64,000 bases of DNA from the NCBI GenBank assembly GCA_027366525.1, contig DAHXKG010000010.1, positions 1-64,000 on the forward strand, given 5' to 3'. How positions within the stretch are numbered: position 1 is the first letter of the stretch; every line of letters starts with the position of its first letter. The DNA comes from a candidate division FCPU426 bacterium (lineage in GTDB: Bacteria > Oederibacteriota > Muellerivitia > Muellerivitales > DAHXKG01). Both the position numbers and the translations under genes were made by a program. The notes under the pieces were generated by a model that worked only from the letters and a program-made list of their open reading frames with translations, had not been told where the DNA came from and made no database searches. Below, in pieces: positions 1 to 64,000 of the stretch.

Positions 1-2
1 AA

Positions 3-128
3 GGATTTTCCACCGGAAGGGCCAGGCATATTTTGCTGATGATCCATCAAGGGATTCCCTATGTGGTGTACTCCGATGCAAGCCATGGGGGCAAGGTAAC
101 GGTGATGTGCTACCATTGGAACCACTGA
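3..128 (+). pseudogene. C-terminal fragment of an unidentified protein
   Basis: An open frame enters from the left edge and stops at 126-128, giving about 41 residues that end in VTVMCYHWNH. The composition looks protein-like (YVVYSDASHGGKVTVM), but I do not recognise the family. A second frame without an ATG start, from about 106 to 321, continues rightwards with a charged helix-like stretch (LRKCAANVEHLRNEW). The two may be pieces of one broken gene or of two small genes. The region borders an insertion-sequence graveyard, so decay is plausible. The frame is cut by the window edge, so its true length is unknown. Confidence 0.3.
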
Positions 129-321
129 GGACGAAGTAAACGAGATTGGTTCGAAAGATGCGTTGAGAAAGTGTGCAGCCAATGTGGAACACCTCCGGAA
201 TGAGTGGAGGTATGAAAGAGAGCAATACGACCAAGGAAGTGGATTATATGATTTGAGTCTGAGTTCAACAAAGATGATCATGCTTCAATTTAGAAGCCAG
301 AGTTTCCGGCTATTAAATTAA

Positions 322-783
322 GTGCCTACTTAGCTTCAAATTCTTCCGGCAACAAATAGGCGTTCTCAGTTGCTTCGTGTACTTGACAGCGATTCTGGAT
401 TGGTTCTCAGAGCCATTTTTTTGACGAATTTCGAATTGCAGAAAATATTGCAGTAGGAGTTTACATGGAGGGAGTTGGATTTTATTTGTATTGAATCCTC
501 AGATTAGGAGCTTATTATACTTTAATCAACAATTCAAATGCTAATCAAACAACTAACCCTTATTATTGATTATTGAAGCTATGGCTACACATCTGCAAAA
601 CACGGAATATTACTTGACCCTATAACCTTTGAAAAACTCAGGGGGAGAGGGCTTAAATCGCCATAACGAGTTGTTGGATATCGATCCGATGAGTTTTTCA
701 CCCATTTTAGAGTGTTGCACTTCGTTGTTGAACTCCTATTTGCCCTTCAAACAATCCCCCTCAACCCCTGAGAAACTGTTTAC
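322..783. other. Gene-free stretch beside the IS remnants
   Basis: No open frame here has a ribosome binding site or a recognisable product. The right part (about 620-783) lies just beyond the stop codon of the decayed IS5-like transposase and probably includes the 3' end of that element. Its terminal inverted repeat could not be identified. Confidence 0.5.
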
Positions 784-1000
784 TCAAACTAACAACAGTT
801 TGACCACTCTTTTCCCGTTGAACGCGATGCCGCAAACCAATATCCAGAGCTTGTTCCTGGCCATCCCGTAGTACCTCATCCGTCCCATTGAACACCACCG
901 CTTCCAAGTGCTCATCGTCGCTTCAATCCGGCTCCGGACTCGGCCCCAGGTCTTGTTTTGTTTCACTGGCCGTTGAGTCAGTGCCTGTCCCCTCCAAGCC
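784..1000 (-). pseudogene. Decayed IS5-like transposase, C-terminal fragment
   Basis: Read on the minus strand, this encodes the end of a DDE transposase. It contains the typical C-terminal block with the catalytic Glu region (RVRSRIEATMSTWKRW), then RYYGMARNK and the closing CGIAFNGKRV, as in IS5-family enzymes. The frame does not begin at a start codon: it is cut at 1000 by the Tn5-like IS. If one 9-bp target copy and the IS are removed, the frame joins directly to the fragment at 2900-3105, giving the family-like junction GIQNRILNRAWRGQALTQ. The gene was already frameshifted elsewhere and is certainly inactive. Confidence 0.6.
992..1000. repeat. 9-bp target-site duplication, left copy
   Basis: CTCCAAGCC lies directly outside the left inverted repeat and recurs exactly at 2900-2908 outside the right repeat. 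A 9-bp duplication is what Tn5/IS50-type transposases make. An exact match indicates that the insertion is intact and probably recent. Confidence 0.9.
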
Positions 1001-1019
1001 CTGATTATTACCCACAAGT
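1001..1019 (+). repeat. Left 19-bp terminal inverted repeat
   Basis: CTGATTATTACCCACAAGT is the likely transposase binding and cleavage site. On the minus strand this repeat also supplies the last codons and tandem TAA stop codons of the transposase gene, so the gene ends inside the repeat. Confidence 0.92.
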
Positions 1020-2471
1020 GGATAACCCATGGGCGAGGATCCATCCTTCGGACAAATCAAAAAGTCGTTTCCAACCGCGCCACAGCGTAATGACTCCAGG
1101 CTCGCCGTCGCCCTTTCTTCCTAAAAACCCACCGAGCATAGCGATCCACCGAACGATCTCACGCATTTTAGGGGGCTCTTGGGGATAGACTCTGGTTTTG
1201 TTGATCTTCGAGTAGAGAACTTTCCATTCATCCTCTTCAAGAAGTCGAGTACAGGGTAATTCTGGGTTCGTGCGTGCTATGAGCGTAATCCAATAAATCC
1301 TCCAAGCAATGATGCTCATCACCGTCAGATAACGAATGAGTCGATCAGCCGTTTGGAGTCGACATTGCTCCACATGGAGCCCTGACTTTAATACTTTGTG
1401 GAAAACTTCGATTCTCCAACGCAGACAATACCAACGCACTTTTTCGACGGCTTCATCAAAATTGGTAACCGATAAATTGGTGACCAGCATCCATTCAAGC
1501 GCTTCAACGTTTTTGGGCGGATCTTTTTCTACGACATAGACGGCGTAAAGTTTAATGTCCGGCAGATCTTCCGTCTGATGGCGAATGTGATTGCGTGGAG
1601 GATTCATCGTAAAAGAACCAAAACGGGTTTCCAGTACAGCCGTCCTTGCGGGTTTCTGGTCTTTTGCGGGAATCTCGACTTCAATCATTCCTTGGGATGG
1701 CAGAGCCAGCATGTAGCTCCACAGTTTTTCATCTTTTTTTTCGCTATAGCGCGAGGACTTGTTGATAATCCGATCTCCACGCGCTCTGACCAGAAGGGAA
1801 GCGTCCGGATGACATACCACGAGTTCAATGAACTCATAAAAATCGCCTTCTCGATCACACACAGTCACCACTTTAATATCAGTGTCCCGCACCGTTTCTT
1901 GGGTCCTCCGCCATGAATCAAGCCACCGTTTGCTTTCTTTGTCTTCGATGGCAACATTCACGTTGTGAGTTTTCTTTTTCTTGGCCTTCAACTCTTCAGA
2001 CTGCGGCTGCCTGGCAAAGACATTTTGATCGAGTATTCCAAGGGGAAGCCCATTTGTGCTGATGGCAAAGGATGTATGCATGACCAATCCCATACTGGAC
2101 ATCACTTTTACGTTTTTACCTGGTGTTCTGGAAATGACTCCAAGCCCAGTTGTCTGACGGTGGCTTGTATAAGAGAAATAGCTCGTGTCTTGGATTGCCA
2201 AAAGGACAGTTTGTTTTTTAGAACGCTTCAGCGTTTGCTCAACATGTGAAGCCAAAATATCTTTCTCGTTCACCTTTTCATTTTGAAAAAACCGATAAGC
2301 CGCTTTGGCTTCAGCCCAACCATTGCAAGCTTGATTAATGGGTGACTCAGGAAACCGAGCAAGGGAGTCGGCCAATTGAACAAGACGTTTGCGCAAACGC
2401 TGATCTCCCAGTTCTACTTCCTCAAACTCCGAGGATGCCCAACCGCAGGATTTATTTTCTTCTTTTCGCAT
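1008..2471 (-). CDS. IS4-family (Tn5/IS50-like) DDE transposase
   Basis: This 487-residue protein cuts and joins the ends of the surrounding IS; Tn5 transposase is 476 residues. The N-terminus matches the Tn5 DNA-binding domain pattern (W..EFEEVELGDQRLRKRL). The DDE triad is visible: D95 in AIQDTSY, D206 in VCDREGDFYEF and E355 in the YREK signature (Y348, R351, E355, K362), followed by LKSG. I chose the ATG at 2471 over an in-frame GTG six bases upstream because AAGGG stands five bases before it. The stop lies inside the left terminal repeat. No frameshift or missing catalytic residue is seen, so the enzyme is probably active. Confidence 0.9.
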   Translation of the reverse strand: MRKEENKSCGWASSEFEEVELGDQRLRKRLVQLADSLARFPESPINQACNGWAEAKAAYRFFQNEKVNEKDILASHVEQTLKRSKKQTVLLAIQDTSYFSYTSHRQTTGLGVISRTPGKNVKVMSSMGLVMHTSFAISTNGLPLGILDQNVFARQPQSEELKAKKKKTHNVNVAIEDKESKRWLDSWRRTQETVRDTDIKVVTVCDREGDFYEFIELVVCHPDASLLVRARGDRIINKSSRYSEKKDEKLWSYMLALPSQGMIEVEIPAKDQKPARTAVLETRFGSFTMNPPRNHIRHQTEDLPDIKLYAVYVVEKDPPKNVEALEWMLVTNLSVTNFDEAVEKVRWYCLRWRIEVFHKVLKSGLHVEQCRLQTADRLIRYLTVMSIIAWRIYWITLIARTNPELPCTRLLEEDEWKVLYSKINKTRVYPQEPPKMREIVRWIAMLGGFLGRKGDGEPGVITLWRGWKRLFDLSEGWILAHGLSTCG

Positions 2472-2502
2472 ATTCACCCTTTTATTGGTTTGATTTTTTT
2501 CA

Positions 2503-2532
2503 TATTCCTAATGCATAATTACATTAGGAATA
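2503..2532. promoter_or_regulatory. 11-bp inverted repeat between divergent IS genes
   Basis: TATTCCTAATG (2503-2513) and CATTAGGAATA (2522-2532) are perfect reverse complements separated by 8 bp. They lie between the divergent transposase and DUF6788 genes. The AGGA ribosome binding site of the plus-strand gene lies inside the right arm. The repeat could therefore be a protein operator in DNA, a translation-blocking hairpin in RNA, or both. Confidence 0.6.
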
Positions 2533-2537
2533 AATCC

Positions 2538-2843
2538 ATGAAAATCACAATTAAATTCGAAAAACCTCTTTTGCCCGGGAGTATTTCAAAAGCAAAGAGC
2601 CGGTGTGGTAAGTCTGGTTGTGCCTGTAAATCTAAAAACCCAAAACTTCATGGGATTTATTACCGATGGACGGGCATCCTCGAAGGAAAGAGAACCACCA
2701 AGACGATTAGTAAGGAGGTAGCTGCAGAATGTGAGATTCGTATTGCTCGGTACAAAAAATTCAAAAAACAACTGGAACTACTCCTGACGCAATCACTCAG
2801 GGAGGCTCCGTGGAATCCAGGCTTTGAAAGAAGGGCGCGATGA
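2538..2843 (+). CDS. Small IS passenger protein, DUF6788-like
   Basis: A 101-residue basic protein of unknown function carried inside the IS. It shows the pattern I associate with DUF6788: a PGSISKAKSRCGKSGCACK segment near residues 14-32 with three cysteines, then HGIYYRWTG and a C-terminal helix (ECEIRIARYKKFKKQLELL). The cysteine-rich basic segment could bind metal or nucleic acid, but this is inference. The start is the ATG at 2538 with AGGA eight bases upstream, inside the intergenic inverted repeat. The gene is divergent from the transposase and stops about 40 bp before the right terminal repeat, so it moves with the element. A role in regulating or targeting transposition is possible but unproven. 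Confidence 0.75.
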   Translation: MKITIKFEKPLLPGSISKAKSRCGKSGCACKSKNPKLHGIYYRWTGILEGKRTTKTISKEVAAECEIRIARYKKFKKQLELLLTQSLREAPWNPGFERRAR

Positions 2844-2880
2844 AAAAATAGAACCTACGGGCTGCCCTTGTCAGTTCACT

Positions 2881-2899
2881 ACTTGTGGGTAATAATCAG
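2881..2899 (-). repeat. Right 19-bp terminal inverted repeat
   Basis: ACTTGTGGGTAATAATCAG is the exact reverse complement of the left end. Identity stops at the 19th base on the inner side, as for the Tn5 outside end. Confidence 0.92.
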
Positions 2900-2908
2900 C
2901 TCCAAGCC
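2900..2908. repeat. 9-bp target-site duplication, right copy
   Basis: CTCCAAGCC is identical to 992-1000. Confidence 0.9.
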
Positions 2909-3105
2909 CGATTCAGAATTCGATTTTGGATACCACTTTCCTCAAATAATGGTCGTGTTTCGTCGACTGGTAGGTCTTTCGGCATAGATTCGTTGGTCCC
3001 CTTTGGGAATCAGGTATCCGAAGTACTCATGGTCATGTTCCCCGATCGGACTCAAACTCATCTTGCCCCACATGCACTTTCATCCCATCGATCGCTTGGT
3101 CGGTT
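2900..3105 (-). pseudogene. Decayed IS5-like transposase, central fragment
   Basis: The minus-strand reading gives recognisable but frameshifted DDE-transposase pieces: DGMKVHVGQD near 3060-3095, then DQRIYAERP in one frame, KTYQSTKHDHYLRK in the next and EESGIQNRILNRAWRG in a third. In IS5-type enzymes these belong to one continuous segment (YADKAY...YL..GIKNRI). The last frame continues across the IS insertion point into the fragment at 784-1000. The right end stops about 14 bp from the stop codon of the neighbouring kinase-like gene, and no intact N-terminal part is present. Confidence 0.55.
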
Positions 3106-3118
3106 TCAAGACATATAT

Positions 3119-3748
3119 TTATAAAAACTTTCCAGTTGCTTTTAGCATTAAAATCCAAAGAACTACAGCCGATCCTAAAGGAACTGTTAAATTATCATCG
3201 ATACTATTTGATATCATTTCGATGCCTGCTCCTATACCAGCCCCCCATACTGCAACCCAGACACTTCCTAAAACAAGCCAAGCCACGCAAAATGCAATTA
3301 TAAAAAAACACAAACTGCCTTCCAAAGACTTTCTTCCAACACGAAATGATCCTAAATATTTTCCACCAAGTTCAGCGGCTGAATCACCCAATGCTAGAAA
3401 CAACATTGCGGTGATCGCAATTACTCGGGGGAAAATAACAGTCACTAATCCGAACGATAAGCATAAATAAGTTGCTCCACTGATTTGATAGTACTCGCTT
3501 AATCGAAAAAGTTGACTCGCAATCTGAAAAACCCACGCATTAAATTTGGATTTTTTTAAACGCCAAAAATCCAAACTACCAAATCCCATCAAGCCCAATC
3601 CACAAATAATGATGATCACATTGCGAACTTGGAATCGAGTTAATGGGAAAGGTGAATACCAGTAAAACAGAGGTATCAAAGATGCAGCTACCACATGAAA
3701 TAGCTTTCGAAATTCTAAAAATGGCTTGGAAAATTTTAAAAGTTTCAC
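3119..3748 (-). CDS. SEC59-like diacylglycerol/polyprenol kinase family membrane protein
   Basis: A 209-residue integral membrane protein of the CTP-dependent dolichol/polyprenol/phytol kinase family, related to CDP-diglyceride synthases. Family hallmarks are an N-terminal EFRKLFHV segment, several hydrophobic helices, and the central motif ITAMLFLALGDSAAELGGKY followed by RKSLEGS, where Asp and Lys residues bind nucleotide and Mg. A DDNLTVPL segment closes the protein. It probably phosphorylates a membrane lipid alcohol; the exact substrate cannot be read. The start is GTG at 3748, 12 bp after the rex stop, so the gene is last in the rex operon. Downstream lies the IS graveyard. Confidence 0.75.
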   Translation of the reverse strand: MKLLKFSKPFLEFRKLFHVVAASLIPLFYWYSPFPLTRFQVRNVIIIICGLGLMGFGSLDFWRLKKSKFNAWVFQIASQLFRLSEYYQISGATYLCLSFGLVTVIFPRVIAITAMLFLALGDSAAELGGKYLGSFRVGRKSLEGSLCFFIIAFCVAWLVLGSVWVAVWGAGIGAGIEMISNSIDDNLTVPLGSAVVLWILMLKATGKFL

Positions 3749-3760
3749 CTTCGCATCCGG

Positions 3761-4441
3761 TCATGGATTAAATGTTCGTGTAAAAACTTCGCGACCTAAA
3801 AAATAAGTTAAATGCTCTAATTCTAAAGACAAGTCCACATTTCTCAAAAAAATTGAACGAGGGACCGTCAAACTACAAGGCGCAAAATTGAGAATAGCTC
3901 GAATACCTGCATCCACTAAAGCATTCGTGACTCCTTGTGCTTGGCTAGCAGGTACTGCGACAATACCAATTTCTATTTTTTTTTCTCGCACAATCTGTCG
4001 CAAAGCTAAAAGCGGCCATATTTTTACGCCTTCTAATTCCCATCCGATTTTAGACGGATCAACATCAAATGCAGCAACAATTTTAAAACCCGCTTTAACA
4101 AAACCTCCATATTGCAATAATGCCATACCTAAGTTTCCCGTACCCACCAATAGAACCAACCAAGTTTGATGTAACCCCAAAATATCACGTACTTTATGGG
4201 CTAACCGCTTAACTTCATACCCAATTCCACGCTGTCCAACTTGTCCAAGGTACGCCAAGTCTTTACGCACTTGTGCGGGATGAATACCCGATACTTCTGA
4301 TAAAGTCTTAGAGGAAATAACCAATTGCTGCTCTTTCTCAAATTCCGTAAAGTGTCTTAAATAAATAGGAAGTCGAGAAACCGTCGGAAGAGGAATGGGT
4401 GTTGTTGTACCTTTTTTGTGAAATCCATTTGGATTTTTCAT
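3761..4441 (-). CDS. rex: Redox-sensing transcriptional repressor Rex
   Basis: A 226-residue NADH/NAD+ sensor that normally represses fermentation, hydrogenase and respiration genes when NADH is low. The N-terminal winged helix (about residues 15-85) contains VSRLPIYLRHF and the recognition-helix region IHPAQVRKDLAYLG. The Rossmann domain starts with LLVGTGNLGMALL near residue 98, followed by FDVDPSKIG, IGIVAVPASQAQ and ILNFAPC. The C-terminal helix (VDLSLELEHLTYFLGRE) fits the domain-swapped helix of the family. It starts 2 bp after the receiver gene stop, within a kinase/receiver/rex unit. This argues for a redox-response operon. Confidence 0.95.
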   Translation of the reverse strand: MKNPNGFHKKGTTTPIPLPTVSRLPIYLRHFTEFEKEQQLVISSKTLSEVSGIHPAQVRKDLAYLGQVGQRGIGYEVKRLAHKVRDILGLHQTWLVLLVGTGNLGMALLQYGGFVKAGFKIVAAFDVDPSKIGWELEGVKIWPLLALRQIVREKKIEIGIVAVPASQAQGVTNALVDAGIRAILNFAPCSLTVPRSIFLRNVDLSLELEHLTYFLGREVFTRTFNP

Positions 4442-4443
4442 AG

Positions 4444-4902
4444 TTACTCTTCTCCTCTAAGTGTTGCATCATTTTCGGCTTGTTGTTCACGGATATATCG
4501 GTGCTTGCGTTGGAGTGCTTCCATCACTTTTTGGTGCAATTCATTCATTTTAAAAGGTTTTTCAAGATAGTCATACGCCCCCCGCTTTAAAGATTCAATC
4601 CCAATTGAGAATGAACTAAATGCTGTCATCATAATTACAAAAATTTTCTTTTGATTTCGTTGAAAATAATCCAACAACTCCAACCCCGTGATTTCCGGCA
4701 TTCGAATATCCAACAAAGCCAAATCATAGGGATAGCGGGCAGCTAATTGAATTGCTTGTAATCCCGTCGTTGCAATATCGGCTTGATGTTTTTTTTGTTT
4801 TAAACTTCTTTGCAACATCTTTGCAAAATCTTCCTCATCATCGATTACCAAAATACGAGCGAAATGTTTTTTCCCTTGCCATTTTAATCGGTTGAGTTTC
4901 AC
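4444..4902 (-). CDS. Single-domain response regulator (receiver only)
   Basis: A 152-residue CheY-like protein. It has acidic pocket D21/D22 (LVIDDEEDF), phosphoacceptor D65 (LLDIRMPEITG), T93 (MMTAF) and K115 (YLEKPFK). There is no DNA-binding output domain, only a charged tail. I chose GTG at 4902 because GGGGGA sits seven bases upstream. An in-frame ATG at 4977 lacks such a site and would add residues unlike a receiver. The gene overlaps the kinase gene by 65 bp and is probably translationally coupled to it. Its output must go through a partner protein or a phosphorelay. Confidence 0.85.
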   Translation of the reverse strand: MKLNRLKWQGKKHFARILVIDDEEDFAKMLQRSLKQKKHQADIATTGLQAIQLAARYPYDLALLDIRMPEITGLELLDYFQRNQKKIFVIMMTAFSSFSIGIESLKRGAYDYLEKPFKMNELHQKVMEALQRKHRYIREQQAENDATLRGEE

Positions 4903-6259
4903 GAATAGATCCCCCTTGCATATTTTGATCGGTTTGATTGGATTGCACTTGCAAATTTTTTTCAGAATCATCCACACAGAAAGACAGTGTTAAGGTTGTT
5001 CCTTTCCCGAGTTGACTTTGAATTTCAATATGCCCTTGGCAAGCTTCCATAATTCGTTTAACAATAAAAAGTCCCATTCCATTACCTCGATGTTCCTTGG
5101 TCGAATAAAATGGTTCAAAAATTCGTTTAAGGTCAGAAGCCGGAATGCCTTGGCCCGTATCCTGAATACTTAAACGCACCTCGCCTCGGTGATCTTGATT
5201 GCTCAATCGCATAGATCGGGGTTGGAATTGAGCACGAATTAGGATCATTGACTCACGCTCTGCCATTAAGGCATCCACGGCATTCTCAATAACATTCGTT
5301 ATGACTTGAAGTAATTCATCTGGATATACTTGAATGCGCGGAAGTTCCGCTGGAATTTCTAAAATTACATGTGCACCCTTTTTTTTAATTTTAGAATGTA
5401 ATAGAGAACAAGCCTTGCGAATAACTTCTCCTAAGTGAACCGAATACATTGCATCCCGTGTCTGTCGATTCACATTTAAAATGCTCTGAACCGTTTCAAC
5501 AACCCGTTGAAGATATTTTTCAATTTTGAGTAATTCTCGATGAACAGAAGTTTTTTTAGAAACTTTGCCCAAAGCAAATTCCAAATGACCTGAAACCAAT
5601 CCTAACGGTGTATTAATGCCATGAGCAATTTGAGCTGAAAGTTCTCCTAATTGAATTAATCGTTTTTTTTGATCTAAAAGGCGTTCTTGTTGTCGAAGGT
5701 GTTCCTCCCGTTTAAAAATAAGTTGAATCATCCTCCCACTGATAAATACCATCAATATTATATAAAAAATCATTCGAATCGTTTCATGAATAAAAAAAGC
5801 ATTCGAAGGCATTTTCATTACAGGTTCTAAAATAAAAAAATTACCAAATCGATGGTAAATCCAAAAAGACAGCATGACATTTATACAAGCCCATGCAGTT
5901 AAAATTGCAGTTAAAAGTTGTGTCAGTAGCATCGAGGCTGTTATGACGATAAAAAAATAAAGAGGTAAATAGGGACTCTGGGGCCCCCCTGTGACAATGA
6001 CAACTACTCCAACCAATGCCGTATCCAATCCCATCATCGCTATCAACAGCATACCGTTATATCGCTTTAAGTGGCTTGAATACTCAAAGATGACATTTAA
6101 CAAGAACGAAACCAGCCAAATTTGCCACATTATTTCCAAATTAAAATTAAATGGATAAATTTCAATCACAATCAACATTAATAAGAATATGCCCAACAAA
6201 ATCCATCGGGTTTTTAAAAGCAAACTTAGTGCTTTAGAATTATTTTCAATCGAAGCCAC
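4838..6259 (-). CDS. Membrane sensor histidine kinase (RegB/PilS-like layout)
   Basis: A 473-residue kinase. The first ~180 residues hold about six hydrophobic helices and a GGPQSPYLPLYF loop, as in RegB- and PilS-type sensors. A short coiled coil leads to the HisKA box with H213 in LGELSAQIAHGINTPLG. The ATPase domain shows the N box (VIENAVDAL), G1 (DTGQGIP), F box (FEPFYST) and G2 (GNGMGLFIVKR). There is no large periplasmic domain, so the signal is probably sensed in or near the membrane (redox or quinone state is an inference). The start is GTG at 6259 with GAGGA upstream. Its partner is the overlapping receiver gene, and Rex follows. Confidence 0.85.
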   Translation of the reverse strand: MASIENNSKALSLLLKTRWILLGIFLLMLIVIEIYPFNFNLEIMWQIWLVSFLLNVIFEYSSHLKRYNGMLLIAMMGLDTALVGVVVIVTGGPQSPYLPLYFFIVITASMLLTQLLTAILTAWACINVMLSFWIYHRFGNFFILEPVMKMPSNAFFIHETIRMIFYIILMVFISGRMIQLIFKREEHLRQQERLLDQKKRLIQLGELSAQIAHGINTPLGLVSGHLEFALGKVSKKTSVHRELLKIEKYLQRVVETVQSILNVNRQTRDAMYSVHLGEVIRKACSLLHSKIKKKGAHVILEIPAELPRIQVYPDELLQVITNVIENAVDALMAERESMILIRAQFQPRSMRLSNQDHRGEVRLSIQDTGQGIPASDLKRIFEPFYSTKEHRGNGMGLFIVKRIMEACQGHIEIQSQLGKGTTLTLSFCVDDSEKNLQVQSNQTDQNMQGGSIRETQPIKMAREKTFRSYFGNR

Positions 6260-6269
6260 TTTGTTCCTC

Positions 6270-6617
6270 TTAATCTTTTAAATTTTCAAAAACCCACTTT
6301 AAATAGGCTCCGTTTCCATGAACCACGGAAACAGCTAAAATCTCACAAATTTGATAGGGATGATATTTTTGAATTTCATTTTTTAATTTAGTCCAACATT
6401 TTTCATGGGTTTTAATCAACATTAAACTTTCTCGACTTGTAGTCAAACGTCCTTGCCAAGGATAGATACTTTGAATTCCGGAGAAATAATTCACACAAGC
6501 CGCTAATCGAGATTTTAAAATCTGATGCGCTAATTGACGACTTATACGGACAGAAGGCGTAGTCACGAAAACAATAAGATAATTTTTGTGCGCACTTAAC
6601 AAATTTTGTTTTGTCAT
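6270..6617 (-). CDS. cutA: CutA1-type divalent-ion tolerance protein
   Basis: A 115-residue small trimeric protein of the CutA1 family, linked to copper/divalent metal tolerance although its molecular role is uncertain. Family motifs are VFVTTPS, KSRLAACVNYFSGIQSIYPW, ESLMLIKT, HPYQICEIL and GNGAYLKWV. The start ATG at 6617 overlaps the stop of the upstream ATPase gene by four bases (ATGA), and the kinase gene follows 10 bp later. It is therefore an internal gene of the ATPase-cutA-kinase-receiver-rex run. Confidence 0.9.
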   Translation of the reverse strand: MTKQNLLSAHKNYLIVFVTTPSVRISRQLAHQILKSRLAACVNYFSGIQSIYPWQGRLTTSRESLMLIKTHEKCWTKLKNEIQKYHPYQICEILAVSVVHGNGAYLKWVFENLKD

Positions 6618-7729
6618 GCATCCTCCCTAGAATTATCTTCTCCTTTAATCGAGTAAACTGTAAATCCGTTGACACTATCAACCTGTCGAATCAATTGAAG
6701 TTTCGCCAAACTTTCTAATCGGCGATTCAAGGAAACCATATCTAAATTCATAAAAGACTGAAAATCAGAATTGGAAGCCACAACTCGCTTCGATTTTGTA
6801 AAAAAATATAACATTTTTTTAATCACGGTATCTAGTGCAAATTGTTCTTGCAGTACTTCAAATATATCTTGAAATTCCACCTGTTTGTGCTGATGGATCC
6901 AAGCCTGTTGCAATCCTCGAGAAAGTAAATAGAGGAATCGTCTTGGAATACCCATGGACAATGATTTAGCGAGAATCAGCGCCTCAGGATTCAACAATTT
7001 GGAAATAGGTTGTTTCCAACCTACCTGATGCAATCGTTCAAAAAGAAAATCTTGAAGTTCTTGCGATGAAAATTTTTCAATGTGATAAATGGCTTGGAAA
7101 AAACTCAAAATGGATTCTTGGGTTTCTACGGGTGGATAAAACTCAGGAGGCAAAGAAGCCACTATACCTAATAAGGGATTCTTTTCTAAAACCATCTGAA
7201 GTTCACAAAAAAAATGAATAATTTTTTGACTTCGAGTTCTGCAAGTAATTCCATCTCCAATAACTTTATCTAAATCATCGATCACGATAACTGAAAAGTG
7301 TTTAAGACGCTGAAAGTATGTCAGAAATTTTTGAATGCTTTTTGGAGTTAGTTCAGACTCCAAATGCATTTTTTGAAACACTTCATTTTTCATAAATGAT
7401 TGATTCCAAGATAGACCCTGTATCCAAGATTTCAAAGAAGGTTGTGATAAACTCAAACGAAAAATATAAGTCGCATCTTGCAAATCCTGTGCGACTTGAT
7501 TCAACAAACTGCTCTTGCCTATACCCGATTCGCCGGTGATTGCAACATTTTGACCCGATCTTAAAATAGATCCCAGCTGTTGCCGTAGCTGCACTCTTCC
7601 AAATAGTGTTTGATACCGCGTTGGCTGAAAAGGATGTAAAAAAAATGGATTTTGCTTTAAATGGAACCATGCATACGCAGTCCATGTCTGAGAAGACGTT
7701 TTAAATTGAGATAAATTATGTTTACTCAT
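6614..7729 (-). CDS. AAA+ ATPase with C-terminal winged helix (Orc1/Cdc6- or ExeA-like)
   Basis: A 371-residue P-loop protein. The N-terminal NPFFLHPFQPTRYQTLFGR segment resembles the lead-in of Orc/ExeA-type ATPases. Walker A is GESGIGKSS near residue 67 and Walker B is VIVIDDLDK near 155. The C-terminal ~70 residues fit a winged helix (VVASNSDFQSF, LNRRLESLAKLQLI). It could bind DNA in an ATP-dependent way. The specific role is unknown, and no transposon TniA-type partner or secretion genes are adjacent. It is the first gene of the tightly packed run down to the kinase-like gene at 3119; 107 bp separate it from the phosphohexomutase gene. Confidence 0.65.
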   Translation of the reverse strand: MSKHNLSQFKTSSQTWTAYAWFHLKQNPFFLHPFQPTRYQTLFGRVQLRQQLGSILRSGQNVAITGESGIGKSSLLNQVAQDLQDATYIFRLSLSQPSLKSWIQGLSWNQSFMKNEVFQKMHLESELTPKSIQKFLTYFQRLKHFSVIVIDDLDKVIGDGITCRTRSQKIIHFFCELQMVLEKNPLLGIVASLPPEFYPPVETQESILSFFQAIYHIEKFSSQELQDFLFERLHQVGWKQPISKLLNPEALILAKSLSMGIPRRFLYLLSRGLQQAWIHQHKQVEFQDIFEVLQEQFALDTVIKKMLYFFTKSKRVVASNSDFQSFMNLDMVSLNRRLESLAKLQLIRQVDSVNGFTVYSIKGEDNSREDA

Positions 7730-7836
7730 AAATTTTTATCTGAAAATGTGACCTTAATTTATATATCAAGATTATTTTACTCAAAAGATGGATTCGCAGG
7801 TAAAAAGATTCTGCAGAAGGGTCTATGAATACAGCT

Positions 7837-9264
7837 CTAGAGAATAGAGAAAAACGACTTGAGCTCTTTTTGAAGCATCTCCAGTTGTTGTGCATCCCGA
7901 GTTTCAAGATAGCATCGAACCAAAGGTTCCGTGCCGGAAAAACGGATCAACAGGGTAGCTTCTTGATCTAACAAAAATCGATAGCCATCTCGAGTTTGAA
8001 CTTCTCTGACTTTAAGACCTGCCCATTCATGCGGTGCATGATTTTTTAATTGATCTTCAATTTGTTGCTTTTCATTGGGGCCAACCTGAATATTTATTCG
8101 GTCTTGATAATAAGGACCATATTCTTGAAAAAGTGATTGTAAAATAATTCCTAAATTTCGCCCTGCCTTAGCCACCACTTCTACCATCAATAAACATGCT
8201 AAAATCCCATCTTTTTCAGGAACATGTTGATAAACGGTTAACCCGCCGGATTCTTCGCCTCCCACCAAAATTTCTTCCTGACGCATAACTTCCGCAATAT
8301 ATTTAAATCCCACAGGCGTCTCTCGTACCGGCAAGAAGGATTTGGCGGCAATAGCATCTAGCAAGCGTGTGGTTGAAATAGATCGAACAACACTGCCACG
8401 CCATTTTCGAGTTTGGATTAAATGCTGTAATACAATAGCCAAAACCTGATTGGGTGTTAGATAGTATCCTTGTCCATCCACAATACCAAATCGATCTGCA
8501 TCGCCATCATTCGCTGTAATCAAATGGGCTGGCCAACTTTTTAAAAGTTCTATCGCATCTTTTAACTGATCTTTTCCAGGCTCTGGATGAATATGTCCAA
8601 AAAAGGGATCTCGATTAGCGTGTAGCGACTTGACAATTGTACCTGACTCTTCCAAAAGTTGATCCAAATATCCCATGCCATTTCCATGCATGGAATCCAC
8701 AATCACATGAAGATGAGCTTTTCGGATGGCATCAAAATCAACTAATTCACGAATACGTTTAAAATATTCGGGTTTCGGATCGATAAAAACTACGTTATCC
8801 TTTTTTACTGCTTCTTCGTAAGATATCTCAGGAATCGAGCTTCCTGATTTCAACATATATTCAACTTCTTGCTCTAAGATTCGCGTTGTTTCTACCGGAG
8901 CAGGGCCACCATCATGATCATTAAATTTCAATCCTTGATATTGATAGGGATTATGACTTGCCGTAAAATTTATCGAACCGGCTAATTGCCTTCGAACTAC
9001 TTCGTAAGAAACAGCTGGGGTTGGTGTCCCCACTGGACAAACATAAATTGGAATATCAAATGCCGCAAGCACTTGAATCGTTGTTTTCATGAATTCTTCA
9101 GATAAAAATCGATAATCTCCAGCTACTAAGATGCCGCGCTTATCGTTCCCATTTTTTTTCAAATAAACAGCAATGGCAGCCACAGCTATTCGCACATTGG
9201 AAAAAGTAAAAGTCTCCGCTACTATAGCTCGCCATCCAGATGTCCCAAATGTTATCGTTGCCAC
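7837..9264 (-). CDS. Phosphoglucomutase/phosphomannomutase family enzyme
   Basis: A 475-residue alpha-D-phosphohexomutase interconverting sugar 1- and 6-phosphates. Motifs in order: FGTSGWRA at the N-terminus, the phosphoserine loop NFTASHNPYQYQG (S103), the Mg site TANDGDADRFG, the sugar loop GGEESGG, and the phosphate-binding RFSGTEPLVRCY near the C-terminus. I chose GTG at 9264 because AGAGG stands seven bases upstream. An ATG 18 bp further upstream lacks a ribosome site. Substrate preference (glucose, mannose or glucosamine) is not decided by these motifs. It likely feeds glycolysis/gluconeogenesis together with the phosphofructokinase at 11958. Confidence 0.88.
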   Translation of the reverse strand: MATITFGTSGWRAIVAETFTFSNVRIAVAAIAVYLKKNGNDKRGILVAGDYRFLSEEFMKTTIQVLAAFDIPIYVCPVGTPTPAVSYEVVRRQLAGSINFTASHNPYQYQGLKFNDHDGGPAPVETTRILEQEVEYMLKSGSSIPEISYEEAVKKDNVVFIDPKPEYFKRIRELVDFDAIRKAHLHVIVDSMHGNGMGYLDQLLEESGTIVKSLHANRDPFFGHIHPEPGKDQLKDAIELLKSWPAHLITANDGDADRFGIVDGQGYYLTPNQVLAIVLQHLIQTRKWRGSVVRSISTTRLLDAIAAKSFLPVRETPVGFKYIAEVMRQEEILVGGEESGGLTVYQHVPEKDGILACLLMVEVVAKAGRNLGIILQSLFQEYGPYYQDRINIQVGPNEKQQIEDQLKNHAPHEWAGLKVREVQTRDGYRFLLDQEATLLIRFSGTEPLVRCYLETRDAQQLEMLQKELKSFFSIL

Positions 9265-9751
9265 TCCATGTCCTCTTTCCATCAGTTTAAAAATTCAATT
9301 TTTATTTATCAAAACGATTAACCTTATTCCATCGCAAACTGATCATACTATATAATTTTATTGATTAGCAAGCATCTACTTAAATCTAGATTCATGGCTG
9401 AAACATTACTTAACAATATAAAACGATCTCTCGATTGGTTTACTTTGTATCTTTACACATTTAAAAAAGAACTTTGGTGAATTTTTTAAAGATAACGTGA
9501 GATATATTTCTTATATTATTTTCAATCTTATTTCTTTATCCTCATTATAATATAATTCACTCCACAGTCTCGAGATCGAATCTTAAGAATCCATTAGTCA
9601 TCCGTAATTTTTATCTCTTCTTGCTTCTCATAATTCTCAACAGTTGTGTTGTTCGTTTTTTATGATTTTCGTCCTAATGCGATTCAAAAAAACCATTAGT
9701 TCTATTAATCCTTCGCCTCTACATTTGATTTTTTTTATTAAATTAAAAATA
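9265..9751. other. AT-rich gene-free stretch
   Basis: No open frame with a ribosome site and no RNA motif was recognised. It lies upstream of the phosphohexomutase gene and downstream of the DUF202 gene, both on the minus strand, and must hold the promoter of the former. Confidence 0.5.
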
Positions 9752-10144
9752 TTATCCGGTTTTAATCAAGTACCACGCCATCACCAATCCAATAGCTCCC
9801 AAACCTAAAGCAATACCCACTCCTAAATAAGATGGTTTTAACTGGGCAACTTTTCCCTGTTTAAACATCTTTGCTGTATGAACGTAGTCTATAACAGCTG
9901 TCACCTGAACTATAACACCAAGTAAAACTAAAAAAGTTCCAAACCCCATCGACCAACCTGAATGAAGAACTTTCAGACTTGAAACTCGCACTTGAAGCAT
10001 TCTCAAAAATAGATTAAATCGAGCTACCACAAATCCAAATCCCATCAAAGCCAATCCCGTACGAACCCAAGCTAAAAAGGTTCTTTCTTTAGCCCAAAAA
10101 ATCCTAGGATCTATTGCTAAAAGCTTACTCTCTTGTTTGGACAT
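9752..10144 (-). CDS. DUF202 (YidH-like) inner-membrane protein
   Basis: A 130-residue protein with three predicted membrane helices. The N-terminal DPRIFWAKERTFLAWVRTGLA is the hallmark of DUF202/YidH proteins, followed by MGFGFVVARF and two further hydrophobic segments. Function is unknown in the family. An AAGGA site precedes the ATG. The gene is divergent from the secreted Thr/Pro-rich protein at 10280 and stands alone. Confidence 0.88.
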   Translation of the reverse strand: MSKQESKLLAIDPRIFWAKERTFLAWVRTGLALMGFGFVVARFNLFLRMLQVRVSSLKVLHSGWSMGFGTFLVLLGVIVQVTAVIDYVHTAKMFKQGKVAQLKPSYLGVGIALGLGAIGLVMAWYLIKTG

Positions 10145-10279
10145 AAAATTCCTTTAAAATAATATAAACTAGCTCTTATCTTATCTTAATACATACAATT
10201 TCATCGAATTTTTTCAAGTTTTTTTTAAAAAAACCGTTAGGCTATGTACTAAATCGAAATCCAAGGAAAATTTACTGTT

Positions 10280-11857
10280 GTGTTAAAACGATGGATTCTC
10301 TTACTTCTCTGCGGTTTTGAAATAAGTCTGACTACATTGGCCTTTGCACAAACCAGCACTCCGACTTTAAATGCAACTCCTCCTTGCAGTACTCCAAGCA
10401 TTTTAGGCAATACATCAATCACTCTTGGAACAGGCAGTGGAAATTCAGGTTACTCTCCTGATATGCGAGCCACTTTATTTACGCTATATCAATCTGCCGT
10501 TGTTTATAGTCTCGAAGTTTATTCTCAATCCCAAAATACGGGTCAACTCGCAGCAGCTATCTATACCGGCATCCCAGGACAAGTAGGTAGTCTCGTTGTT
10601 CAATCAGCTTCTCAGACTATTGTTTCTGGCTGGAACGTCCTTCCTGTTCCTCCAACTTCTTTATCCCCTGGAACCTATTACTTAGCCTATATGTTTTCCA
10701 GTCCCTTTTATATTACTGCTCAAGCTGGATCGACCAACTCTTTAGCTTATACCGCCAGTACTATTACCTATGGCCCTTTTGCTTCTGCCTTTACGGCTCC
10801 AGTTTCTTATGGAAATGTTCAAGATGCTATCTATGCTAATTACTGTATTGCTACTGCAACTCCAACTAATACCCTTACAGCCACTAGCACAATTACCAAT
10901 ACTCCTACTGTTACCCCTTCTTTAACTCCAACTTCAACAGCCTCCTCTACTCCAACTCCAAATACTTCCATAACCGCAACCCCCTCTTTTACTTCAACAC
11001 CAACTTCCACAGTTATCTTATCTCCAACCCTTACCTCGACTATGACACCGACTCTTTCCTCCACTCCCACTAGCTCTAATACTCCTATGTCAACCCCCTC
11101 CTCTACCTTGACCCCAACACCTACAGCTACTTTGACTGCTTCACCGACTTCAACCATGACCTTAACGATTACACCTGCTCTTTCACCCACTCCCACTAGC
11201 TCTAATACTCCTTCATCAACCCCCTTCTCTACCTTGACCCCAACACTTACAGCTACTTTGACTACTTCACCAACTCCAACTTCAACCATGACCTTGACGA
11301 TTACACCTGCTCTTTCACCCACTCCCGCTATCTCTAATACTCCTTCATCAACCCCCTCCTCTACCTTGACCCCAACACCTACAGCTACTTTGACTGCCTC
11401 ACCGACTTTAACTTCAACCATGACATTGACAATTACGCCTGCTCTTTCACCAACGCCTACTAGTTTTACTACTTCTACCCCTACTTTTACTTTCACTCAA
11501 ACACCCACAGCCTCTTTTTCACTTACTCCCACTGAGACCGTTACGGCTACCCTGTTTTCATTTCATACACCCGTACCATCTCCTATTCTTTATCCAAACC
11601 CAGGCTTAGGCGGAGCACTTCATTTAAGTTATTTCTTACCCTTTTCAGCCAATCAAGTAACTATTCATCTATTCACAACTGCTTATCGAAATATTTTCCG
11701 AGCGAATCTTCCAAGTTCACCCGGACCTCATGTATACACCGTTCTTTTGAGATCACAAGGACTTTATCTCGCGAATGGAATCTACTACATTTTATTCACA
11801 GTTCGTTCTCCGCAATGGTCTTATCACACCATTCTCAAATATATTATGCTCCAGTAA
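10280..11857 (+). CDS. Secreted Thr/Pro-rich repeat protein with YPNP-type C-terminal domain
   Basis: A 525-residue exported protein. A signal peptide (about residues 1-23, ending AFA) is followed by a ~170-residue beta-rich domain with GTYYLAYMFSS, which I do not recognise. Then comes a ~240-residue Thr/Pro/Ser linker built of 42-44-residue tandem repeats, and a C-terminal ~85-residue domain (YPNPG..., FTTAYRNIFRA, LYLANGIYYILF, KYIML). The C-terminal domain closely resembles that of the GH8 glucanase at 20737. It may be a cell-surface sorting or FlgD-like Ig domain, which is inference. The start codon at 10280 reads GTG and the frame has no other early start before the signal peptide. Likely anchored at or released from the cell surface. 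Confidence 0.7.
   Translation: MLKRWILLLLCGFEISLTTLAFAQTSTPTLNATPPCSTPSILGNTSITLGTGSGNSGYSPDMRATLFTLYQSAVVYSLEVYSQSQNTGQLAAAIYTGIPGQVGSLVVQSASQTIVSGWNVLPVPPTSLSPGTYYLAYMFSSPFYITAQAGSTNSLAYTASTITYGPFASAFTAPVSYGNVQDAIYANYCIATATPTNTLTATSTITNTPTVTPSLTPTSTASSTPTPNTSITATPSFTSTPTSTVILSPTLTSTMTPTLSSTPTSSNTPMSTPSSTLTPTPTATLTASPTSTMTLTITPALSPTPTSSNTPSSTPFSTLTPTLTATLTTSPTPTSTMTLTITPALSPTPAISNTPSSTPSSTLTPTPTATLTASPTLTSTMTLTITPALSPTPTSFTTSTPTFTFTQTPTASFSLTPTETVTATLFSFHTPVPSPILYPNPGLGGALHLSYFLPFSANQVTIHLFTTAYRNIFRANLPSSPGPHVYTVLLRSQGLYLANGIYYILFTVRSPQWSYHTILKYIMLQ
11105..11470 (+). repeat. In-frame tandem repeats, 126 and 132 bp period
   Basis: Three imperfect units start at 11105, 11231 and about 11363, each beginning with the codons for TLTPT and containing TMTLTITPALSPTP. 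Unit lengths are 42 and 44 codons, so copy-number change would keep the frame. A partial, more diverged copy precedes them. Confidence 0.8.
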
Positions 11858-11957
11858 TATTGACCATTCGTTATAATAAACTTTAAACTTTTGGTAATTT
11901 TGCTTGATTCCATCGATCAATTGTTTAAAAATCCAAAATTGAAAGAAGAAATAACTT

Positions 11958-13070
11958 ATGGCTCCCTTGTTTCCAATATCTCGTCACCCAAAACGTATCG
12001 GCATTCTTACCGGTGGAGGCGATTGTCCAGGCTTAAACGCAGTTATCCGAGCAGTTGTTAAAAGTGCTACCCAAAAAAAAATTCAAGTTCTTGGATTCAA
12101 AGATGGTTTTCTTGGACTTGTTCAAAATTCCACTTGTCCATTGCCCTTGGAATCTGTTTCTAATATTTTAACGCTCGGAGGAACCATACTAGGCGCTTCT
12201 AATAAAGATGATCCCTTTCATATGCTAGAAAAAAATGCATCTGGAAAGATTCAATCACACGATCGGAGTCCTCAAGTATTAAAAAATTTAAAAAATCATG
12301 CGATTGAAGTTTTAGTCGTCTTGGGTGGTGATGGAACGATGACTATTGCTAATCATCTCCACCAAAAAGGCGTGCCCATTATCGGAATTCCTAAAACCAT
12401 TGATAACGATCTCGTAGGAACCGATCTCACTTTTGGACATGATACTGCCGTTCAGGTAGCGGCTGAAGCCATTGATCGACTTCATACCACTGCTGATTCT
12501 CATCATCGAATTATGGTTATTGAAATCATGGGACGTTATGCTGGATGGTTAGCTCTTCGTTCTGGATTAGCAAGTGGGGGAGATGCCATTTTAATTCCAG
12601 AATTTCCTTATCGCGAATCTAAAGTTTCCCAAATGATTCAATCTCGATATCAACAAGGACGTAAAAGTAGTTTAGTTGTTGTTGCTGAAGGAGCTTATCC
12701 CCAACATGGTAAACACGTTATTGATCATCTGAATCCACTTTCTCCTGAAAAAATTCGCCTTGGTGGCATCGGTCGGCTACTCGCTAAACGATTAGAATCT
12801 CAAACCGGAATTGAAGCTCGTGCTGTTGTCTTAGGGCATGTTGTTCGTGGAGGGACACCCACCCCCCAAGATCGAATTTTAGCTACTTTGTTTGGTGTTC
12901 AAGCCGTGGAATTAATTAGCCAACGTCAATTTGGAGTTATGGTGACCTGGAAAAATGGAATGCTAGGAACTATTCCTCTTTCAAAAGTAGGCGGTCAAAC
13001 TCGATTGGTTCCTAAAACACATGCCCTGATTCGCTGTGTTCGACGATTGGGGGTTTCGCTAGGAGTTTAA
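11958..13070 (+). CDS. pfkA: 6-phosphofructokinase
   Basis: A 370-residue glycolytic enzyme that phosphorylates fructose 6-phosphate. It shows ILTGGGDCPGLNAVIRAVV near the N-terminus, VLVVLGGDGTMTIA near residue 122, IPKTIDNDLVGTDLTFG near 145, VIEIMGRYAGWLALRSG and LGHVVRGGTPTPQDR. The glycine in GGDGT is typical of ATP-using enzymes. The lysine in PKTIDND is shared with PPi-dependent and group III enzymes, so the phosphoryl donor is not certain. The gene stands alone after the secreted protein and converges with the lipoprotein gene at 13113. Confidence 0.93.
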   Translation: MAPLFPISRHPKRIGILTGGGDCPGLNAVIRAVVKSATQKKIQVLGFKDGFLGLVQNSTCPLPLESVSNILTLGGTILGASNKDDPFHMLEKNASGKIQSHDRSPQVLKNLKNHAIEVLVVLGGDGTMTIANHLHQKGVPIIGIPKTIDNDLVGTDLTFGHDTAVQVAAEAIDRLHTTADSHHRIMVIEIMGRYAGWLALRSGLASGGDAILIPEFPYRESKVSQMIQSRYQQGRKSSLVVVAEGAYPQHGKHVIDHLNPLSPEKIRLGGIGRLLAKRLESQTGIEARAVVLGHVVRGGTPTPQDRILATLFGVQAVELISQRQFGVMVTWKNGMLGTIPLSKVGGQTRLVPKTHALIRCVRRLGVSLGV

Positions 13071-13112
13071 ATCATCCTTTTGTCCATTTCCAACATCAGT
13101 TATTCACCCACC

Positions 13113-14039
13113 TTACGGAGTGAATTTTTGAATTTCTCCACTTCCTGTTGAAGGATTATCACCGACAAAAACATTTCCACTTGGCGTAACTGCGATCCCT
13201 TGGATATTTGTAAATTGACTTGGCCCCCCCCATTGAGTTAAAAAGGTTCCATTGGCACTAAATTCTTGGACAAGTTCATCCGTTATTCCACTTGAATTTG
13301 ATCCATCTGTTACATAAACAATACCGGTTGATCCCACAGTGATACCATTAATATTGGAAAATTCACTCTGGCCTTTACCTGAAACCGTGGCTGGATCACC
13401 CCATTCTGTCATGGACACTCCCCCTGAAGTTAGCTCCTCAATCTGATTCGTTCCAGCTACATATACTGGATAAGGGGCAACAGGGCTGACGGCTACTAAA
13501 TTACCCGTGAATGAAATGGAAACAGACTGACTATTTTGTACTCCTTGATCTGTATATTCAGAAAGAAAATTTCCATTGATCACATAAATATTTTCATTTG
13601 GTGCAACTCCTACTCCTGTACCCGGTAGATTCAAAGCATTTATCGGATATCCATAAACATCAAACTGATTACACATACTATCGCCAAGATCAGAGATATA
13701 AATCAATCCTTGTGGATCAATACCTGTTTCATTTATAAAGTTAGCAGCCGTCCAGCTAAATATCGATATAGGGTGACTGAGAACATTATGACAATCAAAA
13801 ACCGCCACTGGACTAGCTGAGCCAGTATATTCTCCAACATATAGATAATGATTCCAATAGCCCAAGCTAAGGACAGTATTTGAAATAGCCCATGACTGGT
13901 TGAACGTCGGTGGAGTAGCATTTATCGAATTAGAATTATTGTTAACGGGGATTGTCGGATTGGATTTTTTAGAACAACCCGTTAACAAAATGGCGCCCAT
14001 CATCATTATTTCCATGAGTATTGCGATATGTCTTTTCAA
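13113..14039 (-). CDS. Beta-propeller (NHL-like) lipoprotein
   Basis: A 308-residue predicted lipoprotein. The signal peptide ends in the lipobox LLTGC, followed by a short Asn/Pro spacer. The body has repeating blades with phrases such as GIDPQGLIYISDLGDS, GVGVAPNENIYVINGN, GITVGSTGIVYVTDGS and GIAVTPSGNVFVGDNP, typical of NHL/SMP-30-like propellers. I chose the TTG at 14039: GGAG stands eight bases upstream and the resulting N-terminus (LKRHIAIL) is a proper signal sequence. A longer frame to 14093 has no such site. Ligand and function are unknown. Divergent from hypA. Confidence 0.7.
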   Translation of the reverse strand: MKRHIAILMEIMMMGAILLTGCSKKSNPTIPVNNNSNSINATPPTFNQSWAISNTVLSLGYWNHYLYVGEYTGSASPVAVFDCHNVLSHPISIFSWTAANFINETGIDPQGLIYISDLGDSMCNQFDVYGYPINALNLPGTGVGVAPNENIYVINGNFLSEYTDQGVQNSQSVSISFTGNLVAVSPVAPYPVYVAGTNQIEELTSGGVSMTEWGDPATVSGKGQSEFSNINGITVGSTGIVYVTDGSNSSGITDELVQEFSANGTFLTQWGGPSQFTNIQGIAVTPSGNVFVGDNPSTGSGEIQKFTP

Positions 14040-14217
14040 ATCATCCACTCCGGAATTATGATCAATATATATAACAATGATCATAATATACAATTGCGAT
14101 TATAATTTCAATTTTTTTGATAATCAATATTCAGGTCATATCTAATTTGATAAATAAATGCCACACTATAAAAGCAACTTTTTATGAAATTTGATTGAGA
14201 ATACCAGGAGACCTCTA

Positions 14218-14559
14218 ATGCATGAATATTCGATGGCTCAAGAAATAGTTCAAGTTGCCCTCGCTCATTGCCAAGAAAAAAAAATCAGGGCGATTTACTT
14301 ACGTATTGGAGCCTTATCGGGCATTGCTTGGGAATCCCTCCAGCTTTACTTAAATTTGATTTTAGAAGAAAAAAATCTTGATTTTGTCCAGGTTTTTGAA
14401 ACAGAGATTCCACCCTCTTTTCAATGCCAATGTGGTCAATCGTATATTAGTTCATGGACCGAAGGATGTCCTTATTGCGGATCCTTTCAACGAACGATTC
14501 AAGAAGGACTTGATTGTCAAATCGAAAGTATTGAAATAGAAGAAACGTCTTCATCATAA
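14218..14559 (+). CDS. hypA: Hydrogenase nickel-insertion protein HypA
   Basis: A 113-residue HypA/HybF protein that delivers nickel to [NiFe] hydrogenase large subunits together with HypB. The start MHEYSMA places the nickel-binding His at residue 2, and AGGAG lies seven bases before this ATG. The zinc site has FQCQCGQ and GCPYCGS. Upstream in-frame ATG codons would bury the essential N-terminus. It lies 30 kb from the hydrogenase operon that carries hypB. hypC-F are not in the window. Confidence 0.93.
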   Translation: MHEYSMAQEIVQVALAHCQEKKIRAIYLRIGALSGIAWESLQLYLNLILEEKNLDFVQVFETEIPPSFQCQCGQSYISSWTEGCPYCGSFQRTIQEGLDCQIESIEIEETSSS

Positions 14560-14689
14560 TCTTTAATGTGTTCATTTTTTATTGAGAAAAAGTTAATTTT
14601 TTGAAAGTTCTCGTCTTTAAAAAAAACCAAAGTATAATAAAAAACCTTAATAAAAATGCAGACAGAATACTGACTTCAAGGAATTTTTC

Positions 14690-15199
14690 ATGGTCTTGGG
14701 AATTTTAGCGGATACTCAAATCCCATTCACTCCTTGCCAAATGATGGCCTTAAAAAAAGCTTTTAAAGGAGTTCAACTCATTCTTCATGCAGGGCCCTTG
14801 GGAAATCTAAAAATTTTGGATCAACTTTCAAATATCGCTCCTACCCAAGCCGTTTGTGGGAATGCAGAAAATTCGATTATCCGGTCAGAGCTTTTTATCC
14901 GTCAATCTTGGACCTTAGGTAAAGTTAAACTAGGACTGATTCATGGCTATGGAAAACCTCAAAACTTAAAATCGTGGCTTATCAAACAATTTGAAAACAA
15001 TCCCGTTCAAATTATTGTCTACGGACGTAATTTCGAGCCTACAGCAAAACAACTAGGTTCCATCTATTTTTTCTCTCCCGGATCCTTTTTGGGGAACCTT
15101 CCGGAAGGGCAACATGGAAGACGCGGTCCAAGCCGTGTCGGACTTTTATTTATCCACGGAACTAAAGTCGATGGTATTCCCGGAATCGTACTTTCATAA
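14690..15199 (+). CDS. YfcE/MJ0936-like metallophosphoesterase with eroded metal site
   Basis: A 169-residue protein with the fold signature of the YfcE phosphodiesterase family: GILADTQ, LILHAGPLGN, AVCGNAEN, LGLIHGYG, IIVYGRNFEPT and SPGSF near the end. Active members normally show D-x-H, HAGD, GNCD, THGH and GHTH. Here the second ligand of the first motif is Gln, the bridging Asp of HAGD is Pro, and both His of GHTH are lost. Only D, N and one H remain, so catalysis by the usual di-metal centre seems unlikely. It may be a non-catalytic binding or regulatory protein. It stands alone between hypA and the DUF167 gene. Confidence 0.65.
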   Translation: MVLGILADTQIPFTPCQMMALKKAFKGVQLILHAGPLGNLKILDQLSNIAPTQAVCGNAENSIIRSELFIRQSWTLGKVKLGLIHGYGKPQNLKSWLIKQFENNPVQIIVYGRNFEPTAKQLGSIYFFSPGSFLGNLPEGQHGRRGPSRVGLLFIHGTKVDGIPGIVLS

Positions 15200-15297
15200 T
15201 TTCTTCTGTAAAATTTTAGATTCCTTGAACTCATTCTATTCATTAAACTACCACTCTTCTCTAATTCACGTATTCCCTGAGCAACTGAACAATTAAA

Positions 15298-15522
15298 TCA
15301 AATACCCATTATTTCAATAATCTTATGTGGTGATCGCGCGCCTTTAATAATGCGTATATTTTTAAATGAGACGTTGAAAAAATCTGCAATCCTCTCGGCC
15401 ATTTCTTGATTAGCCAAACCTTGTGTTGCTTCTGCCTTTACCCAAACTTCGAACACATCAAATTGTTTTTGAACCATGCTGAATTTTTTAGAATTCGTAT
15501 GCATTTTTATTTTCAAAAGCAA
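15298..15522 (-). CDS. DUF167 (YggU) family protein
   Basis: A 74-residue protein of the small alpha/beta YggU/DUF167 family, function unknown. It matches the pattern of N-terminal strands KIKMHTNSKK and FEVWVKAEATQGLANQEMAERIADFF, then NIRIIKGARSPHKIIEI. The start is TTG at 15522 with AGGAG eight bases upstream. It converges with the metallophosphoesterase-like gene. Confidence 0.82.
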   Translation of the reverse strand: MLLKIKMHTNSKKFSMVQKQFDVFEVWVKAEATQGLANQEMAERIADFFNVSFKNIRIIKGARSPHKIIEIMGI

Positions 15523-15809
15523 TTGATGATCTCCTAAATAAAAGCTATGAACCGGTCTTCAATACACCCTCAATTCCAGCTAGAATTATATATCTAAAAT
15601 TTTTCCTATCAATTTCATTCTTTTGCTAAACATCATCATTGGGGTAGCTAGCTTTGTGTACTCACAGACTGAAAACACCCATCTACTTTCGTTGAATTCA
15701 GAGGCAATATGTTTGATCTTGGAAGTTTGGAATATATTACATCAATTTTCCCGGTTCTTTATTGTTTTAAAAAAACATTTCACTATTTGTTTCCAACAAT
15801 AAGTTGGTA
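15523..15809. other. Intergenic region, nothing recognised
   Basis: AT-rich stretch between the DUF167 gene and the cytochrome-porin gene. No coding frame, RNA or clear terminator is seen. Confidence 0.4.
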
Positions 15810-16952
15810 TTAAAAAAACAAATGGGAGGTTGCCAGAAATGCTTCCTGAGTGGAGCTATCTTGTGGACTCAATACCTCGAAATCAAACTCGGTGAGTAAA
15901 TCTTGAATAGGAAACAAGCGAAGAGATAGAACCTGTCTCAGGAGTGGTGCAGAATCCAACCCAATCAAATTGGGATCACCCGGCGATGGGTGCAAAAATT
16001 CCCGCGTATATCTCAAATAAACATTATGACCCAGATCGGTTTCCACGCTGACATGAAATGCCCACAGAGGATACTGAATTGAGAGCAATTGTGGATTCTG
16101 ATCAAACCCGCGGTCATATTCTCCCAAGATAACGAAGCGGGAAATATGGGTCCATCCAAAAACAGAGTTAAGACTTTGCATGGGCGTCGTATTAATGGTC
16201 GAACTGGAACCTGCTTGAATATATCCCTCATTTTGGTAGTAAGACCAGCCCAACGTAAATGGCCGAAAAGTAAGCAGATCCCAAGTGGAAAAAGCCTTTA
16301 GTTTTTGCTGGGCATTCAAATTTGGGCTTGTACTGTTAATTAAATCTACACAAACCATCAAATGATGGTTGAGCCAAGTAGGAGTCATGCCCATTTCCAT
16401 TCCTTCATCTACACGTTGGTAGCTAAACCCCAGTGGAGATCGCACCAAGCTATTATCGTCCTGAAGCATCAATCCATAGGGAACCTGAAAAATCCCAACT
16501 TTTATAAACCCCTCTTGTGGAAGCCCATGGATCAAAAGATAATTTTCTCCCAATCCCAAATTGGTAATGGTAAAAACACCTGCCAACTTGGAATTAACAT
16601 GAAGATCGGCATAAAAATTCTGCCGATTAATAAAAAAATTGGATTGACCTTGATTCGCTTCGTAATTGACGTACAGGTCTGCCCCTACCGTTAAATAAGG
16701 CTGGTGTTTTTCATGTGGCGGAGTAGTTTCTCCCACAAACCCTTTCCAATGAAAAGTCTGAAGATGACTGCCATAAAACTGTCCATAGGTCGTCCGCATA
16801 TAACCGCCTGTTTGATTAACATGACAGGCATCACAACTCAAACCAGTCCATGCAGAAAAATACGGCTCTGCCTGAAGCGTACTCTGTATTAAAAAAACCA
16901 GTCCACCTATTAAAAATAGGATTCGCGTTAAACGATGGTGGCTAAATTGCAC
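15810..16952 (-). CDS. Outer-membrane porin-like protein with one c-type haem motif
   Basis: A 380-residue exported protein. The signal peptide is about residues 1-28, then a single haem-binding CDACH at 40-44 in a short N-terminal segment. The rest alternates aromatic and polar residues as in beta-barrel porins (ADLYVNYEANQ, FVILGEYDRGF, VYLRYTREFLH) and ends with a terminal Phe (ATSHLFF), the usual barrel end signal. Such mono-haem porins may pass electrons across the outer membrane. The gene starts 7 bp after the cupredoxin gene stops, so the two form an operon that suggests a periplasmic copper-to-haem electron route. The partner and direction are inferred. Confidence 0.65.
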   Translation of the reverse strand: MQFSHHRLTRILFLIGGLVFLIQSTLQAEPYFSAWTGLSCDACHVNQTGGYMRTTYGQFYGSHLQTFHWKGFVGETTPPHEKHQPYLTVGADLYVNYEANQGQSNFFINRQNFYADLHVNSKLAGVFTITNLGLGENYLLIHGLPQEGFIKVGIFQVPYGLMLQDDNSLVRSPLGFSYQRVDEGMEMGMTPTWLNHHLMVCVDLINSTSPNLNAQQKLKAFSTWDLLTFRPFTLGWSYYQNEGYIQAGSSSTINTTPMQSLNSVFGWTHISRFVILGEYDRGFDQNPQLLSIQYPLWAFHVSVETDLGHNVYLRYTREFLHPSPGDPNLIGLDSAPLLRQVLSLRLFPIQDLLTEFDFEVLSPQDSSTQEAFLATSHLFF

Positions 16953-16959
16953 AAAATTC

Positions 16960-17481
16960 TTAATTAACAGTTACAGCTCCTGCCATTCCCGTACAACTTG
17001 TTGAACAACTCGTTGTGCAACTAGAGTGAACACCACAATGGAAATAATAAACTCCACTCGCATTAAACTGTAAACAAGGCGATGCACCACTACCATAGGT
17101 CGTACAATTGGCACCTGAAGCATTAGTAATAATCAATGTATGAATACTAGCATATTGAAAGTCAATAGAATCACTTACTGGAATCGAAGCACCTAAAAAA
17201 GCATTACCTACATTTACAGTTACTCCAGAAGGATAGGGACCCGTCGCAGTATAACTATAATAATATCCATTCGTTGAGTTGCTCGCTACAGTAATCGTTA
17301 AAACACAATTGGCCTCTCCACCTACATTTGAAATGGAAACTGGATTCGTCCCCCCGGGAGTCGATGTTGGATAATAGCTAGGAGACGTGTAATTACTACC
17401 TCCTGAAGAACGTTGGCAACCCCAAACTACTGCACCTACCACTCCTAATAACATTGCCCACCCAATAATTGTCTTTTTCAT
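16960..17481 (-). CDS. Cupredoxin-like lipoprotein
   Basis: A 173-residue predicted lipoprotein with lipobox WGC at C22 and a Ser/Pro-rich tether to about residue 47. The remainder fits a plastocyanin-type fold with copper ligands H114 (SIHTLII), C149, H152 (YYFHCGVH) and M166 (GMAGAVTV). The Cys-x2-His arrangement is normal. The stretch from His to Met, however, is 13 residues and contains three more cysteines (C155, C159, C163) in a CTTSCSTSC pattern, whereas plastocyanins have about four residues here. It is first in the operon with the mono-haem porin. Likely a periplasmic electron carrier. Confidence 0.72.
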   Translation of the reverse strand: MKKTIIGWAMLLGVVGAVVWGCQRSSGGSNYTSPSYYPTSTPGGTNPVSISNVGGEANCVLTITVASNSTNGYYYSYTATGPYPSGVTVNVGNAFLGASIPVSDSIDFQYASIHTLIITNASGANCTTYGSGASPCLQFNASGVYYFHCGVHSSCTTSCSTSCTGMAGAVTVN

Positions 17482-18156
17482 ATCCTTATACTCCCTTATC
17501 TATGATAAAAATCATAGATTAAAATCATAAAAAAAGAATACCATTATTCTTAAGAGAATCAAGCTATCCTATAAAATTATTTTTATTTATAAATTCGTTA
17601 TTTATTAAGGAAAAGTGCCCTCATGTCATTCAATTTCAGTATATATCCTAGCTCAATCTTGATTTCTACTTTTCTTTAAAATCATTCCTCCTGCTGGAAA
17701 CGAACCTCCTATTCGTTTCCAATAGTAAATTTTTAAAAAAATTGGGAAATTTCTTTAAAATAAATTCCATTTTGAACTTTTGCTTTATCCTATTCATGTT
17801 TCCAAGGTGATTTTTACAATTACTTCTTCCTTGTTTCATTTTGGAAATGACTAGAATACCTTTACTTATCAAAAATACGAGAATAGTAATTCGAAGATTG
17901 CTTAGATCAAGTACTTCAAAGATTTGGAAAGGAAATACTCGACTTAAACGTTTAGTAATTGTCCTCACGTCGAACAAATCGATATTCCAAGAGATAACTA
18001 AAAGAAATTTCTGAACTTCAACCTCTAGTGCTGAATGATCTTGGTGTTCATCAATGCCTTTCAAAGGTCGCAAAGAAAGGGTGGCTTAATGTTAACTCTG
18101 CGAAGAAACATCTAGCGCTTTTATCCTAAGATCGGCCCGCCCAATGATCCTTCACT
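17482..18156. other. Gene-poor region with only dubious frames
   Basis: A minus-strand frame at 17666-18073 is open for 135 codons, but it has no ribosome site, no recognisable family and an odd composition. The plus strand carries short broken frames with a protein-like tail (LNDLGVHQCLSKVAKKGWLN). This may be an old pseudogene, but I cannot assign it. Confidence 0.35.
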
Positions 18157-18918
18157 TTAGGATGCAATGACAACAACACGATTTTCCTGTTCTGGAGCCA
18201 TCACCGATTGGTCCAAATGATCAATGCGTGTCAATACGACTCTTGAAAATCCTTCGGTATGAAGCAGCGATAAAAGTTGATTCATGGGTATACTATAATT
18301 AACGATCCAGGTATCAAACCGATCTTGATTTAAGTGGCCTTCTAAATGCATTGTAGCCTTTCCTTGCTGCACATCAAAAAACCTTTCAATGGTAATCGCA
18401 TCTTCTTGAAAAACAGCAGTTTCCTTAGTATTCCAATCTTGGAGTCCTTGAAGTGTGTGAAAATCAAATATAAAAAAACCTCCCTCTTTTAAAATCGCTC
18501 TCACATGCCGAAAGCACTGCGGCAATTTTTCTTCTGTTTCTAAATGATTCATACTGTTATAGGTTGAAAAAACCCCGTCAACTGTTTGGTTTAATTCCAT
18601 CGATGCCATATCATTTTGAATCAACTGTAATTGACCCATTAACCAAAAATGCCAGCAACGCTGTTGTGTTAAAACAATCATCTCTGGAGCATTATCAATC
18701 CCTATCATTTTAAATCCCGAAGATAAAAAGTGTAATATCAACCGACCACTTCCACATCCTACATCCAAGAGAGTTCGATCCGAATTTTTCAGCTTGGGGG
18801 AATAAAAAAATTTTAAAAGCAATGGAGATATTTTTTCAGAATATCCACCGAAATATTGGTCATAAAAGTTGGAAAATACTGCGTCATATGAAATCAATGG
18901 ATGAATTACATGACTCAT
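18157..18918 (-). CDS. Class I SAM-dependent methyltransferase
   Basis: A 253-residue enzyme with the SAM-binding motif I TLLDVGCGSGRLILHFL near residue 52, followed by IGIDNAPEMI (acidic end of strand 2), DGVFSTYNSMNHL and a LKEGGFFIFDFHT strand. These place it in the Methyltransf_25/11-like group of small-molecule methyltransferases. The substrate is unknown. It starts at ATG 18918 (MSHVIHPLISYD) and stands alone. The following 280 bp up to the next gene hold nothing recognisable. Confidence 0.82.
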   Translation of the reverse strand: MSHVIHPLISYDAVFSNFYDQYFGGYSEKISPLLLKFFYSPKLKNSDRTLLDVGCGSGRLILHFLSSGFKMIGIDNAPEMIVLTQQRCWHFWLMGQLQLIQNDMASMELNQTVDGVFSTYNSMNHLETEEKLPQCFRHVRAILKEGGFFIFDFHTLQGLQDWNTKETAVFQEDAITIERFFDVQQGKATMHLEGHLNQDRFDTWIVNYSIPMNQLLSLLHTEGFSRVVLTRIDHLDQSVMAPEQENRVVVIAS

Positions 18919-19198
18919 AATGCACTTCTTTTATAAAGATATTCAATCTCACCGATTTTCTAACGTGTTTATTGTAGCATGAAAACAATGAGATCCTTCC
19001 AATTTATTGGTCATCGACTAATCTGCATCATAACTATTGTGAGATCTTGAAAATTGCAGATGAGTTTTGGAGCAGGATAAGTTTGTTTTTTATTTTTGCA
19101 ATTGATTATTTAAAAATTACTCAAACCATGTTTTATTTAAGTGTTCTTACTTTATAATTTTAGATCACTTTTGAAAAGCCCTATAGAACTAAAGCATT

Positions 19199-19894
19199 TC
19201 AATAAATCCATGGAAACAATCTCCACGTATGTAAAACATAATCTTCATATTGTGAACCAAAGTAGTCCTTTAATAATTGCTCCTCTGATTTAATTCGTGA
19301 AACAATCGGTATCAGTACGATGAATGCCATAAAAATCCCAAACCAATTATAAAATACCAAACCCCATCCAAATATGCTGATGATGATCCCTAAATAACTC
19401 GGATTTCGAACCAATCCATAAATACCTTGAGTTTCAAGTGTGTGATTATTCTGAATAGCGACGAGTCCACTAAATCGTTCTTTTAATACAAAAACAGGAC
19501 CTATGCGCAATATACATCCCGATGTATATAAAATAATGCCAATCCACGGAATCGCTTGGCCATTGATGATTCCTATACCCAACCGATCCATATAAGCTGG
19601 TACGATTGCAACACCCAGACCAATGAGACTAAAAGCAATAAACACCCAGCGATTTTTACGATCTTCTTTTTGGCCTGAATTTAAATTACCCTCCGTAAAT
19701 AATGACACTAATGTCAGCGCTAATGTGATCATAGCCAAAGCAATTAAAAATCGATGGCTAAAATATACGTTCCATCCTCCAAATGCAAGAATAGATAAAC
19801 CCAATAGAATGAAAGCTGACAGAAGCACTATCAAAAAAACTTTCAATTTTTTCATGAGTTTATTTATCTTTAACATTTGTCGATCCATGGGCAA
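19199..19894 (-). CDS. ICMT/PEMT-like membrane methyltransferase
   Basis: A 231-residue protein with about five membrane helices. Its C-terminal half matches isoprenylcysteine carboxyl methyltransferase/phospholipid methyltransferase-like proteins: LETQGIYGLVRNPSYLGIII, the SAM-binding RNPxY core, and a final RIKSEEQLLKDYFGSQYEDY with the catalytic Glu pair. Substrates of bacterial members are mostly unknown (lipids or small hydrophobic molecules). The N-terminus has several Met codons; the first at 19894 is used, and M14 (MKKLKVF) is a possible alternative. Confidence 0.8.
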   Translation of the reverse strand: MPMDRQMLKINKLMKKLKVFLIVLLSAFILLGLSILAFGGWNVYFSHRFLIALAMITLALTLVSLFTEGNLNSGQKEDRKNRWVFIAFSLIGLGVAIVPAYMDRLGIGIINGQAIPWIGIILYTSGCILRIGPVFVLKERFSGLVAIQNNHTLETQGIYGLVRNPSYLGIIISIFGWGLVFYNWFGIFMAFIVLIPIVSRIKSEEQLLKDYFGSQYEDYVLHTWRLFPWIY

Positions 19895-19963
19895 TCCATA
19901 TGCCCTAAGATTAAAATTGAATTTTTTGAGTAAGGTTATGTATTTAATTAATGATACTTAAAC

Positions 19964-20038
19964 TGGCTCCCCGGGCTGGGCTCGAACCAGCAACCCTCCG
20001 GTTAACAGCCGGATGCTCCACCATTGAGCTACCGGGGA
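19964..20038 (-). tRNA. tRNA-Asn (GUU)
   Basis: Minus-strand cloverleaf: acceptor stem TCCCCGG pairs with CCGGGGA, anticodon stem TCCGG/CCGGA has loop CTGTTAA with anticodon GTT, and the T loop reads TTCGAGC. The 3' CCA is encoded at 19964-19966. Confidence 0.95.
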
Positions 20039-20149
20039 ACTGAACATCCTGAATCGAATGCGTTTATTTATAGTTACTCTTCTGGAGAGTGTTAGTTTAA
20101 ACCACTTCATTAAAAAGTCAAGACTAGAACGATCCACTCCATTTTAATA

Positions 20150-20620
20150 TTATTCATTTATCCAATGCCCTAATTGTTGAATAATTTTCCATTCTTTTTC
20201 CCCCACAGGTTGAACTGATAATCTTGGCATTCGAAATAGCATCATATTTTTTAAATCTTTACATTCTTTTAAATTTTTTAATGAAATAATTGGACGACAT
20301 TCTTTTACATATTGAACATCCACCATATACCATTTTGGATTTTGAGAATCACTTTGGGGATCAAAATGTATATTTTGAGGATCAAAGGCCGTAAAATCCG
20401 GATATCCTTCACGCACAATCTGGCCTTGTGCAACAATTCCACTTGGATGGGAATTGCTATAATAAAAAAACATTTGGTCCCCTTTTTTCATCGTATCTCT
20501 CATAAAATTGCGAGCCATAAAATTTCGAACTCCATCCCAATAAGTCACTTTTTCTTTTTTCCAAGTTTCCAAAGAATAAGCTTCCGGTTCGACCTTCATT
20601 AACCAATAATTTTGATTCAT
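20150..20620 (-). CDS. EVE-domain protein
   Basis: A 156-residue protein with the EVE (PUA-like) fold, thought to bind modified nucleobases in DNA or RNA. Hallmarks are NYWLMKVEPEAYSLETW at the N-terminus, TYWDGVRNFMARNFMRDTMKKGDQ split across strands, FFYYSNSHPSGIVAQG and KWYMVDVQYV. I chose ATG 20620 because AGGG stands five bases upstream and homologues begin at this YWLMK strand. The longer frame to 20653 adds an unsupported extension. Single gene between tRNA-Asn and the glucanase. Confidence 0.9.
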   Translation of the reverse strand: MNQNYWLMKVEPEAYSLETWKKEKVTYWDGVRNFMARNFMRDTMKKGDQMFFYYSNSHPSGIVAQGQIVREGYPDFTAFDPQNIHFDPQSDSQNPKWYMVDVQYVKECRPIISLKNLKECKDLKNMMLFRMPRLSVQPVGEKEWKIIQQLGHWINE

Positions 20621-20736
20621 TTGATCCCTAATTTTTATATTAATTTTGAGCATTTTAAGTTTAAGTTAAAAATTATCTATATTTGTATCCATCCACATTT
20701 TTAAAATCAATAAAATTAACACATAGCCTAAATCTA

Positions 20737-22998
20737 TTATCGAAGAATCATCAATTTCCCGATTGCCCGTCCATGTGGTGTAGATACAACTAGATAATAA
20801 ATTCCATTAGCCAGATTCATTGATTGTAAGTTTTGCATGGAAATTTCCAAGGTTTGACTTCCAATTCCAAACGGTCCTTCCGTGGATTCAAACACCTGTC
20901 GATACGCTGTTGTATAAATGCGCAGGGTAACAAAAGGCATCGATTGATTGAGAACCACATGAATTCGAATTATTCCTGTTCCATTGTAGGGATTAGGATA
21001 GGGAATCGGCGTAGAAATCGGGACACTTGGGAGAATAAGAACAGATGTTGGCGTAGGTGTCGCGGATAATATTTCTAGGGGCGTTGGAGTTATCGTGGGT
21101 GTACTCGTTATCGTGGGTGTCCATGTCATTGTAATTGTATTAGTCGGTGTTGGTGTCGTGGTTTGCGTCTCGGTTGGAGTCGGAGTGTTTGTTCTTGTAG
21201 CCGTCCATGTAGGAATATTGGTTAAAGTCGGCGTAAATGTCATGGTTGGAACGGAAGTTTCAGTTGATGTTACTGTGAGTGTCGGTGTAGCCGTTACCGT
21301 TTCTGTGGGTGTAGAAGATTCCGTTGCTGTTGGGGTATTGGTTAACGTGATTGTAAAGGTTGCGGTCGCCGTACTCGTAGCGGTCGATGTATACGTATTT
21401 GTTGTTGTTGGGGTTATTGTCATTGTAGGAGTAATCGTTGTCGTGGATGTTGGTGTATAGGTAAATGTGGAAGTCGACGTGGGTGTCAATGTTGGAGTAT
21501 TTGTTGAGGTCCATGTTGCGGTTGGTGTATTCGTTGCCGTGGGAGTAGGCGTTGCAGTTACGGTTGCCGTTGAGGTGGGAGTTGACGTTAAGGTCCATGT
21601 TACTGTTGGCGTATTCGTTGCCGTCGAGGTGGGCGTTGCAGTTATGGTTGCCGTCGAGGTAGAAGTTGAAGTTAAGGTCCATGTCGCCGTTGCGGTAAGA
21701 ACAGGCGTTAATGTTCCTGTAGGAGTCATCGTAATCGTAAAGGTCGGTGTTGGTAATGGAAGAAGATTATAATCTAAAAAATTATCACTCAACATCAATA
21801 AGGACATGACGGTCCACGATTCAGTATAGTAGGTTCCGCCTGTCAATAATTGAAGGGATGACAAATCTGTAAATGTGTCATTAACATACGATTGATATGT
21901 GCTACTGATTTGTGCTCCGACACCCGCTGGCCCAACGAAAGCAGCCGATTGAATAGTCGCGCTAGCTCCTGTTTGATATTGCGGATCCGGAGTTCCGTTC
22001 AAGTTATACCCATCGACAATACTAACTGCACCTACACCTGAAAAAAAATTACTCGTGTCAGTGAGGTATGTTAAGGCCTGACTATTGCCAAAAAAAAGAT
22101 AATCTTCTGCAATTCGAAATGGAGTTCGGCATGCATCATATTGATAGTTCGTATATGCTGTCGTGATAACCCCGGCAATCGATACACCAGACGAAGTACA
22201 CCAAGCCGAGTCCAGACCATTATTAGCATTACCATAGCCTTGATTCAAATTATTCTCCAAAATCGTATAGCACTCGGCTCCAACTGAAACCCAGCCGTTA
22301 TTGCCAGTCGCTTTGGCAAATTCCTGATAATAGGCTGGATCAAAATAAGACGGATTGGTTTCCGAACTCCCTCCAAATCCATCTCCTGGTTTTAGAACAT
22401 AATCCGACGTTTCTACTTCAGTATTATAGATATCATTAATTTGAGTAATGGCATTATTCAAATAGGTTCCTGTAATCGTTCGAGTTCCTTGTCCTCCCCA
22501 TTGACGTTGGGCCATTAATAGTGCCCAAGCCATATCCTCATCGGCGTCTGTCGCCGCACCTGTTCCGCCGGTGGTATCGTTGCTGTAGATATACCAATTC
22601 ATGAGTCCATTGCCATCTAAGTTTTGTTGTTCATATTTCCATAAATTATCAAATAAATATTCATCATTCATGTAAACAGCAATAATCATCCCATATCCTA
22701 TCCCCTCGGACACTGTCGAATCAACTTGTAGACCAGGCTCATTCGGACGTTGAACGCGTAAATATCCGCCCGCACCTGCCGTCGTTACACAAGCGCTATA
22801 CCACTGTTCATAGGCGGCTTCAACGGTATTATTATTGTAATTCGTAGCATAAATTCCATACGCATTGGCTTTATTTTGAGGGAACGGGAAATTAGCGGGT
22901 CCATAGTTGACAATGGAAGCTCCTTGAGCCTGGAAAGCGAGCCCACTTAATAATAAGCTTAGACTCAATAGCCATTTGCGTTGAGTAAAAAGAATCAA
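20737..22998 (-). CDS. Secreted GH8 endoglucanase with Thr/Pro linker and YPNP-type C-terminal domain
   Basis: A 753-residue exported glycoside hydrolase of family 8 (endoglucanase, chitosanase or xylanase type; beta-1,4-glucan hydrolysis is most likely). The signal peptide ends near residue 26. The catalytic domain (about 30-420) shows the general acid E98 in [11 protein letters not shown], the family signature [13 protein letters not shown] (150-161) and [11 protein letters not shown] ~230-residue Thr-rich linker follows, with 28-residue repeats. The protein closes with [31 protein letters not shown] and KLMIL, matching the end of the protein at 10280. The ATG at 22998 has AAGGAT upstream. 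Likely displayed on or released from the cell surface to degrade polysaccharide. Confidence 0.88.
21508..21691 (-). repeat. 84-bp in-frame tandem repeats in the glucanase linker
   Basis: The phrase GGTCCATGT recurs at 21508, 21592 and 21676, exactly 84 bp apart, giving 28-residue units that start TWTLTST and contain TATNTPT. About 2.2 units are present, and the rest of the linker is irregular Thr dipeptide sequence. Confidence 0.8.
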
Positions 22999-23111
22999 TG
23001 ATCTATCCTTGAAAATATAAAGACTACACCACTAATTTTAACGCATTTTTTCTAAAACTTAATAAGACTGAAATCTTTTTTTTAAAAAAAATTCGACTTT
23101 AAACGATTTCC

Positions 23112-23942
23112 TTATTGCCATGAAAAGCTTGCTTTTAAATTTGCGCCTACTTCGTTGGTTTCACTTGATGGCTCATAAAGTAAATAATCTTTTCCATTAA
23201 GTAACCCTAGACCAACTTCAGATTGATTGAAATACCAATGTGAATAAAATCCAGTGACATCGAAAGAAAATGATGGGCTATGCCAAATCGATATTGGAAT
23301 AGACACTCGATAGTTATACGCATTACCTCGCGTTAATGTTAACCCATCACCGATAATGATATTAAGAACTCTCGCACTTGGCGACCACCTCCCTGAAATT
23401 CTGAATCCTATTGGAAAAAATTTTTTAAAAGGTTTGAAAACGGTTCCCATTCCAACATACGCGTTATTGTACTCTTCCATGCCTCCGCGGTCCCAATATC
23501 GATCTCCCAAAATTAAATTTTCCTGAATTAAACCCCAGGTACCTAAATATTGCTCGATCCCAGTCTGAAATTCCAATTTAAGAATATTATTTAAATTCCA
23601 AAAGGTGCTGGGTTGATTACTTAAAATGTAAAATCCTACATACCGAAGATATTCACTGATATAAGAAAAAAGAATCGTTTGATTCCATTGCCCGATTCCT
23701 TTTATAAAAATCGATGATTGGCGCGTGAATTGAATTCCATTCATCCATCCCGATTCATGATCGCCAATGGCTTCCGCGTAATTCATAGAATATCCAACAT
23801 AACTAACTGAAAATCTTATAGGCGATGACGACTGGATGAACTCAGCGTGTGCGGTGGAAATAAAGCTTCCCCATCCCAACAGTTGAACCATGAAAAGGCA
23901 TAACCATAAACGACTTTTAGATTGAGCTGATAAAGAATTCAA
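23112..23942 (-). CDS. Predicted outer-membrane beta-barrel protein
   Basis: A 276-residue exported protein with a signal peptide to about residue 33 (ISTAHA-EF). The mature part has alternating hydrophobic and aromatic strands (RFSVSYVGYSMNY, QTILFSYISEYLRYVGFY, SFDVTGFYSHWYF) and ends NLKASFSWQ, close to a barrel terminal strand. I do not recognise the family. It lies 113 bp upstream of the glucanase gene on the same strand and could be co-transcribed with it. A role in export, anchoring or sugar uptake is possible but not shown. Confidence 0.55.
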   Translation of the reverse strand: MNSLSAQSKSRLWLCLFMVQLLGWGSFISTAHAEFIQSSSPIRFSVSYVGYSMNYAEAIGDHESGWMNGIQFTRQSSIFIKGIGQWNQTILFSYISEYLRYVGFYILSNQPSTFWNLNNILKLEFQTGIEQYLGTWGLIQENLILGDRYWDRGGMEEYNNAYVGMGTVFKPFKKFFPIGFRISGRWSPSARVLNIIIGDGLTLTRGNAYNYRVSIPISIWHSPSFSFDVTGFYSHWYFNQSEVGLGLLNGKDYLLYEPSSETNEVGANLKASFSWQ

Positions 23943-24123
23943 GAAATATTTATACCCAAAAATTTCCAGTTAAAATAGTACTGCTTTAGGCTTCTATCAA
24001 TATTGCATAGCTTCCTACCTCAAACCAGCTTGCCCTACCTATGCATCCTAAATCTTCCAAATTAAAAATTCACTCTTAACTAACTATAGCATGCACCACC
24101 TAGAATAAAGCTGCGAGCTATAT

Positions 24124-24297
24124 TTAAGATTTTTGATAACTAAAAATATACCACACAATCCACCCGATAACAGGTAAAACAAAAATCAATAAACTCCAAA
24201 GGACTTTGTTTTCCACCGTTGCCTTCCCCTTAATAATCGTAATCCATGCCCAAATATCGGCAATTAACACTATAACACCTAAAAAACCTGAAATCAT
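24124..24297 (-). CDS. 57-aa PLDc_N-like two-helix membrane protein
   Basis: A small gene with an excellent ribosome site (GAAGGAG, six bases before the ATG at 24297). The protein has two membrane helices: the first contains LIADIWAWITII, a basic loop (KGKATVENK) follows, and the second contains LIFVLPVIGWIVWYIF. This is the cardiolipin-synthase N-terminal-like (PLDc_N) pattern found alone in many short bacterial membrane proteins. Function is unknown. It stands 36 bp upstream of nothing on its strand; the aldo/keto reductase gene ends 36 bp before its... upstream side and is separate. Confidence 0.8.
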   Translation of the reverse strand: MISGFLGVIVLIADIWAWITIIKGKATVENKVLWSLLIFVLPVIGWIVWYIFSYQKS

Positions 24298-24332
24298 TTA
24301 ACACTCCTTCAAAATTAAAAATAGTTTTAAAA

Positions 24333-25319
24333 TCAATACGCTCCTCGGATATGCATTTCAACTCGCTCCTGATAAAATCGTTCCAAAATCTGATGCAATT
24401 GACCTGATAAAGGCATCAATTCACTAGCACGCACATTTTCAACCGCTTGAGTCGCATTTTTAGCTCCAGGAATTACGGTGGTTACTGCTTCAAAGTCCAA
24501 GCACCATCGAAGCGCCATCTGTGCCAAAGTCCATCCTTGAGGAATGTGTTGTTTTAAGAATTCTGTGAGTTCGATCCCTTTTTCAAAGGGAATCCCTGAA
24601 AAAGTTTCTCCGACATTAAAAGCTTGTCCATCGCGATTATACTGCCGATGATCCTGAGGTTCAAATCGGGTGGTGTGAGTCATTTTCCCTGATAAGATCC
24701 CGCTCGATAACGGTAACCGCACGATAAGAGCTACTTTTTTATCTTGGGCTTTTTTAAAAAATTTCTGGATTGGTTTTTGACGAAAAACATTAAAAATCAC
24801 TTGAAGGGAAGCCAACCCATCGACATGATCTAAACAATATTCGGCTTCTGAGGTCGTTTCAACACTCACGCCAAAATAGTTAATTTTCCCTTCTTTTTGT
24901 AGGCGGTGCAACCAATCAAATACTTCTCCACTTCGGATATAGTCAAATGGGATACAATGAAGTTGAGTTAAATCTAACCTACTCACGCCTAATCGTTTTA
25001 ATGAATTCTCTGTGTGTTGTCGAAAATGATCCCATGTATAATTTTCAGCGCCCCCCGGAATCGGAAATCGTCCAATTTTTGTAGCAACAAATATTTTTTC
25101 TTTGGAATTTTTTAAAAATTTCCCAATGATACTTTCACTTCGACCATTTCCATATACATCCGCCGTATCAAAAAAATTTACTCCTCTTTGAACTGCCGCT
25201 TGAAGTGTTTCTAAAGCCTGCGTTTCACTCACTGATCCCCAATCACCTCCAAATTGCCAGGTCCCGACTCCGATTTCGCTAATCGTTTCTGTTGAATGAT
25301 CAAAACATCGATACTTCAT
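24333..25319 (-). CDS. Aldo/keto reductase
   Basis: A 328-residue NADPH-dependent oxidoreductase of the AKR superfamily. Visible are IGVGTWQFGG, the catalytic Asp/Tyr segment NFFDTADVYGNGRSE, the catalytic Lys in IFVATKIGRF, the His-containing LDLTQLHC, and VIPGAKNATQAVENV near the cofactor site. The substrate is unknown. GAGG stands upstream of ATG 25319. It follows recR by 18 bp on the same strand, so it may be the last gene of the dnaX-ybaB-recR transcript. The small membrane-protein gene at 24297 lies 35 bp downstream and could extend that transcript. Confidence 0.9.
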   Translation of the reverse strand: MKYRCFDHSTETISEIGVGTWQFGGDWGSVSETQALETLQAAVQRGVNFFDTADVYGNGRSESIIGKFLKNSKEKIFVATKIGRFPIPGGAENYTWDHFRQHTENSLKRLGVSRLDLTQLHCIPFDYIRSGEVFDWLHRLQKEGKINYFGVSVETTSEAEYCLDHVDGLASLQVIFNVFRQKPIQKFFKKAQDKKVALIVRLPLSSGILSGKMTHTTRFEPQDHRQYNRDGQAFNVGETFSGIPFEKGIELTEFLKQHIPQGWTLAQMALRWCLDFEAVTTVIPGAKNATQAVENVRASELMPLSGQLHQILERFYQERVEMHIRGAY

Positions 25320-25337
25320 TTTGCACCTCGATAATTT

Positions 25338-25940
25338 TTAGAGCGTTTGACGGCCTTCTAATGATTTCAATAAAGTACTTTCATCGGCATAATCCACATC
25401 ACCTCCTGAAGGAAGGCCTCGAGCTATTCGAGTCACTTTGACCGGAAAAGGTTTTAACTGCTGCTGAATGTAAAACGCGGTTGAATCGCCTTCCACAGTG
25501 GGATTCGTCGCCACAATAACCTCTTTCCATTGGGAATTGTTCTGCAGACGTTGAACTAATGCATTCAATGTTAAGTCTTGGGGACCTTTACCTTCCAATG
25601 GAGATAGAACACCGCCTAAAACATGATAAAGACCCTGATACTCATGCGTGCGCTCAAAAGCAACAATATCACTTGGATCTTCAACCACTAAAAGCAAACT
25701 AGTATCCCGTCTAGAGGATTGGCAAATTGTACACAATGCGCCTTCAGATAAATTAAAACAATTTCGACACGGATGAATTTTCGATTTGGCCTCCACTAAG
25801 GCTTGAGCTAAACTGGTGGAAAATTCAACCGGTTTTTTCAAAATATAAAAAGCCAATCGAATCGCTGAGCGTGGACCGATGCCCGGCAATTTTTCAAGTT
25901 CAAATATTAAGCGTTCAAAGGAAGCTGGATACTCCGACAT
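25338..25940 (-). CDS. recR: Recombination mediator RecR
   Basis: A 200-residue DNA-binding repair protein that loads RecA at gaps together with RecF/RecO. It has the N-terminal HhH segment (LEKLPGIGPRSAIRLAFYIL), the zinc finger (CRNCFNLSEGALCTIC) at about 58-73, the Toprim domain (LLVVEDPSDIVAFERT) and the C-terminal Walker-like ARGLPSGGDVDYADESTL. AAGGA precedes the ATG. It lies 12 bp after ybaB, the classic dnaX-ybaB-recR order. Confidence 0.97.
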   Translation of the reverse strand: MSEYPASFERLIFELEKLPGIGPRSAIRLAFYILKKPVEFSTSLAQALVEAKSKIHPCRNCFNLSEGALCTICQSSRRDTSLLLVVEDPSDIVAFERTHEYQGLYHVLGGVLSPLEGKGPQDLTLNALVQRLQNNSQWKEVIVATNPTVEGDSTAFYIQQQLKPFPVKVTRIARGLPSGGDVDYADESTLLKSLEGRQTL

Positions 25941-25952
25941 ATCTTTTCCTGT

Positions 25953-26264
25953 TTAAAAAAGGCCTAGGGATCCTAGTCCACCTGTAATTTTGGACATTTC
26001 CGATTTTAATCGTTCACGCACTAAATCACTCGCTTGATTAAACGCTGCTTGAATCAAAATTTCTAATTGTGATGTTTCAATTGCTTGCAGCATCGAAGGA
26101 TCAATGGAAATTTTTTTGACCTCATATTTTCCATTTAAAACCACTTGAACATGTTTCTGACCTGCAAAGCCTTCAAATAATTCCTGACCAACTGTTTCTT
26201 GAAGCTGCTTAACTTGTTCTTGCATCGTCCGAGCTTGACGAAGTAATGACAACATATCAACCAT
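25953..26264 (-). CDS. ybaB: YbaB/EbfC nucleoid-associated protein
   Basis: A 103-residue homodimeric DNA-binding protein of the YbaB/EbfC family. It has an N-terminal helix (LLRQARTMQEQVKQLQE), a central sheet with VQVVLNGKYEVKKISIDPSML and a C-terminal helix (AAFNQASDLVRERLKSEMSKI) followed by GGLG. Located between dnaX and recR as in most bacteria. Confidence 0.95.
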   Translation of the reverse strand: MVDMLSLLRQARTMQEQVKQLQETVGQELFEGFAGQKHVQVVLNGKYEVKKISIDPSMLQAIETSQLEILIQAAFNQASDLVRERLKSEMSKITGGLGSLGLF

Positions 26265-26301
26265 GTGTTTTCTCTTTTCTTAACCCATTGCATATTGAGG
26301 A

Positions 26302-27960
26302 TTATTTTTTCTTTTTGATAATTTCGACTACGTTCGCATCAAACATTTTCAAAACTTCTGCCACGACCGGTTCTTCTTGTTCTAATTTTTTAATATCGTC
26401 TTTGGTCTTATCCTCTTTTTTGAGAACGGGAGAAACTATCGCGGGTTCAACAACTGCATTTTTTTTATCATCAATTTGAAGCTTAAATCCAACACAGGTT
26501 TCAATAATCGATTCTAATAAAGCCTTATTTTCACTTTTAAAAATTTGATCTCGATGAAATTCCGATTTGCAAGAAAGGAATAATTGATGATTGGCATAAT
26601 CCTTGGGGTAAACATCCATTAAAATCCCTTGAAAAGATTTTTTTTGCTCTCCCACTTTTTCAAGAATCGTTTTCCACTGCGCGCGAATGGTTATCAGTTC
26701 TTGCGGCATATTTTCCGGATCTTGAATCTCCTCTACGGCAAGAGCGTTTTCTCCTTCCGTTATGTTTTCTGACGGAGGCATCGAAGCGGTCTTGAAAGGA
26801 ATTGGTGGCGCGGTTCTCTCCGCCATAGGCTGAGACTGTTTTTTTAAAAGATCACCAACCGAAGATAAATGCCGCAGTTGACAAAGTTCGACCACTAAAG
26901 TTTCCAAAACAACGGATGGATTCAGAGAATGTCGAAAAGCCCACTCTTGCTCAATTAATAATCGAAGAATCGATAATAAGTGGGCCACTTCAAAAGATGC
27001 TGCAATCTGGTCTTCGGTCATCGCTTCATTTGATTCTGTTCTCTCACTAGAAATTTTTGATGGATGATTCATTTTTACAATTAAAATATTTCGGAAGGTT
27101 TCCATCCATCCGGTATAAAAATGCTCCAAATCCTTACCCGTTTCAATAATAGTTCGGATGATTTGCAAGGCTTCCTTCGTTTTTTCCATGGCTATCTTGT
27201 CAGTTAATTGAAGATAAATTTCTTGATCCACTAACCCTAGGACTTTTTGAACACTGATTAAGTTCACTTGATTTCCAGCAAAAGCCACAATTTGATCTAA
27301 CGTGCGTTGGGCATCCCGCATACTTCCACCCGCTAGCTGTGCAATTTGATTTAAGGCTGCTTCTTCGGCTTGAATGTGTTCAGACTTACAAATATGCTGC
27401 ATTTGCTTTAATAATGTTTCTTGACTCATGGCACGAAACTCAAAGCGTTGACATCGGGATTGGACGGTCGAAGGGAACATCTGAATTTCCGTAGAAGCAA
27501 GAATAAAAATGACATGAGCCGGCGGTTCTTCTAAGGTTTTTAAAAATGCATCAAAAGCGGGTTTTGAAATTCGATGCGCTTCATCAAAAATATAAACTTT
27601 ATATTTGGATTTAGCTGGATAGGTGGCAACCTGCTCTTGAAGTTGGCGAATGTCATCAATGCCATTGACCGAAGCCGCATCAATTTCAATTACATCTAAA
27701 GATCCACCTTGATTGATTTCATTACAAATATCACATTGATTGCAAGGTTCCGTTCCCTGTGGGTGACGGCAACTTAGGGCTTTAGCAAAAATCCGTGCGG
27801 TAGTTGTTTTGCCTACACCGCGAGGTCCAGCAAAGATGTACGCATGCGCTAGACGACCTGTTCGGATGGCATTCTGAAGCGTTTGCGTCACATGTTCTTG
27901 TCCAACCATATCTGAAAATAATTGAGGTCGCCATTTCAAGGCCATAACTTGCGAACCCAT
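26302..27960 (-). CDS. dnaX: DNA polymerase III subunit gamma/tau
   Basis: A 552-residue clamp-loader ATPase. Motifs: WRPQLFSDMVGQEHV, Walker A FAGPRGVGKTTTARIFA near residue 45, the zinc-binding cysteines CRHPQGTEPCNQCDIC, Walker B YIFDEAHRIS, the sensor/SRC motif STVQSRCQRF, and domain III afterwards. The C-terminal ~200 residues are charged and correspond to a short tau region. AAGGAGG stands before the ATG. The SRP RNA gene lies just upstream on the same strand. No programmed-frameshift slippery run was identified. Confidence 0.96.
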   Translation of the reverse strand: MGSQVMALKWRPQLFSDMVGQEHVTQTLQNAIRTGRLAHAYIFAGPRGVGKTTTARIFAKALSCRHPQGTEPCNQCDICNEINQGGSLDVIEIDAASVNGIDDIRQLQEQVATYPAKSKYKVYIFDEAHRISKPAFDAFLKTLEEPPAHVIFILASTEIQMFPSTVQSRCQRFEFRAMSQETLLKQMQHICKSEHIQAEEAALNQIAQLAGGSMRDAQRTLDQIVAFAGNQVNLISVQKVLGLVDQEIYLQLTDKIAMEKTKEALQIIRTIIETGKDLEHFYTGWMETFRNILIVKMNHPSKISSERTESNEAMTEDQIAASFEVAHLLSILRLLIEQEWAFRHSLNPSVVLETLVVELCQLRHLSSVGDLLKKQSQPMAERTAPPIPFKTASMPPSENITEGENALAVEEIQDPENMPQELITIRAQWKTILEKVGEQKKSFQGILMDVYPKDYANHQLFLSCKSEFHRDQIFKSENKALLESIIETCVGFKLQIDDKKNAVVEPAIVSPVLKKEDKTKDDIKKLEQEEPVVAEVLKMFDANVVEIIKKKK

Positions 27961-27997
27961 GTAATCCTCCTTGCAGGCATTCCATTTTAAACTCAGC

Positions 27998-28119
27998 AGT
28001 TCCTGATATGGAAACTAGGGACTATAACAACCAAACCACTGCCATACCGTTGCTTCCTTTCGGACCTAGCGGGGTTCAGGCCAGTTTGCCGCATAGACCT
28101 AGTTTCCATATCAGAAACT
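27998..28119 (-). ncRNA. ffs: Bacterial small signal recognition particle RNA (4.5S type)
   Basis: On the minus strand, about 122 nt fold into one long hairpin. The 22-nt outer arms (28098-28119 and 27998-28019) pair fully apart from one G-U. The apical part contains the conserved SRP core TAGGTCCGAAAGGAAGCA with the GAAA-like tetraloop region and the Ffh-binding internal loops. The location directly upstream of dnaX is a frequent arrangement. A promoter lies 20 bp upstream. It pairs with Ffh to target membrane proteins. Confidence 0.93.
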
Positions 28120-28139
28120 CCTGCCATAGTAAAAGGACT

Positions 28140-28167
28140 ATTGTAATCTTCTTTTAATGAGACTCAA
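28140..28167 (-). promoter_or_regulatory. Probable promoter of the SRP RNA gene
   Basis: On the minus strand, TTGAGT (28167-28162) and TACAAT (28145-28140) are separated by 16 bp, and the SRP RNA 5' end lies about 20 bp downstream. Confidence 0.55.
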
Positions 28168-28527
28168 GCAGATATCAACATAATTTTTAAGTCCCTATTC
28201 CGTAAGCGTTTGTTTAAAAATTTTCGCTCTATTTTTGGCTGAATTTAAAAGGCTTGCGAGTAAAGCAAAACACTAAAAAACAAACTATGTTAAATCACTA
28301 TTTTTCACACTTTTGTTTTCAAATAAAACCAATTTGATGAACGGAGGATAACAATCAATGATCCCATCGCTTAAAAAATCGTATCAAATTTAAATTTTTT
28401 CAGCAATCGTTTAATAATGAGGACTACCGGATATTTAAAAAGCCTGGATCATCATAAAGAACACAAAATTTTTAATCGGATTAACTTTGGTATTTAAAGT
28501 ATCTAAAAAATATTTCAGAGTTTTTCC
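28168..28527. other. AT-rich gene-free stretch
   Basis: A strong ribosome-site-like GGAGG precedes an ATG at 28358, but the frame closes after 11 residues (stop ending at 28393). No other coding or RNA feature is recognised. Confidence 0.4.
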
Positions 28528-28557
28528 TTGCGATACGAAATATTTCTTCGTTAAGAT
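28528..28557 (+). promoter_or_regulatory. Promoter of the first tRNA-Arg
   Basis: TTGCGA (28528-28533), an 18-bp spacer and TAAGAT (28552-28557), ten bp before the tRNA. The same boxes and spacing recur before the second tRNA-Arg. Confidence 0.6.
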
Positions 28558-28566
28558 ACAAAGATT

Positions 28567-28643
28567 GCGCCTGTAGCTCAATTGGATAGAGCGTCTGACT
28601 TCGGATCAGCAGGTTGGGGGTTCAAGTCCCTCCAGGCGCACCA
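28567..28643 (+). tRNA. tRNA-Arg (UCG)
   Basis: Cloverleaf of 77 nt with encoded CCA. The acceptor stem GCGCCTG pairs with CAGGCGC, the anticodon loop CTTCGGA gives TCG, and the T loop is TTCAAGT. The outermost anticodon-stem pair is a T-C mismatch. Confidence 0.93.
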
Positions 28644-28904
28644 TGTTTGCTAAATTGAAATTCTAGCACTATGTTGGTTCTTCCAGTTCAACCCTTGACT
28701 ATCGTTTGTGATCATGCTTCATTCAATAATTTTTTCTTCATTTCGTTCATGCAAATAAAAATAATGCATCCCTGTCAATTTTTTAGTTATATCCGTGATT
28801 TTAAAATCCTTCCATCCATTGGAATAATTCATTTACGAAAGAAACTCCCATAGATAAACTATCTCTATATCCTAATCTGGAAAAAGAGATTATTGTATTT
28901 TCTC

Positions 28905-28934
28905 TTGCGATTAAAAACATCTTTTAGTTAAGAT
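28905..28934 (+). promoter_or_regulatory. Promoter of the second tRNA-Arg
   Basis: TTGCGA (28905-28910), an 18-bp spacer and TAAGAT (28929-28934), identical in boxes and spacing to the promoter at 28528. Confidence 0.6.
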
Positions 28935-28944
28935 ACACTCATTT

Positions 28945-29021
28945 GCGCCCGTGGCTCAATTGGATAGAGCATCTGACTACGGATCAGAAGGCTAGAGGTT
29001 CGATTCCTCTCGGGCGCACCA
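28945..29021 (+). tRNA. tRNA-Arg (ACG)
   Basis: Cloverleaf of 77 nt with encoded CCA. The acceptor stem GCGCCCG pairs with CGGGCGC, and the perfect anticodon stem TCTGA/TCAGA has loop CTACGGA, anticodon ACG. A34 is the known target of the deaminase encoded 57 bp downstream. Confidence 0.96.
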
Positions 29022-29077
29022 TTTTCCCGTTGACTTGATTCAGTTGTAATGTGAGAAAAAATGAATAACGAGAAATC

Positions 29078-29548
29078 ATGCAACTAACATTTCATGAACC
29101 ATTTATGCAGGAGGCATTAAAAGAAGCTCAAAAAGCATTTATCCAAAAAGAGATCCCGGTAGGAGCGGTGGTGGTCCTTAACCATCAAATTATCGGCCAT
29201 GGCCATAATCAAACTGAAAGCAAGCAAAGCACCTTATTTCATGCTGAACTTGTAGCTCTTCGGCAGGCTTCACGACGAATGCATAATTGGAGACTTTCAA
29301 ATTGTGAACTTTATGTTACATTAGAACCCTGTACAATGTGTGCGGGAGCCATCATGCTCTCTCGAATCCGACGTTTAATCTATGCGACGCCGGATCCCAA
29401 AGCTGGAGCTGTTCAAAGCACCATAGCCGTTCTAGATAATCCGGCTTTAAATCATCGCGTGGAAGTTATACAAAATATTTTATCCAAGGAGTCTTCAGAT
29501 CTTTTAAAAAGTTTTTTCAAACAACTTCGCCAAAAAAAATTTTGTTGA
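29078..29548 (+). CDS. tadA: tRNA-specific adenosine deaminase TadA
   Basis: A 156-residue zinc deaminase converting A34 to inosine in tRNA-Arg(ACG), allowing one tRNA to read CGU, CGC and CGA. The catalytic motifs are FHAELVAL (zinc His and proton-shuttle Glu) and TLEPCTMCAGAI (two zinc Cys), with IPVGAVVV before and SRIRRLIYATPDPKAGA after. It lies right after the tRNA-Arg(ACG) gene and directly abuts tRNA-Ala. It may be co-transcribed with both. Confidence 0.95.
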   Translation: MQLTFHEPFMQEALKEAQKAFIQKEIPVGAVVVLNHQIIGHGHNQTESKQSTLFHAELVALRQASRRMHNWRLSNCELYVTLEPCTMCAGAIMLSRIRRLIYATPDPKAGAVQSTIAVLDNPALNHRVEVIQNILSKESSDLLKSFFKQLRQKKFC

Positions 29549-29624
29549 GGGGATGTAGCTCAGTTGGGAGAGCGTCTCGTTCGCAACGAGAAGGTCGGCG
29601 GTTCGATCCCGCTCATCTCCACCA
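29549..29624 (+). tRNA. tRNA-Ala (CGC)
   Basis: Cloverleaf of 76 nt with encoded CCA, starting at the base after the tadA stop codon. The acceptor stem contains the G3-U70 pair that identifies alanine tRNAs. The anticodon stem TCTCG/CGAGA has loop TTCGCAA, anticodon CGC. Confidence 0.94.
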
Positions 29625-29655
29625 TCATTATCTTGAAAAAACTCAATCATTCGAA

Positions 29656-29746
29656 GGAGAGGTGTCCGAGCGGCTGAAGGAGCTCGCCTGGAAAGCGGGT
29701 AGGCGTCAAAAGCGTCTCGAGGGTTCGAATCCCTCCCTCTCCGCCA
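29656..29746 (+). tRNA. tRNA-Ser (GGA)
   Basis: Class II tRNA of 91 nt with a long variable arm and encoded CCA. The acceptor stem GGAGAGG pairs with CCTCTCC, and the anticodon loop CTGGAAA gives GGA. Confidence 0.95.
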
Positions 29747-29882
29747 AACTAATAAACACTCACAATACCAACTCGTAGTGAAACCCATCATAATAAATGG
29801 TGTATTGGAATTATAAGTTCATTCTGTTTCGTGGATTCACCATAAAATTCAAAATCATATCGAAGATGTTGAATATCAGTCG

Positions 29883-30067
29883 GTGAACACGAATAAATTC
29901 AACACCATTGAGCAAGTCGAACAATTTTTAAAGAATGGTGGAAAAATTCTTGCGTGGGGTACCTGTATTAAACTCGACAGCAGGAAGAATCGACCATGTA
30001 CCCGATAAGCACGATGAAAGATATGTACGATCTCATTAAAGCCAGCGACAAGGTAGTAACATTTTAA
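29883..30067 (+). pseudogene. Decayed DsrE-family protein gene
   Basis: One frame reads NKFNTIEQVEQFLKNGGKIL then AWGTCIKL and stops at 30006-30008. The next frame resumes at 29996 with PISTMKDMYDLIKASDKVVTF and stops at 30067. Together these are the C-terminal half of a DsrE/DsrF-like sulfur-transfer protein (helix, GGKIxACGTC, STMKDxY, DKVVTF). A single frameshift at about 29996 separates the two, and the upstream half (from about 29790) is not readable. The first Cys position of the family (C in ACGTC) is Trp here while the second is kept. Clearly inactive. Confidence 0.65.
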
Positions 30068-30257
30068 ATCCATCCATCAAGATTCGCTTGAATTTAAACG
30101 TTATCACTAAATCCTTTTAATTCAAACTCATGGATTTATTTCAGCCCTGCATCGAATTCACTCACCGCTTACAACTACTCTTCCAATTTTTATTGCACTC
30201 AATTCAATTTAAGTTTATGGTAATTTCAATTTTTATTTTGAAGGAAAATTAAAAAGC

Positions 30258-31769
30258 ATGAACCAATCTCTTTCATTGATTGAGCACCTTGTTGTTGTTA
30301 TGTTTGAAAATCGATCTTTTGATAATCTTTTAGGATGGCTCTATTCAGAGGCTCCAAATATTCCTACTTACAACATCCCTCATCAACTATCGCCTACGTT
30401 TAATGGACTCCTCCCTCACACCTATTTCAATATTTTAAATCATCAAAAAGTATTTGCCAGCCATCCTCCGACAAGTTGGCCATTGAATCCAAATCCTTAT
30501 ACCGTTCCCACACCCGATCCACAAGAATCCTTTAAACATATGAATTTTCAAATTTTTGGAAATGCCACTTCAAAAGGACAGCCAGCCTCCATGAGTGGAT
30601 TCTTAGAAGATTACTCCACCACCCTTGCAGGCCTTGCATCTGCAGGTCAAATTATGCAATCGTTCGGCCCTCTAGAAGCGCCTGTCATCAATACGCTCGC
30701 CAAGCAATTTGCCGTTTGTGATGCTTGGTTTGCTTCAGCACCTTGTCAAACTTGGCCTAATCGGGGATTTGTCCACACGGGTTCTTCGGATGGACATATT
30801 AATAATGATGATTATGAACTTTACGATATTCCAACTATTTTTAATATTTTAGAGGAACACCATCAGTCTTGGGGCATTTTTCATGATACAACTTTTTGGC
30901 CATCATTAACTTGGGGACAGTTCCTCCCTCAACTTTTCTTAAAACTGTCACACATCTATCCATATTCCATATTCAAACAAAAATGTGCCGTAGCTGATAC
31001 AGCTCCTGCAACGGATAAACTCCCCTCTTATTCATTTCTCGAACCTCGGTTTATGGTTGAACCTAATCAGGATTTATCAAAACTAAATTACCCTAACGAT
31101 TATCATCCACCCCATAATATTCTTCGAGGAGAAGCCTTCCTTGCCGATCTTTATCAATCCATTCGATTAAGTCCGTATCGCGATAAAATTCTTTTGGTGA
31201 TTACTTTTGATGAACATGGAGGATGCTATGATCATCAACCGCCTCCGGACAATGCATCCGCTCCTCAACCGGGCTCGATTTCCCGAGATGGAACTTTTGA
31301 TTTCAAACGTTTTGGAGTTCGCGTACCCACCATCGTTGTTTCTTCTTATATTTCACCCCATACCGTTTTTCGCGCACCTTCTTCAAGTGCGCCTTATGAT
31401 CATACGTCTATTCTCTCCACTATTAAAAGCTGGCTTCTTCCGCATCTGGATACTGCTCAATTTTTACCTAGCCCGCGCATTTCCAAAGCTCCTACCCTAG
31501 AACCCATTTTGACTTTATCACCCAAAAATCGGAATCAAGATTGGCCTGACATTCCATTTTTTCCTCCGGATTATGGGGATGAATCGTTGGATACCCCTTT
31601 AACTGATTTGCAAAAAAGTCTTGTGACAACACTTTTGAGAAAAAAAAGTACCGACCCCCTAAATCATCAAATTGGTGTACAAGCAATGGCTCAATCAAAA
31701 TCACTTCAGACCTACCGACATGTGCTTCAATTATTACATCCAGAAAAAGACTGGTCTTCATTTAAATAA
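30258..31769 (+). CDS. Phospholipase C/acid phosphatase-type phosphoesterase
   Basis: A 503-residue member of the phosphoesterase family (PF04185; non-specific phospholipase C and AcpA-like acid phosphatases). Metal and catalytic motifs are VVVMFENRSFDNLLGW at residues 12-27, ACQTWPNR-type PCQTWPNRGFVHTGSSDG, VITFDEHGGCYDH and YDHTSILSTI. It cleaves phosphate mono- or diesters, possibly phosphatidylcholine. Unlike many relatives it shows no Tat or Sec signal peptide: the catalytic FEN motif begins at residue 16, so it seems cytoplasmic or exported another way. Single gene converging with the Ehr operon; no clear terminator is seen between them. Confidence 0.82.
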   Translation: MNQSLSLIEHLVVVMFENRSFDNLLGWLYSEAPNIPTYNIPHQLSPTFNGLLPHTYFNILNHQKVFASHPPTSWPLNPNPYTVPTPDPQESFKHMNFQIFGNATSKGQPASMSGFLEDYSTTLAGLASAGQIMQSFGPLEAPVINTLAKQFAVCDAWFASAPCQTWPNRGFVHTGSSDGHINNDDYELYDIPTIFNILEEHHQSWGIFHDTTFWPSLTWGQFLPQLFLKLSHIYPYSIFKQKCAVADTAPATDKLPSYSFLEPRFMVEPNQDLSKLNYPNDYHPPHNILRGEAFLADLYQSIRLSPYRDKILLVITFDEHGGCYDHQPPPDNASAPQPGSISRDGTFDFKRFGVRVPTIVVSSYISPHTVFRAPSSSAPYDHTSILSTIKSWLLPHLDTAQFLPSPRISKAPTLEPILTLSPKNRNQDWPDIPFFPPDYGDESLDTPLTDLQKSLVTTLLRKKSTDPLNHQIGVQAMAQSKSLQTYRHVLQLLHPEKDWSSFK

Positions 31770-31824
31770 ACGATCTCAGATGTCTCTTGGATTAAACCAT
31801 GTTGATTGGGGATTCTTAAATGAA

Positions 31825-32598
31825 TTATTTCTTCAAAAGCTCCATTTTTCCTAACCATCGCAATAGTCCATCGAGAATGGTTAAGGGATGCGGAGGACAT
31901 CCAGGAATATACAAATCAACCTTTAATAAAGATTCAATCCCATTGAGAACCTGGGGATGATTCGAATAGGGACCACCTGAAATAGCACAAGCCCCTATCG
32001 CAATGACCCATTTAGGATTGGGAATAGCTTCATATGTTTTTTGAATAGCCACCACCATCGCCTGAGTAATCGCACCGGTAATCAAAAGTCCGTCCGCATG
32101 CCGAGGGGATGCAACCAATTGAATTCCAAATCGCGCCCAATCAAATACCAAGGTATTTAAAACATTAATATCCTGTTCACATGCATTACATCCACCGGCA
32201 CTGACTTGTCGTAATTTCAGAGAACGTCCAAATATACGACGCATTTTTGTTTCCAACACCTTCACTTGAGGCTTCAAATGTTCTTGAGATAGGGTTAAAT
32301 CTGAACGAACCGTACTTGACAACGAAACATCATTTGAAAATTGGATGGCTTTTTCCGGACAATGATCCATGCACTCGGTACAAAAAAGACATTTTCCTAA
32401 ATCCCAATTGAGATATTGTTGCGGTTTTTCAATAGCTTGAGTTGGACATACCTCGACACAACGTTGACAGTGAGATGGGCATTGCTGATGATTCACGAGT
32501 GGAAGGCCTTGAAATCGATCCGATAACTTCATTGACTGAAATGGATCAGCGGGTGTATGAAACCCTTGTTTAATTCGAGTTTCAATAATTTTAAACAT
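31825..32598 (-). CDS. Ehr complex: fused ferredoxin (HyfH/NuoI) and small subunit (HyfI/NuoB)
   Basis: A 257-residue fusion. The N-terminal half binds two [4Fe-4S] clusters (CPSHCQRCVEVCP and CLFCTECMDHCP) like HyfH/NuoI. The C-terminal half is a NuoB/HyfI-type subunit with the four cysteines of the proximal/N2 cluster in GGCNACEQDIN, IGACAISGG and IPGCPPHP. I chose ATG 32598 with AAGGA eight bases upstream. It is the last gene of the six-gene Hyf-like operon. It should carry electrons from a soluble donor to the large subunit, which here has no nickel site. The electron acceptor is therefore unknown. Confidence 0.88.
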   Translation of the reverse strand: MFKIIETRIKQGFHTPADPFQSMKLSDRFQGLPLVNHQQCPSHCQRCVEVCPTQAIEKPQQYLNWDLGKCLFCTECMDHCPEKAIQFSNDVSLSSTVRSDLTLSQEHLKPQVKVLETKMRRIFGRSLKLRQVSAGGCNACEQDINVLNTLVFDWARFGIQLVASPRHADGLLITGAITQAMVVAIQKTYEAIPNPKWVIAIGACAISGGPYSNHPQVLNGIESLLKVDLYIPGCPPHPLTILDGLLRWLGKMELLKK

Positions 32599-32618
32599 AT
32601 TTCTATTCCTTTCCAATT

Positions 32619-34136
32619 TTACAAATCATGTCCACAGTATGACAGGTTAAAACTTTTATTGCACAATGGGAAATCCGAAATGGGTTGATGTCGAAGCGCT
32701 ATTGCCAATCCCATCCAATTATGAAACGAAGGATCCACAATTTTATATCGCTGAAATCGTCCTTGAGGATCAGTCAAAGCGATATGCATAATTTCACCTC
32801 GCCAACCTTCAATCATTGCAAGGGCCACTGAATTGGGCTGTAGTTTTTCCAGAGGAATCAGCAATTCACCTTGAGGCATATGGGTTAGACTATTTTGAAT
32901 CCAACGGACCGACGCTTGAATTTCAAGCCATCGAACATAGGCTCTTGCAAAAACATCTCCAGTTTTCTGTATCGATATCGGTAACCGTTGAGATTGATAA
33001 ATACCCCAAGGATGCGTCAATCGAACATCGCGTTTAAGTCCGCATGCGCGAGCACTGAAACCCACAAGACCTAAATTTCTGGCCATGGACTCCGTTAGAA
33101 TGCCTGTACCTTCAAAGCGCGATAAAACCGATGACTCTTTCCAAAGCAACTGAACTGCCTGTTGCGTTTCCTCAACTATTGTTTCCAGTTTCTTTAAAAG
33201 TTCTGTTTTCCTGCTTGCCTCTAAATCGAATCGAACACCTCCCAAACGTATTAAATTTCGTCCAAATCGATTGCCGCACAAAAGGGCGGTCAAATTTAAA
33301 ACATTGCCACGAAGTCGTCCACAAAATGCCGAAGTTGATAAAAATCCAATATCATTGGCTAATGCTCCTAAATCGCCAATATGATTAGCTAAGCGCTCTA
33401 ATTCTAAAGCAAGGCCTCGAATTAATTCAGCTTTGAAAGAAATTTTATGATTCAATTGCATCAAAGCTTCAACCACCTGACTATAAGCCCAAGCATGTCC
33501 AATCGATGTATCGCCGGACAATGTTTCTGCATGGTGAAGTGATCGTGCATGCGGACCATGCCACAATGCTTCTTCTACTCCTCGATGTTGATAACCCAAA
33601 GTAATTTCTAGATGGATTACTTCTTCACCATGACACTGAAATCGAAAATGTCCAGGTTCAATGACCCCGGCATGCACGGGACCCACTCCGACCTCATGTA
33701 TTTCCTCTCCAAAAACTTGGAAAAAATCCATTGTGTCAATTGCAGGTCTTGGATGAACCTTATCGGATTGAATGGGTTGCAACGGTTTTTGAAATCGGAT
33801 CGGTTTTAACCAGGGATGATGTTCAGGATAAACACCCCATTGTTCCCAAATTTCTCGCTCGAACGCTTGTATTTGTGGACATTCTTGAGCAAGAGAAGGA
33901 AAGTGTTTTTCAACGAGACTGGTCGTGATTTCCAAAGAATTATTTTCATTTTCAACAATGGCCATGATCCTCAATTGAGATTGATGTTCCCAATGGGAGC
34001 CCCAAAGTGCACAGATCCGGCCACCACGCGAAACCGATGTTAATACAATTTCCTGAAACTTTGAAATAGATACACATGGAATCTTCTTTAGCGGTATGCT
34101 TTGTCCATTTTGAATCGGAATCGTTGACGTTGTCAT
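32619..34136 (-). CDS. Ehr complex large subunit (NuoC-NuoD/HyfG-like) without NiFe cysteines
   Basis: A 505-residue fusion of a NuoC-like domain (about 1-150) and a NuoD/hydrogenase large-subunit-like domain. In true group 4 hydrogenases the N-terminal pair sits in RxCGIC and the C-terminal pair in DPCxxC. Here the corresponding places read HHAETLSGDTSIGHAW and KIVDPSFHNWMGLA, so all four nickel ligands are absent. The tail SDFPLCNKSFNLSYCGHDL is typical of Ehr-type proteins. The complex therefore cannot make or oxidise H2 by the known mechanism. The start at 34136 overlaps the preceding stop (TGATG), with GAGG upstream. The substrate pocket is unassigned. Confidence 0.88.
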   Translation of the reverse strand: MTTSTIPIQNGQSIPLKKIPCVSISKFQEIVLTSVSRGGRICALWGSHWEHQSQLRIMAIVENENNSLEITTSLVEKHFPSLAQECPQIQAFEREIWEQWGVYPEHHPWLKPIRFQKPLQPIQSDKVHPRPAIDTMDFFQVFGEEIHEVGVGPVHAGVIEPGHFRFQCHGEEVIHLEITLGYQHRGVEEALWHGPHARSLHHAETLSGDTSIGHAWAYSQVVEALMQLNHKISFKAELIRGLALELERLANHIGDLGALANDIGFLSTSAFCGRLRGNVLNLTALLCGNRFGRNLIRLGGVRFDLEASRKTELLKKLETIVEETQQAVQLLWKESSVLSRFEGTGILTESMARNLGLVGFSARACGLKRDVRLTHPWGIYQSQRLPISIQKTGDVFARAYVRWLEIQASVRWIQNSLTHMPQGELLIPLEKLQPNSVALAMIEGWRGEIMHIALTDPQGRFQRYKIVDPSFHNWMGLAIALRHQPISDFPLCNKSFNLSYCGHDL

Positions 34137-35602
34137 CAATAAGACCTCAGCCAATGCGCGGCCCATTGAAGTTCTTGCGATAAAGGCATGGGGAGATATA
34201 ATCCCAATATTAAAACAGTGATTAATAAAATTGCCGATGGGAAATAAGTCCACCGTCGTTCTTGATGAGCTGTTTCAAAAACTTCCCCTTGAAACATATT
34301 TAAAAAGGTCCAAGCCATTCCAATAAAAATCATGCTTAAAAACAAAAGAAAGAGCATCACACCGATCATTTGATGATGATCCACAGCTGCTTTGAGAATC
34401 CAAAATTCGCTAAAAAAAGTTCCAAAAGGAGGCATTCCGGTAATTGCAAGAAATCCAATGATCCATAAAATTCCAGAATAAGGCATTCGCTTTGCAAGAC
34501 CGTTGACGCGCAAAATCATCTTGGAGTGATAAACCGTTAAAATATTTCCGGCAATTAAAAACAGTGCGGCCTTGGTGAGTGAATGACAAACTACATGAAA
34601 TAAAACCGCAAAAAATGCACTTGACCCCACTCCAATTCCAAATGCCAAGATTCCCATATGTTCAACACTCGAATAAGCCAATAATCGTTTATAATCCTTT
34701 TGCCCTAAAATAAAAAGAGCGGCAACCCCCATCGAAATCAAGCCAAATATCAAAAAAAGCTTCTGAGCAAAAATACCCACACCCGCCGCTTCACAAATTA
34801 CAAAAATTCTTAGAAGCGCAAGAAATGAACAATTCAAGAGCGTACCTGATAAAAGTGCTGAAATCATGGAGGGAGCTTCACTATGAGCGTCGGGGAGCCA
34901 CGCATGCATCGGAGCCAAACCCATTTTGGTGCCATATCCTACTAAAAAGAAAATAAAAGCAATTCTTAACCACGCCTTTTTTAAAATTTTGGCTTTGGAT
35001 AATAAACTCCCAAGTGAAAGAGAAGCCATCAGTTTGCCATGAACGACTGCCGCAATTCCTATGAAAAAATTGCCCAAAAGAGCCAAAGCAATGCCAACAG
35101 AACACAAAATGAGATATTTCCATGTTGCTTCCAAAGAGCGTTGATGACGATGAAAATAAACTAAGGGAGCACTGGATATCGTAGTGGTTTCAACGGCAAT
35201 CCACAAAACATTCAAGTCATGGGCTAGGGTTACCAGGGTCATAGAGGCTAGAAAAAAAAGCAAACATCCGATGAACAACGACTCCGGTGTATTTTTAAAA
35301 AATTGATATGGATTTTGAAAATCCGGATGCAACTCGTGCGGTTCATTTTTTAAATATTGTATCGTATATAATGATACATTCAGAAACAAAAAACTCAACA
35401 CGGTCAAAAACAAAAGCCCTAATGAATCCAGTTTTAACGCTCCATGCCATGCTGGCTGCGGTTTATGAATCCAAAACATCAACGTGATTAACATATGGGC
35501 TATTGTTGCCGTTAATAAAATCCATCGGCCGATCTTGTTGGATCTAATTCCAAAGCTTAAAATACCAGCCACACAAGGTATCCACAAAATCCAGCAAATC
35601 AT
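34136..35602 (-). CDS. Ehr complex antiporter-like subunit HyfF/NuoN-type
   Basis: A 488-residue membrane protein with about 14 helices of the Proton_antipo_M family. Characteristic stretches are VAHDLNVLWIAVETTTISSAPLVYF, TKMGLAPMHAWLPDAHSEAPS (quinone oxidoreductase antiporter signature) and KRLLAYSSVEHMGILAFG. These subunits carry the ion-translocating Lys/Glu residues. The ATG at 35602 has an AAGGAG site. It lies between the HyfE-like and large-subunit genes. Confidence 0.88.
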   Translation of the reverse strand: MICWILWIPCVAGILSFGIRSNKIGRWILLTATIAHMLITLMFWIHKPQPAWHGALKLDSLGLLFLTVLSFLFLNVSLYTIQYLKNEPHELHPDFQNPYQFFKNTPESLFIGCLLFFLASMTLVTLAHDLNVLWIAVETTTISSAPLVYFHRHQRSLEATWKYLILCSVGIALALLGNFFIGIAAVVHGKLMASLSLGSLLSKAKILKKAWLRIAFIFFLVGYGTKMGLAPMHAWLPDAHSEAPSMISALLSGTLLNCSFLALLRIFVICEAAGVGIFAQKLFLIFGLISMGVAALFILGQKDYKRLLAYSSVEHMGILAFGIGVGSSAFFAVLFHVVCHSLTKAALFLIAGNILTVYHSKMILRVNGLAKRMPYSGILWIIGFLAITGMPPFGTFFSEFWILKAAVDHHQMIGVMLFLLFLSMIFIGMAWTFLNMFQGEVFETAHQERRWTYFPSAILLITVLILGLYLPMPLSQELQWAAHWLRSY

Positions 35603-35639
35603 ATTTTCTCCTTAACTCAATACCATCCATATGAAATCG

Positions 35640-36293
35640 TTATTGAATCTTATCTTTAAGAATCGAAAGTTGATCTGTATCCATATTTTCAAAATTTTGA
35701 TGAATATGAAAAATCAAGATACCCATGATAAAAATAGCCACAAAAAGATCTAAAAGCATTCCTATTTCTACTAAAAAGGGTTCTCGCATATCCAGCGAAA
35801 TACCTAAAACGTAAATACCATTTTCTAAGTTCAAATATCCCACTACCTGGAGTAACGCAGTTCGTCTCGTCATTAATAATATCAATCCAATAGCAATCGT
35901 GAAAAATCCAACCGAGAGCGATAACGATGGAAGAAGTAAATCTTTTTGGGGTAAATGCCATGCAAAATCAAGTGAAAACGCCCACACAATTATGCCCGCT
36001 AAAAGCGAAACAAAAATGAGGAGCACTGAACGTGTTTCGCGTTGAAAATGAATGCCTTGGACTGCACGCATGAGAAAATAAGGAAAGATGTACGCTCGAA
36101 TAATCACGCTTAAGCCTGCTATCAAATACAAAAGAAAATTTGCATGCCCTCCACTGGCCAGTAGTGGTAAGAATCCTACTAAAGCACCTTGAATTCCGAT
36201 CCAATGGACGAAAGCCTTCAATTGATCTAACACCAAAAATAAAAAATCAATAAAACAAATAATCATAAGAATTACATTCGTCAAATGTGTCAT
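35640..36293 (-). CDS. Ehr complex membrane subunit HyfE-like
   Basis: A 217-residue protein with about six helices, similar to HyfE, which resembles NuoK in part. Marks are AGLSVIIRAYIFPYFLMRAV, LLMTRRTALLQVVGYLNLENGIYVLG and VEIGMLLDLFVAIFIMGI. I chose ATG 36293, which overlaps the hyfC-like stop (ATGA) and has GGAG upstream. A longer frame to 36308 has no ribosome site. Part of the membrane arm. Confidence 0.82.
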   Translation of the reverse strand: MTHLTNVILMIICFIDFLFLVLDQLKAFVHWIGIQGALVGFLPLLASGGHANFLLYLIAGLSVIIRAYIFPYFLMRAVQGIHFQRETRSVLLIFVSLLAGIIVWAFSLDFAWHLPQKDLLLPSLSLSVGFFTIAIGLILLMTRRTALLQVVGYLNLENGIYVLGISLDMREPFLVEIGMLLDLFVAIFIMGILIFHIHQNFENMDTDQLSILKDKIQ

Positions 36294-37198
36294 CCGATTG
36301 CACTCCAAATATGAATCATCGCGAATAGAGTCAGAACAAATGAACCTGCAATAAACAACGGGACTCTAGATAATTTCAATCGAGCCATACTCGATTCTAC
36401 TAAACCAATGCTTACTCCCACCAAGCCCATTCCGATGATCACCCATCCCAAATTAATCCAACCACTGCTTTTAATCGGACATACGATTGAGATCCATATT
36501 GAACAAAAAATCCAAAGTTTTAATGATGATGCATATTCCATCCATGCTAAATCCGGACCTCCCGTATCTAAAAGCATGACTTCATGAATCATGGTTAATT
36601 CCAGATGTGTTGTCGGATCATCCACAGGCATTCGAGCATTTTCAGTTAAAAGTAGAATAAAAATGGCTCCCGCCAGTAAAAAAATACTTGTCGTATCTTG
36701 AGACCATAAATGCATATTAAACTGAAGAAGCGCTTTTGAAAATTCTAGCGAATGTCCCAATTTTGCTAGTGAAAACAAAATTAGGAAAAAAACGGGTTCC
36801 GTCAAGCTAGATAAGACCGCCTCTCGACTTGCTCCCATGCCTTCAAAACTCGAACCTGTATCTAACGCAGCTAAAATCGTGAAAAAACGCATTAAAGCTA
36901 ATAAAAAAATGATGACTATTAAATCTCCTGGAAATGCTATGGCTGGTGGCCATCCATTTAATGGAAGCATCAATAGAACTAGCAAACTCGCCACTACATT
37001 GATCACCGGAGTCACACGAAAAATCCAGGAAGTGGCATTACTATAAAGGCTTTGTTTTCGCATCAGTTTCGACAGATCCCAATAACTTTGAAACCATTTG
37101 GGCCCTTTTCTGCCTGCCATGCTTGCTTTAGTTTTATAAATAATGCTGACTAATAAAGGCGCAAATAAAATCGCCATCAAAAATGCAATAAGATTCAT
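36290..37198 (-). CDS. Ehr complex membrane subunit HyfC/NuoH-like
   Basis: A 302-residue membrane anchor of the NuoH/HycD/HyfC family with about eight helices. Visible are the KASMAGRKGPKWFQSYWDLSK loop, the conserved VDDPTTHLELTMIHE segment and EGMGASREA. It connects the peripheral arm to the ion channel. ATG 37198 overlaps the preceding stop by four bases. Confidence 0.88.
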   Translation of the reverse strand: MNLIAFLMAILFAPLLVSIIYKTKASMAGRKGPKWFQSYWDLSKLMRKQSLYSNATSWIFRVTPVINVVASLLVLLMLPLNGWPPAIAFPGDLIVIIFLLALMRFFTILAALDTGSSFEGMGASREAVLSSLTEPVFFLILFSLAKLGHSLEFSKALLQFNMHLWSQDTTSIFLLAGAIFILLLTENARMPVDDPTTHLELTMIHEVMLLDTGGPDLAWMEYASSLKLWIFCSIWISIVCPIKSSGWINLGWVIIGMGLVGVSIGLVESSMARLKLSRVPLFIAGSFVLTLFAMIHIWSAIG

Positions 37199-39168
37199 CG
37201 GTACATTCCATTCCAAATGAGAAGAATTAGGAGGGTTAGCGTTACATAAATCAAATAGAGCTGCAGTCGACCGTGTTGTAGTTTCTTGCCGTGGTTAATC
37301 CATTGTTGAAAATAATTCATCATAGGGATATAAATTTTTTCTTTCAGATAATCGATTGCTTGAGTGGAAAATTCCATTTTATTTGGAAACACTGATTGAT
37401 ACTCCATTCTTGAATATTGCTTAAGAAAGGGATGAAAAATTCGAGTCAGGGGTTGCACTAATGAGGAAGGCGTATACTGCATTCGGCGTGTGGGTTGATC
37501 ATATCCACAATCCCAAGTACGAGTTCGAGTCGAATGAGCCGTGTTGTATAAATAAACCAACATCAAAATGGCCAAAGCACCCATAAGAATAACATTGAGC
37601 CCAGTGACTATAAAAAGCGAGATCTTGAAAACTTGAAGACTATTGTGCACTCGTATCGGTTGGGTCTGCGTTAGTAAGCCTAAAATTGGTTGAATCGCTC
37701 GAATCAATTGCACCGATAAAATTGATGATAACAAACAGGCTAATGTTAAAATACCTAATAGTATTTTTACTGATTGTTTCAAGGGATGGGGTTTGGATTT
37801 TTCTGTTCGAGGATGTCCTAGAATAACCGTGCCTGAGACCTTTAAAAAAGCCAACGTAGCCAGTCCACCAGCAAAAGCCACTCCACCTACAACTACAGAA
37901 AAAACTAGAAACATATCGGGGTGACTAGACTGTATCCCTACCCAAGAAGCCCAAAACAATGAAAATTCGCTAATAAATCCATTCAATGGGGGTAATCCAC
38001 AAATCGCCATTGATCCCCATATAAAAAAAAAGCTAGCTAACGGCATCAGTTGATTCAATCCTCCTAATTGTTCTAAGTTCCGGGTTTTTTGAGCATGGAC
38101 AATTACGCCTGCCGTTAAGAAGAGAAGCCCTTTCATTAAGGAATGATTTATCGTGTGAAGCAACGCCGCTCCAAATCCAAGTAAAGCAAGGAGTTCATTA
38201 TGAATTTTCAAACCCGTAATTCCCATTCCAATGCCTATAAATATCAGTCCCATGTTTTCAATGCTGGAATACGCCAATAGACGTTTCAAATCTCGTTGAG
38301 ATAAAGCCCAAAAAGCACCTAAAATGGATGAACCCATACCCAAAATCATAATTACAAAACCCCAATCAATTGATAAAGAGGGCTCTAAAAACAAAAAAGA
38401 ACGCATTAGTCCATAAATTCCCATGCTAATGAGTCCGGTCGACATCAGAGCAGAAATATGACTTGGAGCTGCTGGATGGGCTTCGGGCAACCAAACATGA
38501 AATGGAACCACGCCTGCCTTCATTCCAAATCCAATGAGCGCACATAAAAAAAGAATATTGGCTTGATGCGGCGGTATCTGGGAGATCAAATGAAAATCCA
38601 AACCTCCTTTGCCGATGACAATAAAAAAAAATAAAAGAAACGCTATGCCTATGTGTGAAAGTATTAGATAAAGTAATCCTGCATTTCGAACTTCTTTTTT
38701 TTCATGTTCTAAACCGATTAGAAAAAAAGAAGAAATTGACATCAATTCCCAAGCTACCAAAAACAGAAGGCCATTCCAGGCAACGATTATTAGAATCATG
38801 CTTCCAGTTAAAATATGAAACCAAAACCAATGCATCCCCATGGGTCTTTTGTCTTCACTAGGATGCATGGTTGCCATTCCAAATCCAGCTGTGATCCATG
38901 CTAAAAACAAAATCAAAATTAGAAAAAAGCTAGATAATGGATCCAGTTTAATTTCCAAGCATGCATGAAAAGCACTCGGCCCTAAAGGGATTTTTGAATA
39001 GAAACAACCTTTATGCGGATGTGCCACTGCCATTAAACCTAATCCCAACGCCATGGACAAACTCAATGGAATTCCTATTCGTAAAATCCGAGGCGAGTGA
39101 GAGAAAATTAAGGAGAATAAAGCACCTAATCCTAAAATGCCAATGCATGCCATCAACGCGTGGATCAT
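37195..39168 (-). CDS. Ehr complex antiporter-like subunit HyfB/NuoL-type
   Basis: A 657-residue membrane protein with about 16 helices. Antiporter marks are LVAWELMSISSFFLIG, KAGVVPFHVWLPEAHPAAPSH, LMSTGLISMGIYGLMR, KRLLAYSSIENMGLIFIG, HTINHSLMKGLLFL and a late CGLPPLNGFISEFSLF. A C-terminal WDCGYDQPTRRMQYT segment is typical of HyfB. The start ATG 39168 overlaps the ArsR-gene stop by four bases, so it is the first structural gene of the operon and is translationally coupled to its presumed repressor. Confidence 0.9.
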   Translation of the reverse strand: MIHALMACIGILGLGALFSLIFSHSPRILRIGIPLSLSMALGLGLMAVAHPHKGCFYSKIPLGPSAFHACLEIKLDPLSSFFLILILFLAWITAGFGMATMHPSEDKRPMGMHWFWFHILTGSMILIIVAWNGLLFLVAWELMSISSFFLIGLEHEKKEVRNAGLLYLILSHIGIAFLLFFFIVIGKGGLDFHLISQIPPHQANILFLCALIGFGMKAGVVPFHVWLPEAHPAAPSHISALMSTGLISMGIYGLMRSFLFLEPSLSIDWGFVIMILGMGSSILGAFWALSQRDLKRLLAYSSIENMGLIFIGIGMGITGLKIHNELLALLGFGAALLHTINHSLMKGLLFLTAGVIVHAQKTRNLEQLGGLNQLMPLASFFFIWGSMAICGLPPLNGFISEFSLFWASWVGIQSSHPDMFLVFSVVVGGVAFAGGLATLAFLKVSGTVILGHPRTEKSKPHPLKQSVKILLGILTLACLLSSILSVQLIRAIQPILGLLTQTQPIRVHNSLQVFKISLFIVTGLNVILMGALAILMLVYLYNTAHSTRTRTWDCGYDQPTRRMQYTPSSLVQPLTRIFHPFLKQYSRMEYQSVFPNKMEFSTQAIDYLKEKIYIPMMNYFQQWINHGKKLQHGRLQLYLIYVTLTLLILLIWNGMYR

Positions 39169-39542
39169 TTAGGTTCTTTAAGATTTTTTATCAGCTTCAA
39201 GCCGTTTGCTTCTTCTTTTTCGAGCTGAGAAAAAATTTGTTCACTTTCTCGCATCCTTTTTTTTAAAATGCTCGAAATACGAATGAGCACATCATAAATA
39301 TCCTGATCGCGAATCGAATAATAGACAGTAACTTTTTCTTGCCGAGCATGAACAATTCCGGCTTGCTTTAAAATGGCTAAATGTTTGGATAAACCGGATT
39401 GTTCCATATCGAGTTTTTGTCCAATTTGGGTCACCGATTTTTCACCCTGTTTCAAGTGTTCGATAATTCTTAAGCGACTTGGATGTCCGAGGGCTCTTAA
39501 AAAATCCGACTTGATTTTAAAAACGAATGAATCATCAATCAC
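39165..39542 (-). CDS. ArsR/SmtB-family repressor heading the Ehr operon
   Basis: A 125-residue winged-helix regulator: FLRALGHPSRLRIIEHLKQGEKSVTQIGQKL, the recognition helix MEQSGLSKHLAILKQAG and the wing VHARQEKVTVYYSI. It lacks the ELCVCDL metal box of ArsR/SmtB (the matching place reads SVTQIGQ) and contains no cysteine at all, so classical metal-thiolate sensing is unlikely. GTG at 39542 has AAGGAA six bases upstream. It overlaps the first Ehr gene, and a perfect 18-bp-arm inverted repeat ends 12 bp before its start. It is very probably the autoregulated repressor of the whole Ehr operon. Confidence 0.88.
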   Translation of the reverse strand: MIDDSFVFKIKSDFLRALGHPSRLRIIEHLKQGEKSVTQIGQKLDMEQSGLSKHLAILKQAGIVHARQEKVTVYYSIRDQDIYDVLIRISSILKKRMRESEQIFSQLEKEEANGLKLIKNLKEPK

Positions 39543-39553
39543 TTAAAGTTCCT

Positions 39554-39597
39554 TGGTTATTATATGAATATTAAAGAATATATTCATATAATAACCA
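39554..39597. promoter_or_regulatory. Large palindromic operator before the ArsR-Ehr operon
   Basis: Perfect inverted repeat with 18-bp arms (39554-39571 and 39580-39597) around an 8-bp spacer. The right arm reads ATATTCATATAATAACC plus A. The core TATGAATAT...ATATTCATA resembles ArsR/SmtB-family operators. A TATAAT-like box lies within it on the minus strand, so repressor binding would cover the promoter. Confidence 0.85.
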
Positions 39598-39714
39598 TTT
39601 TTTTCGTTCTGTCAACCTTCTCAAATTTTAACGAAATTTTTGAAATACATTGGAATTCATTAAAAATGTGGTCATAAATTTCATAGAATTGGTTCCCAAA
39701 CAGCTGTTTCGCAA

Positions 39715-40497
39715 TCAAAAGAATTTTTTTTCGTGGCTCCGTTGATGAAAATGGTAAATCCCCACCAGAAGAATGATTTCGCTCACAATAAATAAGGGCC
39801 AATTGTAGTAACCGGGCTTATAATTCAGAATAATTTTTTGAAGCTCCGGCTTTGATGAGATTGCAAGAAAACTGTTGAATTTTTTTTTAAACAGCAGAAG
39901 TTTTCCATAATCAATCAAGAATGTATATACCATCAAGCCACTTCCGAAAAAAAAGAAAAACCATTCAATTCGACAAAGATTTTTCTCTGAATTTAGAAGA
40001 TCCAATGAAAGCAAAATCATGGTCAGGGATGCAATGAGTGGAGCCAAAATCGGACCGACCCATGGCCACGGTATTAGAAACAGCAAGTCATTTGTCTGAA
40101 AAGAAGACGGCCACTTTAATAGGATTCGAAGCCAGATGTAATAAAAAATATCCCACGTTGCAAAAGCCAATAAAAAATAAGCAAACCGATTTTTAAAGCT
40201 GGATGAGGCCAAATATCCCACGCAAACTAACATGATTATCGTTGAGAATTCACGAACCATTTCAATGGGAAGTATATGGGGTCCTAGAAATTTCTTTAAA
40301 GGAAATCCAAAACCGCTAGGGAAATACATTCTTCTCAAATAAAAAATAACGACGCTTTCAAGATAAGCCATGGCTATCGAAAAAATACTAACAATCCAAA
40401 TTTTATTTTTTTCATTTTTAAACATAAAAATCTCACTTAAATCGTCTGTTTTTGAAAAATTCCGATCAATCTTTGTTTCACTTTTCAATTCATACAA
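39715..40497 (-). CDS. Multi-pass membrane protein of unknown function
   Basis: A protein of 260 residues at most, with about six membrane helices. Recognisable but unnamed family-like stretches are AYLESVVIFYLRRMYFP, WDIFYYIWLRILLKWP and LLFLIPWPWVGPILAPLI. I recall this pattern from uncharacterised membrane proteins but know no function. The first ATG is used. An ATG at 40425 (MFKNEKN), just before helix 1, is an equally plausible start. It lies upstream of the ArsR-Ehr promoter on the same strand, separated by 118 bp from the operator, and is likely a separate transcript. Confidence 0.6.
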   Translation of the reverse strand: MYELKSETKIDRNFSKTDDLSEIFMFKNEKNKIWIVSIFSIAMAYLESVVIFYLRRMYFPSGFGFPLKKFLGPHILPIEMVREFSTIIMLVCVGYLASSSFKNRFAYFLLAFATWDIFYYIWLRILLKWPSSFQTNDLLFLIPWPWVGPILAPLIASLTMILLSLDLLNSEKNLCRIEWFFFFFGSGLMVYTFLIDYGKLLLFKKKFNSFLAISSKPELQKIILNYKPGYYNWPLFIVSEIILLVGIYHFHQRSHEKKFF

Positions 40498-40739
40498 TCA
40501 TTCCCTATCATAGGTCACTTCAAATCAAAAACATAACTATCAATGGATAGTTTTTCAGATAAATGCTTGAACGTCAAACAGGCTAAACTAAAAATCATGG
40601 TCAAGTTACAAGAATCAAATTGATTCAATGAATTTTTAGAAATTGTCCTTAGCTTTTTCAAATTTTTGAGTTAAAAAAGGAAGTATGGATTGCAACCTAG
40701 CCATTAGCATTGAAATTCAAATTGATTCGAAAGCTAACT
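40498..40739. other. Intergenic, nothing recognised
   Basis: Upstream region of the membrane-protein gene; AT-rich, with no coding frame or RNA motif seen. Confidence 0.4.
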
Positions 40740-41128
40740 CAGAATGGTTTTTAAGCATCCGGGTCATTTTCGAATCTGAACCGTTAGGTCGCCGGAGTCC
40801 TTGTTCCCAATGTTCCGCGGCCTTGATACTTTCTCCAACAATCCGGACCAAACTTACTTGTGTGAGATGAAGGCTTCCTCATGGTTTTAACTTCATTGTC
40901 TTTTTTGATCTCAATGGCTTGCTTGAAGCTTTCCCTCATCCGTTCAAAATTTTTGTTTTTCATGTTTTTTTCTCCATTGTTTCTTTTGTCCAAAGTTTCC
41001 TTTAAGTCTTTAATCATGATTTTTTCTTGGATAGCGGTTAAATCCTCCGCTGTGTGTTTATCTAAAACAAAGAATAGGTAGATGTCGTCAGGCTCGTCGA
41101 AAAAACACCCAACTCGGAAACCCCACTT
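40740..41128 (-). pseudogene. Decayed HigB/RelE-type toxin and HigA-type antitoxin module
   Basis: From 41128 a frame reads KWGFRVGCFFDEPDDIYLFF, followed by a helix, resembling the C-terminal half of a RelE/HigB-superfamily toxin; it has no start. An ATG at 40963 with GGAG upstream begins NKNFERMRESFKQAIEIKK, typical of a HigA-like antitoxin. The frame then loses its helix-turn-helix core. A shifted frame shows AAEHWEQGLRRPNGS, the known end of the Xre domain (…WEQGRRRPTGPA…), and finally FENDPDA. Deletions and frameshifts make both genes non-functional. Confidence 0.5.
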
Positions 41129-41269
41129 TTACATTCCTACCGGATGGTAGACCGGATCCGGATTTGATGATCTTCTCCCTCAACATGGTTCGTGATCAAT
41201 TCTTTATCAGTTTCGGTTAGATCCGTCGACGCAGAAATATTTCCAGATGGAAGTAATAGCCAATTGCTG

Positions 41270-41525
41270 AAGTCTCGTCGGGTTGTTCTCGAAATTATGG
41301 AAACCCAAGTTGTAGCACGTCCTTGGCGGGTTGGCAGATGGTATAGAGATCTCTTCCGTTTTCAAGTATTCGTAATATTTCCTGACGACCGAAGGCGGCG
41401 TTATCAAGGAAAAACCATTTGATGGACAAACTCCGGTAGCGATCAACACCGATTCCAATACGGTACGCCATTCGTGGGCGCTGGCTGCATTGTCGTTGTG
41501 CAACCTTGCTCCTCCAAATCACCAG
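41270..41525 (-). pseudogene. IS1380-like transposase fragment
   Basis: Two overlapping minus-strand frames give HNDNAASAHEWRTVLESV and then RYRSLSIKWFFLDNAAFGRQ with DLYTICQPAKDVLQ. In IS1380-type transposases these are one run (GNVHSA..W..VL, FFRADAAFA.PEIYE, YTIRLPANDVLQ). A frameshift separates them and both ends of the gene are missing. It is a dead scrap beside the decayed toxin-antitoxin module. Confidence 0.5.
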
Positions 41526-41689
41526 ATTAGTTGAAGCTGAAGAAGAGGGAATAGCAGGCCCTTATTGCCTTTCTCCCTCTTGCAGTTCCCAAGACGTGGA
41601 AAAGCCTTTGTTGATATGGCAAACGATGACTGATTATATCCTGTCAAATTTAAAGAAATTTTGAAGTACTTCTGACGTTTAAATCAAGC

Positions 41690-41977
41690 TTATTTTGGAA
41701 TTTCATCCAAGTCCGCATATTTAGCTAAAAGGTCTGAAGCTTCAACCAAGATATACGTTTGCTGTTCTAATTTTACTTCTTCACCGGATCCTTTTTGATA
41801 GATGACTCGATCGCCCACTGAAACCTCTGAAACTCCCGAAATGGCCATTTCAACAATGACTCCTTGGTGCGGAGGCTCCAAGGCACTTTCAGGAAGATAG
41901 AGATTCCCGACTTTATTGTTTTCTCTCATCTCCGGTCGAATTAAAACTCGAGCATTTAATGGTTGTAATTTTTCCAT
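41690..41977 (-). CDS. groES: GroES (Cpn10) co-chaperonin
   Basis: A 95-residue chaperonin lid. Family pattern: LQPLNARVLIRPEM, a short mobile loop with VGNLYLPESALEPPHQGVIVE, VGDRVIYQKGSGEEVKLEQ and a final YILVEASDLLA. The mobile loop is kept. AAGGAG precedes the ATG. No groEL follows. It is instead the last gene after the FAD oxidoreductase and thioredoxin/glutaredoxin genes, so it may be a second or unlinked copy. Confidence 0.9.
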   Translation of the reverse strand: MEKLQPLNARVLIRPEMRENNKVGNLYLPESALEPPHQGVIVEMAISGVSEVSVGDRVIYQKGSGEEVKLEQQTYILVEASDLLAKYADLDEIPK

Positions 41978-42013
41978 ACTATCCTTCTCCTTTTTTCATC
42001 TTGAATTCAAATT

Positions 42014-42619
42014 CTATCTTGCTGTTTTTAAACCCAATAATGCATCCAGCTTCATTTTGTCAAAACCAACTACATAGGTCGAGCCTACTTGAATTTGAGG
42101 TACGCCTTGTTGACCCGTCATCTTGACCAACTTTTGGGCTATTTTTTCATTTTGTGACACATCAATTTCCGTAAACGCAATGCGATTTTCTCGCAAATAC
42201 GTTTTTACTCTTGTACACCAACTACACGTCGGTGTGGTATAAACCGTAACTCGATCCTGCCCCAAACTTTTCTTAGGTACCGACGATCGGTTGCCCATCT
42301 CGGACAATGATTCAGATAAAAACTGCTCATATTCCATTGCCGATGCCAACCCTAATAATCTTTTTTTGACTTGATTTTTTTGTAACATGATCAACGCGGG
42401 AACCGCTTCAATGGCAAATTGGCGTGGCGTTTCTCGATCAGTAGCTGTTTCGATACTAAAACATCTTTGATCCGGATATTTTTTAAAAATTTCCTGCAGA
42501 ATCGCTTCTGCTTGTTTGGATTTGTTTGAAAAATTCCCCAAAAAAGCAATCCAATAGGGTTGATTCAACATACTTGTTTTTTCGTTTAAGACTTGCATAT
42601 TCTGAACAAACTCCATCAT
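42014..42619 (-). CDS. Thioredoxin-fold/glutaredoxin fusion protein
   Basis: A 201-residue protein. The N-terminal ~105 residues look thioredoxin-like (YWIAFLGNFSN, CFSIETATDRETPRQFAIEAVPALIML with cis-Pro) but have no CxxC. The C-terminal ~80 residues are a glutaredoxin/NrdH-like domain: VTVYTTPTCSWC with C132-C135, and TGQQGVPQIQVG with cis-Pro 174. I chose ATG 42619 because AAGGAG stands seven bases upstream. The long frame to 42754 overlaps the upstream gene. Likely a disulfide reductase with a built-in non-redox binding module. It sits between the FAD oxidoreductase and groES genes. Confidence 0.8.
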   Translation of the reverse strand: MMEFVQNMQVLNEKTSMLNQPYWIAFLGNFSNKSKQAEAILQEIFKKYPDQRCFSIETATDRETPRQFAIEAVPALIMLQKNQVKKRLLGLASAMEYEQFLSESLSEMGNRSSVPKKSLGQDRVTVYTTPTCSWCTRVKTYLRENRIAFTEIDVSQNEKIAQKLVKMTGQQGVPQIQVGSTYVVGFDKMKLDALLGLKTAR

Positions 42620-42648
42620 GCTATTCTCCTTGCCGATACCGTTTATCC

Positions 42649-43827
42649 TCAAAATCCTGATAGTCGAGGTATCCATTTTAGTTTGGAAAGTCGAAAATAA
42701 ATTCCCCAAGCTTTTTTCAACCAATGTCCAATAATTGGCAATGTCAGAACCCACCCACGATGATCATCGCGGTAAATCAAGGCAGCCCCATTGCCGACAT
42801 CCATCACGCAAACAATATTTACCTGTGAAACATAACTTTGGTGAACCTGGACATCTTTAATGCTCATGTTATGGATAGCCGTTTTGGCCATCACTTCCGC
42901 AATGTGACCTTGTTTAGCTTTCCATTCTGGACCTAGCAGGGCTGCCGAATCGCCAATTGCCCAAACGTGCGGAGAACCAACAACTTGACAGGATGGCTCG
43001 GTTCGAATAAAACCAGACTCATTCAGTGGGAGTCCTGAATTTTGATAGACTTTTGATCCTGTTCCTGCTGCAAAAAATAAAATTAATTGACTCTCCCATC
43101 GACTTTGATCTTCAAAAACAATACTTTCAGATTCAAATCGGAGAATTTTTTTTCCAAATAATTTTTGTATTCCTTTTTGACTCAGGAGATTTTCTGAGCG
43201 AGTAGCCGCTTGTTTACCCATCCGGATACCTGGATCCGCCATCGGTGCAAAAAATGTCAGTTGGAATTGATCTCGAATTTTTTTTCTTCGAAGCCACGTA
43301 TCAATGTTAAAAATCAGCTCAAAGGCTGGACCTCCTCGTACTGCAGAAGGATCTTTGGGATTGCCTCCAAACCCCACCGCAATGCTCCCTTGGCCTTTTT
43401 GAACCAGTGTCTTCAATTTCTCTTGGATTTGATCCGCTTCAGATGGCTTTCCGCATAATGAGTAGGTGTTCGATTGCCCTTCCATTTGTGTTTTTCCACT
43501 TCCTAAAGCGAGGACTAGTTGTTCGTAATCTCTGCCTTGTTCTAATATCAATCCGGATTTCAATTGCACTTTCGCGCCCGCTTCTTGGATCGCTACCACC
43601 TCATCCATCTTCCATTGAAATCCATGACGTTGAGCCAATTTGAAAAGCGGCAGTTTTACTGTCTCTTTTGATCGTTCTCCCGTCGGGATCCAAATGCTCA
43701 ACGGATAGATCCAAAGATATTCTCGATCTGAAATTAATAAGGTTTCCAAATGATGCCGTCGTGCCTCAATTGCCGCTTCAACACCGCCAATCCCACCGCC
43801 TAAAATTAAAACTTGAATGGGTGCCAT
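42649..43827 (-). CDS. FAD-dependent pyridine-nucleotide-disulfide-type oxidoreductase (SQR/NDH-2-like)
   Basis: A 392-residue flavoprotein. It has the FAD-binding LILGGGIGGVEAAIEARR at the N-terminus, LVLALGSGK, a second nucleotide region with SIAVGFGGNPKDP, and the FAD-closing motif HVWAIGDSAALLGPEWKAKQGH. The C-terminal IIGHWLKKAWGIYFRLSKL is an amphipathic, membrane-associating helix as in sulfide:quinone and NDH-2 enzymes. The catalytic cysteine trio of SQR is not evident, so the donor (NADH, sulfide or other) is open. It is first in a three-gene unit with the glutaredoxin fusion and groES. Confidence 0.78.
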   Translation of the reverse strand: MAPIQVLILGGGIGGVEAAIEARRHHLETLLISDREYLWIYPLSIWIPTGERSKETVKLPLFKLAQRHGFQWKMDEVVAIQEAGAKVQLKSGLILEQGRDYEQLVLALGSGKTQMEGQSNTYSLCGKPSEADQIQEKLKTLVQKGQGSIAVGFGGNPKDPSAVRGGPAFELIFNIDTWLRRKKIRDQFQLTFFAPMADPGIRMGKQAATRSENLLSQKGIQKLFGKKILRFESESIVFEDQSRWESQLILFFAAGTGSKVYQNSGLPLNESGFIRTEPSCQVVGSPHVWAIGDSAALLGPEWKAKQGHIAEVMAKTAIHNMSIKDVQVHQSYVSQVNIVCVMDVGNGAALIYRDDHRGWVLTLPIIGHWLKKAWGIYFRLSKLKWIPRLSGF

Positions 43828-43918
43828 TGCATTTCCTGTTAATAATTAAATAATAATATAATAATATTATACTATACTGTTTTATTCAAGATCTCTCCTT
43901 AAAAATATTTGAAATTTT

Positions 43919-44794
43919 TTAATGCATTGAACGGGATGAATCTTGCAATAACATTTCTTCTAATTTTGAATCTTCTAAAAGCATTTGAGGAGTCATTTGA
44001 TCGATATAATCCATGAGTCGGATCTGAAAACTTCCAATGCCTTGTTGATAACTTTCCACGGTTCGATATGCTTTTTCACCAGCTAATCCCATAACTAAAA
44101 GTCCCGCGCAGGCCGCTTGATAAACCTCCGAAGTTACTCCACAAAAACAACCGATCAAAGACGAAGTCATACATCCAGCTCCTGTAATACGTGTCAACCA
44201 ACTATGTCCATTCGCAATTTTAGCAACCCGAGTTCCATCCGTAACAAAATCAATGGCTCCCGTCATGGCCACGAGACAATGAAATCGGTTAGCCAATAAT
44301 TGAACAATTTCCATACGATCGCCCGTCTCGTCTTGTGACTCCACACCTCGTATAGAGGCTTTTAATCCCAACAGCGATTTTAACTCTGAAAAATTTCCAC
44401 GAAGCACTTGGACTTGAACGGTTTCTAAATATTGAATGGCCGTACGTGTTCTTAGTGAAGTCGCTCCAGCTCCAACGGGATCCAATATCACTGGAATTTT
44501 TTCGGCATTCGCCTTCTTCCCCGCCAAAAACATCGAAGGGATCGTTCGATTAGTCAACGTACCCAAATTAATCACCAGAGCGGATGCCATACTTACCATT
44601 TCTGCGACCTCACTTAAATCATCGGCCATAACAGGCGATCCGCCCAACGCCAACACAACATTCGCACAATCACGAGCAGTAACATAATTAGTGAGATGGT
44701 GAATCAAAGGATGTTGCTGCTTAACGACTTCCAAAAGCTTTGCAATCGTCAATAAACGGGTCGAGGGCTGAAAATTTAATGTGGTTGGTATCAT
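43919..44794 (-). CDS. thiM: Hydroxyethylthiazole kinase ThiM
   Basis: A 291-residue salvage enzyme that phosphorylates 4-methyl-5-hydroxyethylthiazole for thiamine synthesis. Motifs: HHLTNYVTARDCANVVLALGG, SPVMADD, VINLGTLT, VILDPVGAGAT and the nucleotide-binding ITGAGCMTSSLIG with catalytic Cys. AAGGA stands seven bases upstream of the ATG. I looked for a TPP riboswitch in the 269-bp region upstream (CTGAGA and the second conserved arm) and found none. Divergent from the hydrogenase operon. Confidence 0.93.
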   Translation of the reverse strand: MIPTTLNFQPSTRLLTIAKLLEVVKQQHPLIHHLTNYVTARDCANVVLALGGSPVMADDLSEVAEMVSMASALVINLGTLTNRTIPSMFLAGKKANAEKIPVILDPVGAGATSLRTRTAIQYLETVQVQVLRGNFSELKSLLGLKASIRGVESQDETGDRMEIVQLLANRFHCLVAMTGAIDFVTDGTRVAKIANGHSWLTRITGAGCMTSSLIGCFCGVTSEVYQAACAGLLVMGLAGEKAYRTVESYQQGIGSFQIRLMDYIDQMTPQMLLEDSKLEEMLLQDSSRSMH

Positions 44795-45063
44795 CGTATA
44801 TTCCTTTATGAAGTCGTACTAGTCTCGAGAGTAATCCATTCGTAATTTAAGTTTAGCTTGATCCATCCAATTACTCTATGATTTACAACGACAGCTCGAA
44901 GACCAGTTCATTAAACATTTTGTATATCAAATTTTGTTACTCGTCTTTAAGGTCCAAATCATGTATTCGTCATGATAAGGAATATAAACCTTAGGCATGT
45001 TGCCAATATTCGCCTTATGGTATATTTTTTTGAAATTTAAACTTGCGTGATGGCAGGTTGCCT

Positions 45064-46089
45064 ATGTCAGTCAAACAAATAAGCACCAATATGTTACGAG
45101 GTTGGATTGATGGACTACTGTTGCAAAAAACGGTAATCGGTCCCGTTCAACACCAAGGGCACTTTCGATTTGAATCAATCACGTCATCTGATCAATTAGC
45201 ACTTGATTACGATGTAACTGATTTGCCACCAAAAAAATTTTTATTGCCCCCTCGGGAAGTCATGATGACCTTTCGTTCCTCGGGAGAATTCCAGAGCGTG
45301 ATGGAATTTCATCCCTTTGTGCTTTTTGGAGTTCATCCCTATGATATGATCGCCATTAATCAAATGGATCGTGTTTTTTCAGAAAAATTAGTGGATATTC
45401 ATTATTTAACACGTCGCAATGCCTGTTCAATTGTGGCTCTAGATCCCGTCGCAGTAGCCCCTCATAATTTTTCTGGTTGTATGGGAACTGCGACGGTTGA
45501 AAAAGGTTGGGACCTCCTTTTAACACCACTGCCACAAGATGGCTATTTACTGGAAATCGGAACCGAAAAGGGAAATACACTACTCCATTCGATCTATGAG
45601 CTCCCCGATGCTTCTCTGGATCAACTTCAATTGCGTGAACAACGATGGAATCAAAATCAAAAATCCATGCGTCGTCATGAACTCAAATGTGCTCCCGATG
45701 ATTTACCCGATCTTTTGGAACAAAATTATGACCATCCCCTCTGGCAAGAAAAATCCAGTCAATGTTTATCCTGCGGAGCGTGTAATATTGTTTGCCCAAC
45801 CTGCTATTGCTTTGATATCCAAGATGAGGTGGATTGGAGCCTAGAAACTGGAGTTCGTTGTAGAGCTTGGGATGGGTGCTTGCTACGTGATTTTGCTGAA
45901 GTTGCAGGAGGACATAACTTTAGAAAGCAATCAGCAGAACGCTATCGCCATCGATTTTATCGTAAAGCCAGTTATTTGCCTAAACGCTTCGGAGAAATCG
46001 CATGCGTCGGATGCGGACGATGTATCAGTGCTTGTATTCCCAATATTTCCAACCCCGTAGAAGTTTATAATCAACTCGTAGGAGAATAA
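45064..46089 (+). CDS. hydB: Group 3b [NiFe] hydrogenase (sulfhydrogenase) beta subunit, iron-sulfur
   Basis: A 341-residue cytoplasmic iron-sulfur subunit of the HydBGDA type. It has an AsrA-like N-terminal part (FVLFGVHPYDMIAINQMD), and two C-terminal [4Fe-4S] sites, CLSCGACNIVCPTCYC and CVGCGRCISACIP. It links the FAD subunit to the hydrogenase dimer. ATG 45064 with AGG upstream is preferred to a TTG 21 bp earlier. First gene of the large hydrogenase operon. Confidence 0.92.
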   Translation: MSVKQISTNMLRGWIDGLLLQKTVIGPVQHQGHFRFESITSSDQLALDYDVTDLPPKKFLLPPREVMMTFRSSGEFQSVMEFHPFVLFGVHPYDMIAINQMDRVFSEKLVDIHYLTRRNACSIVALDPVAVAPHNFSGCMGTATVEKGWDLLLTPLPQDGYLLEIGTEKGNTLLHSIYELPDASLDQLQLREQRWNQNQKSMRRHELKCAPDDLPDLLEQNYDHPLWQEKSSQCLSCGACNIVCPTCYCFDIQDEVDWSLETGVRCRAWDGCLLRDFAEVAGGHNFRKQSAERYRHRFYRKASYLPKRFGEIACVGCGRCISACIPNISNPVEVYNQLVGE

Positions 46090-46090
46090 T

Positions 46091-46951
46091 ATGGATCCAC
46101 AGATTGATTCGCCTGTTATTGGACATCCTTCCTCCGATATTTATTTGCCTCATCCAGCCCTAATTACTTCTATGTGTTCGCTCACCGCACTTGATATGCT
46201 TTTTGAGATTCACGTACCCTCCCCAGAGGTTCATACACCCTCACCCGGTCAATTTGTGGAAGTTTCTCTACCCGGCATTGGAGAAGCTCCTATTTCGGTA
46301 TGTTCATTTTCAAACCACCCTCATCAATTTCAAATACTTGTGCGTCGAATTGGAAACGTGACTCAAGCACTTCATCAACTTCAAATAGGAAAATCTATTG
46401 GAATTCGCGGTCCTTTCGGAACTACTTTTCCAGTCGATCGTGAGCTTCGGAAACAAAATATTTTATTTATTGCGGGCGGCCTTGGACTAGCACCCTTGCG
46501 CTCAGCTATCCAATACGTCCTCCATCGGCGATGGGATTATGGAAAACTCATCATTCTTTATGGAAGTCGAACCCCTGATGAACAATTATTCCTAGAAGAT
46601 CTTCATGATTGGAAATCTCGAAAAGATTTAACGTATTTAGAAACGGTCGATCGAGGAGGCCCAAACTGGAAAGGACGTGTAGGGGTCATCACAACTTTAT
46701 TCTCGCTGTTAAATCTTGAGGATGATCCTTGGAGTGCAATTATTTGTGGCCCACCAGTCATGTATTCATTTGTCCTCCGTGAACTCCGTCAACGTCAAAT
46801 CCCTAATGAGTTGATCTATGTTTCTCTTGAACGTCGAATGAAATGCGGAGTCGGCATGTGTGGGCACTGCCAAATCAATGGATTGTACGTTTGTCAAGAT
46901 GGTCCTGTCTTTAGATACAAAGATTTAATCCATCTTCAGGAGGCCCTTTAA
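46091..46951 (+). CDS. hydG: Group 3b hydrogenase gamma subunit, FAD/NAD(P)-binding
   Basis: A 286-residue flavoprotein of the ferredoxin-NADP reductase fold that exchanges electrons with NAD(P)H. The FAD part has SPGQFVEVSLPGIGEAPISV, the NAD(P) part has ILFIAGGLGLAPLRSAI and LIILYGSRTPDE, and the C-terminal [2Fe-2S] site is MKCGVGMCGHCQING…VCQDGP. It begins one base after the hydB stop and has AGGAG six bases upstream. Confidence 0.93.
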   Translation: MDPQIDSPVIGHPSSDIYLPHPALITSMCSLTALDMLFEIHVPSPEVHTPSPGQFVEVSLPGIGEAPISVCSFSNHPHQFQILVRRIGNVTQALHQLQIGKSIGIRGPFGTTFPVDRELRKQNILFIAGGLGLAPLRSAIQYVLHRRWDYGKLIILYGSRTPDEQLFLEDLHDWKSRKDLTYLETVDRGGPNWKGRVGVITTLFSLLNLEDDPWSAIICGPPVMYSFVLRELRQRQIPNELIYVSLERRMKCGVGMCGHCQINGLYVCQDGPVFRYKDLIHLQEAL

Positions 46952-47706
46952 TGTCAAAGCCCCAAGTTGCTATTTTTGATTTGGCAGGGTGTGAAGGCTG
47001 TCAATTGCAGATTGTCAATTTGGAGGATTCTTTGCTTCAACTCTTGTCTCTCGTCGACGTCGTTGAATGGCGGGAGGCGATTAGTAATCATGGACCAGAA
47101 ATTGATATTGCCTTAGTTGAAGGATGTTTAGAACGTGAAGAGGATGTCGCACGCCTTCTGCACATTCGTGAAAAATCAAAAATTTTGGTCGCCTTAGGTT
47201 CTTGTGCTATTTCCGGCGGAGTCCACCAAATGCGAAATGCACTTTCTAGTCTAGAAGCCAGACAAATTACTTATGGCAATAATGGATTTTTGAAGCATCT
47301 TGATGTCCATGAAAAAGTTCAATCTTTGGATCAGATTGTGAAAGTAGATTATTCAATTCCAGGGTGTCCAATTCATCGCCAAGAACTGAGTTATGTACTG
47401 CGATGCTTGGCATTGGGCAGAATCCCCTTTATTCCTACTTATCCGGTTTGCGTTGAATGCCGAATTCAAGAAAATTTATGTCTCTGGCAACAAGGGCAGC
47501 TTTGTTTAGGTCCGCTTACGCGAGCTGGTTGCCATGCAACTTGCCCCTCTCATGGCACTCCTTGTATAGGATGTCGCGGTTATTCCTCAGATGCCAATCC
47601 CCAAGGTTTGCGTCAAAGTTTGAATCGATACCATAAAACACCTGAAGAATTTGAACATCACTTGAACTTGTTTTTAGGCTCATCTTTGGAGCACGCACAT
47701 GCCTAA
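46951..47706 (+). CDS. hydD: Group 3b hydrogenase small (delta) subunit
   Basis: A 251-residue electron-transfer subunit with three iron-sulfur sites. The proximal cluster is in AGCEGCQLQ, LGSCAISGG and SIPGCPI. The medial and distal clusters are in the C-terminal CVECRIQENLCLW, CLGPLTRAGCHATCPS and CIGCRGY. It pairs with the large subunit encoded next. Start and preceding stop overlap (TAATG), and AGGAGG is upstream. Confidence 0.93.
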   Translation: MSKPQVAIFDLAGCEGCQLQIVNLEDSLLQLLSLVDVVEWREAISNHGPEIDIALVEGCLEREEDVARLLHIREKSKILVALGSCAISGGVHQMRNALSSLEARQITYGNNGFLKHLDVHEKVQSLDQIVKVDYSIPGCPIHRQELSYVLRCLALGRIPFIPTYPVCVECRIQENLCLWQQGQLCLGPLTRAGCHATCPSHGTPCIGCRGYSSDANPQGLRQSLNRYHKTPEEFEHHLNLFLGSSLEHAHA

Positions 47707-49003
47707 ATCTTTTCAAATACAAATTCCTCATATTACACGAGTTGAAGGACACGGAAATTTAGTTGTTCGCGTCACAGATGGACATGTTGAAAAAGCCGAA
47801 TGGCAAGTTGTGGAAGCGCCAAGATTTTTTGAAGCTTTTGTTCAAGGACGTCGCTGGGATGAAATTCAAGCTGTCGTCTCACGCATTTGCGGTATTTGTT
47901 CCATTAGCCATTCTTTAGTCTCGATTCAAGCAATTGAAAATGCTTTGCATGTTCAGGTTTCACCTGAGGTCCAAAAATTAAGAAGCCTCACACATGCCTC
48001 TGAAATTCTTCAAAGTCATATTCTTCATATCGGATATTTGGTTGCGCCAGACCTGTTCAAAGCTCCTTCCGTTATTCCCTTGGTTGAAAATCAAAGAGAA
48101 GTCGTTCAAAAAATCATTGAGCTCCATCGTATTGCCAATCAATGGTCCGATCTGCTAGCTGGAAGAACAACACACCCGATCACGCTCATTCCAGGGGGAT
48201 TTACCCGAACCCCTTCTTTAAAAGAGTTTGAAAATCTCCAACATGATCTTTCCACAGCTACAAAATTAACGAATCAGATTGCCAGCGTAATCCTTTCGGT
48301 AGCTCATCAAATCCCTCATTTTGAACGTGAGACCGAGTATATCGCACTTCAACAACCGGGCCAATATTCATTTGAAAGTGGACAAATTGCAAGCAGTGAC
48401 CTTCCAGAGTTGACACCCGTTGAAAATTTCGAATCCGTAACTAATGAATATGTCACAAATCAATCCACGGCTAAATGGGCTCGATGGCATCGAGGGGCTT
48501 ATGCCGTAGGCGCTTTAGCTCGCTATAATCTCAATCACAAATTCCTTCGTCCAGCTGCCGCCCAACTGGCCCATCAATTAGGAATCAAATCCAAATGTAT
48601 TAATCCTTATGCAAATTCGCTTATTCAATTAGTAGAATGCGTTCAAATTCTTGGAGATGCTCAAGAGTTAATCGACTTCTTTTTAGAAAATCCTCATCCT
48701 TTGAATCGCGAATCCATTACTCCAAGGGCTGGCGAAGGTGTCGCGGCCATTGAAGCTCCACGTGGCATTTTATTTCACCGTTACCAATTGAATGATCAAG
48801 GCATTTGTCGTTCAGCTAATCTTTGTATTCCCACAAATCAAAATCATGGTAATCTTCAAAAAGATATTGAAACCCTTCTTCCGCAGATTTTACACGATGA
48901 TCAGGAATCCATTCGTCAATTGCTGGAAATGCTGGTTCGATCCTACGATCCTTGCATTTCATGTTCGACGCATTTTTTGAATATCAAGTTTATTGATTCT
49001 TAA
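47699..49003 (+). CDS. hydA: Group 3b [NiFe] hydrogenase large (alpha) subunit
   Basis: A 434-residue catalytic subunit. The N-terminal HITRVEGHGNLVV precedes the first nickel pair in SRICGICSISHS. The second pair is in YDPCISCSTH, followed by nine residues (FLNIKFIDS) that the endopeptidase should remove after nickel insertion. All four nickel/iron cysteines are intact. It overlaps hydD by 8 bp. The enzyme probably evolves or oxidises H2 with NADP(H)/NAD(H) as partner and may also reduce sulfur compounds, as known for archaeal sulfhydrogenases. Confidence 0.95.
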   Translation: MPKSFQIQIPHITRVEGHGNLVVRVTDGHVEKAEWQVVEAPRFFEAFVQGRRWDEIQAVVSRICGICSISHSLVSIQAIENALHVQVSPEVQKLRSLTHASEILQSHILHIGYLVAPDLFKAPSVIPLVENQREVVQKIIELHRIANQWSDLLAGRTTHPITLIPGGFTRTPSLKEFENLQHDLSTATKLTNQIASVILSVAHQIPHFERETEYIALQQPGQYSFESGQIASSDLPELTPVENFESVTNEYVTNQSTAKWARWHRGAYAVGALARYNLNHKFLRPAAAQLAHQLGIKSKCINPYANSLIQLVECVQILGDAQELIDFFLENPHPLNRESITPRAGEGVAAIEAPRGILFHRYQLNDQGICRSANLCIPTNQNHGNLQKDIETLLPQILHDDQESIRQLLEMLVRSYDPCISCSTHFLNIKFIDS

Positions 49004-49017
49004 AAAGGACTCATTTT

Positions 49018-49482
49018 ATGTCTACTGCTTTGGTCGCTGTAGGCAACCCGCTTATGGGCGATGAAGGCATTGGCATTCAAATTATTGAATGGTTTTGGAA
49101 GCATCCGAAAATGACTCAAACGTTTGATTGTTTAGAAATTTCAGGAAGCTTATTTGAACTGATTGATCTGGTTTCCCATTATTCAAAAATTATTTTCGTC
49201 GATTGTGCATTCATGGGCGCACTCCCGGGAAAACTTCGGCGATTTCAGATTTCCCATATTCAGTCTCTGAAAACAAGTTCACCGTTTTCCCTACATAGTA
49301 ATGATTTAATTGATGATCTTCAAACTGCCCTCACATTAAATGCCAATGCTACTGATTCAATTATTCTCTATGGCATTGAACCTGCTTATGTGGGACCTCG
49401 TCCCTCTCTTTCCCACGATCTTTTCGAAAAGATTCCTCTTTATGCACAAACCATACTCCAAGATTTTGATCAACGCATCTAG
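49018..49482 (+). CDS. Hydrogenase maturation endopeptidase (HycI/HoxW family)
   Basis: A 154-residue protease that removes the C-terminal tail of a [NiFe] large subunit. Motifs: LVAVGNPLMGDEGIGIQII with the first metal-binding acidic residue, IIFVDCAFMG, FSLHSNDL and ILYGIEPAYVGP. AGGA precedes the ATG. It lies 14 bp after hydA. Since only HydA has a cleavable tail here (EchE ends at DPCISCTER), HydA is the expected substrate. Confidence 0.92.
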   Translation: MSTALVAVGNPLMGDEGIGIQIIEWFWKHPKMTQTFDCLEISGSLFELIDLVSHYSKIIFVDCAFMGALPGKLRRFQISHIQSLKTSSPFSLHSNDLIDDLQTALTLNANATDSIILYGIEPAYVGPRPSLSHDLFEKIPLYAQTILQDFDQRI

Positions 49483-49590
49483 CAATTCTATTTTTGTAAT
49501 TTATGTCCTAAATCATTCTAGGAAAATCAACTTTGAATCAAAATTGAACCATTGTGAGCCAGTGTGGAAATACTTAGAAGGATGTATTTT

Positions 49591-50670
49591 ATGGGCAAGC
49601 AAACAATTATCCCGTTTGGACCTCAGCACCCTGTCCTCCCCGAGCCAATTCATTTAGATTTAGTGCTCGAAGATGAACAGGTGCTTCAAGCTATTCCCCG
49701 CATTGGATTTGTTCATCGAGGTTTAGAAAAGCTTGCTGAAAAAAAAGATTTTCAAGACATGGTTTATGTTGGAGAACGCATTTGTGGTATCTGTAGCTTT
49801 ATTCATAGCGTGGCGTTTTGCCAAGCGATGGAATCTATTCTTGGAATCGAAGTTCCCGAGCGTGCTCAAAGCTTGAGAGGTTTCTGGAGTGAACTCTCTC
49901 GAATTCATAGCCATTGGTTGTGGATGGGATTATTAGCTGATTCGTTTGGATTTGAAAATCTATTCATGCAAACTTGGAAACTTCGAGAATCCTTGCTGGA
50001 TTTGGTCGAAGCAACTGCAGGTGGACGCGTCATTTATGGATCCTGTAAAATTGGTGGCGTGCGCCGCGATATTTCTCTTGAATTAATAACTCAGGCTCAA
50101 ACTACACTTAAAGCACTTTACACTCAACATCAAATTCTGGCTTCTATTTTTGAAAACGATACTTCGATTCAACATCGAACTCAAGGCAAAGGAATGCTCA
50201 GCAAAGACAAAGCTTATGAATTAGGTGCAGTAGGACCTACTTTGCGAGCAAGTGGATGGCCTTTAGACGCTCGTCTCTTAAAATATGGCACTTATCAAAA
50301 TCTTGAATTTCAACCCGTGGTAGAAACTCAAGGCGATTGTTATGCCCGTATGCGAGTGCGCATACGCGAAGTAGATCAATCTTTTGATTTAATTAATCAA
50401 CTTCTTAAAAAATTGCCCGATGGACCTGTAGAAACCAAAATCACCGGCATGCCTTCCGGAGAGCATTTTGAACGTGTAGAACAACCCCGAGGAGAGGTGG
50501 TGCACTATCTAAAAGGAAATGGCAGTAAGTTTCTTGAGCGTTATCGAGTCCGTACGCCAACTTTTGCAAATCTTCCTGCCTTGGTTGAAATTTTAAAAGG
50601 TTGTACCTTTGCGGATGTTCCCATCATTGTTCTTTCCATTGATCCTTGCATAAGTTGTACGGAGCGTTAA
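49591..50670 (+). CDS. echE: Ech-type hydrogenase large subunit EchE
   Basis: A 359-residue group 4 [NiFe] catalytic subunit. It starts IIPFGPQHPVLPEP, has IPRIGFVHRGLEKLAE, the first nickel pair in GERICGICSFIHS, and the second in the very last residues DPCISCTER. No C-terminal extension exists, as in EchE/CooH, so no proteolytic maturation is needed. I chose ATG 49591 because AAGGA lies eight bases upstream. It receives electrons from ferredoxin through EchF/EchC and makes H2 while the membrane part moves ions. Confidence 0.95.
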   Translation: MGKQTIIPFGPQHPVLPEPIHLDLVLEDEQVLQAIPRIGFVHRGLEKLAEKKDFQDMVYVGERICGICSFIHSVAFCQAMESILGIEVPERAQSLRGFWSELSRIHSHWLWMGLLADSFGFENLFMQTWKLRESLLDLVEATAGGRVIYGSCKIGGVRRDISLELITQAQTTLKALYTQHQILASIFENDTSIQHRTQGKGMLSKDKAYELGAVGPTLRASGWPLDARLLKYGTYQNLEFQPVVETQGDCYARMRVRIREVDQSFDLINQLLKKLPDGPVETKITGMPSGEHFERVEQPRGEVVHYLKGNGSKFLERYRVRTPTFANLPALVEILKGCTFADVPIIVLSIDPCISCTER

Positions 50671-50671
50671 C

Positions 50672-51061
50672 ATGTCCTATTTTCAAATGCTCAATTTATC
50701 CATCCAGCAATTATGGCATCGGCCAGCCACTCGACTTTATCCCCAAGAAGTCCGCCCGGTAATTGCCCGGAGTCGAGGCCGTGTCGAACTCCAGCCATCC
50801 ACTTGTACACTCTGCCTACTCTGTGAAAAAAAATGCCCAACCCATGCGATCCATATCGACCGCACTCAACGATTGTTCACCTTGGATCGGTTTCAATGTA
50901 TCCTTTGTGGCGCCTGCGAATCTGCTTGTATTGCTAAGCACGCGATCGTTTTATCTGAACACTATGCACCACCTCAAACTCATCGTGACGTGATCATTTG
51001 GCCCGTGCCTTCTACTCCGCCTTCTTTGGCTTCAACAACCAAATCTCAAAATAAAGGATAA
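50672..51061 (+). CDS. echF: Ech hydrogenase ferredoxin-like subunit EchF
   Basis: A 129-residue protein with two [4Fe-4S] motifs, CTLCLLCEKKCPTHAIHI and CILCGACESACIAKHAIVL, as in NuoI/HycB/EchF. It passes electrons from soluble ferredoxin to EchC. GGAG lies seven bases before the ATG, directly after the echE stop. The C-terminal tail is Pro/Ser-rich. Confidence 0.92.
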   Translation: MSYFQMLNLSIQQLWHRPATRLYPQEVRPVIARSRGRVELQPSTCTLCLLCEKKCPTHAIHIDRTQRLFTLDRFQCILCGACESACIAKHAIVLSEHYAPPQTHRDVIIWPVPSTPPSLASTTKSQNKG

Positions 51062-51064
51062 CTT

Positions 51065-51145
51065 ATGGCTCCATCGACTTTGAAAATTAAAATTCCGTTG
51101 AAGTTAAAATTGTCTCATAAGAATGGGAAGGTCTGCTATGAATGA
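51065..51145 (+). CDS. Possible 26-aa basic peptide ORF
   Basis: A short frame from ATG 51065 to TGA 51145 fills the gap between echF and hypB and overlaps the hypB start by eight bases. The peptide is basic (PLKLKLSHKNGK) with one Cys. AAAGGA lies eight bases or less upstream, across the echF stop. It could be a leader that couples hypB translation, or only chance sequence. No homologue is recognised. Confidence 0.3.
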   Translation: MAPSTLKIKIPLKLKLSHKNGKVCYE

Positions 51146-51791
51146 AAAAATCAATATTGCCACCAAGGCCTTGTCTGCAAACGACCAAATTGCTGCTCAA
51201 AACAAAGATTTTTTTAAATCAAAACATGTCTTAGTTTTAAATATGATCAGTTCTCCCGGATCCGGAAAAACCTCTCTATTGGAAGCTATGGCTTACCAAT
51301 ATGGGTCATCTCTCGCCGTCATTACTGGTGACATTCAAATGACCTATGATGCCGACCGAATTCGTAAGGCTGGAAGTGCAGCTGTTCAAATCGAAACTCA
51401 CGGAACTTGTCACTTAACGGCTAGTATGGTTCAACAAAAAATTCAGGAATTGACTTGGGATAAAACTCGAATACTAGTCATTGAAAATGTGGGTAATCTG
51501 GTTTGTCCATCGGGATATCAATTGGGTGAGGATCTCAAAATAGGGTTATTGAGTGTCACTGAAGGAAGCGAAAAACCCATGAAATATCCATCTTTATTTA
51601 CCCGCGCTCAAGCACTGGTCATCACTAAAATCGATCTACTTCCCTATGTTGATTTCAACTTAGATCAAGTGCAATCGGACTGCCACAAATTAAATACTCA
51701 CCTCCAACTTTTCCAAATTTCAACTAAAACTCATCAAGGCTTAGAGGCTTGGTTTGACTTTCTAAATTCTCATTTTCTTTTGGGGATTTAA
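51138..51791 (+). CDS. hypB: Hydrogenase nickel-incorporation GTPase HypB
   Basis: A 217-residue SIMIBI GTPase that works with HypA to insert nickel. Motifs: P-loop ISSPGSGKTSLLEAM near residue 42, TGDIQMTYDADRI, IETHGTCHL (metal-binding Cys-His pair at the dimer interface), VIENVGNLVCPS and VITKIDLLP. There is no N-terminal His-rich or CxxCGC nickel store. ATG 51138 has GGAAGG upstream. Positioned inside the Ech operon. Confidence 0.95.
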   Translation: MNEKINIATKALSANDQIAAQNKDFFKSKHVLVLNMISSPGSGKTSLLEAMAYQYGSSLAVITGDIQMTYDADRIRKAGSAAVQIETHGTCHLTASMVQQKIQELTWDKTRILVIENVGNLVCPSGYQLGEDLKIGLLSVTEGSEKPMKYPSLFTRAQALVITKIDLLPYVDFNLDQVQSDCHKLNTHLQLFQISTKTHQGLEAWFDFLNSHFLLGI

Positions 51792-54662
51792 ATGTTTTCC
51801 GAATTTATACAAAACCCAGTTCATCTGATGAGCTTCCTAGTTCTTTTTCCGTTTTTTTCAGCCATGCTATTAGCTTGGATGAAAGGGTCTTTTTGGCAGA
51901 GTTGGATCGTACGATGGAGTAGTCTCCTTCTGATGTTGACGTCATTGCTTTTGGCCTTTCAAACTTCCTGGAGACCCCATCTTTTTTTTATATTACCTCA
52001 CCTTCATTGGATTACCACCTTAGGCGATTTGATCATCACTCTATTCTTGTTTTGGATTTTTTTAAAAAAAGGGACTCGAAAAGAATTATGGATTCTTAGT
52101 CTTTTAATTTTTCAAACAATTATATTACTTTATACTGACTGGGTTTTGGGGCTTAAAACAACGCCCTTCCCTTTCTATTTAGATTCGTTTTCCATAATCA
52201 TGATTTTAATTATTGGAGTGATCGGTGGACTAATCTGCATTTATGCCATTCCTTATATGAAAACTTATCATAACCACCATCCTCATCTTCCAGACCATCG
52301 TCGACGTTTTTTCTTTTTATTTTTCCTTTTTTTATCTGCGATGACCGGCATCGTTATTTCAAACGATCTTTCTTGGCTACTTTTATTTTGGGAAATAACT
52401 ACTCTATGTTGTTTTTTGTTAATCGGCTATGCCGATGATGCTGAAGCTCGAAAAAATGCTTTCTTAGCCCTTGGATATAACTTGATTGGAAGTCTAGGCA
52501 TCGTGATAACTCTATGGATTTTAGCTGAAATGCACCAAAAACCTTCTTTGACCCACATTATCTCTTTGGGAAAATTAGGAGCAATCCTAGGTTTGCTTGC
52601 GGCGGCACTACTTGCCTTGGCCGGATTAGCTAAATCTGCTCAACTTCCTTTTAGTTCATGGCTTACAGGAGCCATGGTGGCTCCCACCCCTGTTTCAGCA
52701 CTACTTCATTCAAGCACCATGGTCAACGCTGGAGTATTTCTCATTTTAAAATTAGCTCCCATATTCCATGCACATATCGCTCTAGGTGAAAGCCTTAGTT
52801 TCATTGGAGGCATTACTTTTTTAATTTCGTCTATTATTGCCTTAAACCAATCCAACATTAAACGCATGTTAGCTTATTCAACCATAAGCAACTTGGGCTT
52901 AATTGTGGCTTGTGCTGGAATTGGAACACCCGAAGCTATTTGGGCTGCCATTTTTCTAATTATTTTTCATGCAATTGCCAAAGCACTCTTGTTTCAAACA
53001 GTCGGAACGGTTGAACATCAGATTGGAAGCCGAGATATTGAAACCATGGATGGGCTTTGGATACGTCATCGCGGATTAACGCTCGCCTTGATTTTAGGAA
53101 CGCTAGGCATGTTTCTGGTGCCTTTTGGAATGTTAATTAGTAAATGGGCATGTTTGCAAACCTTTATTCATTCTAGCCCTATTCTTGCCTTGCTCTTGGT
53201 TTTTGGAAGTGCCCCCACATTATTTTTCTGGAGCAAATGGATGGGAAAACTCATCTCGCCTCCTTCCACTCCTTCGGAAATAACCCTCGATTCCAGTCTG
53301 GTCAGCAAGGATACCTGGTTCTCCATCGGAATGTTGATGATCCTGACCCTAGTGGCATGCTTTTTATTTCCTGCCATTTCTCATTTCTGGGTAGATCCCT
53401 ATCTAGGCCTAACGATGTCGTCCTTAGGTCCCTGGACTTTACATCACCCCTTGTTCTTATGGGTCACTCTCATCCTTTTATTAATTCTTCCTGCAGGTTT
53501 CTTTTTTTTAGCCCCTTCCTATAAAACCGTTACACCTTATTTATGTGGCTTGAACATCCCTGCCACTACCTCCAATGCTCAATTTCAAGGATCATTAGGA
53601 CAAATTCATACCGTCCAAATTCGAAATTATTATTTGACTTCATATTTTAAAGAGAAATCATTACTGAAAATAGGTCAAGTGCTAGGAATTATCTTTTTGT
53701 TGATCATGATTCTGATTAACTTCCATCACTGGAAACTTTCCACACCCTTTCTCCCGCCACCAGTATGGAATTCTAATTCTCCTTCATGGCTACATCTTGG
53801 AATGGTTGCATTACTTTTCTTTATTAGTGCACCTATTCTTGGCGCTCTACTAACCGGCTTCGACCGTATTGTCACTGCACGAATTCAAAATCGATATGGG
53901 CCTCCTCTACTTCAACCTTTTTATGATATTCTCAAGTTGTGGAATAAACAAACGAGTGTTGTTAATCCCATGCAGATTTTCTATGTTTGGGGATTTGTTC
54001 TTTTTATGCTTTTAACTGGATTTATTTTCTTTTCCGGTGAAAGTTTGTTGCTGGTTATTTTCTCCATGATGCTTGGTTCCTTATTCTTAACCTTAGCTGC
54101 ATTTTCTACCCCTTCGCCTTACAGTCATCTGGGAGCTGAGCGAGAACTCATTCAGATGATGGCTTATGAACCGCTTCTGTTATTGACTGCCTTGGGCATG
54201 GATTTAAGTACTGGTAGTTTTCAAATTCAAACCATTGCCACTTCTCATTACCCCTTGTTATATCAACTGCCCGGTTTTTTTCTTGGATTTTTAATGCTCC
54301 TAACCATCAAACTTAGAAAATCTCCGTTTGATCTTTCAACCTCCCACCATGGGCATCAGGAACTTGTTAAGGGGCTGACAACTGAATTTTCAGGTTCGCT
54401 TTTGGCCTTGATCGAAATAGGACATTGGTATGAAAATATTATTTTGCTGGGAATTTTATGCCTATTTATTCTACATTGGCCCTGGGAGATCTTGTTAACC
54501 GTTTTGACTTTTCTCTTTATTTTTGAAATTCTTATTGATAACACTTATGCTCGTTTTACGTGGGAAAAAACTCTTCAGACAGCTTGGATTGTTGCCGCTC
54601 TTTTCGGAGGATCAAATCTTCTATTTCTATTTTATTATCACTCAATTAATGTGAGGCCTTAG
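51792..54662 (+). CDS. Fused Ech hydrogenase membrane subunits EchA-EchB
   Basis: A 956-residue protein joining two subunits that are normally separate. Residues about 1-640 are an EchA/NuoL-like antiporter: SNDLSWLLLFWEITTLCCFLL, KSAQLPFSSWLTGAM, ALLHSSTMVNAGVFLILK and KRMLAYSTISNLGLIVA. Residues about 660-956 are EchB/NuoH-like: LLTGFDRIVTARIQNRYGPP, YDILKLWNKQ, GAERELIQMMAYEPLL and KSPFDLSTSHHGHQELVKG. A short segment with one extra helix (LGIIFLLIMILINF) links them. The frame is uninterrupted, with no internal stop or shift, and starts at the base after the hypB stop. Physical linkage would fix 1:1 stoichiometry of pump and anchor. Confidence 0.92.
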   Translation: MFSEFIQNPVHLMSFLVLFPFFSAMLLAWMKGSFWQSWIVRWSSLLLMLTSLLLAFQTSWRPHLFFILPHLHWITTLGDLIITLFLFWIFLKKGTRKELWILSLLIFQTIILLYTDWVLGLKTTPFPFYLDSFSIIMILIIGVIGGLICIYAIPYMKTYHNHHPHLPDHRRRFFFLFFLFLSAMTGIVISNDLSWLLLFWEITTLCCFLLIGYADDAEARKNAFLALGYNLIGSLGIVITLWILAEMHQKPSLTHIISLGKLGAILGLLAAALLALAGLAKSAQLPFSSWLTGAMVAPTPVSALLHSSTMVNAGVFLILKLAPIFHAHIALGESLSFIGGITFLISSIIALNQSNIKRMLAYSTISNLGLIVACAGIGTPEAIWAAIFLIIFHAIAKALLFQTVGTVEHQIGSRDIETMDGLWIRHRGLTLALILGTLGMFLVPFGMLISKWACLQTFIHSSPILALLLVFGSAPTLFFWSKWMGKLISPPSTPSEITLDSSLVSKDTWFSIGMLMILTLVACFLFPAISHFWVDPYLGLTMSSLGPWTLHHPLFLWVTLILLLILPAGFFFLAPSYKTVTPYLCGLNIPATTSNAQFQGSLGQIHTVQIRNYYLTSYFKEKSLLKIGQVLGIIFLLIMILINFHHWKLSTPFLPPPVWNSNSPSWLHLGMVALLFFISAPILGALLTGFDRIVTARIQNRYGPPLLQPFYDILKLWNKQTSVVNPMQIFYVWGFVLFMLLTGFIFFSGESLLLVIFSMMLGSLFLTLAAFSTPSPYSHLGAERELIQMMAYEPLLLLTALGMDLSTGSFQIQTIATSHYPLLYQLPGFFLGFLMLLTIKLRKSPFDLSTSHHGHQELVKGLTTEFSGSLLALIEIGHWYENIILLGILCLFILHWPWEILLTVLTFLFIFEILIDNTYARFTWEKTLQTAWIVAALFGGSNLLFLFYYHSINVRP

Positions 54663-54664
54663 AG

Positions 54665-55135
54665 ATGAATTTTTTGAAAAAATCACCGTGGATACTTCAC
54701 TATGATGCCTCCAGCTGTAATGGATGCGATATTGAAGTATTAGCATGTTTAACACCCATCTATGATGTAGAACGACTCGGCATCATTAATACCGGCAATC
54801 CTAAGCATGCTGATATTCTGTTGATTACTGGTGCCATTAATGCCCAAAATCAATCGGTCGTTCAAACCCTCTATGAACAAATGCCCGCGCCCAAGGTTGT
54901 TGTCGCCATTGGAGCTTGTGCTCTTTCTGGCGGGATTTTTAGCCAGTGTTATAACCTTCACCAAGGCGTTGATTCGACTATTCCGGTTGATATTTATGTT
55001 CCGGGATGTGCTGCACGCCCAGAAGCCATTATTGATGGTGTTCTTCAAGCCGTGGCTTGCTTTAATCAAAAACAAACTATCCGATCCAATCAGAAAAGGA
55101 CGTCCCATGGAATCAAACTTGATTCACACCATTGA
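54665..55135 (+). CDS. echC: Ech hydrogenase small subunit EchC
   Basis: A 156-residue NuoB-like subunit holding the proximal [4Fe-4S] cluster. The cysteines are in SSCNGCDIEVLACL, IGACALSGG and VPGCAARPEAI. It pairs with EchE. GAGG is upstream of the ATG, two bases after the EchAB stop. The 3' end overlaps echD. Confidence 0.94.
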   Translation: MNFLKKSPWILHYDASSCNGCDIEVLACLTPIYDVERLGIINTGNPKHADILLITGAINAQNQSVVQTLYEQMPAPKVVVAIGACALSGGIFSQCYNLHQGVDSTIPVDIYVPGCAARPEAIIDGVLQAVACFNQKQTIRSNQKRTSHGIKLDSHH

Positions 55136-55454
55136 TGCATCCGAATTGGGAATCCAAGTTGCTACTTTTAAAACCCAAGGATATCGCTTGGTTCAAATTT
55201 CTGTTTTGGTCATCCCAGAGGCGTTCGAAGTAACCTATAGTTTTGATCACCATTTATCCTTACAACATTTGAGGATACTTATTCCTAAACAGGCTGCACA
55301 ACTTCAAAGTATTACACCATTCTATGCAGGGGCTTTTACTTATGAAAATGAAATACAGGATTTATTTGGAGTGACTCTTGTGGGATTACAACTCGATTTC
55401 CACGGTCATTTTTATCAATTATCTCAGCCTACACCTTTTGTGCCACCCGCCTAA
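55107..55454 (+). CDS. echD: Ech hydrogenase subunit EchD (NuoC-like)
   Basis: A 115-residue NuoC/EchD-like subunit. Family pattern: FEVTYSFDHHLSLQHLRI, ITPFYAGAFTYENEIQDLFGV and the closing LDFHGHFYQL. The start ATG 55107 with AGGA six bases upstream lies inside echC in another frame (29-bp overlap), implying coupled translation. Last gene of the hydrogenase operon. Confidence 0.9.
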   Translation: MESNLIHTIDASELGIQVATFKTQGYRLVQISVLVIPEAFEVTYSFDHHLSLQHLRILIPKQAAQLQSITPFYAGAFTYENEIQDLFGVTLVGLQLDFHGHFYQLSQPTPFVPPA

Positions 55455-55528
55455 ACCCGGTCTCCTGAAAATACAACCTTAAATTTAGATGTCCTGTGTT
55501 GCTTTCTCGATATCGGGTCGGACTCGCG

Positions 55529-55549
55529 ATCCAACAGATCTTGTTGGAT
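55529..55549 (+). terminator. Hairpin after the hydrogenase operon
   Basis: ATCCAACA, a 5-nt loop and TGTTGGAT form an 8-bp perfect stem 75 bp after the echD stop. No run of T follows, so it may be a weak terminator or an mRNA 3' stabiliser rather than an intrinsic terminator. Confidence 0.35.
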
Positions 55550-55635
55550 TTGACACTCAACGCTCTAGGCAAAAACTTTTAGAATATTCTTCTTTGAACT
55601 TTTACAGAACTACGGTCGTTTTTAAAAATACAAAT

Positions 55636-55908
55636 TTATTCTTGTTCTTTTTTCAGTTCTTCTGGAACGTAAACAGTTACAATTTGTGGCATAGCAACAA
55701 GATCGTACATGGGATTTCCTTGCGGATCATACTTGCCAACAAACCGATGTGCTCCAGAAATAGTCACTTTCATACGTATTTTCGTTCCATCTTCCAACTC
55801 AAATTCACTCCATTTTTCATTGGATTCCTTCAACGGAACATCGTACGCATTTAATTCTTCACCCGTTATTGGATTTTTAACTTTCACAATCTTAAATTGT
55901 TCAGGCAT
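55636..55908 (-). CDS. Small conserved hypothetical protein
   Basis: A 90-residue acidic soluble protein. It begins EQFKIVKVKNPITGEELNAY and contains a central strand pair TKIRMKVTISGAHRF and a repeated-type GKYDPQGNPMYDL turn before a terminal VTVYVPEEL. I recall similar unnamed small proteins but know no function. GGAG precedes the ATG. It converges with the hydrogenase operon. Confidence 0.7.
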   Translation of the reverse strand: MPEQFKIVKVKNPITGEELNAYDVPLKESNEKWSEFELEDGTKIRMKVTISGAHRFVGKYDPQGNPMYDLVAMPQIVTVYVPEELKKEQE

Positions 55909-56078
55909 TTTATTCTCCAGTATTGCCTAATCACGAGCTCATTTAATTTTTTATCGATAGTATAAGCCTCTTGTCAAGCCGCCCCGAGGAACCCTAAAAG
56001 CAAAAAAAAATTTTTAATTAATCTACCGCAGAGCCATCTTGATGCTTGAAGAATAACTGACCGAACCACTTTCGATCT

Positions 56079-56732
56079 TTAAGACTCATGAGGCATCCTT
56101 GAATACTCTATCCACTCTTTATAATTCAATCGTTTGATTTTCAAAAATGCATCTCGAGTATGCACATAGTTGTCTAAGCCATTCATTCTTCCAATCGAAT
56201 GGAGATCTTCCGCTAAAACATAAGGCCCTTGGGAATCAATATATTGATCTTCCACGAACGCTGCTACAACTTCGCCCAAAATAATACGTGATTGTCCTAA
56301 ATGGATCATTTCATACAACCGACATTCTAAAGCGGCATGTGCTTCCTTAATTCGCGGAACATGAACAACCGTAGAAATTTCCGTAGAAAATCCAGCTTTT
56401 TCTAATTCATTAATCCTAGATGGGAAATCAATGCCACAGATATTCATAGCTTGAGCCATATCTTCAGTAACCACATTGACCACAAATTCTTTTTGAGTCT
56501 CAATATTACGAGCGGTATCTTTAATGCCATCTTCACTTTCAGGTTTAGCGGCAATCCCCACTCCAATAATGGGTGGATTAATACATAAGTAATTATAAGC
56601 ACTAAATGGTGCTGCATTTAATTGCCCATTAACACTCAGGCTTGTAATTAATGCAATCGGTCGAGGAGCTACCAATCCATTGATCAAATTATAGATGGTT
56701 CGTGCTGAGGTATTTTGGAAATTAAAATTCAT
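56079..56732 (-). CDS. Flavin reductase-like FMN-binding protein
   Basis: A 217-residue split-barrel flavoprotein. Marks are LVAPRPIALITSLSVNGQLNAAPFSAYNYL (FMN phosphate loop), PPIIGVGIA, KDTARNIETQKEFVVNVV and HAALECRLYEMIHLG. Family members are NAD(P)H:FMN reductases or FMN-binding proteins of unknown substrate. I chose ATG 56732 with GGAG five bases upstream, in preference to an ATG 18 bp further up. Single gene. Confidence 0.88.
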   Translation of the reverse strand: MNFNFQNTSARTIYNLINGLVAPRPIALITSLSVNGQLNAAPFSAYNYLCINPPIIGVGIAAKPESEDGIKDTARNIETQKEFVVNVVTEDMAQAMNICGIDFPSRINELEKAGFSTEISTVVHVPRIKEAHAALECRLYEMIHLGQSRIILGEVVAAFVEDQYIDSQGPYVLAEDLHSIGRMNGLDNYVHTRDAFLKIKRLNYKEWIEYSRMPHES

Positions 56733-56832
56733 CGTTTCTCCAATGATCAAAAAAATAGCTTAGAATAAACAACTTTATCAAAGTAAGATTTTTGAACTCA
56801 GAAATCAATAACTTTTGCTAGCACCAAAATCA

Positions 56833-57783
56833 TTAGTTCATTCCAGAGGCAGTAACAGACTTCCCCTTGCCTTTTTTAAAAAAAATTTTCTCATCGATGC
56901 CCAAAAGGCAAAGTGGATTATGAAATGCAAATTGCCGAGCTTGAATTGACGATATTATTTTCAAATGTAAAAGCCGTCGAATGATTTGGGATAAACTCAA
57001 GTAACTGGCTGCTAAAACACCTTGCCGCGTTCGAAGGGAACTATCCGAGTGTACTTGGATCGAACAATGATTCCATTGATAGGAGCCTTGTGGTTTCAGT
57101 GACAACGGACAATTATCTGAAACCAAGATAATTTTAGAACTAGGACGCCATTGCAATACAAATTGAACTGTTTTATCGGCTAAGTGAACTCCATCTGCAA
57201 TCAATTCCGTATATAGTTCCTGATCTTCTAATGCCAATCCGATTAATCCTGGTTCCCGATGATGAAAGGGACGCATAGCATTGAAAAGGTGTGTTACACT
57301 TTTAGCCCCTTGAAGCTTGCCTTGCTTAGCTTCCTGATAAGTTGCCTGGCTATGCCCCATTGAAACGACAATGCCCTGATCCTTAAGCCAAGCCACTTGA
57401 TGTAGCACTCCGGGTATTTCAGGCGCCAACGTAATTATCTTAATAAGGCCTTCTCCAATTTTCACCCACTCCTTTAATTGTTTTGGATCCATCACACTTA
57501 TATTTTTGAGAGGATGAACTCCTCGGAATTTTGGATTTAAAAAAGGGCCTTCCAAATGGACTCCAAGAATTTTGGCTCCTAACTCTCGACCCTTAATTTT
57601 TTTAATTACTTCCAGACTCTGAAGCATCCGAGAAGGTGGCGCCGTCATAAGAGTAGGAACAAATGCAACAATGCCTTGCTTCAATAATTGGATCGTAAGT
57701 TCTTGTACCTCTTCGGGATCAGAACTCATGACATCCAATCCATTTTGCCCATGGATATGAATATCAACCCACGATGAATTCAT
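56833..57783 (-). CDS. nagA: N-acetylglucosamine-6-phosphate deacetylase, N-terminally short
   Basis: A 316-residue amidohydrolase that deacetylates GlcNAc-6-P. It keeps the metal and catalytic residues: WVDIHIHGQNG, GVHLEGPFLNPKFRGVHP (Glu), VSMGHSQATY (His), VTHLFNAMRPFHHREPG (His) and VSDNCPL (catalytic Asp). The usual enzyme is about 380 residues. Here the ~50-residue N-terminal beta-sandwich strand region is missing and the protein starts right at the TIM barrel. It overlaps leuD by 4 bp as the last gene of leuC-leuD-nagA, an unusual partner set with no evident metabolic link. Confidence 0.85.
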   Translation of the reverse strand: MNSSWVDIHIHGQNGLDVMSSDPEEVQELTIQLLKQGIVAFVPTLMTAPPSRMLQSLEVIKKIKGRELGAKILGVHLEGPFLNPKFRGVHPLKNISVMDPKQLKEWVKIGEGLIKIITLAPEIPGVLHQVAWLKDQGIVVSMGHSQATYQEAKQGKLQGAKSVTHLFNAMRPFHHREPGLIGLALEDQELYTELIADGVHLADKTVQFVLQWRPSSKIILVSDNCPLSLKPQGSYQWNHCSIQVHSDSSLRTRQGVLAASYLSLSQIIRRLLHLKIISSIQARQFAFHNPLCLLGIDEKIFFKKGKGKSVTASGMN

Positions 57784-58397
57784 GTTTTGAACATTTGAAA
57801 ATGATTTAAATAAGGAAGCTGTTGAGCCACTTGTTTAATCTTGTCTAAATTGCCTAACAATAATCCCGTTGAATCCCATGTCCCATGAACGATGGCCTGA
57901 TATCGACTAGGATGCATTTGAAATTCAAACCAAGGCTGGTGTTCCATCAAAAGTTTTTTTTGTAAAAAATCCAACGTCAATTGAATTTGGGGATTATCTT
58001 GAACTTTCTTTTGAATTTGCTGGATTTCTGATTCTAATAAAGTCACAACTGGCATTCCAAGCATGGTACAGTTCCCCGCAAAAATTTCAGCAAAGGATTC
58101 CCCTACAATCGCCTGAATTCCGAATCGCATTAAAGCCTGAGGAGCATGTTCCCGTGAAGATCCACATCCAAAATTTTTATTAACGATGAGAATCGAAGCA
58201 CCCTGAAACCTTGCCTCATTAAATGGATGATTTTTAGAATTGCCATGAGCATCAAAGCGTTCATCAAAAAACGGGTATTTACCCATATTGGAAAAAGTAA
58301 TTTCTTTCAAATACCGCGCTGGAATGATGCGATCTGTATCAATATCATTCCCTTCAATTGAAATACCTCGTCCGGTTAATTGTGTTATCCCTTTCAT
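57780..58397 (-). CDS. leuD: 3-isopropylmalate dehydratase small subunit
   Basis: A 205-residue small subunit of isopropylmalate isomerase in leucine synthesis. Marks are [56 protein letters not shown], as in aconitase-like swivel domains. GGAGG stands before the ATG, which overlaps the leuC stop by four bases, indicating coupled synthesis of the two subunits. Confidence 0.96.
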
Positions 58398-59800
58398 TGA
58401 TATACCTCCCGAACATCACGAATTTGCCCTTCAATTGCTGCCAAAGCGACCATCGCGGGACTCATTAATAACGTTCTTCCTTCTTGACTTCCTTGACGCC
58501 CAATAAAATTCCGATTGGAAGAGGAAGCCGCTATCTGATCACCTTGTAATTTATCCGGATTCATGGCTAGGCACATAGAGCAACCTGCATGCCTCCATTC
58601 AAATCCGGCCTCCATAAAAATATGATTTAACCCTTCCTGTTCCGCCTGCTTTTTAATTTGCTGTGATCCTGGTACAACAAAAGCCTTCACTTTTTTAGAA
58701 ACTTTTCTTCCTCGAACTATCTGAGCCGCCTCTCTCAAATCTGAAATTCGACTATTGGTACAGGATCCAACAAAAGCAACATCAATTGGTGTTCCTAAAA
58801 TAGGATGTCGAGGTGAAAGCTTCATATGTCGATAGGCTAGTTCCGCTAATTTTTTATCCTCTGGCGACATTTCACTTGGATCAGGAAGTCGATCTGAAAC
58901 GCCAACCGATTGACCTGGTGTAATTCCCCAAGTGACAACTGGAGATATCTCCGATGCATGCCATTGAACTTGATCATCGTATTGAGCGGTCAAATCCGAT
59001 GCTACGGTTTTCCAATATTTTATCGCTTGATCAAATTCATTTGATGGTGGGGCAAACTTTCGGTTTTTCAAATACTGAAATGTGGTGGTATCTGGATTAA
59101 CATATCCCACTCGAGCCCCTCCTTCAATAGCCATATTACAAACCGTCATCCGCTCTTCCATATTCATGGATGAAAAAACTTCCCCAGCATATTCATAGGC
59201 ATATCCTAATCCACCCTTGACTGTCAATTTCTGAATCACAAATAAAGTAACATCTTTGGCAAAAACACCTTTAGAAAGTTTGCCATTAATTTCAATTTTT
59301 CGCACTTTTAAGGGATCCATGGCAAGACATTGAGTGGCTAAGACATCTCTTACTTGAGTCGTTCCGATTCCAAAAGCCAACGTTCCAAAAGCTCCATGGG
59401 TCGAGGTATGGGAATCTCCACAGGCAATCGTTAATCCTGGCTGCGTAAGACCTAGTTCCGGTCCAATCACATGAACAATGCCCTGAAGTCCACTTTCAAA
59501 ATTCAAAAATTGGATTCCATATTTTTTCACATTCTTTTCAATCGCTCCCATCATCGCTTCCGCTTGATCATCCTGAAACGGCCGTGTTTGTTGAGTCGTA
59601 GGCACAATATGATCCACTGTTGCAAAAGTACGCTGCGGAAAAAGAATAGACATATTTTTTTCTGAAATCATATCAAACGCCTGCGGGCTGGTTACTTCAT
59701 GAATTAAATGAAGACCAATAAAAAGCTGATCTTGCCCCGTTGGAAGACGATCCACCACATGCGCATTCCAAACTTTGTTATAAAGAGTATTTTGAGCCAT
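58394..59800 (-). CDS. leuC: 3-isopropylmalate dehydratase large subunit
   Basis: A 468-residue aconitase-superfamily subunit with the [4Fe-4S] ligands in [17 protein letters not shown] and [14 protein letters not shown]. Also seen are [26 protein letters not shown] and [14 protein letters not shown]. Length is normal for bacterial LeuC. GAGG lies seven bases before the ATG. First gene of leuCD-nagA. Confidence 0.96.
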
Positions 59801-59843
59801 AATCTATCCTCACTCCTTTTAGATTTAAGAAGAACTTATCCTA

Positions 59844-59933
59844 TGGCGGAGAGGGAGGGATTCGAACCCCCGTTACGCTTACACGTAAAACTGATTTCGA
59901 GTCAGTCGCATTCGACCACTCTGCCACCTCTCC
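59844..59933 (-). tRNA. tRNA-Ser (CGA)
   Basis: Class II tRNA of 90 nt on the minus strand with encoded CCA. The acceptor stem GGAGAGG pairs with CCTCTCC, the anticodon loop CTCGAAA gives CGA, and there is a long variable arm. Located just upstream of leuC on the same strand. Confidence 0.95.
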
Positions 59934-60141
59934 GAACTGGGTTGGCTTAGTAACCTTAAATTAGTATTGTAAAAACAAATTCCCATAAGGACAAGTCTTC
60001 TTAACTGATTCAATTCCATTTGAAATGAACTATTCCCTTCATCCCCATGCATTGAATTGTTTATACTTTAATCTGGATTTAATAATATGTAAAAGATATA
60101 ATTATTATCATTTTGATAGTTTATAACTATGGATATATTTT

Positions 60142-61026
60142 ATGGAAATTCACCAAATCCGATACTTTCAAGCTGTGGCTCAAACTAAAAATTTCACTAA
60201 AGCAGCCGACCTTTGTGCGGTTTCTCAGCCTTCCTTAAGCATTCAAATTGCTAAACTCGAATCGGAATTAGGTGGAGCTTTATTTGAACGGACGAAACGA
60301 AATAGTTCACTAACCGCACGAGGCAAACTTTTCTACCTACGAGCTCAAGCCATTCTCCAAACCATCGAAGAAGCCAAGCGAGAATCGGAAGCTCTTTCTC
60401 AAATGCACCTTGGGCAAGTTTCATTGGGGTGTATGCCTATTACTGGATCTCATTTACTGCCACCGATTCTTACTGTTTTCAATCAAAAATTTCCTCAAAT
60501 TAAAATTCATCTTAAAGAAGCCTCTTCTCCTCAATTAGTCCAAGACTTGGAACAAGATCAGATTGAATTAGCCATTTTAGATGATGCTGGATTCCGAGCC
60601 TCCCTGAATTTCACCGTGCTCCTTAAAGAAAAAATCCTTCTAGCGGTATCTCCCAAACATCCTCTCGCTCAAAAAAGCTCTATTCATCATCTTCGACAAC
60701 TAAAAGCAGAGCCCTTCATTTTAATGAAACCCAATCATGGATTTAGCCAAATTACCGATGATTTATTTCGAAAGTCCAATTTCAAGCCTTGGGTCGTTTT
60801 TGAAAGCGATCAAATTGAAACTATTCAATCCTTGGTTGCCGTTGGACTTGGTCTTAGTTTTGTTCCTGCTATGGTTCAAAAACCCGGATTATGTTATTTA
60901 GATATTGTCATTCCTAAAGCTTTTAGAACCATCTGTTTATCATGGAAATCCCAAACCACTCTCTCATTAGCTGCTCAAAATTTGAAAAAAATTATTCTTC
61001 ACTTTTTTGAATCGAGATCATTTTAG
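60142..61026 (+). CDS. LysR-family transcriptional regulator
   Basis: A 294-residue regulator. The N-terminal winged helix is classic (IRYFQAVAQTKNFTKAADLC, AVSQPSLSIQIAKLESELGGALFERTKR). The effector domain follows (VSLGCMPITGSHLLPPIL, LELAILDD-like IELAILDDAGF, SLVAVGLGLSFVPAM), with OxyR/CynR-like spacing. A Cys in LGCMPITG is present, but no second OxyR-type cysteine is evident, so peroxide sensing is not supported. Target genes are unknown, since its only divergent neighbour is tRNA-Ser/leuC. LeuC-regulating LysR proteins exist, so control of leuCD is possible. Confidence 0.88.
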   Translation: MEIHQIRYFQAVAQTKNFTKAADLCAVSQPSLSIQIAKLESELGGALFERTKRNSSLTARGKLFYLRAQAILQTIEEAKRESEALSQMHLGQVSLGCMPITGSHLLPPILTVFNQKFPQIKIHLKEASSPQLVQDLEQDQIELAILDDAGFRASLNFTVLLKEKILLAVSPKHPLAQKSSIHHLRQLKAEPFILMKPNHGFSQITDDLFRKSNFKPWVVFESDQIETIQSLVAVGLGLSFVPAMVQKPGLCYLDIVIPKAFRTICLSWKSQTTLSLAAQNLKKIILHFFESRSF

Positions 61027-61524
61027 TACTTCTAATGCTGATGTTCTCAATCCATTCTTTTCGATAACGATCAAACTTACTCAAAAACTGCGCTTTGGCC
61101 TGAATCTTCGGTTAACTGGACATAGTTATCCAGATCCTCTTGCGCGGCAACTCCCGTTGCAAGAGATTGGCTGCGGAGTTGTTCGGTCGAAAACCTCATG
61201 ATCCCTGCTATTCCTTCCCATGGCGCAAATCGTTAACGAAACGAATCTTGAGGTCCCCAACTGTGATACGGCCCGTATCGCCAACAGCTTGCAGTACCCT
61301 TCCAGTATTCCACCACCTCCTACTCCCACTTTCAAAAAAGACAAACTCTGTTGAAGACCTCCCTAACGTAAAAAGATCTTAGTTCAGGGATCAAAAAACT
61401 TTCTCAATCTTTCGCAAACGTTCTATTTCAGAAGTATCTGAGTTATATTAATGAACATAATCAGATTGAAACATGACATTCCTTTTCCTCATTGAACTAG
61501 AAAAATTAATTTTTGATTCTTAAA
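61027..61524. other. Region with gene scraps only
   Basis: No intact gene. A minus-strand scrap at 61077-61199 and about 120 bp upstream of it look like the end of a decayed protein gene; the remainder has no recognisable content. Confidence 0.4.
61077..61199 (-). pseudogene. Fragment resembling a methyltransferase C-terminus
   Basis: The frame reads FSTEQLRSQSLATGVAAQED then LDNYVQLTEDSG and stops. It is continuous with an upstream piece (VVEYWKGTASCWRYGPYHSW) across an in-frame stop. The pattern LATGVA..EDLDxYVQ resembles the end of some SAM methyltransferases. The evidence is thin. Confidence 0.25.
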
Positions 61525-61815
61525 CTACTTCCAAGATTGCCTTACAAATTTTTCTCCATTTTTTATAAGCTGCTTTTTCCAATTCCGACTTTGTCTTTTA
61601 ACCCAAGCCTCAAGTCTAAGCGCTTGTTTCTGGGAAGATAATTTCATATAGAACACTAATTGAACCGGTTGATGCGCTTTGGTGTATCTTGATCCTTTCC
61701 CAATTTGATGAGCTTGAATCCTTCGTTCCAAATTTTTTGCAATTCCCGTGTAGAAAGATTGATCGCCACACTGTAATAAATAAAGAAACCAAGGTGATTT
61801 TTGAGGATTTGACAT
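61525..61815 (-). CDS. GIY-YIG domain protein (UPF0213/YhbQ-like)
   Basis: A 96-residue stand-alone GIY-YIG nuclease-fold protein: FLYLLQCGDQSFYTGIAKNLERRIQAH gives the two Tyr motifs and the catalytic Arg, YTKAHQPVQLVFYMKLSSQ the central strand, and ALRLEAWVKRQSRNWKKQLI the helix with Glu. YhbQ-type proteins are small putative endonucleases of uncertain role. Single gene before the ars operon end. Confidence 0.9.
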   Translation of the reverse strand: MSNPQKSPWFLYLLQCGDQSFYTGIAKNLERRIQAHQIGKGSRYTKAHQPVQLVFYMKLSSQKQALRLEAWVKRQSRNWKKQLIKNGEKFVRQSWK

Positions 61816-61904
61816 TTTTAAAAACTCGATGATCTATGGATTTAAAAGATTTATTTATCTTTAATGGATTATCTACTGTTTAACTCCACTATTTTCTCCT
61901 AATT

Positions 61905-62327
61905 TTAAATTTTTTTCATTAATCCTTGCTCCATTCCCCATAATTTCAATCGATTTAAAAGTTCATCCCTGATTTTCCGAAACCCTTCCAATTGTTCTTG
62001 TTCTGTTTGAGCCCCTTTGCCTGGATCGGGCAAAGGCCAATGAAGGCGTTCGGCCTTGCCCAAAAAAACTGGACAAACTTCCTCTGCACATAAGGTAATA
62101 ACTATATCCACTGTTTCGGGGTGAATTGTATGGACTGACTTTGAATATTGATTTGAAATATCCATCTTTAACTCTTGAAGCACTTGAATGGTCATGGGAT
62201 GTACTCTAGAAGGATTAGAACCGGCACTTTGAACTAGCACTTGATCTCCCCAGAGATTTCTCGCAAGTCCTTCCGCCATCTGACTTCTTGCAGAATTACC
62301 CACACACAAAAATAAAATTTTTTTCAT
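61905..62327 (-). CDS. arsC: Arsenate reductase ArsC (thioredoxin-linked, low-Mr phosphatase type)
   Basis: A 140-residue enzyme reducing As(V) to As(III). The P-loop is [16 protein letters not shown] with nucleophile C8 or so and Arg. The redox pair lies in [11 protein letters not shown], and the acid is in [10 protein letters not shown]. This is the ArsC type from Gram-positives and many anaerobes, not the glutaredoxin type. AGGA precedes the ATG, 15 bp after acr3. Confidence 0.95.
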
Positions 62328-62342
62328 GAATATTTATCCTTT

Positions 62343-63389
62343 CTATTCAAACCAATGCTGAGTTCGAGTACAAATCGAACATACTGATAACATAACTGGA
62401 ACTTCTACCAATACGCCTACAAGAGTTGCTAAAGCGGCACCACTATTCGGACCATAAAGAACTATCGCGGTTGCTACTGCTAGTTCAAAAAAATTAGAAG
62501 CTCCAATTAAAGCACCGGGTGCTGCAATCGTATAGGATAATTTTTTCCATTTCATCAAACCATACGTGATCCCTGCATTCAAATAAACTTGAATAAGAAT
62601 GGGGATTGCAATTAACCCTATATCCACAAAATGATGTATTAAATTGTTTTCCTGAAAAGCAAAAATCAAAACCAACATTGTTAAAAGCGATAACGTAGTC
62701 AAGGGACGAAAAAAAGGTATAAAAATTTTATCCAACCATTCCTTTCCCTTACTATGCAATATTATCCATCGACTCAACGATCCTAAACTCAAAGGAATCA
62801 CCACAAAAATTAAAACTGAATCGAAAATAAGTGAAAAAGGAACATGGAGATTGGTTGTCCTAGAAATTAATAGTTGTACTAATGGGACATACGCAACGAG
62901 AATAATCAAATCATTTAAGGATACTTGTACCAACGTGTACGCCGGATCACCTCCTGCTAAATAGGACCAAACAAAAACCATGGCTGTGCAAGGAGCAGCT
63001 GCCAACAAAATCACGCCCGCCAAATATTCATTGGCTAATGGTAATCCTATCCAATTCAAAAAAAACATTTTAAAAAAAATGAATCCTAATAAAGCCATTG
63101 AAAAGGGTTTAATCAACCAATTTACAATTAATGTAATTATCAATCCTTGAGGTTTCCGTCCGACATTTTTTAAAGACGATAAATCAATTTTCAACATCAT
63201 CGGATAAATCATGAACCAAATCAAAATAGCAACAGGAATATTGATTTGAGTATTTTCCCCGATTTGTAATTGTTGCAAATATAAAACCGCGGTTGGAAAT
63301 AAATGACCCAGTCCAATCCCTAACCCCATACACAGTATCACCCACAAACTCAAATGGCGTTCAAATCCACTTAATTCTCTAGAACGCAT
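62343..63389 (-). CDS. acr3: Arsenite efflux transporter ACR3
   Basis: A 348-residue permease with about ten helices that exports As(III). Family motifs are the N-terminal FERHLSLWVILCMGLGIGLG, LIWFMIYPMMLKIDL, the essential-Cys stretch LAAAPCTAMVFVWSYL and GASNFFELAVATAI near the C-terminus. I chose ATG 63389 because AAGGAG lies seven bases upstream; an in-frame GTG is six bases earlier. Second gene of merR-acr3-arsC. Confidence 0.95.
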   Translation of the reverse strand: MRSRELSGFERHLSLWVILCMGLGIGLGHLFPTAVLYLQQLQIGENTQINIPVAILIWFMIYPMMLKIDLSSLKNVGRKPQGLIITLIVNWLIKPFSMALLGFIFFKMFFLNWIGLPLANEYLAGVILLAAAPCTAMVFVWSYLAGGDPAYTLVQVSLNDLIILVAYVPLVQLLISRTTNLHVPFSLIFDSVLIFVVIPLSLGSLSRWIILHSKGKEWLDKIFIPFFRPLTTLSLLTMLVLIFAFQENNLIHHFVDIGLIAIPILIQVYLNAGITYGLMKWKKLSYTIAAPGALIGASNFFELAVATAIVLYGPNSGAALATLVGVLVEVPVMLSVCSICTRTQHWFE

Positions 63390-63407
63390 GCCCACACTCC
63401 TTGAAAT

Positions 63408-63821
63408 TTATTTTTTTTTAAATGGATTACTCCATTGTGGATCCATTTCTTTTTTATTGACCCATGTTTTTAAAATCGACCTGATTTTTCGTTTTATTTG
63501 TGTTAAAGAATGAATGGTGGATTCTAAATTTTTTATTTTTTGATTAAAAAGATCCACTGTCATTTTGCAACAGGGCCCTAATCCTTGCTCACCACAATCC
63601 CGAATTTGACGAATTTCTTTTAAGGTCATTCCCAATTCCCTTGCCCGACGAATAAAGTTAAGTTGAGAAAAAATCTCTGGAGTATAAATTCGAAATCCGC
63701 TAGATGTACGCATGGGTTGAGGCAACAAGCCCTCTTTTTCATAATAGCGGATCGTATCAATTGAAACACCGCTCTTTTTAGAAATCGTGCCAATTTGAAG
63801 ATCCCGATTTGAAGTTATCAT
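63408..63821 (-). CDS. MerR-family regulator of the arsenic operon
   Basis: A 137-residue regulator. The N-terminal MerR fold is clear (IGTISKKSGVSIDTIRYYEKEGLLPQP, then SGFRIYTPEIFSQLNFIRRARELGMTLKEI). It is followed by a cysteine cluster C76, C84, C85 (RDCGEQGLGPCCKM) and a dimerisation coiled coil (NQKIKNLESTIHSLTQIKRK). The three cysteines could form a trigonal As(III)/Sb(III) or metal site, which is an inference. It is first in an operon with acr3 and arsC. A MerR-type promoter with a perfect palindrome in a long spacer precedes it. Confidence 0.9.
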   Translation of the reverse strand: MITSNRDLQIGTISKKSGVSIDTIRYYEKEGLLPQPMRTSSGFRIYTPEIFSQLNFIRRARELGMTLKEIRQIRDCGEQGLGPCCKMTVDLFNQKIKNLESTIHSLTQIKRKIRSILKTWVNKKEMDPQWSNPFKKK

Positions 63822-63842
63822 GAGGTTCGCTCTCCTTTTAAA

Positions 63843-63874
63843 ATTATAAATTCTAGAGTATACTCTAGAGTCAA
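63843..63874 (-). promoter_or_regulatory. MerR-type promoter and operator of the ars operon
   Basis: On the minus strand TTGACT (63874-63869) and TATAAT (63848-63843) are 20 bp apart (19 bp if TTATAA is taken). This is longer than the usual 17 bp, as required for MerR activation by DNA distortion. The spacer holds the perfect 18-bp palindrome TCTAGAGTATACTCTAGA (63852-63869). The layout matches mer, zntA and similar promoters. Confidence 0.85.
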
Positions 63875-64000
63875 GACTTTTGATGATTCACCTTAATTTG
63901 AAAAACTTTTTATTCAATCATTTCAAGCTTTATCTTGAATTTCCCAGATAAAAGTAATCCTCCATTATCAAATCAACAAAATTTTTCCCATAATTAAATC

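Follow-up and report, generated by a model that had tools for sequence, protein, structure and literature searches.

An EchA-EchB fusion gene in the predicted Ech-type hydrogenase locus of a candidate division FCPU426 bacterium

In a 64,000-nucleotide stretch of contig DAHXKG010000010.1 (assembly GCA_027366525.1; hereafter the window) from a candidate division FCPU426 bacterium, the antiporter-type subunit EchA and the NuoH-type membrane anchor EchB are encoded by one continuous gene. Judged from the gene set in which it lies (Table 1), the locus very probably encodes an ordinary ion-pumping [NiFe] hydrogenase of group 4 (Ech type) that depends on ferredoxin and has EchA and EchB made as one polypeptide.

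Table 1. Features of the Ech locus in the window (positions are those of the window)
Feature	Position	Strand	Assignment and remarks
EchE, [NiFe] large subunit	49591..50670	+	Mechanical ORF start 49564, likely start 49591; RICGIC, DPCISCTER-stop
EchF, 2x[4Fe-4S] ferredoxin-like	50672..51061	+	Pfam Fer4 families; eight Cys in two CxxCxxCxxxC
hypB, nickel insertion GTPase	51123..51791	+	TIGR00073, 244 bits (cut-off 121); between echF and the fusion
EchA half (residues 1-645)	51792..53726	+	NuoL/MrpA-type antiporter core and ND3-like tail; Pfam, AF2 model, alignment to unfused EchAs
Linker HWKLSTPFLPPPVWNSNSPS (residues 646-665)	53727..53786	+	Sole added part; DSSP coil, no helix
EchB half (residues 666-956)	53787..54662	+	NuoH/ND1-type membrane anchor, about 8 predicted transmembrane helices; Pfam NADHdh
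EchC, small [4Fe-4S] subunit, NuoB-like	54665..55135	+	Pfam Oxidored_q6; Cys 18, 21, 85, 115
EchD, NuoC-like	55107..55454	+	Presumed to start at the ATG of MESNLI; enclosing ORF matches Pfam Complex1_30kDa

The fused gene and its reading frame

The fused gene (51792-54662, + strand) is a single 956-residue open reading frame with an ATG start and without an internal stop, tightly packed in the operon between the end of hypB at 51791 and the start of echC at 54665. Pfam domains of both partners lie in the same frame: Proton_antipo_N at residues 124-158, Proton_antipo_M at 190-473 (E = 3e-49) and NADHdh at 674-944 (E = 7e-40). The coding frame is open over 53600-53900, and stops occur across the junction in both other forward frames; the sole homopolymer of five or more bases in this interval, TTTTT at 53694, falls within the last EchA helix. 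The continuous EchA-EchB frame described in the initial annotation is thus confirmed by the open frame, by the presence of both Pfam domains in it and by the fused copies in other genomes described below.

The core charged residues of the antiporter and NuoH parts are in place. The EchA half carries the Glu in FWEITTL (199-205), the Lys in AGLAKSAQ (277-284), the His in LLHSSTMV (304-311), the His and Lys in FHAIAKALL (392-400) and the Lys in GMLISKWA (446-453), and the EchB half, which matches MbhM (6cfw_M) and HycD (7z0s_D) by sequence, contains GFDRIVTAR, QNRYGPP, GAERELIQ, AYEPLL and KSPFDLS. A fold search of the PDB with the antiporter part returned NuoL/MrpA chains among the 50 matches listed, matches that are uninformative on the orientation of one half relative to the other. 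At 52725-52727 the fused protein has an Asn in place of the Lys of STMVKAGV, which is invariant in 23 aligned unfused EchAs.

A fused frame could still give rise to two proteins, by initiation at the in-frame ATG at 53802 or by proteolysis of the proline-rich loop after insertion, and we consider this unlikely. This ATG is close to the usual EchB start and the linker is disordered in the structure model, but no Shine-Dalgarno-like stretch is present at a usable spacing upstream, and a start here would cut into NuoH helix 1. Two of the fused relatives introduced below point in different directions: the G181 gene carries an ATG in frame where EchB usually begins, shortly preceded by AAGGA, and a separate EchB could start from it, whereas the sole in-frame start codon near the junction in G018, a GTG, lies well within helix 1. 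The single chain is read here from the gene, and cleavage of the protein or a second start of translation within the gene would yield two chains again.

Fused and split relatives and the origin of the fusion

A search for homologues covering both halves, as the initial annotation had proposed, recovered three, in G018, G374 and G181, each as one fused open reading frame. The G018 gene, from the same phylum as the window, is a single 974-codon open frame with 50% identity over query residues 11-949, and has the order and junction of the window gene. Only three of the 45 genomes searched in this phylum carry the gene family (E <= 1e-70), namely the window genome and G018, both fused, and G011, in which it is split. 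The two remaining fused copies, in G374 (locus L099, 983 aa) and G181 (L100, 941 aa), belong to the phylum of a Verrucomicrobia MAG (G145), for which 388 genomes were drawn and 24 carriers, 2 of them fused, were counted at E <= 1e-100. No fused carriers were seen in the Spirochaetes, the Tritonobacter phylum, the phylum of G067 or the three-genome phylum of G059. A plasmid-borne fusion was also considered and rejected, as the sole plasmid match, from Butyrivibrio, comprises two separate annotated features.

Of the distinct loci counted, 4 have a fused gene and 68 have split genes, in agreement with the earlier statement that EchA and EchB are normally the products of separate genes. The echA stop and echB start overlap by four bases (ATGA) in 46 of the 68 split loci, and in three loci (L007, L102 and L103) echA and echB share one frame and are parted only by a stop and a few bases. 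The EchB match of L014, from the Spirochaete MAG UWPOB_SPIRO2 (2949-4094), falls in two pieces inside an overlong frame (382 aa), perhaps owing to an insertion or an assembly problem.

That the fusion is an artefact, in which an indel or base error has erased a stop and a start between truly separate genes, is highly improbable. The source is a draft assembly, and given the four-base overlap of so many split relatives a single indel close to the junction might in principle bring the frames together; however, G018 has the identical join in the identical order, G374 and G181 provide further fused copies, and the linker contains no long homopolymer. Furthermore, the span from Gly 628 in EchA to the GxDR motif in EchB is 56-63 residues in the fused proteins versus a median of 42 (tail plus head) in split pairs, a difference of 14-21 residues that a single error is unlikely to produce. 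Because the fused open reading frames in G018, G374 and G181 are independent of that in the window, sequencing or base-calling error is rejected as the explanation.

To place the fused genes, a tree was built from concatenated EchA, EchB, EchC and EchE of close relatives only. The window, on a long branch (0.92), groups with G018, G011, the Spirochaete locus L014, the Verrucomicrobia MAG locus L007 and the Chromatiaceae, and G374, G181 and G251 are placed in another part of the tree. Forcing the four fused rows into one clade, which was fixed by the fused trait and not picked off the tree, cost 275 log-likelihood units (p-AU = 9.7e-32). A single ancient fusion common to all four genomes is therefore rejected, which leaves at least two separate origins of the fusion in bacteria. 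Neither the window and G018 as one clade (p = 0.30) nor G374 and G181 as one clade (p = 0.13) was rejected, and the simplest count is one fusion event per phylum. The G251 locus (L098) is split, and at about 3390-3460 it shows a long Pro/Ala-rich tail like the fusion linkers (total 59 residues) and then just one TGA, in frame, ahead of EchB; it represents either a fusion that has possibly been re-split or a step that precedes fusion.

The linker and the orientation of the two halves

The initial annotation had proposed that a linker helix was added between the halves. In the AF2 model of the fused protein (43 sequences; pLDDT 87.5, pTM 0.91), the last EchA helix spans residues 621-645 and is followed by a coil at 646-665, in which pLDDT falls below 50 at 647-650, and then by the first NuoH helix at 666-698. 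A hydrophobic helix does come before the junction, but a truly added helix that flips the NuoH half is scarcely credible, as segment 621-645 is native to EchA (it is the C-terminal helix of unfused EchAs in the alignment, and a control model of the unfused Allochromatium EchA, with 644 residues and pLDDT 87.6, has its terminal helix at the equivalent 620-643), and the residues actually added are Pro-rich and modeled as coil. From the fused model, the control model and the alignment together, we infer that the addition in the window protein consists solely of a loop, about 20 residues long and rich in Pro. The linker contains one Lys and no Arg, a charge that is expected on the outer side of the membrane.

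The same annotation had held that the extra helix may be needed to bring the NuoH part into the right orientation, and this too is not supported. The EchA tail consists of a helix at 553-572, a long loop with YLCG at 583-586 and the last helix at 621-645; by position and resemblance, the two helices match the ND3-like tail of HycC. In complex I, helix 1 of NuoH starts at the outer side and leads into the GFDR...GPP loop in the cytoplasm. If the ND3-like loop is cytoplasmic, helix 621-645 would end on the outer side, and the end of EchA and the beginning of NuoH should thus lie on the same, outer face. With both joined ends predicted on one side by homology to FHL, a loop would suffice and no extra helix would be required.

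The Ech gene set and the predicted enzyme

The catalytic and soluble parts expected of an Ech-type enzyme (EchE, EchC, EchF and EchD) are all present. EchE has both CxxC motifs for the NiFe ligands and no C-terminal extension, and EchC, which is 79% identical to its G018 counterpart, has a CNGC motif that with Cys 85 and Cys 115 would provide the ligands for one proximal [4Fe-4S] cluster. In every relative examined over that stretch except the divergent L090, tblastn places an EchD match next to EchC. Both membrane parts are also present, as one polypeptide instead of two; as the two-polypeptide state has no bearing on the catalytic parts, we take it as architectural and not as defining. The gene order is EchE-EchF-hypB-EchAB-EchC-EchD, as compared with A-B-C-D-E-F in the other Ech loci examined, and among these loci the block swap and the hypB insertion are confined to the window.

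Among the maturation genes, hypB lies within the operon. No HypD was found in the assembly, which is 97.5% complete, though two NiFe hydrogenases are encoded, and HypE gave only sub-cut-off matches in the window genome (it scores above the cut-off in G018, G011, G374 and G251); a HypA-like gene at 14191-14559 also scores below the cut-off. The missing HypD and HypE reflect either an assembly gap or an unusual maturation. As HypD was not detected and HypE matched only below the cut-off, maturation of the NiFe site and activity stay predicted.

The Methanosarcina barkeri Ech (EchA-F) and the Ech-like operons of Methanomicrobiales (Mlab_1619-1624; PMC2686161) comprise the same six functions as the window set, and in Methanoregulaceae relatives these subunits follow the order A-B-C-D-E-F; in the M. 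barkeri and Methanomicrobiales systems EchA and EchB are two genes, whereas the window encodes one chain and a different order. The Ech-like clusters of Chromatiaceae (Allochromatium humboldtianum, L008) share the gene set, and the halves are 45% (A) and 56% (B) identical, but EchA (644 aa) and EchB (287 aa) are split with an ATGA overlap. The membrane arm of E. coli FHL is made up of only HycC (16 transmembrane helices) and HycD (8), tightly packed (7z0s, PMC9474812), and HycC ends in an ND3-like part, whose ND3 loop connects helices 15 and 16 and lies where the membrane arm meets the soluble arm (PMC9474812). The window arm would likewise comprise an antiporter with an ND3-like tail and a NuoH-like anchor in close contact, and nothing else; it differs in that HycC and HycD are separate and FHL draws its electrons from a formate dehydrogenase, and the EchA model seems to carry additional N-terminal helices relative to HycC.

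By homology with these systems, the single chain would run from an ND5-like antiporter with its native ND3-like pair of C-terminal helices, through a flexible outer-face loop of about 20 residues, to an ND1/NuoH-like anchor, and would assemble with EchC, EchD, EchE and EchF into an FHL-like complex. Reduced ferredoxin would deliver electrons to EchF, from which they would travel via EchC to the NiFe site of EchE, the predicted site of catalysis, and the EchB half would couple H2 formation, or uptake in reverse, to the passage of ions across the EchA half. A possible benefit of the fusion is that the membrane subunits would be made 1:1 and pre-joined, in place of the overlapping stop/start coupling found in most relatives. 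Because the outer-face loop is short, the ND3-like EchA end may pack beside NuoH helix 1. For the broader reading, that a single-chain ND5-/ND3-/ND1-like arm is recurrent and independently evolved across a wide set of bacteria, with the ND3-like end of EchA beside NuoH helix 1 in an FHL-like rotated arrangement, we judge the chances to be even.

Fusion of neighboring subunits is already well known in the complex I superfamily, both in the soluble arm (NuoCD and NuoBCD, PMC12361115) and between an antiporter and ND3 (the ND3-like part of HycC and MbsH', PMC9474812). NuoCD and NuoBCD unite soluble-arm subunits, whereas the window fusion unites NuoL-type and NuoH-type membrane subunits, and no description of an EchA-EchB or NuoL-NuoH type fusion, that is, of this pump-anchor pairing, was met among the openly accessible journal papers searched. 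A tether that has evolved at least twice is in effect a natural cross-link between pump and anchor, suggesting a fixed 1:1 pair with the last EchA helix near NuoH helix 1, and structural studies of Ech hydrogenases could use the fused gene as a ready-made single-chain construct.

Other hydrogenase-related genes lie nearby. A group 3b-like set (ShyB/C/D/A-like; 45043-49003, + strand) is immediately upstream of the Ech genes, with a maturation protease (49018-49482, + strand) in between; G018 has the same two hydrogenases adjacent, but on opposite strands. At 31825-39168 (- strand) is a second membrane complex, of HyfB type, in which one 263-aa chain unites the ferredoxin and small subunits and CxxC motifs are absent from the NuoC-NuoD-like large subunit (544 aa); it is therefore probably a hydrogenase-related (Ehr-type) complex lacking NiFe. 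Elsewhere in the window, two genes (10280-11857, + strand, and 20737-22998, - strand) encode long Thr/Pro repeats followed by a similar C-terminal YPNP... domain, and are possibly secreted surface proteins.
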